DNA of 64,000 bases from Heliocidaris erythrogramma (lineage: Eukaryota; Echinodermata; Echinoidea; Camarodonta; Echinometridae): assembly GCA_025617745.1 (NCBI GenBank), contig CM046853.1:61022616-61086615 (forward strand), in the 5' to 3' direction. The notes below the pieces were generated by a model. That model saw nothing but the letters and a program-made list of their open reading frames with translations, was not told the DNA's origin and searched no databases. The position numbers and the translations under genes were made by a program. Below are positions 1 to 64,000 of the stretch, piece by piece. The number at the start of each line of letters is the position of its first letter. Position 1 is the first letter of the stretch.

Positions 1-530
1 TATTATCTGGTAACAAAATCATTATTCTATAAACAATATCTCCTTTTTTTTTACTTGCTCACTAGCGCGTAAGATTTAGAAACGGAATAGTTTGGGACAG
101 GGAACGCCCTTCATTAGGGCGAGTGAAGTGCCCAGATATTCCATATTCGGCAGCAGGGTTAAGTAATATTATTCATGGCTCATTATTACATGTTCTATAT
201 TTGTCTTTTGATGGCGAAATTGCATTTCCATTACAATAAAAAAGGGTTTAATGTTTTTTTCTAACTCGCTTCGCTCGCTTGCAAATTGTAGAAACGGGGA
301 GTATGATATTCTGCCAAGAGGCATCAGCTCCCCCTTTCAAAAACATTATGTGGCCATTTCCTGCTTGTAAAGATCTACTTGGAACTTTGGTGTGTCTCAT
401 TTTCCAAAGCGGTATATACATTATATGAATAACTTCAAGCCAATTTCGTTGTATCAAATTTAATCCGGAATCCGATCATTCACTTTCTTCAATACATCAG
501 TATGTATTTTAATCACCGAAGTAATATCAT
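1..530. other. Non-coding repeat-like DNA, no gene seen
   Basis: No exon-like signal is visible. A CTCGCTTCGCTCGCTT motif near 264-282 and a related GCTCGCTCTCTACGCTCGCTC motif near 562-584 recur in altered form in the tandem repeats at 9.0-9.4 kb, so this is probably part of a dispersed repeat family. A short hairpin (CGCCCT/AGGGCG) lies near 104-122. Confidence 0.5.
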
Positions 531-587
531 TTTATGAGAAATAAAACATGTATTCCTGAGGCGCTCGCTCTCTACGCTCGCTCACAA

Positions 588-720
588 ATATTGGTTATTA
601 TAATAGGAACAATGATAATAATGATAATAATATTAATAATAATAACAATAATGATGATAATAATAATAATAATCATAATAATAATAATGATAATATTGAT
701 AGGAATTACGATAATATAAT
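588..720. repeat. AT-rich (ATA/ATG)n microsatellite
   Basis: Irregular runs of ATA, AAT and ATG triplets. The apparent hydrophobic reading frames here are a product of the low-complexity sequence. Confidence 0.85.
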
Positions 721-867
721 GGCTATTTCTCTGGATTTTATTATAATTGTTATCATCATTGTTATGATTATTGAGTACGAAATGAATATCTTTACACTTG
801 GCCGTCTTTCCCCTCCTCCCTATCCGAAATACGGATTGACGCCGTATTCTCTGAATTTACAACCTTT

Positions 868-1345
868 TTTCATTTTCGGAAATACGAACCCTTTTTCATT
901 TTCGGAAATACGAACCCTTTTTCATTTTCGGAAATACGAACCCTATTTCATTTTCGGAAATACGAACCCTTTTTCATTTTCGGAAATACGAACCCTTTTT
1001 CATTTTCGGAAATACGAACCCTATTTCATTTTCGGAAATACGAACCCTTTTTCATTTTCGGAAATACGAACCCTTTTTCATTTTCGGAAATACGAACCCT
1101 ATTTCATTTTCGGAAATACGAACCCTTTTTCATTTTCGGAAATACGAACCTCATTTCATTTTCGGAAATACGAACCTTCGGAATTATGAACCCTATTTCA
1201 TTTTCGGAAAAAAGAACCTTCGGAAAAACGAACCTTCGGAAAAACGAACCTTCGGAGTAACGAACCTTCGGAATAACGAACCTTCGGAATTATGAACCTT
1301 CGGAAAAACGAACCTTCGGAAATACGAACCTTCGGAAATACGACA
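868..1345. repeat. Tandem repeat, 26-bp units in a 78-bp higher-order period, then 16-bp units
   Basis: The unit CATTTTCGGAAATACGAACC plus a six-base spacer repeats about every 26 bp. Every third spacer reads TATTT instead of TTTTT, giving a 78-bp higher-order period. From about 1200 the spacer is lost and a 16-bp core related to TTCGGAAATACGAACC repeats, with TTCGGAATTATGAACC variants. Because 78 is a multiple of 3 and the unit has no stop, long spurious frames run through it. Confidence 0.9.
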
Positions 1346-1361
1346 TGTAACCGAAATTTCA

Positions 1362-2255
1362 AGGCCTGACCTAAATGCACAGAGTAAATGTAAGAATGAA
1401 AGGATATTGGAAAAGATAATTGTTCAAAACAATTTACATTTGAACTATTTTTAACAAATTTTTGCACCAAAGAACCTTTGGATATATCACATTTAACACA
1501 TATATGGAAAAGAAGTATCAAGATGCAAATATTAAAAGCATGGATGCTAAACATAAAGACTTCATTCGAATCTTTCGAAAAGTAGCTTGGTAAACGTGTT
1601 CTTGCCTGTTCGTTTAAGTCTTTGAAAATTATCATGAAAGACGAGTAGATGCAACTTCTAGTAGGCAAAATAAAATCTTAATGACGATGACATGTGACTC
1701 CCAATCAGCACATTAATTATGCATAATTTGAGATGCCGTTAGTATGAATATTTTGGTAGTTTTTCTTTTCCTTCTTTTTGTACTCACTGTTCATTTTCAC
1801 GCTCAATTTAGGCCTGACCTAAATGCACAGAGTAAATGTAAGAATGAAAGTATATTGGAAAAGATAATTGTTCAAAACAATTTACTTTTGAACTATTTTT
1901 AACAAATTTTTGCACCAAAGAACCTTTGGATATATCACATTTAACACATATATGGAAAAGAAGTATCAAGATGCAAATATTAAAAGCATGGATGCTAAAC
2001 ATAAAGACTTCATTCGAATCTTTCGAAAAGTAGCTTGGTAAACGTGTTCTTGCCTGTTCGTTTAAGTCTTTGAAAATTATCATGAAAGACAAGTAGATGC
2101 AACTTCTAGTAGGCAAAATAAAATCTTAATGACGATGACATGTGACTCCCAATCAGCACATTAATTATGCATAATTTGAGATGCCGTTAGTATGAATATT
2201 TTGGTAGTTTTTCTTTTCCTTCTTTTTGTACTCACTGTTCATTTTCACGCTCAAT
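1362..2255. repeat. Two-copy direct duplication, 446 bp each, offset 448 bp
   Basis: Copy 1 is 1362-1807 and copy 2 is 1810-2255. Both start AGGCCTGACCTAAATGCAC and end CATTTTCACGCTCAAT, and differ at only a handful of positions, so the duplication is young. The matching minus-strand frames in each copy lack recognisable domains. Copy 2 ends exactly where LINE-derived sequence begins. Confidence 0.9.
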
Positions 2256-2273
2256 GTCTCACTGAACTTGGAA

Positions 2274-2956
2274 TTACCGAGCATGAACCTCTGCCGCAAC
2301 TATACGGGTAGCACTCGAATGCTTCGTAACATCGGCGTATAGTTGCAGGTCGCCATCTTGTTGAAGGGTGTGGCTGCGCCGGTCGGTATCTACACTATGT
2401 ATTGCTTGTGGGGTAGCTGCACGCTGCTTATCGTAAAATGAAGCCAAATTACCGCTGTTGTCACGCCATTTCCCGGCCGAGAAGTAATGTCGCTTCCCCG
2501 CTTTGAATGATTCCTGTACATCCTTTTGCCATTTTTTCTTTTCTGCTCTATCTATAGCTGTCAAATCGTCGATGACGTAAAAAGGGTATCTCTCCAACTT
2601 TTTCCGCTGTTGCGAAAGCACAAATCGCTTATCCTGATACGACAACATCTTGATGAGTAGATGGCGTGGTTTATCTCCAACTTTTCGGCCGTCGCGATGA
2701 GCTCTCTCTATTTGAGGGGACTGCATACCAAAATACTTGTCGAGGAAAGCTGTGGCTACTTCCATCCCTTCCTCCTGATGAGACGTGGACAATCCCATTA
2801 TCCCACCACTCTGAAATTGTTCCTACGAGAAAATCGTTCAAGCTTGTTCTCTGCTAGCACCGACTTCTCAAGGGCTTGGGTGTTTTGTTGGGTAGCAATC
2901 TCTAATTCCTGAACTTTCTTCTCTAGCGGAGACATCCGTTTCTCTAACAAAGACAT
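2274..2956 (-). pseudogene. L1-type ORF1p-like fragment of a non-LTR element
   Basis: Read from an ATG at 2956 on the minus strand, the product starts with a coiled-coil-like LEKRMSPLEKKVQELEI stretch, then RFSRRNNFRVVG, which fits the conserved N(N)IRI(V/I)G start of the ORF1p RNA-binding domain. After one frame change near 2798 it continues with IERAHRDG, KPRHLLIKM and YPFYVIDDL, matching the RRM and C-terminal domain of L1-type ORF1 (Transposase_22 family). In full elements this protein is an RNA-binding chaperone of the retrotransposon RNP. It lies head-to-head with the endonuclease/RT segment that begins at 2957. Family is clear; the element clade is less so. Confidence 0.75.
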
Positions 2957-5770
2957 TTACCTCATGGGTGATTTTAATATAGATCTCTCTCTGCCTTACA
3001 CTGCCCTTGGGCAACATTTTACTAATTTATTATTATCATTTTCTTTCAAACCTCTTATTGACAAACCTACGAGGATTACAAATACAACACATACAATAAT
3101 TGACATTTTCTCAAACGTACTGAGTACAGATGGTAATGGAATAATATATTACGATATCTCAGACCATCTACCAATTTTCACGATATGTTCAGATAATAAA
3201 CGCTTACATCAACATTCAAATAAAGAACACATTACTCGACGAAAAGAAACCAAACGCAACATAGAGTCCCTAAAAACAGATTTGAGTACAGAAAGTTGGC
3301 AAGATGTTTTTCATGAGACAAAGGCTAATAATTCATATGAAATATTTATAAACAAACTTCTTAATTATTATGATAAAAATGTGCCTCTGACAAGAATAAC
3401 TTCCAGCAAAAAGAAGAATAAACAACCGTGGATCACTCAAGGAATAATAAAATCAATATTTACTCGTAATAGATTATATAAAATATCACTTAAATCACCT
3501 ACTTTGGCACATCAAAACAAATATAAAAAATACCGTAATAAGCTAACTTCTATTATCCGTTTAGCACGAAAATAATATTTTTCTGACAAAATTGAAAGCA
3601 ATAAAGACAATAACAAAACACTGTGGCATACAATTAATGAAATGTTAGGTAAAAAAAGAGAAAATGTACAAAATGTTGAATTATTAGAGAATGGAAATTA
3701 CGTTAAAGACAATGGTCTCATTGCTGATGCATTTAATACATATTTTACCAATGTTGGCCCAAAATTGGCCTCAAAGATTGATACTAATGATAATGATTTT
3801 TCACAATATCTAAATAATCATACCGAGCACTCATTATTTTTTAATCCGACGAATGTTCATGAAATTTTAGAAATTGTTCGATCTCTAAGTCCTTCTAAAT
3901 CTAGTGGCCATGATGGAATAAGTGTACATCTATTAAAACAAATTATTCATTTCCTGGCTTCCCCGCTGGCACATATTTTCAATCTCTTTCCCAGGGAATT
4001 TTTCCTGATTCACTAAAACTTGCCAAAATAATTCCAGTATTTAAAAAAGATGACCCATGCCTTATTGCAAATTATCGCCCAATCTCGTTGTTACCAAGCT
4101 TTTCTAAAATACTTGAAAAAATTGTTTACAAACGTTTATACTCTTTTTTGGATATGAATAAACTATTAATTCCCAACCAATATGGCTTCAGAAAAAATCA
4201 TTCGACTGACCACGCAATTTTACAACTTTACGACAAAATAACTGATTCATTTTCAAAAAAGGAGCACACTGTTGGGGTTTTCATGGATTTATCGAAGGCA
4301 TTCGATACAATGGATCATGCTATATTATTATGTAAATTGAAGACATATGGCATCAGAGGGATCGTACTTTCCTGGTTTAAGGACTACTTAGATAATAGAC
4401 GTCAATATGTTAATTTCAAATCCAAATCATCTAATATATGTACTGTGAAATGTGGAGTACCACAGGGCTCAATCTTAGGGCCCTTACTGTTTTTAATATA
4501 TATGAATGATATTTTCAATGCATCACCTTTACTAACATACGTTTTATTTGCAGATGATACTAACATATTTTATTCACACCAAAATTTAAACATGCTTGTT
4601 ACAACTCTGAATCTAGAACTAAAGAAATTATCATTGTGGTTTAAATCCAATAAACTCTCCCTCAATATAAACAAAACAAACTTCACGTACTTTAAACACA
4701 TTAATTCTACACATGTATTTCGAAATAATATTTTCATTGATGACATGCCCGTTACTGAAAAACATGAAACAAAATTTCTAGGTATATTGATCGACTCAAA
4801 TGTAACTTGGAATAGTCACGTTCGTAACATTAGCATGTTGGTAGCAAGAGGCATAGGTATTTTATATAAATTGAAATATTATCTTTCTCAAAGATCACTA
4901 TTAATGCTCTACAACTCATTTATTTTGTCACATATATCGTACTGTAATATAGTATGGGGAAATAGTAACAAAATGAATATAGACACTATGTTGCGTCTTC
5001 AAAAGAAAGCACTCCGTATCTGTTCTCATTCTCATTATTTAGCCCACACCGATCCTATATTTCATAAGTTTAAAACATTGAAAATTAACGATATTCACAC
5101 CTACCAAACTGCTATATTTATGTATAAATTTTCCACCAACACTACACCAATATCCTTTCATAATATTTTTATCTACAATAGAGATGTCCATTCCTACCCG
5201 GCACGACATTCATCAGATCTTCATTTAACAAATCCAAAGTTAATAATAGCTCAAAAAACGATAAGATATCACGGTCCAGATGTTTGGAACAATTTACCTC
5301 ATGATATTAAACACGCCGTATCTCTTTTTTCTTTTAAAGCTTCGTTAAAGAAGTATTTGCTATCCACTTATTTGTAAACTTCTCACTTGCACACTTTTCA
5401 CTTCAATCCCTTTCCTTCCCCCTTTCCCCTTCTTTTTGTAGTAAGAATTTTTTTTTTCAGTTAGTGACATCGCTTTTATGATATAGACATTTTATATTAA
5501 TTATGCTTTCCATGTAACCCTTTCCACTGGCTGCTATTCATTCAAGCATTTTGCTTAAGATAGCTGGCCCCTGCATTTCTGCCATTTCTACTTGTTCATT
5601 TCGATTTATAATCATGTCTTTATTCTGTTGTCATTGTTATTTAACTGTCACATTTGTAATTTGAACAATTATGTTGTATATTTATTACTATAATTGTTTG
5701 TAAATTTGTTATTTGATTTGACAATAAATGCAGAAAATCCTGCTTTGCAGGTTATTATAAAAAAAAAAAC
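2957..5770 (+). mobile_element. CR1/L2-superfamily LINE, 5'-truncated, endonuclease tail plus reverse transcriptase
   Basis: Translation begins inside the APE-type endonuclease (YLMGDFNIDL, then KPTRIT and YDISDHLPIF, the catalytic SDH motif). It continues through the linker into a reverse transcriptase with NYRPISLLPSFSKILEK, MDLSKAFDTMDHAIL, CGVPQGSILGPLLF and the catalytic FADD (in VLFADDT), and ends at a stop at 5375-5377. About 390 bp of 3' UTR follow, with AATAAA at 5723 and an A-run at 5760-5770. The frame is broken by one stop at 3573 and one frameshift near 3990-4016, otherwise intact, so the copy is fairly young but dead. The N-terminal half of the endonuclease is missing; the sequence jumps to inverted ORF1-like DNA at 2956. 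Confidence 0.9.
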
Positions 5771-5772
5771 TT

Positions 5773-5960
5773 ATGGGGGCCATGAGGTCCCCCCCCCCCC
5801 CCCTCCCGTCTGCAAAAACTCTGAAACTCTTTTTAGGGTTAACCCTGTACCTTTCTGCACCCCACCCACCGGCACCCCCTCCCCCACAAACATACACACA
5901 CGCACACGCCCCACACACAACATTGTGGATTATGTTCTGCACACAATTCCATGGTAGTCT
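5773..5960. repeat. Poly-C and CA-rich low-complexity tract
   Basis: A C-run at 5791-5804 and CACACA/CCCCACC stretches. The proline-rich reading frames here follow from composition. Confidence 0.75.
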
Positions 5961-5961
5961 G

Positions 5962-6215
5962 GAGCGGGTCCGCTCGCTATTCATAAGGATCGCTATTCAT
6001 TTAACACGCGTTATGAATAGCGGTCCTTATGAATAGTTATGAATAGTGGTCCTTATGAACCGAGGTCATGAATATCGAAGTGATTTGTCTATGGTTTGCT
6101 CGCTATTCATACAAAACCGCTATTCAATTAGTCACGCGTTATGGATAGCGGTCCTTACGAATAAGTGGTCCTTATGAATAGCGGTCCTTATGACTACTTG
6201 ACTAGCGAGGTTACC
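5962..6215. repeat. Palindromic repeat block built on GCTATTCAT / ATGAATAGC
   Basis: Repeats of CGCTATTCAT and ATGAATAGCGGTCCTTATG arranged as inverted pairs around ACGCGT centres. The same interior, in the opposite orientation, lies inside the TA-flanked MITE at 36813-37114, including ATTTGTCTATGGTTTGCTCG and the GAGGTTACCCCGT end. No terminal CAGTGGAACC repeats are seen here, so this is an end-less or decayed copy. Confidence 0.75.
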
Positions 6216-6929
6216 CCGTCTGGAGCATGTCAAAAGGATGCGGTGCAGTACAGGAAGATGGTACCTTTCTTTGCCATCCTGTTGCAGGATGCGTTATTGT
6301 CCGAAGCATGTGGAAAGTATGTACTGTAATACATGTTGATATCTTTCACATGTGCAGCTTAAATTTAATAAATGTTAAAGCATCACCTTTTGCAATGAAT
6401 TTGTTTCCTGTTTAAAATTCTCATTCATCCTACAAAACGTTTTTTCTGGCGTCTTGTAAATTTAAAATGAATTAGAAAATTTGAAGAAGAAAACATTAAA
6501 ATGTCTTCTTGTTACCACATTCAATCTTTCCAACACTCTTTAGGAAAAAAAAATGGGTGCTGATTTTTGTGCAGGAAATCCACCATCAGCAATGGTGGTG
6601 GTGGTTGATTGGGGGAGTGGCGTGTCAAGCATTGGGTGAAGCTGGTGCAGATCCTCCTTGAAGGCCCAGGGGGGGGGGGGGGGATCAGTACAACTTGCCA
6701 TGCTTGTACAAGAAGGAAGCTGTCCAGATACATTTAACCCCTGTCTTGGGAAGATCCCACCCCTCACCTTTATCAATTTCTGGATATGCCTTGTGGGTGC
6801 ACATGGATAGGTAGAAGGTTGAGGATTAAATAATTGTTCAAATCAATTATTAATATTTTCAAAAAGTAGCCAGTACTCACTCAAGCAAATATTGTAAATA
6901 CTTATAGCGTCATCCAATTAAACAAACCC
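6216..6929. other. No gene seen; poly-G tract
   Basis: Contains a 15-G run near 6668-6683 and otherwise ordinary AT-rich sequence. No exon with supporting splice signals was found. Confidence 0.5.
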
Positions 6930-7514
6930 TCACCCATAATTATATAAGCAAAAATCATACGATATTGTAAAGTTATCATTTTGGAGGATATTTTCAAAGT
7001 GACCACTACATGTGTAAGCCGTTACCATAGTAACAAATACATTTATTGCATTTCTACAAAAATACAGAACTATATTTGTTTTCAGCATGAAATAATGGTA
7101 AACATCTAATATGTTTGCCGCCTGTTTCATTATATTCAAAACTTTAGTTTGGAATAGAGCTAACTTTGATATATATTTTTTTAAATTGTTGCCATGGAAA
7201 CAGAATGTTAATGAAGATGACATCTTCCAACTAAAATTAATAAAGAAAGACCTGTAACTAACCAATATAAAATATATAGCAACCAGATTAACAAACACCG
7301 TCAGCGATTTGGCTCGTTGGCTGAGAATGTGACCACTATAGCTGTAACTAAAAAGTGGTATAGCTAATACAAAAAGTGGTGTTGTCTTTCTACTAGAATT
7401 TCTGTTTACTTGATTCAAATCTAGATCCAGAAGATTTGTGTCCCCAATAGTATGGGTGATACCAAAATTCTCGAATTGAACATGATGGCAAGACCTGCTA
7501 CTTGATTCATTCAA
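6930..7514 (-). other. Unrecognised 194-codon open frame, probably repeat-derived
   Basis: An open frame with hydrophobic stretches but no recognisable motif. On the plus strand the same DNA carries GTTACCATAGTAAC (7021-7034) and TTGCCATGGAAAC (about 7190), spaced about 170 bp. That matches the spacing and core of the X-box satellite at 16.5-17.4 kb, so I think the frame is a chance product of a diverged satellite. A real gene is not excluded by length alone. Confidence 0.25.
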
Positions 7515-8095
7515 AATTCTAGTTATATATTTACGTATTCATATACAGGATAAAAGCATGCTCAGCATAAAACTGTTTTGTATCATGGTCCTGATGTCAC
7601 AGGAATAAACAATAAGGTATAGCATAAATTGGTAACAATTTTTATAAGAAAAATACAAGTAATGTAGGCCCATAATAAAAAAAATAACTTAAGAAGTAAA
7701 AGCAACAATAATAAGCGGCTATGAATATTTCAAAACTAACCAACTGAGTATAGTATGTAATGCTAAGCCTAATGTGGAATTGTTGATAACATCCATGTAC
7801 TAATGAGACTACAGGATTAAAAAGAAAACATGACCCGTATTAAATAAATGCCCTATAGTTCCTGTAACTTTGTGGATTGCCATCTAAAATAAGAACCGTA
7901 AAAAGTCAGAGTACTTTTGAAATTTATTCTTGAAAGTCACACAAAGATCATATACATACATATATCGATGATATTCATTAAGGTTAGCTGACACCTAAAT
8001 TCGGTATAATCACACATTTAGTGTTGATGTAGAGTGTAGCGACTTAAAATCACGAGTTGGCAACTAATCAATATTGATCACAGACCAGGGCGGCA
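7515..8095. other. AT-rich DNA, nothing identified
   Basis: No exon, RNA gene or repeat boundary could be supported. Confidence 0.5.
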
Positions 8096-8099
8096 AAGC

Positions 8100-8990
8100 G
8101 TCTCGTGATGGGGGGGGGGGGTGTAAATTAGACAGCAGCAGTAAAGGAACTTTTTGGGGAAAGGGGGCATGCACAAGGGGCGTTAACAGAAAAGACACTT
8201 TTTAGGGAAAAGGGAAAGGCATAAATGGAAACGTTAAAGCGAATACATAAGTTTTAGACAATATACCCTACATTTTGAAGCCATCTAAGGAAAGATTCAG
8301 ATAATCCTATTTGTTTCTCGCTTTACATCACAGTGTGCAGTTGAGTGTGAGGGTCTGTGATGGTCTGTATATTCATTTAATTTCCAAGCGAGCATAATAT
8401 AGCGGCTGTGACATCCAGTGGTGGATCCGGGGGGAGGCTTTTGGCGGAGCTTTATAAAATTATTCCTGATAGACATTGAGGACTTCGGCCCCCTATTCTG
8501 GTGGCAGAGGCTTTTCTTATTTCTTTCTGTTTTCGCTTATCACTCTTTCACATCGAGACTTCGCCCCCCCCCCCCTTGAAAATCCTGGATCTGCTAGTGA
8601 CAACAGATTCTTATGAAGAAACAGTCATCCTAGTAGGGTTCAAAGTACAATGTCATCATGAAAGACTGGATAGACCCAGGGGCGTCGCTAGGCATTTCTG
8701 AGTTGGGGGGGGGGGGTGTCGAGACCACTAATTTATCGACGAACCTGAGTCTGTGTGCCATCGATTACCGATACACCTTTGTTTGTGAACGACGACATCA
8801 TTATTATTTGGGGGGGGCAGGTGCAGAAGCAAGTAATAGAAATATTTGTTCTCAACCAGTGTCAACAGTGTCATTTAACAAATCTAATTCGAATATATGA
8901 TTTTCTTGCAGATTTCTAGTTAAAGCACCACCATTTGTTTATTTCATTTATTTCACAATTAATCGCGGGCAAGCCCATTTTTAATTTTCG
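8100..8990. repeat. Poly-G-punctuated repeat fragments including a small TIR element (8419-8598)
   Basis: G-runs near 8110, 8707 and 8810 mark fragments of several repeats. One short element is bounded by CAGTGGTGGATCC near 8419 and GGATCTGCTAGTG ending near 8598, inverted ends resembling those at 30859-31016. A further fragment begins AGGGGCGTCGCTAGGCATTT near 8680. Confidence 0.5.
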
Positions 8991-8994
8991 ATTT

Positions 8995-9432
8995 TAATAA
9001 TAATCATATTTAAGGGAATGTGAATTTTTGACTGGGCGAGCGAGCGTAGAGAGCGAGCGGAAAAAATAGTAATACTTTTCGTTGAAAAAAATTGGTAGCA
9101 TAAATGGAATCTCCTTGGCAAGTGGTGGGGCAGGCACAATCGTATTTAAGGGAATGTTAATATTGTTAAGGCGAGCGAGCGTAGCGAGCAATCAAATTGT
9201 TTTACCCTTCTCTTTTGACAATAATGTATAGAATAATTGGGATGTTCCTGCTACGAAGCGGGGGGGGGCCGGGGGGGGGGGCAAAATCGTATTTAAGCTA
9301 GGAATGTAAATTTTATGTAAACTTCTTTTTTATGATAATTGGTAGCATAAACGGGATCTTCTTCCTACGAAGCGGGGCGGGCACAATCGTATTCAGTAAG
9401 GGAGTGTTAATTTTATTTAGGCGAGCAAGCGA
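8995..9432. repeat. Degenerate tandem repeat, unit about 125 bp
   Basis: Three to four units share AATCGTATTTAAGGGAATGT, a GGCGAGCGAGCGTAGCGAGC block, ATTGGTAGCATAAA(T/C)GG and a (G)GGGC(A/G)GGCACAATCGTATT join. The GCGAGCGAGCG block links them to the motifs in the first 600 bp of the window. Confidence 0.7.
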
Positions 9433-9439
9433 TTTTTTA

Positions 9440-9600
9440 AAAAATAATTACTGGAAATATTACCCCCCAAAATGACGATTACCCCGATACCCCCCCCCCC
9501 CCCCTGGACAACTACCCTTGGTCAATTGCCCCAGAATTCAGGGATAGTTGTCCGGGGGTAATTTTCCAGGGGGTAGTCGTCCTAGAATCGGTCATTGGAA
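9440..9600. repeat. Inverted-repeat block with GGACAACTACCC and its complement
   Basis: Short inverted copies of GACAACTACCC/GGGTAGTCGTC and GATTACCCC/GGGGTAATTTTCC surround a C-run (9491-9504). The layout resembles the GGACAACTCGACC foldback element at 56.7-57.1 kb but the motif differs. Confidence 0.45.
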
Positions 9601-9879
9601 AAAATCCTTTACCTTCTGCCTAAGAATGAATCCTACCAAGTTTGGGTTAAAATCCAGCCATGCATTTATGGAAAGAGTTGAAAAGATTGAAAAGATTAGC
9701 ACGACGGACGACAAAGATGGTGAGCGACCGCAATAGCCCAATTGAACATTTCGGCTCAATGGAGCTATAAGGCCAACAGTCAGAGGTGAAAGGGGCATTT
9801 CTTGCATATCATAAGTGATACTCACCAGCTATGAGTATGAGAATGGAAAAGGGAGACTGGTGTATTTATTATTTTAAAC

Positions 9880-10420
9880 AACGGGGCAATTATTACAGAA
9901 AGGGAAAACGGACACCTATTAGATTTTCATAGGGGCATTTTGATCAGGGGAAGGAGCTCTTATTAAACAACGAGGGCACTTATTAAAAGGATAAGGGGCA
10001 CGTTTCCTAAAAATGTGACACTTTTGGGGGGTCAAAAGGGCACTTAATGGAAAGAAAACGCCATGTATAAGAATGAAAGGGGCAATATTATTGAGGATAA
10101 ATAGGGCACTCAACAGATGAAAAGGAGCACCTATTAGAGGGAAAGGATCACTTTATTGAAAAAAATTGAAATAGGGGTACTTGTCTAAAACAGGTAGTTC
10201 TCAGAATTAACAGGGGGAATAATAGATAAAGGGGTACATATCAGCTTATGAGAATGACAAAAATGATTTTGCCAAGGAAGAAAAGCACTTATCGAAGGAA
10301 AAGGGGCACGTATCAGATTTGAATAGGGGGTTTTATTAAAAAGGAACGTATATACATGTATTACCAAAAGGGACATTTTCAGAGGTGAAAAAGGAACATT
10401 AATTAGATAAATTTATATAG
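9880..10420. repeat. Degenerate minisatellite on GGGGCACTTATTA
   Basis: About twenty irregularly spaced copies of a motif close to A(G)GGGCACNTATTARA, mostly 25-40 bp apart. Similar motifs resume at about 11985-12135, to the right of the element at 10552-11965, so that element probably interrupted the array. Confidence 0.6.
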
Positions 10421-10551
10421 TGTAACTACTTTATTAGCTATTGTACTGTGATGTGATGTAATGTAACAGAACTGTCAACAATTCTACTGAATAAACACAC
10501 ATTATAAAGAAACTATTGGGAGGGGAAGGGGTACTTGCAAGAGTAAATGTA

Positions 10552-11965
10552 CACTCTAAAAAGTGAAGTGCTGAAACACGAGTGCTAATTGGAAGTTTGC
10601 ACTTGACGTGCTATTTCTAACACCTCACGTGCCATTTGAGTCTGGGAGATGATAAGGTGCAGAAATTGAGTGCTAAAAGTAAGTGCTGAATGTTAGGACG
10701 CTCGTTTTACACTTCAAGTGCTGACCAACGTCCCGTGATAGCACCTGCACAATTCTGTGCTAATAATTAGGATTTGCGCATGAGCAGATAAAGGTCATTT
10801 GACATAAACTGGCATGTTCGTTTAAAATTCACTGCGATAAGCATCGACAGTGTAATGATTATTCATATATTCATTTAATTGTACTTTTCACTAGTGTTTT
10901 TTTTTCCCAAGTGTTCATTGACGTGATATTCTAGTCACCTGGTCTACGATGTCTTTCTTTCATAGAGTTTGAATTCTGTAGGTTGCTATGTCGGGCAAGC
11001 TTACGTGTTATCTTTCTTTGAAAAGATGCCTAGGCTATCCAAATGAACAAAGGGAAAGCTCATTTGTGAAAAGTTGCTCATGGGCCAATTACGAAATCGC
11101 TTATTACGCAACTGTAGTGCAAGAGCCATCATCTGCTGCACAGGCACGGCGTGGTAAGTAAAAATTTAAGACATTAAATTTAGAACTTCTGTAATTTTAT
11201 GCGAATAAAGGTATCAAATAATATGATATTTACATTAATCTTTGTGGTGGTGGATATGAAACATGATGAAAAGCAATGAAGTGGAAATGCCATGTTTCAG
11301 CATGTGTGGTGTGGCCAAACGTCTACGGTACGCGTTGTCGTTGACATGAAAATTGTTGATCATGCGGGTTCAGCCAGGCATATGGGACGCGATCGACCGC
11401 GCCGGCCGGGCCCGGGAAGTTTGGAAGGCGGTGTGTGTGCTTTTTTTCGTCACGATTGTGGATTGCCGAAATGGAACAATTAAACCTCCGAAATTGCCAC
11501 TTAAATCCACATGCCATGGTTTTAGTCCACATCATGTATACAACCAGTTCATATCAATCTAAAAATAAAATCTAGACCTTAGTCTGTGTAGGGCTGTTTA
11601 ACAGACTATAGAAGGGTGAGTTTTCAGCACTACAGGTGTGATTTTGTATATACTGTGTGTGTATGTTCTTTAGTACTATATTGGGTGCAAAAGTGTTAGC
11701 ACTAGTAGTGCCGTTTGGGGGGCTCTAAAATGGGTTATTTAATGCACTACAGGTGTGGTTTTTGCGAGCTGCATGCGTCTAATAGCACCAGAAGTGTAAA
11801 AACGCTTACACTTGAAGTGTTTAAAGTAGCACTTGGACTGGTGTTGAATTATAGCACTTGTACAAGTGCTACTTTAGCACAATTTGTGCAGTCCCTATGC
11901 GTGCCCTTACAGGTGCTGCCTCCAAATCTTGAGGTGCTAAAAATAGCACTTGAGTTTTTAGAGTG
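10552..11965. mobile_element. TA-flanked non-autonomous DNA transposon, 1414 bp
   Basis: Ends are inverted CACTCTAAAAA (10552 and 11965), directly flanked by TA on both sides (10550-10551 and 11966-11967), as in Tc1/mariner-type insertion. Both subterminal regions carry many AGTGCTAA/TAGCACTTG motifs, dense for about 200 bp on the left and 400 bp on the right. A GC-rich patch (about 11380-11425) lies inside. No transposase was found. The ends resemble those of the element at 60953-62077. Confidence 0.8.
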
Positions 11966-12394
11966 TAGTACCTATTTGATTTGAATAGGGATAGTAATCC
12001 AAGATAAGGGTGGCTTTTATCATAGGTGGCAAGGGAGACTTTAATAGGAATGTGGAACTGGCACCGGTTAGAAAGAAAAGAAGACATCTTTCTGAAGTAC
12101 AAGGGTTCACTTTTCCTATTTAAAAGGGGTGCTTTGGGGATATTTTAAAATTGAGAAACTGTTCACCTCCCGGACGTACCACTTTTGCATCAATTGCATG
12201 TCTCCGACTGTCAGATGTACAACATAGAACGTGGAACAGTTAGCAAAGATTTTTCATGCAAAGGGAATATATAGCTAAGTGGTATCGAGATTCCCAAACA
12301 TGGGTGTCGATCCCGGGGGGGGGGGGTGGGTTATATATTATATATTATTATATGCGCTTAGAAACATCCGTATTAACCGCCTAATAAAATATGT

Positions 12395-12397
12395 ATT

Positions 12398-12438
<41 letters not shown>

Positions 12439-12505
12439 CCCCCGAAATTTGAGGTGGGGATGGCCTGTGTTATCACCCCCCCCCCCAAAAAAAAAAAAAA
12501 AAAAT
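12395..12505. repeat. (ATT)n microsatellite and C/A homopolymer
   Basis: An ATT run at about 12399-12432, then a C-run and A-run at 12475-12504. Confidence 0.85.
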
Positions 12506-12537
12506 TTATAAAATAAGGGAGAATTGTGATACATTAA

Positions 12538-13234
12538 AGGGGAAGTCCGGTCCAAAAATTACTTGGTTTTGATAGAAGCAGAAAAATCAGACCAACAGAT
12601 CAAAAAAGGTTTGAGGAAAATCGGACAACTAATAAGAAAGTTACATTTTTTAGTGGCATGAAAAACTAAAGAAACAATGAAAATCACTAGACAAATTGGC
12701 AACTCAGTCATTGGTTTGTGATGTCATTGGTACACAACTCACCAATAATTGTGTTATTCATAATACAAATTTTTTGTCCAAGAATATGAATATTCACATA
12801 ACTTGTAATATGTTTTTGCATGTATAAACATTTACAACATATTTCACGAACTTCTTCTATGTATATTATATAAATATTCATATTTTCATGATTTTTACAG
12901 AAAATTATTTATTCTGTATTAGTGTAAACATGCAAAAACATATAACTATAAATTGGTTCAAGTCATGAGGAAATCACATTCTTGGACAAAAATTTAAATT
13001 TGTATTACGAATATAAACAAAATAGTTGGTGAGTTGTGTACCCATGACATCACAGATTCATGACTGAGTTGCCAATTTGTCTAGTGATTTCATTGTTTCT
13101 CCAGTTTTTCATGCCACTAAAAAAATCATAACTTTCTTATTAGTTGTCCGATTTTCCTCAAACCTTTTTTGATCTGTTGGCCTGAATTTTCTGTTTCTCT
13201 CAAAACCAATTAATTTTTGGACCGGAATTCCCCT
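12538..13234. mobile_element. TTAA-flanked long-TIR element, 697 bp
   Basis: TTAA target duplications at 12534-12537 and 13235-13238 flank inverted repeats of about 220 bp that start AGGGGAAGTCCGGTCCAAAA on the left and AGGGGAATTCCGGTCCAAAA on the reverse-complemented right. TTAA targeting is typical of piggyBac and Kolobok; the terminal sequence does not decide. No transposase is present. A related copy lies at 39581-40100. Confidence 0.85.
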
Positions 13235-13238
13235 TTAA

Positions 13239-14490
13239 CTTAAAACTAATATCCAAATTCATTATTTAGCAACATTTATTCACACATAAAACCATTTCAG
13301 GATTCTCTAAAATGCAAGTTTTATGGACAGATTTTTGAAAAAGATCCTGGTGTGGGAGGGGGTATGGTGTGGGAGGGGGATACCCCCTCCCACATCCTCC
13401 CTTCGCCGCGTCATCCCCCAATCATGAACACGGATTGACACCCCTGTTCCCAAGGAAAGTTATAATAAATGACCTTATTGAATTCCCTGTATTCATATTA
13501 GGATTTATTTTGTAATAGATGCGATCTATTATAAGATAAAAATCATCTCTGTCTTTTATTCTGAAAACATAAAATCATATTCCTGTCTGTATGGTAAAAA
13601 CTTTTTGCACAGATTGGCACATTCATTGACTTGCATAATGTACATTACTCCACTAGAGTCCTGGTTGTGTTATTGTGTTTATATAATACAATACACAATA
13701 TCATACAGAGTATTGTTTTCACATAACCCTCTTAGTCTGCTCTTCCCAAGTGTATAGAATTCCATTAGCTCTATATGTATGCATGACAAATCATCACTGA
13801 ATATTGTTGTTTATTTCTCTCATTTTCTGATATGATGTTCCACCACCGGGAGATTGACCCATTGCATTCACATGACTTTATATTTTTGAAAGGAAAATTC
13901 TATGTTTGTGGACCGCACAGTGAATTTAAAATGAACCATAATGATACATATAAATGGTATGGTGTTCATATAACATAAATAATTTTTCCAGTTATAGTTA
14001 ATGATAACTTATATTATAAAAATGAAATAATGTTTGGCTTTTGCACGACAAATTAAAAGAAAAACCCAGATATCAAAGAATTTTTCACCCATTGATTTAG
14101 TATGCAATATCGCAAATTGTAACTTATAACTTTTGTGTAAATCTGATTCAGCATTATTTAAAAATTACAATTATAATGTTAAAAACTGATGATTTGAATC
14201 ATTCTTGAATAATTTTGCAGAATGAGAATAATCATTCATTTATTATTCATTCATTTATTTTTTGAACTTGATGTATTAGTGTACCTTGATTTTGTTGCTC
14301 TGATAATAAGCTCCACATTAGCATCAACCTGTATACATAACATGTTAAAAGAAAGGGGTTTTTAGTCATCCATAAGTTCTGTGTCTCTGAAAGTAAAGGC
14401 CCGATCAGACTTCACCGAATTTCACTACAATAAAATAGTTGGACACTGCCAGGGGAAGATTTGGGACTGCAATTCGGTTATAAGGAACTG
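13239..14490. other. AT-rich DNA, nothing identified
   Basis: No exon with splice support and no clear repeat ends. A small inverted G-rich/C-rich pair (GTGTGGGAGGGGG and CCCCCTCCCACA) lies near 13350-13395. Confidence 0.5.
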
Positions 14491-14499
14491 CTATGTGAC

Positions 14500-15522
14500 T
14501 AGCCTCTTGTCGAGGCCCTGGCGATGTTGAAATCCTTGGGGATATGGAGAAAAACCGAGGCGCTTGCGCCGAGGGCTTCTTGACACCCGATCTGAATTAT
14601 ATATTCATGAGGCACGATTTCCTACTGAATTATGCATGAAACGTGAATAGTTAGATAACCGCGGCGATCGCCCAGCAAATTGGCCAATGAAATCTCAAGG
14701 ATTTCTTACTTCAGTTCTGGACTAGTCTATTATTTTTTTTTGGGGGGGGGGGGGTTACGTAAATCTCTTGCTCTCTTACATTCACAGACAAGCACATTAT
14801 GAAGAATTCGATCTCTAGCTTACAAACCATGGTAATTTGAAATAAGACAAATGTACATATTTCTCAAGAGATCATCATATATTTACAAATAATGAAGAAT
14901 GGGCAATAAAAGTCACCGTTCAACAATAGATGCATCTCCATCAATTCTGATGTAACCAAGGAGTTACCAGCAACTTCACTGCCCGGCAAGGCCCCGGGGG
15001 ATCCGCCTGGCCCAGCTCGCGAAGCTAAGCAGCGCAGCATGCAGTCTCACTCTCCATCCCTGGCCCACGGAGGTAATCAGCACAGAGCGATAGCGCGTGA
15101 AAAATAACACTTTTTCCATATAGCCAGTAGGCAGATTCACAAAAACATCTTGTCCTTTAAAGTTTAAGTGCAGATTTGATTGCATCAACTTGCAAATCTT
15201 TGAATCTGTCAATCTTCAACATTCTAGCGGCATATTCTAAGCTCTTACAAATATCGTCATCACTCGTCGTATCGTGGAAGAAGCGTTGAACGCCATTGAA
15301 ATAGCTTGCAGTCGAGTCATGAATATTTAACATTACGTCATGGTAGCTCGCGCTTATTGGATGATTTTCACCGACCAAAATTTGGTCGGAATATTCGTCA
15401 AAACAATGAAATACAAAAGAAATTCAGATCAGGTGTCAAGAGGCCCTCGGCGCAAGCGCCTCGGTGTTTTGCCTCCATATCGCCAAGGATTTCAACAGCG
15501 CCAGGGCCTCGACAAGAGGCTA
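14500..15522. mobile_element. Mutator-like (Pack-MULE-style) element, 1023 bp
   Basis: Inverted repeats of about 108 bp start TAGCCTCTTGTCGAGGCC at both ends and agree through GATCTGAATT with roughly ten differences. A perfect 9-bp direct repeat, CTATGTGAC, flanks the element (14491-14499 and 15523-15531). Long TIRs plus a 9-bp duplication fit the Mutator superfamily, which includes the sea urchin Rehavkus group. The interior carries a fragment of a helicase gene on the minus strand rather than a transposase, as in elements that capture host gene pieces. A GC-rich stretch near 14980-15070 and a poly-G tract near 14741-14753 also lie inside. Confidence 0.8.
15100..15378 (-). pseudogene. RecQ-like DNA helicase N-terminal fragment inside the Mutator-like element
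   Basis: The minus-strand frame from 15378 contains DRFKDLQVDAIKSALKL, and after one frame change near 15160 continues GQDVFVNLPTGY. Together these match the (F)R..Q..AI......G.DVFV.LPTGYGKS pattern (Q-motif region plus Walker A) of RecQ-type superfamily 2 helicases. The Walker A is degraded after LPTGY. Upstream residues (SLEYAARMLKI) have no clear assignment. No further helicase motifs follow before the right-hand GC-rich stretch. This is a captured or residual gene piece, not a functional gene. Which helicase it came from cannot be told. Confidence 0.6.
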
Positions 15523-15531
15523 CTATGTGAC

Positions 15532-15940
15532 CGGCCCATCCATCCTATGTACATGTAGGCAAGTTTTCTTACATATTCAATATGATTTTGAATTATCAAT
15601 ATAACTTGGCGAGACGGAGTTGTCAAAGAAATTATGAAAGCCATGCATACGTAATTTTGATGGGGTGGGCGCTAATGTCTGTATAGCTCAAAATCAGCTT
15701 TACAGTTTTTAAAGTTTGTGAGCGAGCAACAATTTTGACACTGTTTAGTCAAAACACTTCTTTCTAATATCTAGAAAGATTTGAATTGAAAGCTCAGATT
15801 ATATATATCAAGAATCTGACATTTGCTTGCATGTTGTTCAATTAGGAATGTGTGGTAATTTCCAGATTCCAATAGTTTTGTTATGTTTAACTCATTATTA
15901 ACCAGGACAACGTCCATGAGGAACACATCCGCAACCAACT
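15532..15940. other. No gene seen
   Basis: Ordinary AT-rich sequence between two repeat elements. Confidence 0.5.
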
Positions 15941-15944
15941 TTAA

Positions 15945-16350
15945 AGGCCAAGTTCAACCCCAAAATTGAGTTAAATCAATAAAGTAAAATTATACCAAAA
16001 TTAAAAAAAGATTATAAAATCATCAAATCGGATAAAAAACGATACATTTATGGCATTTGAATGTTTTGCATTGTTTCATGAAACAGTGATATATGCATAA
16101 CATGGGCTGTATGCAAATTATTGAACAATGATGTCATAAGCTCACGTGTCCTTTTGTATTTTATTATATGAAAATTCAAATATTTCACTTTTCTTCTCCA
16201 AGAATGTAAAAAAAAGTCTGACTCCTCATAGAACGTGTGCGATCATCATTATTGTAACTCATTGTCATAAAATGAAGCGAATCTTTATAAACATCTATGA
16301 AAAAATGAAATATTTGAAATTTCATATAATAAAATACAAAAGGAAATAGT
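15945..16350. mobile_element. Partial TTAA-type element with internal palindrome
   Basis: Starts after TTAA at 15941-15944 with AGGCCAAGTTCAACCCC, in the style of the TTAA elements at 12538 and 39581. Inside, TTTTGTATTTTATTATATG (about 16153-16171) is inverted near 16325-16343, with matching flanking AAATATTTCA arms, forming a long hairpin. A right terminal repeat was not found. Confidence 0.5.
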
Positions 16351-16484
16351 ACACGGCTCCTCGTCACAATTTTAAGGGATACTTAAAATTTTCTGTAGAA
16401 TCTGATTTTTTGTGCTATATCCCCTATTTGGGGGTGCTGAACATGAATTTACTTGTTGCCATTTTTCTAAATGACGTCTTCGGC

Positions 16485-17370
16485 CGTTGCCATGGTAACG
16501 AAATATTTTCTAAAAATAACATGTATCTCTTAACAAACAACATAAAAATATAATGTTAGTGATGAAGTGTATCAGTTTCAGGCTACCCGTTCGATTAAAA
16601 TCAAAATCACAGTTGTCAAAGGTCATGTTATGCTCAAAAAGGGCCGTTGCTATGGTAACGCCTAATTTTTTTCAGAAAATAGCATATTTCTGCAATAAAA
16701 ACATAAAAACATAATAGAAGTGTTTAAATATATCTATTTCATGCCAAAACCTTGATTTCCATCAAAGTCTTGGTCGTGCAAAGTCATATTTATGCCACAA
16801 CATGGTCGTTGCTATGGCAACAATATGGTAGAAATTGGTATTTTAAGAAAAAATATAGCATTTCTGTATCAAAACAAAACATACAACATAATAAGAAATG
16901 CCTAAGTACACATACTGTCCACTTTCTGATTCTTTTCAGTCTAGATGTAGATTTTGAGGTAATAGTCATGCCTGATAGGACAGTTGCTATGGCAACAAAT
17001 GATGCAAAAGTTAAAGTAGGTATGCGTAGCTTATGAAATTAATTTCAGTGCATTTCTTAACATACCTAAAATCTACCCCTCCCTTTGGACATATTTTTTT
17101 TTCCTCACTCTGTTCTTTCTTATTACCCAGTAGTCTCGGCCATCAATATCATTATCTGCCTCTTTGCCATAAAAAGGGATGGTGGATAAACGTGCCAGAG
17201 ACGTGCCACGGTAACAAATTAATTTCATAAAGTAAATTTCTTGAGTAAACCATGTAAAGGCATAAAGTTAATATCTAAGAACATCTCTTCCAGCTACTAG
17301 TTAGGCCGCAATTAACATCTGAATTATCCCGTTCATGATTATGCTAAAAAAGGGCCGTTGCTATGGGAAC
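16485..17370. repeat. Tandem repeat, about 160 bp units, each with an RFX X-box-like palindrome
   Basis: GTTGCCATGGTAAC (16486), GTTGCTATGGTAAC (16646), GTTGCTATGGCAAC (16808 and 16983), a decayed GTGCCACGGTAAC (17204) and GTTGCTATGGGAAC (17357) recur about every 160-220 bp, with similar AAATAGCATATTTCTG and ACATAAAAACATAAT sequence between. These cores fit the RFX-factor X-box consensus (GTTGCC-type half sites in inverted pair). Whether they bind anything is unknown. Confidence 0.7.
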
Positions 17371-17456
17371 GTCTGAATATTCAGAAAAGCATGTATTTGT
17401 AATGGAACAATCAATCAAGTCAGGTAGAATTTCCGAGATCCATTTCATTTGTCATT

Positions 17457-18181
17457 CATAAGTTCAGCAATGTCTCGCGTCTCCTGGAGACCAGTGTCCA
17501 TCGTTAATGAATCGACATGTCCTCCTAGGTCTCCCTCTTCTTGCTTCTCCATGGAGGGGTTTCCATGCACAGGACCACTCAGTGAAGTGTGAGCTCTGGA
17601 TGCCTTTGATCATGCACTGAAAGCTTCAATCTCCTCTGGGTTACTTTGGAGCTGACCTTTGGAAGGTTTCCCTACAGCTCAGAGTTCCTCAATCTTGTTG
17701 CGAATTGGTTGACGTTCAGAGCCATCCTTTAACATTCTAGTGTAGCACCCATCAACCATCTGAGTAAGTCTCTTTGTAAGGGCCCAGGCCTCTGACCCAT
17801 ACAACAAAACATACTCCACCGTAGCTGTGAAGAGACTTATCTTTAGGACTTTACGGAGGTCTGATTCCCATACCGACTTAAAGCTGTAGCATACTGCCCA
17901 GGCTTTCTTCACCCTATCCACAACGTCATTCTCTGTGTTCCTGATATTTGCTCCCAAGTACAGGAAGTCATCCACCAATTCATTGGCTTCCCACCAGCAC
18001 TCACGATTCCTCTGACTCCAAGACGTTCTCCAGCAGATAGTCTTGCTCTCATTTATCTGCAGTCCTACATTCGTAGATACCTCCTCCACCTCTCTCAGTA
18101 ACTCCTCTGCCTCCTTTACTGTGTTTGCAACAGGAACTATGTCGTCAGCCAAACTCAGATCTGATATCTTCTTAGCCTTAA
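17457..18181 (-). pseudogene. LINE reverse-transcriptase C-terminal fragment running into the gap
   Basis: On the minus strand the frame leaving the gap reads LSLADDIV (LADD catalytic motif), then GLQINESKT, FLYLGANI, VEYVLLYGSEAWALTKRL and CYTRMLKDG, a typical non-LTR RT thumb/C-terminal region of the kind common in marine invertebrates (RTE-like or related; clade uncertain). Past 17679 the homology continues in other frames (GNLPKVSSKV-like, then METPPW), so several frame breaks have accumulated. The 5' part must lie in the N gap or be lost. It sits just upstream of the protease exons, in opposite orientation. Confidence 0.8.
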
Positions 18182-18681
18182 NNNNNNNNNNNNNNNNNNN
18201 NNNNNNNNNNNNNNNNNNNNNNNNNNNNNNNNNNNNNNNNNNNNNNNNNNNNNNNNNNNNNNNNNNNNNNNNNNNNNNNNNNNNNNNNNNNNNNNNNNNN
18301 NNNNNNNNNNNNNNNNNNNNNNNNNNNNNNNNNNNNNNNNNNNNNNNNNNNNNNNNNNNNNNNNNNNNNNNNNNNNNNNNNNNNNNNNNNNNNNNNNNNN
18401 NNNNNNNNNNNNNNNNNNNNNNNNNNNNNNNNNNNNNNNNNNNNNNNNNNNNNNNNNNNNNNNNNNNNNNNNNNNNNNNNNNNNNNNNNNNNNNNNNNNN
18501 NNNNNNNNNNNNNNNNNNNNNNNNNNNNNNNNNNNNNNNNNNNNNNNNNNNNNNNNNNNNNNNNNNNNNNNNNNNNNNNNNNNNNNNNNNNNNNNNNNNN
18601 NNNNNNNNNNNNNNNNNNNNNNNNNNNNNNNNNNNNNNNNNNNNNNNNNNNNNNNNNNNNNNNNNNNNNNNNNNNNNNNNN
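18182..18681. other. Assembly gap of 500 N
   Basis: Exactly 500 unknown bases, a common placeholder length, so the true distance is unknown. Both the rest of the LINE and the 5' exon(s) of the protease gene could lie here. Confidence 1.
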
Positions 18682-18793
18682 ATTATACAAAAGAAGATTG
18701 TGTATTTTGGTGCTCCCTGATTTGGGAAATCGGTTGGTATAAAAATTATTCCTTTCTTACACCGATTACCGTCTTTTCTTTTCTGATGTTCAG

Positions 18794-21700
18794 ATTTGGT
18801 TGACCATGATTTCCTCCTGGTAACGGACACGTATCATCGGGGTATCTACCAGGTGGCATTAAACTCGAACTTTAAACCGGAAGCAGTACGATTGTATGGC
18901 GTCAGGAATCCCATTGGCGTTAGCTTCGACCCAGCAGAAAGGACAGTATACTGGACAGATGTGGAGAAGCGGGAAATCAATCGCGCGTCTCTAGATGGCA
19001 GTCGGCAAGAAACTATAGCAATAGAAAACATCGGACGTAAGAAAGTTAAATATGAATTCGAATTAGAAAAAAAACAACAAACACAAATTCATGATTCACT
19101 CTCATTTATCATTGCTTTCACAGACGATGAAAACAAGATATTACACAACTGGGTGATAAATGATGAAAAATTGTATTTTGATATACATGTACATGAACAT
19201 TCTTGGAATGTACTACATGTAAATGCAATTCTCTTGATTAATGACTTTCCCTAAAACATTATATGTGATCATGGTGATGAACATGTTTCTACTATTGTTC
19301 GTGAAATCTCTTGGGCGACAGGTTGTATACGGAGGATAAAACAATTACGTCGTATGGTAGGCTGCTATGTCTGAGGCTAATGTGCTATTCGGTAGCACTT
19401 ACAGGCGTTTTGCACAGTATCAACAATAAGACAAGAAATATAAGCTGCTCAGATTATGCGGACAAAGGACAGAATACGAGTGTGGGCATGACAATGATGC
19501 AGTGCCAATTCTGTTACGCCTTTGTAATTAGTATGACAGTGTTTATATCCATTTTTCCTTCAGAACCTGATGGCATTGTAGTGGACTCCATCTCTCAGTT
19601 AGTCTACTGGACGGACCTCGCAACATCCTCCATCTCTGTATCTACTCTGGATGGCTCAGACCGTAAAACACTCGTCACGGGCCTTGCTAAACCCCGAGCC
19701 ATCACACTGCATCCTGTTGAAGGGTAATAAGGCATCCAACATGTTTTCGTTGTTTTTCGCAGAAGAAGTAAACAAAAAAAAAGGTTTGCTTTCAAATGAA
19801 AGTTCGTCCCGAGGGATAGAGTTGCAATGAGTTATACATCAAATAAACGGCACTGTATCACAATGTAGACGACACCTGCAAAGCCATAAAGCTTGTTATT
19901 AAAAACAACTGCCTCATTTCTTTGCTCACAGCCAAATGCAAGGATTTCAGTAGCTGATAACTATAATTATTGTAACATATTATCAAAACAAGTTTTATGA
20001 AACAGGATCTGGTTTACGCATTTATTCAGAAAAAAATGTAGTAATTCGACTTAAAGGGATACTCAACCGCATATTGTGGATAGACTGATAGACTGGTCGC
20101 CGCACAAACATGCACGCTGCGCCTGAGCTCGAGCTCTCGTGCGAGATTCGGTCGGCTTCGTGCAGTCGAAATGTAATCCAACTTAGTCCAACGGACGCGT
20201 TCGACGCACAAACATTGTGTACGAGTGAATGGGGCTTACGCAATCTTGACTTTCCCCACGGCCGCCCGGTGGCGTATCCCTTTAAGACCATGTTTGTTAG
20301 AAAATATGAAGCGTACTCTCATAATGTCATAACTACTTCAATAAAGATTATGTATTAAATCTACCTTACATGGTACCTTATGTTTAAAACAATATCCTAA
20401 GATTTATTTACAATCAGTATAAATACACACAAAAAGTAAGGTCTCCCCCCTGAGCCGCTACTCACGATTTCGGAACCACAAAATTTTGAACAAATTTACC
20501 GAGAAGGGACTGTGCCTGTGGTTCTTATGTAACTTTTGTGTGAATAACAGAGGAATCCGTCGAGTCATGCTTGAATGGGCATGCACGTTTTAAATACAAA
20601 AATGGTCACATTTCAAAATTCACCAGAAGGTCATTTCTCTATATAGGCCAAGGAGTTATTTTCTTGTATATGCATGCCTAGTCATCTAGTGTACTAACTG
20701 ACGGCGCTGTGTGTATGCATTGATGCATTGGAATGGTTAATGATATCCTGCTGACCTTGAATCCTTGAATTTTGCGGTTTACAGAGCACAATAACAATAA
20801 CCAAGACTCAAGTGTTACTGAAGTAGTGTCATATAACAAGGCTTATGGTGCCGGTTTCTCGATAAAACTAGTTTATACGGGAACTTCAAGTTATTAAACA
20901 ATATGCTTTCCACTTATATCAGAATAATGTTTTGGAGCGACTGGCGGAGTAGTGCGGTGATCGAACGATCGTATATGGATGGCGACATGCGCCGAGTCAT
21001 CGTAAACACAGGTCTCAGGTGGACGAATGGCTTAGCTATTGACTTTGGAGGTATAGTTGTGACGCAGTTGCTATTCGGTCTCCATAGCAGAACCAAACAT
21101 CTAGAATCTGAATTCACATTTTTATAAAAGATGTATTTCTGAGGCATATCATGTTGTTAAGAATAATTATATAACGGGAGCATAAACATGATAAAGTGAT
21201 TTTTTTTAAATGCAGGGCGTTCTATAGCGAAAGTAACGGTGAAAGCTTTTTCTCCCGATTTGTTTTTCTTCGAAAGTGTATGAAACGATTAAGCCTGATC
21301 CCTGCAATGATAATCTTTATTTCCTAATTTGACACGTTCTTTCCATTAAATTTTTCGAAATGATATGGAATTTTTGGCAAAATGTATACAGCATTTTCGT
21401 ATAATTTCTTACTATTTACCCTGTGTAGGCCCTATGCAATACCTGTACTTTAATTTCAGATTTCAGACGTGACGTGTATTACTTTTTGTGGAGGTTATAG
21501 GTTTCATTCTACATTAAGATGAAATTTAAAGAAAACGGCGCTACACACAATGTATAACAGAGAGGATTTGAAATATTTTCATAATGTTCACAATATGAAA
21601 TAAAAACATTGTGTTAACACTGTTTGACAGAAGGAGTAGTATAGTCATATCGTAAGGTTTCAGTAGTGTTATCCTCTATATACTCTTGAGGTTTCTGTCA

Positions 21701-24700
21701 TTCCTAATTCTTTTCGATCAGAAAATCGGCTCTACTGGTGCGATGGCGGTCTAGATAGGATCGAATCCAGCGACTTTTCAGGGCACGACCGCCGTATCGT
21801 CCTCAATCTCGGAGAGGGTTCCCATGCTTTTGGGATATCAGTCATCGACCACTCGGTCTACTGGACAGACTGGGGGGCCAGAAGTCTACTGAAGGTGGAC
21901 AAACTGACCGGACAGGATAAAGAGGTGCTCGGTCAGAGGGACTTTTCTCGACCGAACGCCCTTTTTGCAGTTACCAACGCATCCCTTCCGTCGGGTCAGA
22001 ATTAAGCACATTTAAACATCTCCAAGAACGACCTATTCAGTTTTAATAGATTAAAAAGATTTAAAAGACGATCGAATAAAAAAAAATAAACTATGTGGTT
22101 ACATCATTATCACCATCTTTGATGATAATAGTAACAGAACAATTTTCAGCAAAAGATTATCATCAGACCAAACGTTTCTGATCTTGAACCCAATTAAGTC
22201 ACATGTACATATTATATAGAGAAACAAAGAGGGAAGACTGATAATAATTTCATTCCATATGCAATGTTTACACACAAAAAAAAAGAAAAGCTAACCAGAA
22301 TAGCATTATTATTTTATATCAAAAGAACTGTTTGATAGGTTGCAGACTTGTTTGAAAGCCCATTGCAATTGAATACTGCCTATATAGGCTTCCAGATACA
22401 ACCATAAAACAATATGATTTGCAAACTGCCCATCACTGACTTGTGTTAAAAAGATGTCCGATATTCTGTGAATGGTGTCGCTGACGAAAATATTAAACCA
22501 CTGATCATGGATTTGCCATACTTCCGTATTATTGATTAAATATCAATCTGATCAACAGGAATTAACTCATGTTCGGAGAACAACGGAGGCTGTTCCAATC
22601 TGTGCTTGCCAACTGCCATTGGAAGAACGTGCGCATGTGCAGATGGAGTAGATTTGGCATCAGATGGAATCACATGCGTCTCAGGTATAAAATAAATCAA
22701 ACGATTAACTTATCTTCATATTTCCATTTCTAATACAATACGTAGATAATTATATTCCATTTATTTTGATAAGATTTGCAATAAATCATATATTCGCGCT
22801 TCTGTCCAGTTATATACCTGTACCCGAAATGAGGTCTTTTATCTGGCAGTGCCATTATCTCTTACTTTTGTCCGAACCACTGTTTCTTTCAGAGCTGGAC
22901 ATCGAGTGTCCACTGGACTTCACGTACGGAGGGGTGGAAGAGTCATGTGACAGGTCACCCGGAAGTAATTGCTCGGTGCTATGTTACTCAGGTCTCGTTC
23001 CGGCCGTGGATTACGTCATCTGCCAGAACTCGGGAAGCTGGGATGTTGCACGGACATCTATTTGTCGAGGTAAAGTATAAATCGAAGAAAAGGGTTGATA
23101 TAATGATGTTAACCGATATAATGATGTTTACCGGTCATCATCCTAACACAATTTGAAATCAGATTGGTGGATTGTGACGCATTTGTTACACGATAATAAC
23201 GCTGTGAAGCGCATTAAGGTATTCACGTATATATGCGGTATATGAATGTCATATATTATTATTGTTATGATTATTATTATTATTATCAGTAATGATATTA
23301 TTGATATTATTGCTATTATTATCATTATGTGTATTTAACATTTGGAGTGGAAAAGTAAGATGGTTATTTGTATTAAATCTATGTCGAAGTGCTTGATAAT
23401 GCATAATTATGAGAAAAGCTCTGGCAGAAGTTCGTTTTAATGAATGAAAATAGGAATTTGCCTGTTTATGTATGAAACAACAAGTTTTGCATTGGCATGG
23501 TATGAACAATAATCATAATTTATTGATCGGACATGTAGTTGACAGAAGGAAAAGAGAATCAAAACAACTAAATTCTCTATTAATTTCAAGATATTGCTTT
23601 ATCATTCTGTTAACAGAGGAGCAATGCGATGCCTTGATGTGCCGGATCATGCCATATTTTCTGGGCCATGCAACCCTCCCTACGACCAGGGCAAGCTGTG
23701 TATCTTAGAATGTGAGCCCGGGTACGTCAGAACGAGCGGGAAACCGAGACGAGTTTGCGCGCACGGTGGAGAATGGCTTGGCACACCCATCGTCTGCGAG
23801 GGTAATGTTCCATAAACACGTGGTCCTCTCTGGCTCCTTTTTTGTGGTTGGGGTTGGTTGGTGGATAGTTTACTATATTTAGCACTAGCTTCAGCACTGA
23901 AATAACGTTGCTTAAGTTTAGTTGTTAAATCATCAAGCATAAGGTATTGTTCAACAAATGCTGGTAGAAATTATATGATCAAGAAGGATATTTACATTTT
24001 AGCAAATTTATATTTTTCCTTTCACATTTGTTAACTTAATTATTTATGATTCATCAAGTTAATAGTTTACAGTTATAACCGCCCAAACTTGGAATGCACA
24101 CGTCTTGATAGCTCAAATACAAACTTCCAATCAAAACAAAATTATTTAAATAACATAAGTTTATCATAAGCACCATCGAGAATGAACGTTTTGCTGTAAA
24201 TTCCTATTGATCTTTATTTTTGTGTTTAATGTTAGAAATGACACAGGAGCCCACGGAGGGCGAATGTAGCAGGGCACTGGAATTTCGAGAGACACCCTAC
24301 GACCTCTCACCAATACAGAACGATCTGGTTCAACAATCCTGCATCGCCAACTCTCCTCAGGCCGACATCACGTGGTACAAAGATGGCGTCCGACTCATGA
24401 CAGGTTAGATGGCAGCTTTTTCACAGTAAAACTAATAATGAAGAAAGTAAAATATAGTTCATATAGGTGGAAGATTTGTGCTGATATTGTTTCATATTTT
24501 TGATCATATAGAAACTTGAAAAGAAAGGGTCTGTTAGTTTTAACTTTCTCAGTGTGTAGATGAATGCAGTTATTCACGAACTAACTTTCAAGCGATTCCA
24601 AACCCGCTTCCTTATTAGGCGTATATCAGTACCTATACTATTCTCAATTCTTCCTTTTTATTTGCATTTTCCTTGATTATATTCATCTTTGTTTTGTTTT

Positions 24701-27594
24701 TCTACATTTTAGGCTCTGTGAACGGAATCTACATACTTCCTTCTAATGACCTCCTTATTCCAGGGTTTGAAACACATCACCAAGGTCACTACGCATGCGT
24801 AGCCTCTTTTTCAGGTCGAGAATGCCTGAGAGTTGAGGTTGAGTTTGGTAAGTCGTTAATTAGGCTAATGGAAACAAAATACTTAAAAGGAAATCATATT
24901 CACGAGATATATTCTGCCATTATTTTATGGAAGAAACCTATTAGTCCATTAGTCCGGTACGAAATGGAAAGAAACGTATCAGTTTGGCTGCAGCCAGATC
25001 GAGCCTTTTCTGGTGTATCCAGCAAGGAGTTGGTACACCCTACACCTGTCTAAAGAATGGGGAAATCATTAAAGCTTACCTTACATTTCAAGAACATTCC
25101 CACCACTTCCACCCTCCAATCCGGAGATTATTCAAGCGTCCCTCCTCCTGTTAATCATTTTCATGAGAAAAGTCTGACATAATTGATTCAAAGTATATGA
25201 AAGTGTCTTTTTCCCCCTTAAACTTTCCAATCAGCATTCGATCCATATCGGCATTTTGAAGCAGTTCCCGCCAACGCATCCTTGGAGACTGGAGATCATT
25301 ATCTGTTGGAATGTCAAGCTAATTCGGCCATTGATTCTGTGAACTGGCTAAAGGACGGATCGATGGTCTCTCAGACAGACCAAATTATTCTGGTTAGTCC
25401 TGGGGAGCGTTTCATCAAGCATTTTGTCAGTGATTTTTTACCGACAACTGTTATAAGCTACTGAAATCCTTGCATCTGATTGGCTGAGAGCAAATTTGTC
25501 GGTAAAAATCACCGACAAAACGCTTGATGAAACGCTCCACTGTCCGTACATAAAAGCGTGGGAAATAGAATGCAACTCCCTAAATATAACACGATTATTT
25601 GGGTAGCCAGTTGGAAATAAAGTTAGCACTTGTTTGGATTCATGGTTGGTTAGAATTTAGAAAGGTTTAGCCTATCGCTGGTCATTATTAAACATGGACC
25701 ATATTCTCCTGGAACAAAGGTTTTCATGCCATTATGTGAAAATCAAGAGTTGGCTTTATGTCGAACCACCTGATCATATTTCACAATGACCAAAGTCATA
25801 GACTTTTGAAAAATGTTCAGTAGTATTTAACAACAGAGAAAAAGTCTGTTCTCGTCATACACGTAATAACTACAGACACTATGGGGCTATTTCTGTGAAA
25901 TATCGAGGTTTATATCATGATCATCACAATGCTTTATTTCCATTGCCTTTTTTCTTCACATTTTCAGATCTCAGGAGGCAGCCTGCTGATAAGGAACTTG
26001 GTTAGTCAAGACTCTGGCAAGTACACCTGCATCGTGTCAGACCAACGGGGCAACCAAAGGGGAGAGGCTCATGCCTGGCTTTCTGTAGCAGATACAATGA
26101 ACATGCCCACCATCAATATAACAGAAGGTAATATTATGAAGCTTGCTTGTTGGAATACCCCACGGTATGATTTTTTTTCATCAGTATGATTATTTGAATG
26201 GTTAAGAGACAAATAAAAAAATGATTGAAACGCATTCATAAAAAAGCTATCACAATTTATTTAGTAAGTGCATTTCGAGAGTGATCAGGAAAATATTGTA
26301 AAATAATGGTGATGAGAATGAGGCTTGTGAAAACAATGACAAGGTAGGAAATAATGATAGTTATGATGTTAATGGCGGTCATGATGATTTTAAGATGATG
26401 ACAATTATTGTGATGGTGATAATGTTGGTGATGTTTGTCGAAGTGATGATGGTGATGTCGATGATGATTATTATGATGGTGATGATATGATGATGATAAT
26501 GATGATTATCATTAACTTGATGATGATGATAGTGATTATGATGATAATGGTCGAGTTGATAAATAATGGTGATATCAATTGTGATGTTGATGGTGATGAT
26601 AATGATAATGATGGTTGTGATGATGACTATGATGTTGATGTTTATGTAGATGTTGATTGTGATGTCAATGATGGTGTTAATGATGTCAATTCTATTGGCT
26701 ATAACAACGATAATGAAATATAATGTTGGACGTAATGCAAACTTTCATTATTATGAATGCCCTTGAAATATTATTTTTTGTGTGTCATTATACTATCCAG
26801 TGTGTGGGACAGTCACATCCCCAGAAGCCACAGTTGTCACCACTGTAGCACCCAGGGATGGTAGAGTGGTAGGCGGGCAGCAGTCCCTTCCTGGCTCTGC
26901 TCCTTATATGGGTCGCATTTGGCATAAAGCAGACCGTAGCTTTGTATGTGGCGCCACTCTCCTGAACCAGAGGTGGGTCCTGACTGCAGCACATTGCATC
27001 GTCCTCTACAACCTCCAATTTCGCGACATCCTTCTCTACTTCGGCGACCATGATACCATGACTACGGAAGACCACCAGGTCATTGCTGAGGTTGACCAGA
27101 TCATTCAGCACGAAGACTTTGACGAAGAAAGCTTTGACAAGGACATCGCTCTCATCCGCCTCAAGCAACCATTTGCTGAATTCACAGACTACATTCGCCC
27201 GATATGCCTTCCATCTGCTTTGTTGGCCAAAATGCTCTTGCAGACTGACATGATGGGAAGGGTGACGGGCTGGGGACAGATCGCTGAGGGCGGGCCATAC
27301 CCAAGGTATCTCACAGAGGTCGAACTTCCAGTCGTCAGACATAAGAAGTGTAAAGATGCGACCTCATACGACGTGACGAAATTCATGTTTTGCGCGGGAT
27401 ACGCCAGTGCTGAGGATAAGAAAGATGCCTGTCAGGGGGACAGTGGTGGACCCTTTGCCATGCGCCTTGAGAACAGGTGGTATCAGCTCGGGATAGTGAG
27501 TTGGGGAGAAGGCTGTGCTAGGGATAGCAAATACGGCTATTACACAAAGATCTTACGATTCCACGCCTGGATTGAGAGGCACACTTCAGAGTAG
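18794..27594 (+). CDS. Secreted mosaic serine protease: YWTD propeller - EGF - CCP - CCP - Ig - Ig - trypsin (5' end missing)
   Basis: Twelve exons join without a phase error: 18794-19036, 19564-19723, 20923-21050, 21722-21994, 22559-22684, 22893-23069, 23619-23801, 24236-24403, 24713-24847, 25235-25392, 25968-26127, 26801-27594, giving 900 residues. Residues 1-267 form six LDL-receptor class B blades (YWTD, YWTD, FWSD, YWCD, YWTD). About 268-310 is an EGF module ([12 protein letters not shown]). Two sushi modules (to about 430) and two Ig-like domains (to about 637; WYKDG and [13 protein letters not shown] and GKYTCIVS) follow. The trypsin domain starts at R|VVGG and has His in TAAHC, Asp in DIALI, Ser in GDSGGP and Asp189 (DACQGD), predicting cleavage after Arg/Lys. 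A Cys upstream of the activation site and one in RPICLP could tether the two chains. The exon model is solid. Substrate is unknown; MASP/C1s-like or matrix roles are inference. A signal peptide is expected in an unseen exon ending in phase 1. Confidence 0.92.
20055..20281. mobile_element. TTAA-flanked GC-rich MITE in a protease intron
   Basis: Inverted AGGGATAC ends are flanked by TTAA at 20051-20054 and 20282-20285. The 227-bp interior is much richer in G+C and CpG than the intron around it. The short TIR and TTAA target suggest a piggyBac- or Kolobok-type element. Confidence 0.75.
23240..23330. repeat. (ATT)n-rich microsatellite in a protease intron
   Basis: Runs of TATTATTATTAT with interruptions between the two sushi exons. 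Confidence 0.85.
25402..25538. mobile_element. Hairpin MITE, copy 1, in a protease intron
   Basis: Inverted ends GGGGAGCGTTTCATCAAGC and GCTTGATGAAACGCTCC enclose about 137 bp, with inner arms TTGTC(A/G)GTGATTTTT. It lies about ten bases 3' of the first Ig2 exon's splice donor. A second copy in the opposite orientation is at 40917-41050. Confidence 0.8.
26270..26725. repeat. GAT/ATG-rich low-complexity tract
   Basis: Long irregular (GATGATGATAAT)n just upstream of the protease catalytic exon; the Met/Ile/Asp-rich frames within it are composition artefacts. Confidence 0.85.
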
Positions 27595-27897
27595 TCCTTT
27601 CAAATTCCAGTATGTCTTGCCAATGCCACATATGATTCATTTTTTTTATTCGACAAGATTTTCTTTTTACAGTTTACACATGAATATATTAAGAAGATTT
27701 CCAAAGCATGATCATAACATCCATCGTTATAATGAATAATGAAAACAGTTTGAATTGATCAGGGAAGAAATGATCCGAGTCACAAAGATAGCTGTAGCTG
27801 TTGCGATGATGATCTTTCATGTAGTCATGAGTTTATACTGCTAGGTGCTGTACCTTCAGAAACAAATATTGGATGCCTTTAAAGTCCATTTATTTTC

Positions 27898-27903
27898 AAT
27901 AAA
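27898..27903 (+). promoter_or_regulatory. Candidate polyadenylation signal of the protease gene
   Basis: First strong AATAAA after the stop at 27594, about 300 bp downstream, in AATAAATATTTATTG. Confidence 0.5.
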
Positions 27904-28110
27904 TATTTATTGATACTCTTGTGTAGAATATAAGCGCGGCTCCGCATGGTCGTAGAATGTTTCAAAAGGTGACTCAATGATAAAGGAAGTCAAAAGGTTT
28001 TTACACCCGATATTGCTCTTATTAGGAAAAATACTTTATCTGCATTGGTCATAATTGCCTCTTTCTACCCTGGTGTGTAAAGGAATATGCCTTAGAATGA
28101 ACACGCTATA

Positions 28111-28291
28111 CTCTCTAAAAAAAATCGAGCGATCACTGACGTGACTCCCGGGCGAGTGAAAATGGACTGAAAATAGAGTGAAAAGCACTCTTCTTTTTAG
28201 AGAGCACTCGATATTCACTCAATATTCACTCCTAAACAAGTGATCACTGACGTAACTCCCTGGGGAGTGAAACTTCACTCTTTTGATAGAG
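28111..28291. mobile_element. Small TA-flanked element, 181 bp
   Basis: CTCTCTAAAAA at the left and TTTTGATAGAG at the right are weak inverted ends, with TA on both sides (28109-28110, 28292-28293). Two direct copies of GATCACTGACGT(G/A)ACTCCC lie inside. Ends resemble the CACTCTAAAAA family. Confidence 0.5.
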
Positions 28292-28309
28292 TAAGTCAAG
28301 TTCACACGG

Positions 28310-28560
28310 AGTGAGCTAAACTTTAAGCTTCGCTTGTAGTTTCAAAACTTTCAGTTATCTTTTAGTTTCAGACCTTATGAACGGACTCGTAGTTTTGAAA
28401 CTTTAAGTTTACTTGTAGTTCTAGAACCACAAGCGAGCTTGTAGTTAACACCGAAACCACGAGCAGCGGGGTCCTCCCTCGTAGTTATGGACCGTGTGGA
28501 CAGAATAAACCTATAGAGTTTTCATGTTAAACTGTGTTCGCTCGACTTGTAATATCAGAA
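28310..28560. repeat. Degenerate repeat with CTTGTAGTTTC-like motif
   Basis: Several copies of (A)CTTGTAGTT and CTCGTAGTT spaced 30-50 bp apart, with GAAAC(T/C)T runs between. No boundaries could be set. Confidence 0.45.
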
Positions 28561-29225
28561 CAATGAGCGTCGTTGTTTCGGGCGCGGGCCCGTGTGAACC
28601 CTCGTCATTGTTATAGCGAGTCGTTCTTTCGTTACCTTAAAGTTTCGAAGCCACAAATACCGTATGAACGTAGCTAATGTGTTTGATTTACATTGTATTT
28701 TCACTTGTACAAGGCGACTAGCGGGAATGCTCCCCATGGAGTGGAGATAGTGTGCATTGTAGCCGCGGAATTAGAATCTAATGACTTACTTAATATGAAC
28801 TTCATGTAAAGGGCTTGAAGAAATAGGTTTGTCCATAGTGCTGTACAGTTATGTTATTAAATTGAATATTTAAACCATCAACTAGTTTGTAATCATGAAA
28901 ATAGATGTAATTATATAATTCGGTACTGTAAGATCTGCTGCATAAGTAGGAAAGATGCAAAGTTTCTTTAAAGTCATCGCTTTACTGTAACAAATAATTT
29001 CAACACTATTGCGAAGGCCTAGTAACCACTTGGAATCAACAACAGTAATGAATTATATTAAAAATCATACGTACTTAGCAATTATCATTTTATCAAGCTG
29101 TGTGTAATAAATATGTATGTCCCTTCATTTCATCTCAGACCAAATTTGTCGACTTGAATCCAGTTTTGTTGACTTAAATACAATACGACTACACGACAAT
29201 GCTCCTGCAACAATCGCTTGAATGC
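28561..29225. other. No gene seen
   Basis: Mixed AT-rich sequence without exon signals. Confidence 0.5.
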
Positions 29226-29420
29226 AGGGGCCTGGGAAGATTTTGTTACTGGGGGTGCTGTGTCTCTTTTTAAGTCCTGACAAGCAAAAAAAAAAGTCCT
29301 CAGCGTTTCAGTGTCTCTTTTTAAGTCCAAAATCTCAAGCAAAAAAAAAAAAGAGAAAAAAGGTCCTCAGCGTTTTTGCAGGGGGTGCTTCAGCACCGCA
29401 CCCCCGGCTCCCAGGCCCAT
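29226..29420. mobile_element. Short TIR repeat with internal duplicated TCCTCAGCGTTT segment
   Basis: GGGGCCTGGGAAG near the left end and CTCCCAGGCCC near the right end are inverted. Inside, GTGTCTCTTTTTAAGTCC and GTCCTCAGCGTTT each occur twice about 60 bp apart, and GGGTGCTTCAGCACCGCACCC forms a hairpin. Confidence 0.55.
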
Positions 29421-30855
29421 AACATGCTTGAATGATCATTTTTAATACTAATCTAATTCTTTATATCAAACCTGGACTCAGCACAATAAGCCAGTTCATA
29501 ATTAGTACATGGTACAAAATTATGACCCCGAAATGACCCCAATTTGAACGTGCACGTACATTTATTTTGGTGGACGTGCTACTAATTAAAAACAGTCAGC
29601 TAGTACTTAATGTAAATAATTCAAAAGACAGCCTATCGCTATGCAAATACGTTATAAATTCATGTCATTTCTTTTTTGGTGCTTACTGTGTCTTTCTTCT
29701 GTTTTTTTTTCATTTCAATGAAACATTTATTCAACTATTATTTAATGGAAGAATAAAAATATTTTTTTCAAACAAATATAGGTACAAACGTTACTCTTTC
29801 TATTCTTCTTAATATAGTTTTACATTCGAATCTTCCTTCTCCTTTTCATCTTTTTATTCATCATCCTAATCTATATTAGCTTTCTCTCCCAAGATATTAC
29901 TACACTTCATCAAAACTTTAATATATCCTTGTAACAATATCACATTGATATGTTATTTTATTATAATAATTTACAATCTTAGCCCTCTTATCATTCTTGA
30001 TGGATATCAGAAGTAATAAACCAGTATATTTTCAATCTCGACTCTTGAGTATTCTGTAACTTTCCTGCCTTCTCGATGATTCTACATTGTTTCCACTTTT
30101 GAGGGGCAAATGATATCAAGCATTTTCACAATTTTGACCACTTTTATCATATGTTTGGATAACAATGATAAAATTATACGTTATCATAGCAGTAAATGCC
30201 TATTTTCATAATGCTGTTTCACATTTTGCTGAATTTCCTTTAAAAATTCATAATTTCCAACTTGATACAACAACTAGTACAATTTTTATGGAAAAAAAAA
30301 CATATTCCATCTTATTCGAAAACAATAATTTCAACCCCTATATATAGCTATCCATAACTGTAAATATGGTCATATATTGATGAGTAATAAGGCAAATATT
30401 GATCATCAAAATGGATGGTTAATTGGCGGGATATCCCCAAAGGATTTTAGTGCAAAACCTGAATGAAGGACTGAGGTGGGCGCGCGCATTTTTGTTGTTG
30501 ATGTTTCCAATCGTCTGCTGGAGCCTTTTGTGAGGCACAGAAGCAGAATTAACGATGAAAGCTGTGATTCATGTCATATTCAAAGAAGACAAACCAGCGT
30601 GATGAAGTAGCCTCGCGAGTTTGATTTAGTTAAACTTTGATGGCAAAAATGGCAGGAGCAGATTCAGACATTGGCACAGTAGGCCCAAATAATTCTAAGT
30701 GAGTTCACATCACAAAAATGAGATAAACTGGGGAGGGTTCGAACAAAAAATTTCATGCTGCAGATTTCATGCAGCAGAACAGCAAAGATCATTATTAGCG
30801 CGCTTATCAACAAAGACCTCTTTACCAGATATTACTTCATAGTTCCATAGACAAA
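29421..30855. other. AT-rich DNA, nothing identified
   Basis: About 1.4 kb of AT-rich sequence; no exon, RNA gene or repeat end could be supported. Confidence 0.5.
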
Positions 30856-30858
30856 ACA

Positions 30859-31016
30859 GTGGTGGATCAGAGGTCAGATCACGAACATGCAAAAAATAAA
30901 ATAAGCGCACTCTAAACAAAAGAAAACTTGTACATGATTGTGCGTATATAAACAATGACATATTTGGTGGGGGGGGGGGGGGGGGGGGGAGGTACGTGCC
31001 CCCCGGGTCCGCCACT
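30859..31016. mobile_element. Small TIR element with poly-G
   Basis: CAGTGGTGGATC at the left and GGTCCGCCACT(T) at the right are inverted ends like those at 8419-8598. A G-run of about 20 occupies 30968-30990. Confidence 0.5.
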
Positions 31017-31644
31017 TCGAAGCAATAAACACTATTTATTCTAGCTTTAATTCCTTTCTCAATGTGATGTCGAACTCGTAACGAGAACGAAAGTTTATAC
31101 TATCAAGGATGAATTAGACCCCAATACACGACGCCTGATGCTACAAAAAACTGATTATTCTCAGCATTCGCAGCGCAAGGCACCCATGATGAAGCAATTA
31201 TCGTCAAGCTAATCGGGCATGAAATACGTAACGTACGCCCGCCTCTGGGAATCGCCAGACACGTCCTCTTCTTCATCTCTGACTGCAAGGGCGTAGGAGG
31301 CATGTCTATGAGGGAGAAATGCAGCTTGAAGAATTCATCATGGAACTAGCACATTTGTATTATCTACGGAAGACTGGCATGAGTGTTTTATCGTGGAAGC
31401 GATATCATTCTATATGAATGGAAGGGAACGGAATTAGAAAGCAGTAATTCACTTACAGTATTCTAATCTTGACATTCCTCCAACAACAACAGCAACAACA
31501 AACTTCAAAATGTACAAATACGAATGGTTGATCTATTTAGTTTTCCAAGTTTAAGATTAATTACAGCGATATTTGAATTATTTGAGAGAAAATTTATTCT
31601 TCGTTAACATTAGTAACGTGACATTGAATATTATAAACAAGTCA
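31017..31644. other. No gene seen
   Basis: Non-coding sequence with a short CAACAACAAC run near 31482-31500. Confidence 0.5.
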
Positions 31645-31657
31645 ACTGGACTTACTT

Positions 31658-31922
31658 TTTTTTTTCAAATCAAGTCTTTATTCAATATTTCTCCATAAAC
31701 AATATACACAAATGCAAAATGTAAATAATACATAAAACTTTATAATATACAAAGAAAGTGTAGAATTCAAATGAGTTATGAGGATATGCCTCTCTCCATC
31801 AAGGTTTAAGATAAACGTGTTGCATATTCATAGTTTCTTCTATCTCGTATTGATATTCCAATTTCTTTTGAAATGAAGAAAATGATAAAGAGCCGTTTAA
31901 ATATTTAGTTGAAAATATATAT
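31658..31922 (-). mobile_element. 5'-truncated LINE 3' end with 13-bp target duplication
   Basis: Perfect direct repeats ACTGGACTTACTT (31645-31657 and 31923-31935) flank a 265-bp insert with a T-run at its left end, so it is inserted in minus orientation. On the minus strand its far end translates to a short RT C-terminal tail (FSSFQKKLEYQYEIEE, then a stop), followed by a 3' UTR. This is a classic truncated retrotransposition product and looks recent. Confidence 0.8.
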
Positions 31923-32055
31923 ACTGGACTTACTTAGTTTTAGCTTGCTTGTTTATAATATTCAGTGTTATACTACCTGGATGATTGAGAACATTCATAG
32001 ATATATTAGTAACGTGAGTCTTACATCGCGGAGTGGATGATATCAAAGTGTGTCC

Positions 32056-32067
<12 letters not shown>

Positions 32068-32119
<52 letters not shown>

Positions 32120-32270
32120 TGAGAAAGATGGGAGGGGATGCCAATGAGATAGAAAATTACTATTTTAGAGGTGACAAAGACAGACACAGGGAATGAGAAA
32201 GGGAGAGAGAGAGAGAGAGAGTGAGAGAGAAAGAAAGAGAAAGAGAGAGAAAGAGAAAGAAAGTGATGAT
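32068..32270. repeat. (GA)n microsatellite, two blocks
   Basis: GT/GA run at 32062-32115 and a second GA-rich block at 32200-32265, upstream of the EFCC1 start codon. Confidence 0.9.
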
Positions 32271-32378
32271 TGGGTCGTTGATGAGGGACCACCACTGCTG
32301 AGTGTCAACCGAGTTCATTCTTTCATCATCTATCGAGCGATACGGATGTCCATTTAGGAAGTGGAATATACCGGCAAC

Positions 32379-35300
32379 ATGCCAGCAGATGAAGAACGCA
32401 GAGCAATCATGAAGAGTCCATCAACTCTCAAGGTATGTAAAAGTTTATTACAGAAGCATATGATTTAAGTTTAAAAGGGAGATTTCTGGAGTTTTAACAC
32501 TGTGTCTATAAAAGTTATCTAACAGGGCAATCGATGATTTATGGAGCAAATAATTGCATGAAAATGATATTATTTTTTGAAATTCAAGTTAAATCCGTAA
32601 ATTGGTTGGTAGTTATATAATTATGAAAAAGAAGGTAAGCGTTACTAAAGGAGGATTGGTAAACTGTGAATCAATAGAGCCAATCCCAATTTTCAGAAAA
32701 TTATCATTAAACATAAAATTTGTCATTTCTCTCTCCCTCTCTGAATTGAAAGGAGCCCAAATCTGTTATCTTCCCTGTCCAACGGTCTCAGTGGCTGACC
32801 AGCGCGTTGTCGCACGCTTACAGTAGTCGAATGTCTGAAGCCAACATCAACAACGAGATCGTCGTCCTCTCAACCGGCATCGATCAATACATCCAAGAAG
32901 TGTTCTTTCACCTTGGCAACAGGGATCGCATCATTGGTATAAATGGAGATGATCTTGAACCAGAAACGATTTCATCGGAAGATTTTAAGATCCTCTGCCA
33001 GTTTCTCGGAGCAGACGAGGAGAGCTTGAACGAAGAAAGCGAGCTGCAATGCAAGGATGGTGACGGGATTGAATTTCAAGACTTTCATTCCCGGTTAATC
33101 GAGGTATTTTCCGAGATCGATGATGAAGACAGCAACTTGGATGATGAGAGGAAGAGAAGAGAAAACCAAAACAGATGGAGGAGTGATGATGAGGTAGTGG
33201 AAGCTGGTATTAACGTCCCCGATAGACAGGGTTTGGTGTTACGTCAAATGTGCACAGAGTGCTTCCAACAACGACCCGTCTTGGAAGTCTATCATTCGGT
33301 ACTCTACAAACAGGGAAAGTCACCTATATCTAAAGGTTAGTAAGAAAACAAAAAATATTATCCCAATCAAACTAATCGTCATTATCTTGCTTCATTGTTT
33401 TATATTAAAGCTGAAAACAGTAGGCAAAGTATGGTATATCATCATAAAACTAGGATTTAACACTGATTTGTGGAGCTATAAAAGAAGAAACCGTTGCTAC
33501 TAACACAATGCTTAAAAAACTCGATGAGACACAAACCTTGCTCTCATCATGTATGTAGATATTGTGTTCAAACTCTCACTACATCAAGTAACATTCTCTT
33601 TATAATGCTTTTATGATCAATGTGGTCATCTTTATTCTTCGTCCACAGTTGAAGACGACATAATCCAGATAGATAATCACACAGCAAACTGCTCCGACCG
33701 AGAAGATTGTATGAGCATTTTGGCGCGAAACGAGGAGGTGGCTCTTCTACGAGCAGAGAACAACTGTCTGCGAGAAGTGGTAGAAGACATGCGAAGAGCC
33801 TTACAGTCATGTGATGCCAAATGTCTTGCTCTGCTTGTTGAAGTTAAGAAATTTCACCAAATTAATGGACACCAGCAACACATCGATAATTGCCATAAAC
33901 AAAAGAGAAGTCGGCGCCTCGATGAGACTGAGTCGACGAGAGTTGTTAAACTTGTAAGAGAAATCAGCAGGCTGCGAGGAGACAGGGATAAACAGCTTGA
34001 GGAGGCTATTCTGTTCACCCAACAACTTGAGGCTGAACTTTGGCAAGAAAGGCAGAAAAACAAGGCTTCAGAAAAATGTGACAAGGGGTAAGTCAACTGT
34101 GTGTTTTTAAAAATAGTTTACTTTGAAACTAAAACTGTTCTCATCTAAATGTAATAATTAATTGGTATTTAACTAAGCGGTTAAAATAATTACGAAAATA
34201 GATCATAAGATTATTGATATTTAAAAAAAGCAACACCAACACTCATAGTCCAAAATGTCAAATTGTGAATTGACTTTCAAGCTAACGAATATTGTGTATT
34301 TAGGTGTCGTGATTGATTTTCTTTATTTCGTTTAAATTGCAAGAGGCCCGAGATCTAAAGAAAGTCCCTTTTGGATCTACCAATCTGCTCTCAAGCTGAT
34401 GGCAGTAAACTGGTAAAAAGCTCTCGGGTATTTTCAGAATGATCTGAATTTAACTTCATAAATAGAGCAAAATACAAGGTGTACCATTGATCCAGTTACA
34501 TGTTATGAAAGCACTATTGCTTTTTACATGAGGCGTATTATCAATGTTTTACTCCAAATCAACTACATGTATATCCTTGACCTTAGATAGTAAGAAATGC
34601 TTTAAACCATGGTTATTTCGCTATGATGCTATATTTTTTTCAAATTGCCGTTTTTGAAATTCAAGTCAATGACACTGTACACCTTTAAACACCCAAAAGT
34701 GATTCTAGATACTGTGCGGCGCCACCGCAAATCTCTTACCCAATATTCAATTTTCTTTAATCCTTGGTGGTTGTTATTTTGATCTTTTCAAACTCCTAGG
34801 ATAAGCTTTTGATCAAATTTGCGAAATCTCATCACCTCCTCTCCATGCTGCAGAGTTCGTTGACTTTTCAATCTAGAAGGGTTTAGGATGGCCGACTGAA
34901 TGAAAATGTCTTCCACGTGTATCTCGTTGTCATTGGAATGTAATTAATGATTTAGAAAGGGAAGGCAACAGGAAAGAGTTAGACAACAGGTGGCAACATG
35001 TGGTAGAAACGTAAAAATAACAAATCTGCATTCACGCCGCTGTGAAAAGAAATACCTTACTTTGTAGGCCATTTTTTTATGAAGCTATTTTCCCAAGGTG
35101 AAAAGAATGAACAAAGAAGGGATATTGAAATTGTATCTTGAATTTTGTTCGAAAAATTATAATCAAGAACAACAACAAAAAATCTTGACACCCTACCAAA
35201 GAACCAAATGAAATAAACTGTAAACCGTGCAAATGATTTCAAAAATAGTAACCTGTTTCTGAAATAAGTTTATTCAGTTATTCATCTTTTTTATTTTTTT

Positions 35301-36351
35301 AAAAATAAAAGTCAAGTAAATTTATTTCGTACCTCTGATTACGGTATTAATCGAATAATGAGAATAATCCAAGGAATTAGGATATTTTTCTCCTTTACAG
35401 TAAGTTTCAGGAAAGAAAGGTTTCGAAATTTGGTTAAATTGTGTGTGGCGTGTCTATCATGTCTATGTTCGTACCCAAGCGTTTTTCAAGTAGACACTCC
35501 ACCGCACAGTACTCTAGCGTCTTCTGGGACTTGCGGTGTCGTATGAAAATAGCAGCGTAAAATTGTGGTTAATTTGGCGTATAGTAATGTTACAGTTAAT
35601 CCCGAAAATCTTATTTTGCATTCGCGAAAGAGATGTGATTCGAGGAGGTGTCAATCCTCAACCTTTACTTCTCCTCCCAGCTCCCTAAATGAAATCATCA
35701 ATTATTAAAGGGGTTGCGAAGATTCGCAGGGGGTCACTTTGGGGTTAAGATATGGAGAATCAGTTAAGCTGTACAGGTCGAAAGCAAATAATTTCTGACG
35801 TTTTATAAGTGCCGGTTTGCTTTTGAAAATTGATACTGGAACTGAACTTTCACTGTTTAATATTTCTATAAATGTATGGCATTTAGGAAATTTCCTCATT
35901 TTAAATATATATAGGGAACAAAAAACTGTAGGCACCCCTATATCATGTTCAGGAAATTTGAGTTGGTCATTTTACAACACAGGACGAAAAATATGTCCTC
36001 TCCTAAATAGGCCTAAAAAATTATCAAAAGTGAAATGTTTTTTTCGAAATATCTTTATGAAAGAGTCGACGCAACTACCACAGCCAGTACTTATAATATC
36101 CAAGACGCCGTTACTCCAAACTCAACCTCGGGGGATGAAGGCGAGGAGAGTCCATGCAGCGAAGGGCAACCTGGATCTAGTAATGAGTCTACATCGGATG
36201 ATGATAGCATCATAACAAGTGAGTTGAAACAACTTTGATGAATTTGTTTGTTCGGTATAGAACTGATAATGTGGAAGTACAGTGTATTAGGTTCAGTGGC
36301 GTTGATATGGGGACTCAATCGAACGGCGAAGGAAGAAAAAGGGAGGGGGGG

Positions 36352-36392
<41 letters not shown>

Positions 36393-37361
36393 CAACAAAG
36401 AAAGAAGAAACACAGAAACAGACAAAGAAAGAAGAAAGAAAGAGAATTGCTTTGCTGACAATCAGCCAATAATTATCTTAAAGAACCTATACTTTCCACC
36501 TTTGCAGGTATACCATCAGGTGATTGGTGCTTTCCTCACTCTGGTGATGATTACTCACCTGTGACCCGAGTCAACATTGCCAATTTGGAGATTGAAATGA
36601 AAGAGTTGAAGGAGACACTTCGACAAGTGGAATTCGAAAGGGATATTGCGCTTGAGAAATCACACCAGGTAGGAATTTAAAATTGAGTTAAATAAAGAAA
36701 TAAATCAGTTAATTATATACGTGTAAGTTATAGTATAATAATTCAGAACATATTACCAAGAAGGGGGGGGGGGGGGGGGATAAAAAGGTTGAATGTTTCA
36801 TTATATGAGATACAGTGGAACCTCATTATAAAAAAACTTGTTATATCATCAGGGCTAAAAAACGGGGTAACCTCGCTTATAAGGACCGCTATCCAATAAC
36901 GCGTGACTAAATGAATAGCGGTCCTTGTAAATAGCGAGCAAACCATAGACAAATCACCTCGCTATTCATAACGCGTGTTTAATGAATAGCGGTCCTTATG
37001 AATAGCGAGCGGAACCCTAAAAACAATAAAATAGGGAGTGGGATCAGCAAAATGACCTTGTTATAGCGAGAGTTTGTTACATCAGTGCATGCTCTTTATT
37101 ACGAGGTTCCACTGTAACATATTTCAAATGAGCCTCTTTATCCAAATAGAAAAACTGAACCCATGGTTGTCAGTTATATACCAAAGGATTGAGGGTTCTT
37201 TTGAAGCTTGCCCTTTTAAAAAAATCTCTGTTCTTGTTAGATACGTTAACACTCTACATGTACTTCATTCGACCTATTAGTCAGGTTTTTCAATTTTGTA
37301 TTTTTGAAAAGTGAAATTTTAAGAATTAAAAGACAGAGAGAGATAGAGAGGCGGAGAGCAT

Positions 37362-37413
<52 letters not shown>

Positions 37414-38990
37414 GGGAATAGGTAAAGCGGGCACACTCTAATTAGCCTCCCCTCTATTTACAGTTTCTACGGGTAAATCTGCGTAGTTAATCTAATAATG
37501 ATGTGAAAGCACAGAATCTGAATAGGTTTTGTGTACGATATGATGCCGCATGAAATGTGATTATGGGCTCCATCGGTGGTGTTTTCTCTTTCATATCCGT
37601 AGGGTAGATATGAGTCAGATTAGAAAGGCTGCTTTCATTTTGGTTATATTAGCTTCAAGATAACAATAACCACTTGTTTGCCGTTGGAAAACCCCCTCGA
37701 ATTATATTAGGAGAGTGACCCTGAGATGACTAACAGAAATTGCCCGTCGTACGGAGATTATTATATACAGAGAAGATACAACAGAATGCAATATTGCGCT
37801 TAACTAATTCTATGCGATAATGAATCCCCTTATAGTAGTTCGCGCTCCAACTCGGTTTTTTTTTTACAATACAAATTCTGGAGTAAAAATGTGGATCTTA
37901 TTAAAAGCAGTACAGTGTACACTATTTTGTGTACCTGTGTGATCAAGAAATAAGTGCTTTTCAGAAAGAAATCAATCTTATACGAAAATAACTTAGTACT
38001 AATCAAATGACTTTTATTGATTGGTATGCCCACCAAATCTAAAACACCCCCATGCTGCCTTGATTTTCTTTCTCTTTCCTTCTCTTTCCATTAAAGTTGA
38101 CGATTGACCTCGATGTCGAAAGCCGTGGTCGTAAACTAGATCGACGTCGGTATCTAGACGATATAACTTCCTTGGAATCTGACAGGGTCCGCTTATCAAC
38201 GATTGAAGAAGAGCTTGGCGATGTCATCGTCCTAATCATGCGTCTTCGAGATATGGTGAGTGGTAGTCGCCGACTACGGCACTAAGGACACCAAATCATG
38301 GGTGGAAAATATGGGCATCGGATGAAGGATGGTAAATAGTCGCTAAAATATTAATTTGATGCGGAGAATAAAAAATCAGCAAAAAATGTGTGCAACAGCA
38401 ATCCTGCAGAGACAAGCATCGTTGTCTTCTCGCAAAAGTCGCAATTTATTAATTCATATCAAATGTATTGAAGCTTATTTTATAGGCCTGTGCGGTTGAC
38501 TGTTGTTTGCAATTACTCATTCAGTAATGATTACGACAATGACATGAATATAAAAGGAGGAAGAACACATCTCTGTGCCTTGCTTTTCTTCATACTTTTA
38601 CCATGCACTAGAAGCACGGTCTGAACACTTTGTATTATCATTCTTCCGTTACCAGAATTTCTCGAAGCGGTCGATCGGGAAAGTTCTCTTCGATATCATC
38701 AGCGAGAGCAACTTTCATTCGGGCAAACAAGGGCATGACATTGGTATGATTTCATTTTAGCTTGAGGAAAGAAAGAGGAAAGAGGAAAGAGGAAAGAGGA
38801 AAGGAGAAGGGAAGAAACAGAACATGAAAAAGAAGAAGAGAGTAAGGGGAAGCGATAGTCTGATTTAGAAAATACATGTCAAGATGGAAAGATAAATACA
38901 TGCAGAGAGAGAGAGAGAGAGAGAGGGGTGGGGGAGGGGTGATTCTGTCATGCAGGTCTGAACAAAGCTTTGAAGGCTTATCAAATAGAG

Positions 38991-39030
<40 letters not shown>

Positions 39031-39474
39031 CCGAAGGGAAGTTAAACTGAATGTAATTTTTTGATTGAAAGGATTACCAAAAGTTTATCAAAATAGATGT
39101 ATACTCATGTGACGGAATAGTAATAGTACATGAAATTTGATTATTGGAAATTGCAATCACTGGATGAAACTTCTCGCATTTTTTAAATGTTATTTTTCTT
39201 TCTCTTCTTAGAAAATACAGGTGGAATCTTCATTCACAGCTTACACAAGGGGCTTCTCCACTGCGATCTCATGTTAACGAATGGTAACCTGAACCCATCT
39301 CGGACATCTACAACCAATGGGAGTAACCTGTCGGCGAAGAATGGCGCCTTCTTGAAAACGAACTTGTACCAGTTCAACGGCGATGAAAATATGCAGGAAG
39401 ATTGCGATCCCCCGAAAAGGCCTAGCGGGTTTCCAGTTGACTTGATAAAGAGTGGTTTTGAAATGAAATGTTAA
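32379..39474 (+). CDS. EFCC1: EF-hand and coiled-coil domain protein 1 (EFCC1/CCDC48-like), complete
   Basis: Eight exons splice in phase: 32379-32432, 32753-33335, 33649-34087, 36088-36218, 36508-36668, 38097-38255, 38656-38743, 39212-39474; 1878 nt, 625 residues, close to the vertebrate length of about 600. The start ATG (CCGGCAACATGCC) precedes MPADEERRAIMK and a strong GTATGT donor. Exon 2 holds the family signature NNEIVVLSTGIDQYIQEVF at about residues 50-70, then degenerate EF-hand-like segments (SSEDFKILCQFLG; KDGDGIEFQDF). Heptad-rich coiled coils occupy about 233-357, 415-456 and 457-509. The Ser/Asp/Glu-rich exon 4 breaks them. The acceptor of exon 4 (36088) is weak and was chosen by phase. 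Human EFCC1 is poorly characterised; a calcium-linked scaffold role is inference. GA microsatellites and a pogo-like MITE sit in its introns. Confidence 0.85.
36359..36389. repeat. (GA)n microsatellite in EFCC1 intron
   Basis: About 15 GA units between exons 4 and 5. Confidence 0.85.
36813..37114. mobile_element. Pogo/Tc1-mariner-type MITE, 302 bp, in EFCC1 intron
   Basis: Inverted ends CAGTGGAACCTC(A/G)TTATAA start at 36813 and end at 37114, and TA flanks both sides (36811-36812, 37115-37116). The CAGTGGAACCTC end is typical of pogo/Tigger-like MITEs. The interior consists of GCTATTCAT/ATGAATAGC palindromes shared with 5962-6215. No coding capacity. Confidence 0.85.
37335..37411. repeat. 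(GA)n microsatellite in EFCC1 intron
   Basis: GA run of about 25 units with interruptions between exons 5 and 6. Confidence 0.9.
38900..39030. repeat. (GA)n microsatellite, two blocks, in EFCC1 intron
   Basis: GA runs at about 38904-38924 and 38992-39027 between exons 7 and 8. Confidence 0.9.
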
Positions 39475-39580
39475 CATACCTACCATATTTAACCATATAT
39501 ATATTTAACATTTTACACGGACATTCTCTCTCTCTCCCTCTCTATTAGAAAACAGCATGTTGGTTTTAAATTGCCCTTAA

Positions 39581-40100
39581 CGGGGAAGTCCACCCTGGTA
39601 TTAAGTTGATGAATAAAAAAAAAAGAGAAACAGATGAGTGAAAGTTTGAGCAAATTCCGACAAGAAATAAGAAAGTTATAAATTTTTGGAGTTGTTATCA
39701 ATCAAACACAAATTGGCAACTCTGACGTATCTTGCAAACTCCTCTCCCATTTGCTCAGAACAGAAAACCTCATAAATTTTCATGTTCAAAGTTTTTGATG
39801 AAGGAATAGACTTGTTTAATTCGGGTTTTGTGTAAAAACATATGAGCAACGATTATATCTAAGGTGCATGTATGATTGATTATTTCCTTTAGAGAAAATG
39901 GAAATTAATGATTTTTGGGGTACAGGGCAAATGGAAGAGGAGCTCGCAAGATATGTCACAGAGTTGTCAAGTTGGGTGTGATTGATTACAACTTCAAACA
40001 TTCATAACTATCTTAATTGTATTTTGCTTAAACCTTCACTGATCTGTTTCTTTAATTTTTCTGCTTCTTTTAAAATCAACTTATCAGGGTGGACTTTCCC
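39581..40100. mobile_element. TTAA-type long-TIR element, 520 bp, just 3' of EFCC1
   Basis: Left end CGGGGAAGTCCACCCTGGTA follows TTAA (39577-39580). The right end reads GGGTGGACTTTCCC before TTCTAA, an apparently mutated duplicate. Arms share ACAGATGAGTGAAAGTTT-like sequence with internal divergence. It belongs with the element at 12538-13234. An AATAAA near 39608 inside its left arm is the first possible polyadenylation signal after the EFCC1 stop. Confidence 0.7.
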
Positions 40101-40916
40101 TTCTAAAGCTTCTTCCTGGTCTTATGACATATAAATATACTTTCCTTCGAAAAGATCAGTTCAAATAATTTCAACATCTTTCAACATTGTTTCAGTGTTA
40201 GCATTCTTCAGTAAAGCCCTTAATGCATACTATACAATCTGACTGCAGCCTCAGTTTGGGAGAAATTGCAAATAGATATGAAAATATTAAAAAAATGCAA
40301 AATCTTCAAGACAGAGGGTCCTGTTGAGCATATGAATAATAAAATCTAAAATGGTACTTCACTAACCCGTACAGGCATGCTCGTCTTACCAAAGAAGGTG
40401 ATGGTTCTAAATTTGATGAAATAGCTTGTAGAAAAACTTGTTTATCAGCTACATTTTATAACTTGTAAAATGCATGTATAAGCAAAACTTAAGATTTCAT
40501 TTCATATGTTGTGTATTTCAGATTTTGAGAGACAAAGCAAATGAAGCTACTGGTTTGTAATACTATTCTATCTCAATCTTGAATATTCCTGAGTATACTT
40601 CTCCTATTTAGTGCTGCTGAATATGAATATGCTAATTACTATTTCTTACACCGACAATATACTTCATATGTACTCTCCCCAAATTTTATTAGAACTCCAG
40701 TGTAAAAATTCGTGAACTAAATTTACATGAGACTTGACACTATTACACAGTAATTGGGCAAATCCAAGATATGTCCCGTACATTATCAAGTACACTTATG
40801 GAATATCATGGAATTATGAACATGTATACAGTATATTAACCTAAACAATAAAATTTTACTTGATGTTTTGTCTGATCCAAGCTGAATGAGGACTATCAGC
40901 ATGATACAGTCATCAC
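40101..40916. other. No gene seen
   Basis: AT-rich spacer. A small exon-like segment at 40522-40560 (after TTTCAG) has no matching donor or phase partner. Confidence 0.45.
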
Positions 40917-41050
40917 GGGAGCGTTTCATCAAGCGTTTTGTCAGTGATTTTTCTGACAAATTTGCTCTCAGCCAATCATATGCAAGGATTCAGTAGCTTA
41001 TACAGTTGTCGGTACAAATTACAGACAAAACGCTTGATGAAATGCTCCCC
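40917..41050. mobile_element. Hairpin MITE, copy 2
   Basis: GGGAGCGTTTCATCAAGCG at the left and CGCTTGATGAAATGCTCCCC at the right are inverted. The interior (CTCTCAGCCAATCATATGC) is the reverse complement of the interior of the copy at 25402-25538. Confidence 0.8.
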
Positions 41051-41819
41051 AGATATACTAAAATCTTAGATGTGGGTTGGTAACGTATGGGACAATATAG
41101 TTTGGACTTGCCCAATTACATGTACATGTACATGTATCTCCTTTTTGTTCGGTATTCTTACATGTAAACTGTACAGTCACCATCAAAACTTTAGACAAAG
41201 GAGCAGGACGACATTTCAGTTCATACTTTATTCATTTATTCAATTCACATTGGATATAACTAATAGATACAAGTCATACATCATTATGTACATATTTACA
41301 TGTAATCAACATCAGAAAGTGATTTCTTATTAAAACTTGCAACTCCATGATTATCTAAATTTCTAATTTCCATTCATATAATACAAATTTAGGAATACAG
41401 ATTAAAAAAAGAAAAATATTATTCAATACATCAGGATGAGTTAATGACATTTATAGGGATTTGCAGACCCTTTGAACAGGTACAGGATATCATGGGAGAC
41501 GAGCTATTAAACTACACATATACTGATCAAACGTGTTGGGAATCTACTTTCAGTGTGAGATCTTATCAGTGTCTCTTTTTTTATTTCATATTTAAACACT
41601 ATGTCATTCATGTGGAACTGTGTCAGAATTAGTACTTTCTGTGAATGTCTTCACTACTCTTATTAACTGTGATGAAATTGTCAAAGTAGAACTCCAGATT
41701 CAGTAAATTTCCAAATTAAACCTGGCTTACCTTGATCTGTGACCCAACCATATTTTTGATTTGTCGTGGTAAAGTACATGGATTAACACAAGAACACTCT
41801 GGAGAGTATAAGCACGATT
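41051..41819. other. No gene seen
   Basis: AT-rich spacer with short ACATGTACATGT runs near 41120. Confidence 0.45.
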
Positions 41820-42615
41820 AAAGATAAACTTGAGTTCTGGTCATGTGATTACATTGTGAAAGAAATTGTCTGAAAGCAATTGGGAATGGGAAAGGATGAT
41901 CATGTCTACATAAGGATTGGTGTACAGTATGTAAAAAAAGTGAGTACACCCCTAACATTTTGACAGTCATTTTATTCTATCTTCTAAAGGGACAAAGCTA
42001 GAGAGGTGAAACTTTGACATCATGTAGAGTAGTTAGTCTACAACGTATGTGATGGCATATAATCACTGTACTGTGAAAACAACTCAGTGAATACTTCATT
42101 GTTTCGGAAAGGGTGGCCAAAAAAGTCAGTACACCCTTTGGAGATTTTGTAATGAACTTGTCCTAAGTGTCAGTATTTGGTGTGGGCTCCATTGTTTTCA
42201 CATACTGCCTTAATTCTTTGTGGCATAGAGTCTACCAGACGTGCACAGACAGTTGCAGGGATGTTTTTCCATTCCTCCTGGACAACATCACGGAGCTGCC
42301 GTATGTTGGAAACCTGGCGCAGCTCCACCTTCCGCTTGAGGATGTGAGGTCTTGGAGTCATCAAAATGATGAATGAACAACCCAAACTCGCTCAAAAGCA
42401 CATTATGCATCGCACACAGAAATGGGTATATGGGACTGCACACAGATAGCATGAATGTTCAACCCGAACACTTCAGCTATTTTTTGTCATATTTTGAATG
42501 TAAAGGCATTTGAAGAGAAATCCTTTTCAGGGAACATTTCTACTATGATGTTCTTCTAAACTGACATAAAAGAAATGAGAAAGCTCACAAATTCTATTTC
42601 ACCTTTCCCAGAACT
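41820..42615. repeat. Duplicated segment, copy A (paired with 47757-48135)
   Basis: The two flanks, 41820-41924 and 42344-42615, match 47757-47859 and 47864-48135 (AAGATAAA(C/G)TTGAGTTCTGG; ATGGGTATATGGGACTGCA; CCCAGAACTCAACCTT). Copy A is split by the Tc1-like insertion at 41925-42343. Copy B, inside a LIN37 intron, is not. Confidence 0.8.
41925..42343 (-). mobile_element. Tc1-like transposon 3' fragment with transposase C terminus
   Basis: TA at 41923-41924 is followed by a terminal repeat, CAGTATGTAAAAAAAGTGAG, then on the minus strand a transposase end: LRDVVQEEWKNIP, then VDSMPQRIKAVCENNGAHTKY and a stop at 42170. That matches the C terminus of Tc1-family transposases (W..IP....LV.SMP.R...V....G..T.Y). 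The rest of the gene and the other terminal repeat are missing; the right edge drops directly into the duplicated flank. Confidence 0.85.
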
Positions 42616-42712
42616 CAACCTTCCCATTCAGCAAAGAATCATTTTCTTTAGAAGAGAAAGCTCAATAAATTATTGATCCTAATCAATACTAACACATCAA
42701 TGATGTGGCGCT

Positions 42713-43461
42713 CATCCGGCATCCAGCACAGAAATTCAAGCAATTTGTACTTTGAACAAAATACACATAATGGACTTCTTTCAACAATTTTCTTACATCA
42801 GTAACAGCATTTCACCTTGAAAACTAGGGCCGAAAGGGTGAACTACTTCTCTATTGCAGCCTGCAGAACTCAGGAGTAGTACCACGTCCACACACACCTA
42901 TGGGTGCTATGCCAAAACTCATTATTGTGTAATACAATAAAGAGTGCATAAGCCATTTTTGTGATCTTTTTAATAAATTTTGCATAAATTATCATAAATA
43001 ATTTTCTAGACAAAAAATTTCAAAATTCCGAGTAGAAGTTCAATGAACCTCATGAAAGTCTTTCAGACGGAAAAAGAAATCGAAATCGCTCAATAAATGA
43101 AGAAGCAATTTTTGTGATTTTTGAATAAATATCGCATAAATTAGCATAATTAATTTTGTAGACAAAATTTCAAAATTCTGTGTAAAAGTTCAATGAACCT
43201 CATGAAAGTCTTTCAGATGGAACAATAAAAATTGAAATCGGTCAATAAATAAGCAATTTTTGTGATTTTTGAGAAATGTGCATAAATTAGCATATTTAAT
43301 GAGTTTGTTCAAAATCAAGTTTCGAATCCCCCACCTAGTGCTATCATATAAAGCAAACGAAATTAAAATCGGGTAAGAAATGGCGAAGAAGAAGCATTTG
43401 AAATTGTCGATGGACGCCTCGCCACGGCATAAGCTCATCTGGCCCATTCGGGCCGGATGAG
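42713..43461 (+). mobile_element. Helentron-like element with internal tandem repeats and 3' hairpin
   Basis: Left end GCTCATCCGGC (about 42711) is matched by GCCGGATGAGC at the right. Inside are about three units of roughly 125 bp (AAGCAATTTTTGTGATTTTT, then GCATAAATTAGCATAATTAA and CATGAAAGTCTTTCAGA(T/C)GG). The right end has a conserved CGCCTCGCCACGGCATAAG block, then a hairpin AGCTCATCTGGCCC-ATTC-GGGCCGGATGAGCT. Short inverted ends, central tandem repeats and a 3' hairpin fit pearl-type/Helentron-derived non-autonomous elements; that class is inference. Confidence 0.65.
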
Positions 43462-43794
43462 CTAAAAATCACTTGTCCTGGTACGGAAACTTATTTCAAC
43501 TTATTTCAAAGAAAAAGTTTTGAGAAACATTACTTTTAAACACTGAACACTAGTAGTTAAAAACCCTTTCGTATGTGTGATACACATATACAGTATGTAC
43601 ATGTATACAAAATTGGATAACTGGGTCACAACTTGATATTAATACCATCACTTATCTCTTCAGTACAGAGCTGCAATTGATAAAAAGTGATTTTAATCAA
43701 TCGCAACTCTTTATGAGTTGGGACCCTGGTATAGAGGACACGGTGTTGGGGAAAGAAATTGATATGGTGCCCAGTTTTGAATGGAGTCACAATA

Positions 43795-45517
43795 TTACTG
43801 ACGTTCATACATTGCCTTGAGAATAGCGTAACTTTCACTGTATCTTGATTGGTTCAACTGTGATGCATCTTTCCATCTGTATGGACATAGATTAAAGAGA
43901 GAATAAAGAGAAGAATAAAGAGAGAGAGAGAGAGAGAGAGATAAATAGAGATGTAAAGAAAGAGAGAGGAAACCAGAATTTAAGAGTGAACAGTAGCACA
44001 TGACAGTGATGAAGAGAAGATAAGAACAAGAGAGTAGGAAAAAGCCAGAGAGAAAGAGAGAAATAGAAAGAGGTGTGCATACACACACAGGACACAGATT
44101 ATAGCGAAAGATGAAGAGAAAGCAAAGTCATAACTGACACGGATAATTTGTCACTTTTGACAAATCACTGGTTATTTCATGTTTCATATCCATTGAAAAC
44201 TCTGAATTTTATTTTATTTATTGATTTGTAACCTGACAGGTAACCTGACGGGTAACATTCTAGAAGACAATGATTAAGTCTTTAAAGGCTCTAATTTTTT
44301 TTGACATGAAATGGTTTCAAACACCACATTGCAAAATGTTGGCCAAAACACTGCTGTTTCGTGTGTTATAACAGAAATCTTCCTCTCTAGTATTTTTTGT
44401 TTGGATAAACATGCTTGGTTGAGAAATGATGAAATTACTTACAAATCCCATCAAAAGTAAATATGTTATTACATAATTTGCCCTTATTCCCTGTAGAAAG
44501 CTAACAGATCACCCAAACCTTATGTTTAGTATTCATATTACTTTTCAGAACCTGAATAGGGTAGATTTCACTTGTTAAAATGCCAGTATTTAATGCCACA
44601 GCGATTTATTTTACAAATCGGATCAAAGTCCAATCGTAAGATGTGCGGTGGCTTTTAAGGATCTTGACAGGATTGATGCCTTTCAGGCTTTAGTATAAAT
44701 AGACAAACAGACTGACAAACTTACTTATTTCTGATTACCCTCCATCTTTGTAAGTGATCATTTAGAAGTGTTTCTTTGGATGGTGCTTGAGATGAATCCT
44801 GAGTTACATGTAAACAAATCAAATGATCAAAAAGATAAATGAAATCAATGGAAAGAGAAGATGATACACAAAGGGTAAAATAACAATTCTCGCTACCTCA
44901 AATATGCAATTTTATGCATGGAAATGGTCCGCATCTTCGTTAACTTCACTTCCGGCCCATATTGAAATACTACGGCTTATGAATAAAATGAGTGCTAAAA
45001 TGCTAATTTTTGGATCGCATGACATAAACCAAATTTTGAAAATGCAACCAATTGTCTCAATAAATCATGATGGTATCTTTTCAAACATGTCGGTTAATTT
45101 ATACTCAAACTCGAGGATTTTTGTAATACTTATGTACATTTTCAATGCAAAAAGACAAACACTTGTCGACCCAATCGGGATATTGCCAGCACTGCGCATG
45201 CATGGTTTGCATGACAAACGCCATCTGTTGGCGAAATTGCGTATTTGGGGTAGCGAGAATTCAACTCCTGGAAGTTTCATAATAATGCTTGTAATAATAA
45301 GCTGGAAAAAAATAGTAAAAATTGAAAACAAAAATAATGTAAATATTGGAATAGAAAATGTATATTACATTTAAAACATATCTAACCACAATTGCAGTGT
45401 ACGAATATGTCAGAATTACTAAAGTGAATTCAGTAATAATCATAGCATACCAAAGTTTGGAAACAGATGATCTATTCCAATCTAATCACTCTGCACACCT
45501 AATTCAAATGAATAGCT

Positions 45518-45556
<39 letters not shown>

Positions 45557-45701
45557 AAGAAAGAGAAAGAGAGAATGCTAAAGAGAGACAGAGAGACAGA
45601 CAGAGAGAGGAGACAGAGAGAGGAGACAGAGAAAAAGAATGACAGAGACAGAGAGAAAGAAAGAGACAGAGGAGACAGAGAAAGAAAGACACAGAGGAGA
45701 C

Positions 45702-45732
<31 letters not shown>

Positions 45733-48700
45733 AAGAGAGAAGGAGTTAGACTCACTGCATGGATATCTAATGTTTCTTCAGGTTGTGGTACAGGTGATGG
45801 GATTCTTGGGTCCCTTGATAGATTCTCTGTCATCTCACTGCAAGTTTTACTGGGAGATGGCAATCTGTAGATGAGCCCATTCTCAGACTGAGGGCAAAAA
45901 CAGTCAGAAGATGTATAAATCAGCATATCCTTTGTAGACAGTAGACTTGGCCTGAAGATGGTGGGGCCATATCCATTTGAAATGCATTTTAAAATTCAAA
46001 TCGTTTCAAATGGATTTGCATTTGTTAACGCAAGCACAGGTGAAGAATGCAAGGATGTCTAGTTTGTATCTTTTTGATTTCCTAGAATGACCTTGGGGAT
46101 TTGTAACTGTGACATGATGTGGCACAAGATACACACCAAGGTATATCTTCAATCTAACTAGGGTAGAACTGACAATTTATTGAAATATAGTGCTTAAGTA
46201 AATACCGGTAGTTCATGGCTTCATGAAAGAAGGACATTACTCAAAATCCAACTTACTGTAAATGAAATTGTTAGAAAATTTGATCCAAATTTTGAATGTC
46301 TGTTCAAATACATGCATGCTTTAAAAGGGTTTGCAACTATGCCTTGGTGTATAGCTCTATACACTCTTGTGTTGGGGTGAGTGTCCTTATATACTGTACA
46401 CAGAGCAGTGTCCGGTGATAAAATAATGTGGCTTGGCTTCGTATCAGTGTGTTTGACTGATTCAAGCAACTATTTTTTCGCTTGAAATTCTTGCGAAATC
46501 TGGACAGAATGTAAAAACAAATTACTTTTTCAGCTGATATGGAACAAAACAAGTTCCTTTCAAATATTATTTTGCATTACCACAACTCATCTTCACTTTC
46601 AAAGCCACACGATAATATGTGTATGATAATAAACCCAAATTACAAACTAACATGTATTTACCTACAATTTTGTTCAACTACTTACCACATCTGAATCTGG
46701 TAAAGGTTCAGGGGAGGGTGACAAGTCTCTCCTGGGAATCTTGGCAGTAGGGGCGTTGGCCATCCACGAACGGCATACGGGGTAGAGAGGTGTGTGAGGA
46801 CGGAAATGAGCCAGATCAACACTACGATCAAACAGCTTCATCACAAAGGAATCTATAGATTGTGTCAATAAAAAACAGGGAGTGACAACAGCAATGTTAA
46901 CCCCTTTTGTGTCAAGGGTGGCATATCCCAGGCAAGAATTCAAGTACATGTATCAAACAATGCATATGAACTACAAGAAGTCTACACTTTTCTCCTAGAA
47001 ACAGAATTATCTACCTCTAAAAAAGAAAAAAGCTAACCCCAATCCTTACTCTCTTTCAACACAAAACCTAGAGCAAATGCTTCAGGTGCATAGGACTGAA
47101 AATTGTAGATGTACAAGTTTGCATAACAACAGTTTCTTTTGTGTGATATCCCAATTCAAGTCTTGATTGATTTTGTGACTGTTCATGTAGTAGCATTATT
47201 CTTTTCCTTAATAATATCAATTAATAAGAAAATGACCCAGGAGATCTCATTTGAATGGCACATAAGATTGTTAGAATATATCCTATTGCATAGGCTTACG
47301 GTGTGATTTGGTATTGTCATCTAGTTGCTCAATATCTGAGGAAGTACACTCCCTTTTCTTCCTCTTTCTCGATTTAGAAGGAGATTTTGCGACTGGGGTG
47401 GCTTCCAGCTCTCGAATATCATCCTCAAAAGACCTGCAATGCACAATACAATTAATCATTGTAGTAACATTTCTTACAGTACATAAAAAAGCCCTCTAAG
47501 ATAGTGATAACTATTAGAAAACAGAAAGATGGGACTTTTCTACGTTACAGCATAAAGCTCATGATTCCTACCTGTAAAAAATGTGGTTGTTTGTTACCAG
47601 TCAAAAGTTCAAAGTAAGTGGAAGTCAATACAAGTTACTCCTCTACAATTACATCAGGGTGCTTATTTTTTTCAACACCTCTCTCACAGCCCAGAGCATG
47701 CACTTTGGAGAAAAAAAATGAACAGAGATATATATAGAAAGAGAAGAAGATGGAGACTTTAAAGATAAAGTTGAGTTCTGGTCATGGGATTAAATTGTGA
47801 GAGAAACTGTCTCAAAGCCATTGGGAAAGGTTGATCATATCTACAAAAGAATTGGTGTATACTCTGAGGTTTTGGAATCATCAACATATTAAGAAACTGA
47901 CCCAATCTCGCTGAAAAGCACATGAACTGCACACAGATATGGGTATATGGGACTGCATGCACATGTGTCATAAATGTTCGGCCCAAGCAATTCAGCTATT
48001 TCTTGTAATATTTTGAATATGAGGGCATTTGAGGAACAATTCTATTCAGGGGACATTTCTTCTATATTTGTCCAAACTCACATAAAAGGAATGAGAAAGC
48101 TGACAAATTTTTTTTTCACCTTTCCCAGAACTCAACCTTATATCAAATGGTTCTCTCTATTGCTCACCTATCGAAATCTTGTTCATCCTTTATTATTATT
48201 TCATCATCCAGTGGTAGACTGAAAAAGAAGATACAACATACATAAGATGATCGTATTTGAAGTTATTTGAACATTTCTCTGTATCCACTTCAGTAAACAA
48301 CATGCAAGGAGCACCCATGTGATAGTGGTCATGCATCATCCAATACCGGTATTTTAGGTCACACACTTTTAATTGCTTCTGATAATATATTAAACAGAAG
48401 ACTTCCAAGTCAAACATGATAAGCTTGTAACAGCAATGATAATGTTTAAACTGTTTTGCAGCACTTGACTAACTCCTATCTGAGCTCTGGAATTTTTCAT
48501 GGATTTTATCCTAAGAAAAAATTAGAATCACAAGGAGCTTTCAAATTTAGCCACATACTTCTTCACAGAGCAATTTATGCCATTTTCCAGTTTTACATAG
48601 TTCCATCATAACTAGAAATGTGCATTCCTCGTGCCGCGCAATGCGAAATGTATCCCCCGGCGCTGGCAGCGATTTGAAGGAGGGACAAAGACCCTCCCCC

Positions 48701-50656
48701 ATCCCCTCCCTCAAACAAAAGGATGGTGTAGAAATTGCCGCCAGTGGCCCGGAATATTGTCAACACCAGGAGCAGCATTACCAAAACGATTTGTGTAGAT
48801 TAGAGTATAATGCATTTTTATAGAAAATTCGGAAGAAATATGACCTCAGAGCGCACATAAGACATCCACTAAAATATGACCTTTGATCCTATGAAAGACG
48901 GAACATCACCAAAAACTGTAGAGGTGTAATCTATAATGGACCTACATACAAAATTTGAATGAAATCCGTCAAGAAATGCAGAAGTAAGAGTGCACAAAAG
49001 GGACAAATGAGCTTTGACCCTATAAAGGACGGAACAATGAGGGCAGCATCACCAAACAGTAAAGATGTGTAGATTATACCAAGATACATCTCCATACAAA
49101 ATTTGAAAGAAATCCATCAAGAAATGTGGCCTGCAGAGTGAACTCACGCCATCCCTTGAAGTATGACCTTTGACCCTATAAAAGACGGGACACTGGTGGC
49201 AGCATCACCAAAAACTACAGGTTTTTAGATTACACCAAGGGACACCTTCATGCAAAATTTGAACGCAATCCGTCAAGAAATGCAGAAGTAAGAGTGCAAG
49301 AAATGGAAAAATGACCTTTGACCCTATAAAGGACGGAACAATGAGGGCAGCATCACCAAAAATTAAATATGTGTAGATTATACCAAGATACATCTCCATA
49401 CAAAATTTGAATGAAATCCGTCAAGAAATGCAGAAGTAAGAGTGCACAAAAGGGACAAATGAGCTTTGACCCTATAAAGGACGGAACAATGAGGGCAGCA
49501 TCACCAAACAGTAAAGATGTGTAGATTATACCAAGATACATCTCCATACAAAATTTGAAAGAAATCCATCAAGAAATGTGGCCTGCAGAGTGAACTCACG
49601 CCATCCCTTGAAGTATGACCTTTGACCCTATAAAAGACGGGACACTGGTGGCAGCATCACCAAAAACTACAGGTTTTTAGATTTCACCAAGGGACACCTT
49701 CATGCAAAATTTGAACGAAATCCGTCAAGAAATGCAGAAGTAAGAGTGCAAGAAATGGAAAAATGACCTTTGACCCTATAAAGGACGGAACAATGAGGGC
49801 AGCATCACCAAAAATTAAACATGTGTAGATTATACCAAGATACATCTCCATACAAAATTTGAACAAAATCCATTGAGAAATGTGGACTGCAGAGTGCACT
49901 CACGACATGTCCTGAAGTATGACCTTTGACCCTATAAAAGACGGGACACTGGGGGCAGCATCACCAAACACTATAGGTTTTTAAATTACACCAAGAGACA
50001 CCTTCATGTAAAATTTGAACAAAATCCGTTGAGAAATGTGACCGCCAGAGCGCACACAAGAGTACACACAAGACATCTATCAAAATATGACCTTTGACCC
50101 TATAAAAGACGGAACACTGGGGGCAGCATCACCAAAATCTATAGGGTTCCAGATTTTACCAAGAGACACCTTCATACAAAATTTGAACAAAATCCGTTGA
50201 GAAATGTGACCGCTAGAGCGCACACAAACTTTCCCCAAAAATATGGCCTTTTACCCTATAAAAGACGGAACACTGGGGGCAGCATCACCAGAAACTATAG
50301 GGGTCCAGATTTTACCAAGATACACGTCCATAGGAAGTCTGAAAGAAATTCGTCGAGAAATGTGACCGCTAGAGCGCACACAAGAATGTGACGCGGCAGC
50401 GGCGGCGGCGGCGGCGGCGAAACGCTGCTGAATCCAAAGTATCCTCCGGCATACTGCCGGGGGATACAATAATATAATAATAAATCCTGACAATCCTTTA
50501 GGATAAAACTTAGTTTAGTGTCAAAACCTACCTCTCATCGGCTCTTTCTATAAGATTTTGTAGAACACCTTCAAATTTGACACGGGCATGAGTCACTTCT
50601 GTTGTCTCCTGCTTGATCTTGATAGGTGTTGACAGCATGATGGCTTTTGCAGGGAA
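43795..50656 (-). CDS. LIN37: LIN37, subunit of the MuvB core of the DREAM complex, complete
   Basis: Seven coding exons on the minus strand, in order 50532-50638 (start ATG at 50638, 18 nt of 5' UTR to the acceptor at 50656), 48168-48218, 47300-47433, 46686-46852, 45756-45887, 44725-44798, 43795-43876. They sum to 747 nt, 248 residues, near human LIN37 (246), with every phase matching. Diagnostic stretches: VMKLFDRSVDLAHF and TPLYPVCRSWM (residues about 101-125), LIYRLPSPSKTC, LQRWRVIRNKWKDAS and the C terminus SRYSESYAILKAMYERQ. LIN37 acts in the nucleus with LIN9, LIN52, LIN54 and RBBP4 to repress cell-cycle genes in quiescence. A Lys/Arg-rich KSRKRKKRE run (exon 3) could be a nuclear signal. 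Introns are filled with GA microsatellites and MITEs. A further upstream 5' exon is likely. Confidence 0.95.
43918..44070. repeat. (GA)n-rich tract in the last LIN37 intron
   Basis: GA run at 43918-43942 and scattered AGAGAA units beyond it. It sits about 40 bp upstream (in gene sense) of the last exon's acceptor. Confidence 0.85.
44600..44665. mobile_element. Solo end of a CACCGCACA-TIR MITE
   Basis: AAATCGGATCAAAGTCC, then AATCGTAAGATGTGCGGTGG, matches the right end of the element at 53536-53960 with a few changes. No partner end was found nearby. Confidence 0.5.
44889..45256. mobile_element. AATT-flanked MITE in a LIN37 intron
   Basis: Inverted ends CTCGCTACC(T/C)CAAATA(T/C)GCAATTT are flanked by AATT on both sides (44885-44888, 45257-45260). 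Length about 368 bp. The 156-codon plus-strand frame across it has no recognised domain. Confidence 0.65.
45519..45745. repeat. (GA)n and GACAGA-rich tract next to a LIN37 exon
   Basis: About 225 bp of purine-rich repeats immediately 3' (in gene sense) of the splice donor of exon 45756-45887. The long Ser/Leu- or Glu/Arg-rich frames are composition artefacts. Confidence 0.9.
47757..48135. repeat. Duplicated segment, copy B (paired with 41820-42615)
   Basis: Lies in the LIN37 intron between exons 48168-48218 and 47300-47433. It keeps an uninterrupted TTGGTGTATACTCTGAGG where copy A carries the Tc1-like insertion. Confidence 0.8.
48650..50467 (+). mobile_element. Helentron-like element with ten ~150-bp tandem units, in LIN37 intron 1
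   Basis: The left end GTATCCCCCGGC (48650) is inverted at the right (GCCGGGGGATAC, ending 50467), where TATCCTCCGGCATACTGCCGG forms a 3' hairpin. Between them run ten monomers of about 145-165 bp. Each has TGACCTTTGACCCTATAAA or a variant, GGCAGCATCACCAAA, ACCAAGA(T/G)ACA(T/C)C and CAAAATTTGAA. A 452-bp three-monomer block is repeated almost exactly (for example 49011 and 49463), so the array expanded recently. A (GCG)n run lies at 50396-50420. Structure resembles molluscan pearl and other Helentron-derived repeats; that assignment is inference. Confidence 0.7.
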
Positions 50657-50667
50657 CTACAAGAAAT

Positions 50668-51985
50668 TAAAAGTGCCGCTTAACTGCGGGTCAAACATCT
50701 CAATCAGCTTATTTAGCTTGAAGCCTAGTCAAGAACATATTCCATATTAATTGATCAGTGAGTCATAGAACCATCACTATGTGGGACTGTGTCAATTCCA
50801 GCGGTGGTCACAACCTCTAAGTTGAAGAGGAGAAAACACTAATATAATTGGCAAAATTTTGAGAAAATATTTCCTTCTACATTTTAGGATGATAGAAAAG
50901 CTGATTTCATGTCAAATTCTTCAATAGGATCTTTATCACCTTGATCAAGTAAAATTTTCCGGCTGTTTTTGGCCAGAGATCTTGCTCCTTCATAGCATAC
51001 ATATGTGCTAAAGACAGCACACTTTCTATGGGACCAATTCTCTGTGGTATGCACTGCAGGTATCTATAATAACCTCGCATAAGTGTGAGTGGCCATTGAT
51101 GGCAAATTTGATAATTGAACAATGTGTTTGGACTAAAAATGGCTACTTTCATTCTTCCTGAAGCAGAATCTAGATACTCTCAGTTTGAAGTCTATTGCCA
51201 AGCCTGTCCATGGAATATATTTTATACCAATATAACCATGAAAAAAGCAGTGAAAGTTCATAGTGAACTCTTTCAAACTGATTTATGACAGTTGTTTAAA
51301 ACCTTGGTGGCACATTATAAGTCAAAAGGGGTCATAGACAAGACTGAGACAAGGAGGGTTGGGGAGACAAAATGTCCTTGATGTGGTTGATGAATGGACC
51401 AACATAGAGGGCATAAATGTATAGGTATATATATATACAATGTATATGAACCCATTTCTGTATCACTCTCATTTCCTCGTTTCATGAACGGTGAACCTCA
51501 CATACATGTAGTTCTAAGTCAACAAATGAATAAGTCCCAATCATCTGTAATTAATATTGCATATCATATGTTTGGTGAATTTTTATAGGGTCTAGACTCT
51601 AGACTCTAGATGATCTGACTTTGACTTTGACTCAACAACTATTTGAGTTATATTTTTAAATCAAATTTCGGCTAAGACCGTCTAAGTCGAGAATTTTCAG
51701 TAGCACTGTAGAAAAGCATGTGTTAAGTTCACCTTATCATCGGATGTCACAGTTAGATCTAGACTATTGGAATTTCTCGGCTGCAGACTTCTGCATATTT
51801 CCAGTGGCTATGCAGAAGCCTGCAGCCGAGTTTCCAGGTATTTTTGTCATCCACCAGATAGATCTAAGTCTTCCCGTACAATCATTAATAAGTTCCTCAC
51901 CTAGATGTCACTCAAAGTTGGATATATTCAGAGCAAACACAAGTTTTCAATTTACTCAAATAAAGTGCCCACAAGTAGACTCCTT
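50668..51985. other. No coding exon seen
   Basis: AT-rich sequence upstream of the first LIN37 coding exon. Contains a TATATATA run near 51425-51436, a triple TCTAGACTC near 51591-51610, and a short hairpin CTCGGCTGCAGACTTCTGC / GCAGAAGCCTGCAGCCGAG at 51777-51833. Confidence 0.5.
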
Positions 51986-52337
51986 TTTTACCTCACTAGC
52001 AGACATCTGATATCCACGTTTTGACAGGTAATTTGATGAAAAAAATGAGTTTTGCTGGCATCGCCCATATATTTCCTGTGTTGTAGTGCTCACCGATTCA
52101 AACGACTCGCAATCACTAGTGCGCAATCACTAGGACTGTACTGCCAACAGTTTTCCCGCTGCATATATATGGGGAAACCTATCGGTGGTACCACTGATGG
52201 CGCACTAGCGAATACGAGTCGTTTGAATCGACGCGACAACAAGGGGGAAAATAACGGCGATGCCAGCAAAATACATTTTTTTCCATCAAATTTCCTGTCA
52301 TATTCGTGGATATTGGATGCCTGCTAGTGAGGTAAAA
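51986..52337. mobile_element. Foldback element, about 350 bp
   Basis: Two arms of about 125-150 bp are inverted (TTTTACCTCACTAGCAG at the left edge, CTGCTAGTGAGGTAAAA at the right). Inside each arm are TTTGCTGGCATCGCC and GATTCAAACGACTCG. The loop between arms is about 60 bp. No target duplication could be fixed. Confidence 0.75.
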
Positions 52338-52774
52338 GATTTTTCTGAATATTTATCCTTCCTTTTCCCATTTTGAAAAAATCCAAACCAAACTAATGCA
52401 GATTCTGACTAAGTAGATTTGTACCTGGAGCTCCCTGGAGTTACTGTTGCAGTAGAGTAGAGACTAAGAGTAAGTCTAACTTTTAAGTTTAAATAAACTT
52501 TAATTAAGACAATGATGTTCGTCAAAAACAGACAACAAAATTGCTCTAGCAAAATTAAATTTTCTTAAATTTGCTAGATTACCCGATTCACTGTGCATGG
52601 TCATGGATTCTTCAACTCTTACTCTGCTACAAATTTGAGGTTTTAACTTAAAGAGTTGAAAGTGAAATTCTAAATAATTATTTTCCTGTCATGTATGAAT
52701 GATCTAACTTAGACTGGACCAATTCCTGCTACTACACACAAAACCTATTGAAGCCTATTCACTCGTCATGGCCG
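52338..52774. other. No gene seen
   Basis: AT-rich spacer. Confidence 0.5.
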
Positions 52775-52778
52775 TTAA

Positions 52779-53532
52779 CCCTAATAGGACCGGGGGGGGG
52801 GCGGAATCCGCCCCCCCCTCGACGTTTCGCGTAATATGTTCGCATCGCGAAAAGCAGTCACCACGCCGCTTCTCTACTTTTTTCTTTCAAGTCTTGCGCA
52901 ACTTTTGAGACCAAATTTGTGATGTCCGCGCGTGCGGTGCCGGAGTTACGCAACATTTCGTAAGTGCATGTCAGACCCAAAATTGCTCAAAAACGTGATT
53001 TTGTGTACAAATCCAATGCAAATTGTGTTTCCAGCTAAAAGTCATAAATGTTTCATTTTTTTTACTTTTACTGTTTAAAAACAATTAATTTTATGTTGTT
53101 TATGATTAAAATAGTGTCGCCGACGAATTCCATCGAAAAAACAATAAAAAACAAAAAGTCGAAAAACAAAGAAATACATAAGAAATTAAAAAAACAATAA
53201 AATACATAAGAAAAAAAGGATTTTACCAAATTTTTTTTTTGGTTTATTTGATCAGAATCTGACAAAGAGTCTCTATACAAAAAATTAGCAGTTTTGGGGC
53301 TTTATTTAATTAATTAGAGCAAACCATTAATTTTATGCATAAATTAGCATAATTAATTAGTTGTGACATTTTTCGGAGAAATTGACTATACAGTTTTGTA
53401 GATTACGTGGTCGGCGACGTGTGTGCCGATTTTCGTTGCGACTGCGCGTTGGACGGCCGAGATCTTAGGGGGGGCGGAATCAGCCCCCCCCCCGGCTGTG
53501 AGATGGGTCTAAATAACCCGGCTCTATTAGGG
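52779..53532. mobile_element. piggyBac-like non-autonomous element, 754 bp
   Basis: TTAA at 52775-52778 and 53533-53536 flanks inverted CCCTAATAG(G/A)(A/G)CCGG ends. Starting with CCC and targeting TTAA fits piggyBac. Just inside, G-runs and GGGGCGGAATC(C/A)GCCCCCC palindromes occur at both ends, and GTCGCCGACG/GTCGGCGACG lie inside. No transposase was seen. Confidence 0.8.
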
Positions 53533-53535
53533 TTA

Positions 53536-53960
53536 AGGCTACCGCACACCTTACGATCGGTCTGCGATCCGATTTGTGAAATAAATCGGTATGGCATTAA
53601 ATATTGGCATTTTAGCAAATGAAATCTACCCTGTTCAGGTTATGAAAAGTAATATGAATACTAAACATAGGGTTTTGGTGAGCTGTCAGGAATAAGGGCA
53701 AATTTAGTTTAAAATCGTAGACAGTTGTACTATTTTTGTGACATCACGACTCGGAGCTGATTTGGCCATTCCACTACCGGTAATTAGAATTTTTAGAAAA
53801 CTCGGCAAAGGCCGTATTATCGATTTTACTAACTGTATGACTATTCAGACCCTCAATCAAAAATATCTTTTGTTTTGTAATGATTTGCCAAATGATATTC
53901 CATTTTCTTCTGAAATCGGATCGCAGACCGATCGTAAGGTGCTAGGTGTGCGGTGGCCTT
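53536..53960. mobile_element. MITE with AAGG(C)(T/C)ACCGCACACC ends
   Basis: The left end AGGCTACCGCACACCTTACG with ATCGGTCTGCGATCCGATTT is inverted at the right (AAATCGGATCGCAGACCGAT, then CGTAAGGTGCTAGGTGTGCGGTGGCC, split here). It abuts the piggyBac-like element, sharing its TTAA. The target duplication is unclear, so the superfamily (Harbinger-like is possible) is not settled. Confidence 0.65.
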
Positions 53961-54013
53961 TTACATGTTAGGCGCCACGCCACCGCGCCAGCATGCAACG
54001 ACGCCAGCCGACG

Positions 54014-55578
54014 CCTGGGGGTCGTTTCATCAAATCAACACCATGACAGACATAACTCTTCTCGCCGATCTACGGAAATGTCATGGACTTGACAACCTGT
54101 TTCACAAAGACATAATCAGTGATATCGATACTCATCAGCTAAAAACCAGTCTATATCACAGTCCATTGGATTGATTGTCAATTACCCAAACAGACTTTGA
54201 GGCTCAGTTTTCCCTAAACTGTTCCATAATGTCAAAATGGCAGCGAAAATTAATACTGATGATACAAACATCCCGTTTACATGAAAAGATGTGCTACTTA
54301 TGGCATCTTAGAATTTATAAAATTGAGAAAACTCAAGGATGCTTTTGTGATGTTCGAATCTACATTTGTAAATAAGATGATACCGTAATTGACTCCGGTA
54401 ATTATGGAAAGAAGTGGTACACTTTAGATAAAATGATTAAATTAAGATATCTTATGACCCAATTCTTAATATTCATTTATAAAAAATACACTTAGACTAA
54501 TATCATCCATCTACATCAAAGCATTGCATGAAAAGGGAAAAATATAGGGAAAATACATGATAAATTGTTGTCGTTTACATTGGTCTGTATATACAGACCG
54601 TTCCGTTTTTTTACGCCTTTTCTATGGTAAACCGATGTGGGTGTTTTATTAATCTCATTTAGCCTACTTGTTTGGGGGTCAAGAAGTCAAGACATATTGT
54701 CCGTCTGTAAAATATGATAAAAACATTAGGAAAACTATTAAGAGAATGATAAATGAATGTGTTCGGAGATCAGGAAATAAATTTTCTCTTACTTTATAGT
54801 CTTAACTTACATTTTTCATTTTTTCGCAGCCCATAATAAAACTAGTTGAAAGACATAAAGGCCATTAACTATACACAGCGCTGTCGTTCGCAACAGCGCT
54901 GTACGAGTTGCCCATTCTCTAGCGTTGCGAACCGCGACTACAAAAGTGCGACTACATGCTTTTCGCTGAAACTACTGTACATATATTTTTCATCTAAAAA
55001 TTAAACTGAATAAAACTTAAACTATTGATTGAGTGCATTCATTAAGTTAAATTTAGTCAACCAACTTACAACTTGCCAAAAACGATGATTTATTGCGTCA
55101 TTTGCCCACAGTCCGTAATGGAATGTAATCGCGCTGCACTTTTTGAAAGGTCACACCCGTGCGTAACTACACACAGCGTTGTCGCGAAGCGATACCTCGA
55201 TGGACAGGTTTTGGCAGTCAAAAGTTGAAATTTATACCCTGTGGACATTGCCTGATGGCTTGCTGGGGATTGAACTTCAACAAATCCATCCATCGATTTC
55301 ATGTGAGTATGACGTAAAATTGCACGGCGTCTGGTTGGGCTAAAAGGCCATAGACTAACTAAAGATGGCTTGTGAACTGATTGATTGATTGATTGATACA
55401 TGTATGACAGGTTTGGAGTACCGACATGACGGAAAAGTCACTTGTCATGCTTGTCAGGGAAGTTGTCGCTGATCTTCGCAAATACAGCTTTATGAAACAG
55501 TTAGCGGACAAGGTGAGCGACAGTGTCGAGATGTCGCTGATCTTGTCGTTATGACGGTTTGATGAAACGAGCCCCTGG
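54014..55578. mobile_element. Large element with TCGTTTCATCAAA inverted ends
   Basis: CCTGGGGGTCGTTTCATCAAA at the left matches the reverse complement of the right end (CCAGGGGCTCGTTTCATCAAA). The interior, about 1.5 kb, contains an AACAGCGCTG hairpin (54880-54897) and minus-strand frames of up to 103 codons without recognisable domains. The GCGTTTCATCAA-type end is also used by the small MITEs at 25402 and 40917. Confidence 0.5.
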
Positions 55579-55982
55579 CGTATATAGCCTCTCCTACTAC
55601 TACATGTAGCTCCACTGAGCTGTACCACTGACCACATCAGCAAGCAATGGTCATATTGACCATTAGGATCATATACATGTGTGTATACTGGGTATACTGG
55701 GTATTGGGGATACAGATGTAATTTTGTTTGAAATGGAGGTTTTTGTGGGCAAACTGATACTTAGGTATCAGTCTATACATATGAATTTACAAGTTCGTTA
55801 AGACACAAAATGTAGAAAGTTATAAAAACTTACATTTACAGCCTTGTTTTTGGTAGTTGTTACACAGACATCGCTACATGTACGTATGACGACTGCTCTC
55901 AATATGTTGCGCACTAGTGAGGCCGCTCTACATGGTTACGCACCATAGATACGTACGCAGAATGTTACGCACACAAGCTATT

Positions 55983-56122
55983 CTACGAAGACCTGGAAGG
56001 GCCAAACTGACGACGTAAAAAAATAAAAAATATTACGTACGTACGTACATAGTATTATTACGTACGTACGTAATATTTTTTATTTTTTACGTCGTCAGTT
56101 TGGCCCTTCCAGGTCTTCGTAG
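55983..56122. repeat. Foldback, 140 bp, in copy A
   Basis: CTACGAAGACCTGGAAGGGC at the left is inverted at the right. Arms extend through CCAAACTGACGACGTAAAAA and the centre is ACGTACGTACGT-rich. Confidence 0.85.
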
Positions 56123-56289
56123 GAGATCGACGAACCGATCGCGCCGGTACCACTACGAGCGCTGAGGGCTCCCTTCAGCATAATCGTGAAAAATACTAAA
56201 TGGATGCTCTGACGGGTCTCGATAGGTGTTATCGAAAAAAAGGACCCAAAATTTCAGGAAACCCTCTTCAAAGGTCACGAAACAAACTG
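56123..56289 (+). pseudogene. Broken duplicate of the candidate first exon at 58522-58697
   Basis: The reading frame follows copy B from GDRRTDRAGTTTSAEGSL for about 25 codons, then reaches TAA and is frameshifted, though it recovers DNA similarity through KDPKFQETLFKG and a GTAAGT donor at 56290. It also lacks copy B's ATG. This copy cannot encode the same product. Confidence 0.6.
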
Positions 56290-56732
56290 GTAAGTTTTAA
56301 TCATCTATTATTCAACATAATTAGTTATATTTAAGTAAACTCCGAGATATGGGTTTCACTTAAATATAGCCAAAAATGCACAGTGATACATATTAGTACC
56401 GTACTCACTATTGCCTGCGTTACTACACAGTCGGCAATGGCGTGTACCTATGAGTGCCACTGACCACTGTCGGATAAGTCCAGTCGGAAGCGTGGTGAGG
56501 TATGATGGGGAGCCCTATGTCTGCACACCTAAGGTTTTGACCTGAAAATGAACAAGAATTTCTTCAATAATATTGCTCTAAAGCTTTATTCTATATTATT
56601 CCTGATATTCTAAAGAGTAAGTTTGAAAAAAAATCTCATCAAAATTAGAGCAAGAACAATGCCATTTTCACAAGAAATGGTGGCCGTGTCATTTCAACAT
56701 TGAAAAAACAATGGTGTCCATGTCTGCGGAAT

Positions 56733-57120
56733 CCGGGACAACCCGACCACCGGACAGCTCCACCCAAGACAACTCGACCCAATACCCTGGACAACTCGAT
56801 CAGGTCGAGTTGTCCAGGGTGGGCCACGTTTTTGGACAACTCGACCTACTCTTTTTCTTCTAACAAATTTCATGAACAGAGTTTCACAGCATGGCTACAA
56901 AAGACATTTTCTGCATCAAGTATGTTGATATGATATTGATATGATTATACCCTAAGGCCTAACCCTAACCCTAACCCTAAATTCTAATGAAATTTGTTAG
57001 AAGAAAAAAAGTACTGTAGGTCGAGTTGTCCGAAAACGCAGCCCACCCTGGACAACTCGACCTGGTCGAGTTGTCCAGGGTATTATGGGTCGAGTTGTCT
57101 TGGGTCGGGCTGTCCGGACC
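56733..57120. mobile_element. Foldback element built on GGACAACTCGACC
   Basis: The left part has repeated GACAACTCGACC copies. The right part is inverted, with GGTCGAGTTGTCC, and ends in CAAGACAACTCGACCCA/TGGGTCGAGTTGTCTTG. Arms share TTCTAACAAATTTCAT next to the loop. The loop holds ordinary sequence and a short telomere-like array. Confidence 0.75.
56958..56980. repeat. Short interstitial telomere-like array
   Basis: CCTAA followed by three CCCTAA units, within the loop of the foldback at 56733-57120. Confidence 0.85.
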
Positions 57121-57532
57121 CCTGTCTGCGCACTCATTCATTTTACACGCAGCTCGGCAGTTTTAACGTGAAAGACAACATTTTGAGACTTGTGAAAAAA
57201 ATGTCTGAAATAAGACCGTTTTTTATTATTTTGACTCGTTTTTTTTGCATGAATACCTATCGCGATGATAAAGATGAAAAGTTTGTGCTGGTTGCGTGTT
57301 TTGTTTTATTAGAATCACGCAGTTACGCGTGTGCGCAGACTTGGGCACTCTACTCTAGTCTAGCCGAATCATAGCTACATTCCTATACTTTGTGTGTAGA
57401 ATGTAGGCAGTCATACACCTCAACTTTCCAAAACACCACTGCACAAAAGTCACCAACATTCACTCAAAATCGGCATTTAATTTACAAAAACCGACCCCAA
57501 AATATCCAAGAAATACAATAAATTCAACTCAC

Positions 57533-57900
57533 CGATGTTGGAAAAGATGAAATCCGTAATTTACTGTTGATTCTCGCGAAACGAGCTATCGAAGTCATTG
57601 TGTACATTTCCTGGTCACCGCGGGCGCTGACATCTCCCCAAAAGAGTTTTGTCCTTAAAAATTCGGTCCCTATGGCGTACACGGAAAAATCCAGATTTTC
57701 TGTGTAAAGATCGATGTGCGCTTGCGATCCCGAGTTTCTTCGTGGACAAAAGTTTTATTGGCCGATTTTAGTCTAAGACATCGGCAGTATGTAAACACGC
57801 GATCGCGAAACAAATCGGCGAGGATTTCTCCAGTTTTGGACAAGATTTTGACTTTGGATTTTGCTGAAAATATCAAAAGTTCTTCCTAACGGCCATTTTA
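57533..57900 (-). promoter_or_regulatory. Candidate promoter and 5' exon on the minus strand
   Basis: A G+C- and CpG-richer stretch ends, in minus sense, in a good donor (CCAACATCG|GTGAGTTG, last exon base 57533). Upstream lies AAAATGGCCG (about 57890), a YY1-like initiator context. An ATG at 57598 opens 22 codons in phase 0 (MTSIARFARINSKLRI...), basic and without acidic residues. No other minus-strand gene is evident before LIN37, so it may be LIN37's first exon; this is inference. Confidence 0.4.
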
Positions 57901-58378
57901 GGTAGGAGTGAGATTTTTAAAGGCTGAATTTGAAAGCAAGTATTTAAAATATTTATCTTATTTTCCCCCATACCTTTAGTACATGCGACAGAAAATACCA
58001 ACTATTTTACAGTAAGCCTAATGCAGCCATGAGTGGTCTAGCCCACATCAGCAAGCAATGGTCATATTGACCATTAGGATCATATACATGTGTGTATACT
58101 GGGTATTGGGGATACAGATGTAATTTTGTTTGAAATGGAGGTTTTTGTGGGCAAACTGATACTTAAGCATCATTCTTTAGATTTTAAGTTATCAGTTCGT
58201 TAAGATACAAAATGTAGAAAGTTATAAAAACTTACATTTACAGCCCTCTTTTTGGTACTTGTTACCCACACCTCCATACGGATGACGACTGCTCTCAATA
58301 TGTTGCGCACTGGTGAGGCCGCTCTACATGGTTACGCACCGTAGATACGTACGCAGAATGTTACGCACACAAGCTATT

Positions 58379-58519
58379 CTACGAAGACCTGGAAGGGCCA
58401 AACTGACGACGTAAAAAAAAAAAAAAAAATATTACGTACGTACGTAGTAATTATTACGTACGTACGTAATATTTTTTATTTTTTTACGTCGTCAGTTTGG
58501 CCCTTCCAGGTCTTCGTAG
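58379..58519. repeat. Foldback, 141 bp, in copy B
   Basis: Same arms as the foldback at 55983-56122. Present at the same place in both blocks, so it was inserted before the duplication. Confidence 0.85.
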
Positions 58520-58521
58520 GC

Positions 58522-58697
58522 ATGGTAGGAGATCGACGAACCGATCGCGCCGGTACTACTACGAGCGCTGAGGGCTCCCTTCATCATAATCGTGAAAAAT
58601 ACAAACTGGATGCTGACGGAACAGTCTCGATAGCAGTTATCGACAAAAAGGACCCAAAATTTCAGGAAACCCTCTTCAAAGGTCACAAAACAACCTG
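58522..58697 (+). CDS. Candidate first coding exon of an unidentified gene
   Basis: An ATG at 58522 opens 58 codons plus two bases, ending at a strong donor (ACCTG|GTAAGT) in phase 2. The product begins MVGDRRTDRAGTTTSAEG and ends KLDADGTVSIAVIDKKD, then PKFQETLFKGHKTT(W). I do not recognise it. The balanced, charged composition looks more like real coding sequence than the composition-driven frames elsewhere. No downstream exon in phase 2 was found before the window ends, and a paralogous copy at 56123-56289 is broken. It could also be a chance frame in a repeated block. Confidence 0.4.
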
Positions 58698-58799
58698 GTA
58701 AGTTTTAATCATCTATTATTCAACATAAGTATTTGGATTTAAGTAAACTGCAATATATGAGTTTCAATTAAATATAGCCAAAAATGCACAGTGATGCAG

Positions 58800-59548
58800 T
58801 TTAGGTTAGACAGCTGAAAACCGTCTGTTTCGGAGGATCTTTAACATTTTCTTATTTTTACCTTCTCCTCCTACACAGACGGCTACCCAACCTTCGCGGT
58901 AGATAAGGGGATCTTACAATACATGGCCTATGAGGAAATCCCCCCAAAAAGGGGGATCTGATTTTCCATCCCTATAAGCCATCCCCTTTCTCTAAAATTT
59001 CACATAGATGGTGCTAGGGTTCTCATATTTCAATACATCATAAAAAACCCCGAAAAATATACAGATAATTAACAAAATTTCGGACTTACTCTGGTTTGAA
59101 CTCCCTTCGCACTGACTGAGTATTCGCTGCGTTTTACTACACAATCTCTATACGCTTCCGACTAGGCCTACTTCCGGGTCATGTGATTATAACCAAGAAT
59201 GGCTGTCAGCGACACTCGACTCGCTACTGACGTGCAACTTCCATGCTTCAAATGATCAGATTCGTGTACCAGACGAGGAATTTGGGGTAAGAAATTTATT
59301 CAAGCATATTATAATTTTATATTACCGTTGTTCTCATTCTGAGTTGTTTATTTTAATAAAATAATGTATTTATTGGAAAATGAAAATTCGTCCTTAGTCC
59401 CTGGTAGTGGTACAGAGTGAGAGACCGAGTTCAGTCTATGTAAGGAGGTGTAGTGAAGCAAGACGTAGTCCAGTGGAACACCCGACGAACAGAGACTGAA
59501 GCTTTCGGTCTAGTTTAGGTAGGCCTAAGTTATGGGATGTGTGTTGGC
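58800..59548 (+). promoter_or_regulatory. Unique segment with a possible TATA-less promoter near 59150-59286
   Basis: ACTTCCGGGTCATGTGATTA (an ETS-like CTTCCGG next to an E-box-like TCATGTGA) is followed by CAAGAATGGC and then a donor-like TTTGGG|GTAAGA at 59286. Short upstream frames end quickly or stay open for 11 codons (ATG at 59252). This could be a noncoding first exon of a plus-strand gene lying beyond the visible sequence. Confidence 0.3.
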
Positions 59549-59590
59549 TGCGTTACTACACAGTCGGCAATGGCGTGTACCTATGAGTGG

Positions 59591-60295
59591 TCTAGCCATA
59601 CAATTTTAAAAACATAGTCAATACACTACACTAGTCACTAACACTGACTCCACTCTCTCGCTTCATAAACCAGTTACTATTGGCTTGTATTGCATTTTTT
59701 CATGAACGAAAGAGATATAAAATTAACACATCGAAAAGCATCTTACCTTAACTTCTCTTTAATATAAAGTCTCCTCAGCAACAGTTAGTTTGTTTGGTAC
59801 ATGTAACTCAGTCTCAGACCTTCATGATTCTTTCACTATTTCGAAAATGACGCCATTAAAGTTAGAGTGAGAATTTGTGCCTACACTATACTACAGCACA
59901 CATATGCATTGCCGGTTTAGAAATTTCAACTAAGGTGAGGATTTGTGGCCTTGACTTGTCTTGTAGTGCACAAAAACGCCTCAGTGGTTATCGACGTGCA
60001 GATCCATCATGCAATCGCTATATAGCGCTAATTTAAAGTTTTCTATTTATCATTAATTTGAATGTAGCCTCATCAGGGCCGTTCTTTGCAGCTCAGGGAA
60101 GTATATACTCAAAGAGATACATGTATCTCTATGATTCCACTCAATTATTGGGTACAATAGGCCTGAGCCTTGATTTTAACAGTTTTTTATTAGCCCTAGC
60201 ATTATAATATGATTGTTATTTATAATTAAATATCATGATTGATAGGATTGAAGTAAACTGAATATATCATAAAGAAAGTAAATGTGAGAAAATTA
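59591..60295. other. No gene seen
   Basis: AT-rich sequence. The stretch CTGCGTTACTACACAGTCGG at 59549, just to the left, recurs at 56416. Confidence 0.45.
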
Positions 60296-60299
60296 CAAT

Positions 60300-60375
60300 G
60301 CCCCGACCGGGATTCGAACCCGGGACCCTGGATTACATGCATGACCAGTGCTCTACCAACTGAGCTATCCCCGGC
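60300..60375 (-). pseudogene. tRNA-like pseudogene or SINE head
   Basis: On the minus strand the segment has an A-box-like TAGCTCAGTTGGTAGAGC and a B-box-like GGGTTCGAATCCC, with a good T-arm. The anticodon arm has four extra bases (CATGCATG) and the acceptor stem has two G-G mismatches, so it is unlikely to be a working tRNA. An anticodon cannot be assigned. No SINE tail was defined. Confidence 0.7.
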
Positions 60376-60890
60376 CCGGGCTCCCGTCGAAGCAAAGTAA
60401 CGTTATTATTAACTAAATAAAAAACTAAATAACAATTAATAAAGATTGTTATTTAGTTTCATTGCTCTCATGCTTGAAACATGTGACTTTCTAAAGCAAT
60501 TTTCAAAATTAGCTAACGCGGGGATCTTATATCGAGTTAATTGGAATATGAAGACGGAAGATGCAAAAGTAAGGTCGATCCATGCGCTGCTAGCATAAAA
60601 ATTACACTGAAGTATAACTGTGCTATTTTTGAAGTTGTAAAATGGCGTCCATGGTCGATAAATGAGAAATTTAAATTTGAGGGGTAAAAAGGAAAAATCT
60701 GCCGCTCGGTCGCGTTTCTCAGACCTGCCAACCCTGAAACCCAGAGGCTGAAAATCGGGACATTTCTGAGATTCCTATACAATACTACAGACAGATTTTT
60801 GCAGAAATTGGGACACAGTGGTAGTTAAGTGGCTCTTTCTTAATTTGTACCAAAAATCGGGATTGTCCCTTACAGTACAGGCCGGGTATG
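60376..60890. other. No gene seen; short inverted repeat
   Basis: A hairpin AACTAAATAACAAT / ATTGTTATTTAGTT lies at about 60423-60460. The rest shows no exon signal. Confidence 0.45.
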
Positions 60891-60893
60891 CAC

Positions 60894-62094
60894 TGTAAAA
60901 AATAACTGTAGATTAAACGGGTTTTTTTGACAAAAAAAAACCTGTTAATCTACACTCTTAAAAATGCGTGGTCAAAAATAACCCCAAACGGGGTTACAAA
61001 TGACCCCGCATGCGGGATCAACTATGCACAAACCCCGTGCGGGGTCACCCAAAGTAACCACATAGCGTGGTTACATTTCGACCCCGAATGTGGTCAAAAT
61101 TTAACCACGATTGCGTGGTCATTTCTGCATAACTTGACCCCGCATAATTTGACCCCGCATACTAATGATCATTACCTTATAACCCCGTCAAAACGTACGG
61201 GGTTATTTCTTCCGACCACGCAACGTGGTCATTTCCCGTCGGACGGTGTTGATACTTCTGCCGGATGCGCGTGTACCATCCACGTTTCAAAGATTAAAAA
61301 AAAGAAGCTAATGTCAAGTAATATCATAACATAACATATTTTGTATATTTTGCTCACTATGACCTATAACCTATCCTCTCCTATCGTATAGCATATCATA
61401 CCCCTATCAACCTACTTTAACCCTAACTCCTATTATAGTCCTACATCCTATACCTATATATCCTGAAAACCTTTAGTTTATTATATAGGGACTGTATTGC
61501 AGTGCTTGCTAAAAGTGGTTAAAGATTTTAATTTAATTTTCTAATGTAGATTTTTAGATCTTAAACCTAATTACATGTTTGAATATGTACAACATAATAA
61601 TTAGTATACATACATTTTTCATCACATTTCAAAGTGCAATCATTGCATAAAAACTTAAAAATCAAGTGTCATTTATATATATAAATTCTGGTTGTTTACG
61701 GTTGCTCATGGGTATTCAGGATACATCATGAATATTCATGACAATGGCACAACGTTTAACCAAGTAGAAGTCGGACCAATACTTTGCTGATGAATAAGCA
61801 ATATTTCAAATGGTTAGTGATTAACCAGTGAAATTGGAACATTGTGACCAACATATTTTTGGAAATAACCCATATGGTGTTGAACAATCGCATTGGTACA
61901 TTTTTTGACCAGTCCTTTTTTAGAGTGCATTAAAATGACCAGTTTTTGCGTGGTCATTTTGACCACGCAAAAACTGGTCATTTTAATGCAGCGGGAGCAT
62001 TATTGATCGAAAACAACCCCGAAACGTGGTCGAATAAATTCGACCACGCAATATGCGACCCCGCATTTTTAAGAGTGTACAGTTATTTTTTACA
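60894..62094. mobile_element. Palindromic MITE interrupted by a TA-targeting transposon
   Basis: TGTAAAAAATAACTGTAGAT at the left pairs with the right half (GTTAATCTA ... CAGTTATTTTTTACA) once the inner insert and one TA copy are removed, giving a hairpin of about 100 bp. The insert sits in its right arm. Confidence 0.8.
60953..62077. mobile_element. TA-flanked non-autonomous DNA transposon, 1125 bp, nested in the palindromic MITE
   Basis: Inverted CACTCTTAAAAATGCG ends, with TA at 60951-60952 and 62078-62079. The host hairpin has a single TA at this point, confirming the duplication. Subterminal GACCCCGCATG, GGGGTTA and CGTGGTCA motifs recur at both ends. A perfect hairpin with 30-bp arms and a 3-base loop lies at 61927-61989 (arm begins GCATTAAAATGACCAG). 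No transposase. The frame at 60927-61334 is repeat-derived. Confidence 0.85.
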
Positions 62095-62830
62095 TTTGTG
62101 GGTTCTCCCTCGCTAATACAATAACTCATCAAAAAGTTTGGGCTCACAACCCTTTTTGGGCATGCCATTAGGGGAGGCGGCGCAGATTGTCCCGGGCGCC
62201 AGAATAGCTATATATATAGATACGCCACTGAGGCTGATATAGTGTCATACATTTTGAAAATAAACTTGGCTAGATAGGTTCTGGCACAGTGCTGAATTTA
62301 AATTCAAATACAGCCCGGCCCCCAGCTGGCTGTGTCGATACCGCCGGAGTCCCGGCCGGAGTCCCGTCAGGCAACCAGGATCTGGACATATAGGCATGAC
62401 TACCTGCGTCGATCCAGAACTCAATTTCCTTAAAGGAGAATTAACACTAGAATATAAATGTACTTATGTTCAAAGGTGTAATATATTCTTAATCATTGAC
62501 CTGTATCACTTTAGAAATAAAATATCAGAAAAGGGTTTAAATCAAGAGTATTCTAGCTCATGATATCATCTGCTAACACTTTACATGGGGGCTGCCATTT
62601 TCTTGATGACATGCATGCATGGAGTTGTACATGAACCATTGGAAACCGTTCCGGTCAGGAAGATATATTTAATCCTCGAGCTAAATTGCTTTTCTTCATT
62701 ATAAAAAAATCCCCATATATAAGGGGAAATACATTCTATACATGATATTCTAAACTTTGAAATTAGTAGATTTCTTTTTAAATTCCCTGGTTTTTGGGGG
62801 CTTGCCTGGCAGCGCAGAACATAATTTATA
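62095..62830. other. No gene seen; repeat scraps
   Basis: A TTAAAGGAGAATTAACACTAG scrap at 62431 resembles TTAA-type element ends. TATATATA near 62210. No exon was found. Confidence 0.45.
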
Positions 62831-62834
62831 CAAC

Positions 62835-63678
62835 GCGCCCAGGTCGAAAATCCCATAGACAAACCAGCAGAAAATTTCTACGGGTTTCTACTGGTCAATT
62901 ACCTATTGGTTTGTACTGGTTTGTACTGGTTTGTACTGTTTTTTACTGGTCAGTATCTACTGGTTTGAATATGGAAAGTGGACCCCCTAACCAGTAGAAA
63001 CCGGTAGAATTATTTTTAATGGCTCCATTAGAAAACCAGTAGAAATCTCTACTGGGACCATTACAAACCAGTAGAAAACCAGTATAAGTTTCTGGAACCA
63101 ATAGAAAATAGTAGAAAAACCTATACTATTACCATTCGGAGACCAGAAGGAAGCACTTCTAAAACCATGAGGATTCCAGTAGAAATTTTTAATGGTTTCC
63201 AAGAAATTTCAATTGGTTTAAAAGAAATTTCTAATGGTATCATCCAGGATTTCTACTGCATGGATTCCTACTTTCTCATGGTTCCAGTAGAAAATCCTAC
63301 TGGTCTGCTATTGGTTTCAATACAATTTCCTACTGGTTTGTACTGTTTTTTACTGGTTCGACTTAGTTTTTTTACGGGCCCTGCTGAAACCATTAGACTA
63401 AGTGACTGGTTTCTAATGGTATTTAATGGTCTTCAGAACCATTAGACTTTACTAGTTTCTCAATTGGTTTGTACTGGTTTGACTTGACCAACTTGCTGAA
63501 AACCATTAAATGCAACTGGTTTTTATTGCATGGTCTTTACTTGTCTCCTCAACCAATTGACTCTAATGGCTTTTAACAGTTTTTACTGGTTCACCAATAG
63601 TCTCTACTGGTCTTTAAAAACACAATAGAAACCAGTAGACGGTCACTACTGGTTTCTATGGGAATTTCGACCTGGCGC
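62835..63678. mobile_element. TIR element packed with ACCAGTAGAAA / ACTGGTTT motifs
   Basis: Inverted ends CCAGGTCGAAAATCCCATAGA (left, split by one extra C from GCGC) and the reverse complement near 63650-63678 (TCTATGGGAATTTCGACCTGG) define about 844 bp. Nearly the whole interior is a degenerate array of ACCAGTAGAAA, ACCATTAGA, TACTGGTTTGTACTGG and AATGGTTT in both orientations, several dozen copies. A possible CGC target duplication flanks it. Long translations here are repeat artefacts. Confidence 0.75.
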
Positions 63679-64000
63679 ATTCTGACTTTTGAAGTCCATT
63701 ATCTAAAAGCAGGTGAATGCATAGACTTTGTCACTGTTGACGCTCGGGAAAGTCATCTGGCATAAATTTGAATTAATTCGCTCCGTCGCGTACGTCATAG
63801 TATATGAAGAAAATAGATTTATATTTAGTAAAATCGTAATTTTCAAAGAACACATTTTCGTTTTTAGAATATATGTATATATCTGTTAAATATTTTAAAT
63901 CTCAAATGGGATTTTGTATGAAGAAAGACAAGTTTGCATTCGGATTATATCTTTATGTACACATCAAGAAAAAGGCAGTTCCCGGGTGCGTCTTTTTTTT
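63679..64000. other. No gene seen
   Basis: Edge of the window; AT-rich with a CpG-containing patch (CGCTCCGTCGCGTACGTC) at 63780-63797. Confidence 0.45.

Follow-up and report, generated by a model that had tools for sequence, protein, structure and literature searches.

Our analysis indicates that a 64,000-nucleotide stretch of Heliocidaris erythrogramma DNA (C1:61022616-61086615; hereafter the window) encodes part of a mosaic serine protease. Judged by its sequence, the protein is a thrombin-like enzyme with an arm resembling those of LRP receptors. We consider it probable that a gene with its 3' half in the window encodes a modular zymogen that is secreted. In this protein, a CUB domain, three propeller/EGF pairs, two CCP modules and two Ig modules would precede a thrombin-class protease that is docked or tethered. 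A previous sequence-only reading of the DNA was right in substance but partial, and its interpretation was partly right.

Within the window, the gene has 12 exons on the forward strand (18794-27594). As claimed in the sequence-only reading, these read through in phase; every junction is GT-AG and a single frame gives 900 amino acids, with no internal stop and no N. Exon 1 (18794-19036) has a phase 1 start and encodes blades 1 and 2 of a propeller, which we number 3 for reasons given below. Further YWTD blades are in exon 2 (19564-19723; Ldl_recept_b 1.6e-12) and exon 3 (20923-21050; 3.1e-8), and exon 4 (21722-21994; 7.5e-15) supplies the final two. Exon 5 (22559-22684) is an EGF module of the FXa_inhibition type (1.7e-13). 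The two CCP, or sushi, modules are in exon 6 (22893-23069) and exon 7 (23619-23801; Sushi 1.1e-6); each has six cysteines, with similar spacing. Both Ig modules are split. Exons 8 (24236-24403) and 9 (24713-24847) encode the 5' and 3' halves of Ig 1, while exons 10 (25235-25392) and 11 (25968-26127) do the same for Ig 2 (I-set 2.9e-11 for exons 10 and 11 jointly). Finally, exon 12 (26801-27594; Trypsin 4.2e-58) contains a linker with a cysteine, the R|VVGG site, the entire thrombin-like protease domain, and the stop. The stop comes directly after the protease domain, and the model has no C-terminal membrane anchor or cytoplasmic tail.

Pfam recovers the order of modules over the 900 residues: Ldl_recept_b (five stretches, 8.6e-43), FXa_inhibition EGF, Sushi, Ig, and Trypsin (4.9e-57). 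Hence, the proposed order of propeller, EGF, CCP, CCP, Ig, Ig and trypsin stands, with some modules called less firmly than others. Each of the four propeller exons scores when scanned alone (5e-6 to 7e-15), but Pfam sees five blades; the sixth, which is the first in order, was read by eye in exon 1. Scanned alone, CCP1 (Sushi 0.027) and Ig1 (Ig_3 2.3e-6 for exons 8 and 9; 28.4 bits versus 30) are below the curated cut-offs. Their counterparts in a paralogue, described below, pass (Sushi 5.3e-6 and I-set 1.9e-6). In none of the modelled exons did Pfam find an LDLa, Gla or kringle domain.

By sequence match, the best natural relatives of the propeller-EGF part, among solved structures, are LRP2, LRP4, LRP6, LRP8/VLDLR, LDLR and nidogen. 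The Ig part matches adhesion-type Ig modules such as those of DCC, Robo and contactin. Both observations would suit a developmental or matrix enzyme, with LRP-type propellers binding a Wnt-, agrin- or laminin-like ligand that the protease trims locally. We consider this role quite unlikely. The genome has 18 copies of the protease domain, many of them clustered, and we infer that these look like an expanded defence-type family.

The 12 exons are not the whole architecture, and the order given in the sequence-only reading is incomplete. The first two bases of exon 1 complete a codon begun elsewhere, which requires at least one exon before it. The start of exon 1 is 112 bases past a 500-N scaffold gap (18182-18681), the sole N run in the window, which removes the 5' part of the gene. 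We compared the window with the 160 kb to its left and found an inverted near-copy, here called copy A. The match begins at the first base after the gap, extends over window positions 18682-31663 at 99.76% identity, and then continues with breaks. In all, the inversion spans at least 85 kb; among pieces at least 500 bases long, identity is 92.7-99.8%, except for three at 88.7-90.0%.

Upstream of the copy A counterpart of exon 1, on the same strand, are 14 further exons (C1:60908295 to 60889073) forming one phase-consistent chain. The last of these, exon 14, joins the exon 1 counterpart in phase. The 14 exons encode a CUB domain (3.9e-26) followed by two propellers, each with an EGF. Note that Pfam detects two YWTD stretches in propeller 1 (4.9e-17) and one in propeller 2 (5e-13). 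These do not fix the number of blades, and the view that both propellers are whole rests on their length and on the paralogue. Of the two EGF modules, the one behind propeller 2 exceeds the cut-off (2e-10) and the one behind propeller 1 does not reach it (1.5e-5). A composite of the 14 copy A exons and the 12 window exons encodes 1,666 amino acids with no stop, though it draws on two loci, and at least a signal-peptide exon is absent. As predicted from these exons, the fuller layout is CUB, three pairs of YWTD propeller and EGF, CCP, CCP, Ig, Ig, and serine protease. For the signal peptide, no exon exceeded our thresholds in the window between 5.4 and 18.2 kb, and the upstream stretches gave one weak candidate for copy A and none for the paralogue.

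Alignment of the window with copy A over 9,789 bases shows 11 differing positions. Two of the 11 are exonic; each is one base of length, in exon 4 and exon 7 respectively. At exon 4, the window has the open copy. At exon 7, copy A reads from an ordinary CAG into a normal CCP start. In the window, that ordinary acceptor would start the exon at 23617, and exon 7 is in phase only via an AG two bases further on. Hence, if only ordinary splice sites are used, the reading frame is broken in both near-copies, at exon 7 in the window and at exon 4 in copy A. These differences may be allelic or may be sequencing errors. The overall pattern is what a second haplotype retained by the assembly would look like, the alternative being a recent inverted duplication. 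We lean towards the window copy being redundant, either as a second haplotype or as a 5'-truncated, non-functional duplicate, inverted by the assembly, with copy A the working locus. The match that starts exactly after the gap, the inversion over at least 85 kb, the high identity, and the one-base length differences within coding exons all point this way. Such redundancy is compatible with the other readings discussed here. Moreover, it leaves the architecture untouched, since the paralogue shows the same architecture independently.

This paralogue, B (C1:60956429 to 60920790, reverse strand), is the strongest evidence at the sequence level that the architecture is real and belongs to a single gene. 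Briefly, it has 26 collinear exons in one frame, with the same module order as the composite of copy A and the window. Exon lengths are identical in 14 of the 26, and nine differ by 3-12 bases, always in multiples of three. B has 66 extra bases in each of exons 14 and 19, probably intron taken in by the automatic splice choice. The last exon also differs in length, and in B it extends past the protease. Pfam detects the CUB domain (1.1e-15), six YWTD stretches, three FXa_inhibition EGFs, both Sushi modules, both Ig modules and Trypsin (1.6e-55). Aligned over 1,646 codons, the composite and B share 50.3% of their residues. Differences at codon positions 1, 2 and 3 are 0.386, 0.305 and 0.656, as expected under purifying selection.

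Logically, two adjacent genes, one LRP-like and the other a protease, might have been joined in the reading. With 26 exons in the same order in a paralogue at 50% identity, the purifying-selection pattern, and 12 window exons in one frame without a stop at any junction, we regard this as highly implausible. Because the diverged B has the same layout, we conclude that the architecture is that of one real gene, and not an annotation fusion. The claim that LRP-type YWTD-EGF, CCP and Ig modules lie ahead of a protease in one gene is thus borne out.

Separately, the last exon of B runs on into what appears, by eye, to be half of an Ig domain, and a related gene on C2 has the same tail; no Ig was called by Pfam. 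Two candidate explanations, a two-gene fusion and a pure assembly artefact, were rejected or lowered in our assessment, with B repeating the architecture independently.

The gene is not a single-copy locus. We searched the genome (1.064 Gb in 26 contigs) with the protease domain and obtained at least 96 matches, having scored 145 of the 172 candidates. At least 18 of these are full-length, single-exon protease domains at E 5.1e-65 or better, many of them clustered and one with an internal stop. By contig, three are on C1 (the window, copy A and B), 14 on C2 and one on C17. Some of the 18 may be second haplotypes and, as noted, copy A and the window are probably two haplotypes. A YWTD search, in which 150 of 284 candidates were scored, gave 128 hits. 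We compared 36 of these with the protease exons, namely every hit on C1, C2 and C17 and a further two. Same-strand YWTD hits occur no more than 80 kb upstream of eight of the 18 protease exons. For one of the eight, the only hits are at 77 kb and better fit a neighbour. Hence, at least seven genes or near-copies among the 18 appear, on this positional evidence, to carry propellers. For one C2 gene we read 18 kb, which contains two halves of one Ig, the protease and, by eye, a probable CCP; no YWTD match was found in these 18 kb. A whole-genome search for Gla domains, run without a positive control, found none. In a brittle star, expansion of coagulation-related families is described in passages of PMC11310086.

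We turn now to the protease. The sequence-only reading held that the catalytic triad, Asp189 and the R|VVGG site are intact, as in a zymogen-type enzyme, and we located every codon in exon 12, on the forward strand. By codon check, the activation cut falls between 26865 and 26866. By alignment and codon check, His57 is at 26992-26994, Asp102 at 27142-27144, Asp189 of the S1 pocket, for Arg/Lys, at 27424-27426, and Ser195, with codon AGT, at 27442-27444. The cysteine before the activation site is residue 638 of 900. By analogy with chymotrypsin-type zymogens, Cys638 may be able to pair with Cys122, in which case the cleaved enzyme would stay attached. The gene model of B lacks this light-chain cysteine in its linker, so tethering may not be general. 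An AlphaFold model of exon 12, made without an alignment, had a mean pLDDT of 41.7, too low to be of use.

The domain most resembles thrombin, and is nearer to it than to C1r, C1s and the MASPs, a likeness absent from the sequence-only reading. Among solved structures, the best 60 of 466 matches are all thrombin or prothrombin chains. Identity is 45-48% to human thrombin and 32-34% to C1r, C1s and the MASPs. We also used BLAST with 22 reference domains, among which the sequences of MASP-2, C1r, MASP-1 and FXa were confirmed as identical to solved chains. Thrombin ranked top (217 bits, 45.1%), followed by FXa (187 bits, 40.3%). Next were FIXa, protein C and FVIIa (153-154 bits, 33-34%), enteropeptidase (151 bits), matriptase (142 bits), hepsin (136 bits, 36.3%), MASP-1 (132 bits) and FXIIa (127 bits, 36.1%). 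The lowest group, at 109-126 bits and 33-34%, was MASP-3, MASP-2 (121 bits), C1r (114 bits) and C1s (109 bits). Note that hepsin and FXIIa exceed FIXa, protein C and FVIIa in identity; hence, identity alone marks no clotting group.

A phylogeny of the protease domain, suggested as a check by the sequence-only reading, placed the window beside thrombin (99/95; runs of 23 and 24 rows). With 23 rows, the window and B grouped together (98/96), and both joined thrombin (98/97). With 24 rows, including a C2 copy, the three sequences from this genome grouped together (98/95) and then with thrombin (94/95). In AU tests, a vitamin-K-factor clade excluding this genome's sequences was rejected in two runs (p 0.018 and 0.022), and was not rejected once the C2 copy was added (p 0.12). 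Hence, 'thrombin-like' is a sound description of resemblance at the sequence level, and a direct sister relationship with thrombin is tentative.

The likeness extends to particular residues. The window domain has Y225, E217, R221a and K224 of what we take, with this numbering, to be the Na+ region of thrombin. The C136-C201 pair is absent, as it is in thrombin. The Trp60d insertion loop of thrombin is missing, and net charge is -6, compared with +7 for thrombin; hence, the domain cannot be assumed to share the substrates of thrombin. A vitamin-K-dependent prothrombin was likewise rejected or lowered as a candidate; the modelled exons have no Gla or kringle, and there is no Trp60d loop.

AU tests in the same runs bear on a different possibility, a complement initiator. 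This would be a MASP/C1r-like enzyme, with CUB-EGF-CUB swapped for CUB and propellers, that cuts C3 or a factor B-like proenzyme. In both the window and B, the catalytic domain occupies one exon and Ser195 has an AGY codon; the protease domains of C1r, C1s and MASP-2/3 are also encoded by one exon. Passages of PMC6015906 on AGY and TCN codon types of lamprey MASPs give AGY for MASP-A/B. Furthermore, the N-terminal CUB, the two CCP modules and the Ig pair before the protease recall invertebrate MASPL, as described in parts of PMC11312191. The same parts state that a mollusc MASP without CCPs is able to induce C3 cleavage. Nevertheless, we think a complement initiator unlikely. A clade with C1r, C1s and MASP was rejected in all three runs (p 0.007, 0.0036 and 0.024), in trees that contained no invertebrate MASPL sequence; the CUB-EGF-CUB unit is absent; and Ig modules intervene between CCP and protease.

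For the gene as we read it, a secreted modular zymogen with a thrombin-class protease, the following working is proposed, in which ligand, substrate and pathway are those we infer. The protein would be secreted as a zymogen. Docking might be through the CUB domain and propellers, onto a ligand or onto a matrix, cell or microbial surface, with the CCP and Ig modules serving as a stalk. The R|VVGG site could then be cut by a different protease with arginine specificity, or by an adjacent molecule. A bond between Cys638, in the light chain, and Cys122 would keep the active enzyme on its docking arm, where it may cut after Arg or Lys in a substrate held nearby. The predicted outcome is a localised step of the defence or wound-clotting type, akin to thrombin or MASP 'on a leash'. 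The complement- or clotting-initiator role and the Wnt- or lipoprotein-type targeting suggested in the sequence-only reading are likewise conjectural.

More tentatively, we raise the possibility that thrombin-type proteolysis has, in this family, a form that is ancestral or arose independently. Here, a thrombin-class domain without Gla or kringle would sit on an arm of CUB and LRP-type propellers, with a CCP/Ig stalk, and would have expanded into a family. If so, ligand recognition of the LRP type, in place of vitamin-K membrane binding, would direct the proteolysis, and a C1/MASP layout would be joined to a thrombin enzyme. The gene bears on the origin of thrombin's catalytic domain and on what this domain did prior to fibrin clotting. 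Prothrombin is derived from C1/MASP-type enzymes according to part of a review (PMC9368803). With a thrombin-like domain placed after CUB, CCP and Ig modules, this protease is the kind of intermediate that would make such descent testable.

The sequence-only reading considered that no such protease had been described. For the Ig-Ig-protease part this does not hold. As set out in parts of PMC11312191, classical MASP (CUB-EGF-CUB-CCP2-SP) is present in echinoderms and other groups, and in MASP-like and C1s-like proteases the CCPs are replaced by two Ig domains. In PMC9643190, the key of Fig. 4 names Ldl_recept_b. For the propeller-protease part the view stands, in that we found no description of such a fusion in the open-licence PubMed Central literature. 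As far as that literature shows, it would have no precedent as an enzyme directed by LRP-type propellers in tandem. Outside its scope is a survey by Ponczek et al. in 2012 (J Mol Evol), which reportedly deals with the evolution of thrombin across echinoderms, hemichordates and protochordates at the genome level and may already describe such genes.

Finally, the protein can be set against known systems. With C1r, C1s and MASP-1/2/3 (CUB-EGF-CUB-CCP-CCP-SP) it shares CUB, EGF and CCP-CCP modules, a one-exon protease domain, an AGY serine codon and Tyr225. It differs in having propellers, an Ig pair between CCP and protease, and a catalytic domain nearer that of thrombin. Invertebrate MASPL/C1sL (CUB-EGF-CUB-IG2-SP), as presented in passages of PMC11312191, likewise has an N-terminal CUB, and two Ig modules directly before a zymogen serine protease. 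In the sea urchin protein, three YWTD-EGF pairs and two CCP modules lie in between, there is one CUB in the modelled exons, and the protease falls outside the vertebrate C1/MASP group, by a tree without MASPL sequences. The ectodomains of LRP4, LRP5, LRP6 and LRP2 have the same tandem YWTD-propeller/EGF pairs. Here, by contrast, a CUB stands in front, no LDLa cluster was found in the modelled exons, and a protease end replaces the membrane anchor. Compared with thrombin and the vitamin-K-dependent proteases, the protein differs in having other N-terminal modules, with no Gla or kringle found, no Trp60d loop, an acidic charge and a catalytic domain in one exon. The catalytic domain, at 45-48% identity to thrombin, has the Tyr225 Na+ region and lacks C136-C201, as they do. 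As in thrombin, a cysteine before the activation site could, in the window copy, link to Cys122. By analogy, MASP-type enzymes and thrombin would be the nearest functional counterparts.

From window position 18682 to beyond 64000, the sequence matches the same contig (C1) in inverted orientation, running from C1:60882783 down to 60813982. The inverted near-copy extends over at least 85 kb and is probably a second haplotype kept in the assembly.

Two relatives of the propeller-protease gene bear on the region 3' of the protease domain. In paralogue B, a diverged gene on C1, the protease exon was seen by eye to extend into a half-Ig-like stretch (C1:60921005-60920790). The relative on contig C2 has a protease exon that likewise runs on, by eye, into such a stretch (C2:67879310-67879500). 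Hence, judging from sequence, relatives of the gene may carry a C-terminal Ig domain after the protease.

Elsewhere in the window, ORFs at 2277-5374 have, by eye, the look of a LINE-type element. Within this group, a 487-aa ORF (3914-5374, +) looks, again by eye, like a reverse transcriptase; three ORFs adjoining it matched no Pfam family above the cut-off. Another ORF (17679-18181, -), judged by eye to be reverse-transcriptase-like and from a LINE-type element, abuts the left edge of the 500-N scaffold gap upstream of the protease gene. At 60305-60369 (-) there is an Rfam tRNA match of 37.4 bits, above the gathering score; it may represent either a tRNA gene or a SINE of tRNA origin. Two near-identical 22-aa stretches, at 49225-49290 and 49677-49742 (approximately 450 bases apart), came up as chance matches of the protein and may be duplicated exons.

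In the next gene 3' of the protease gene, at 32750-34088 (+), two exons match Pfam family CCD48 (1.3e-14 and 2.1e-10), which corresponds to the EF-hand/coiled-coil protein EFCC1.
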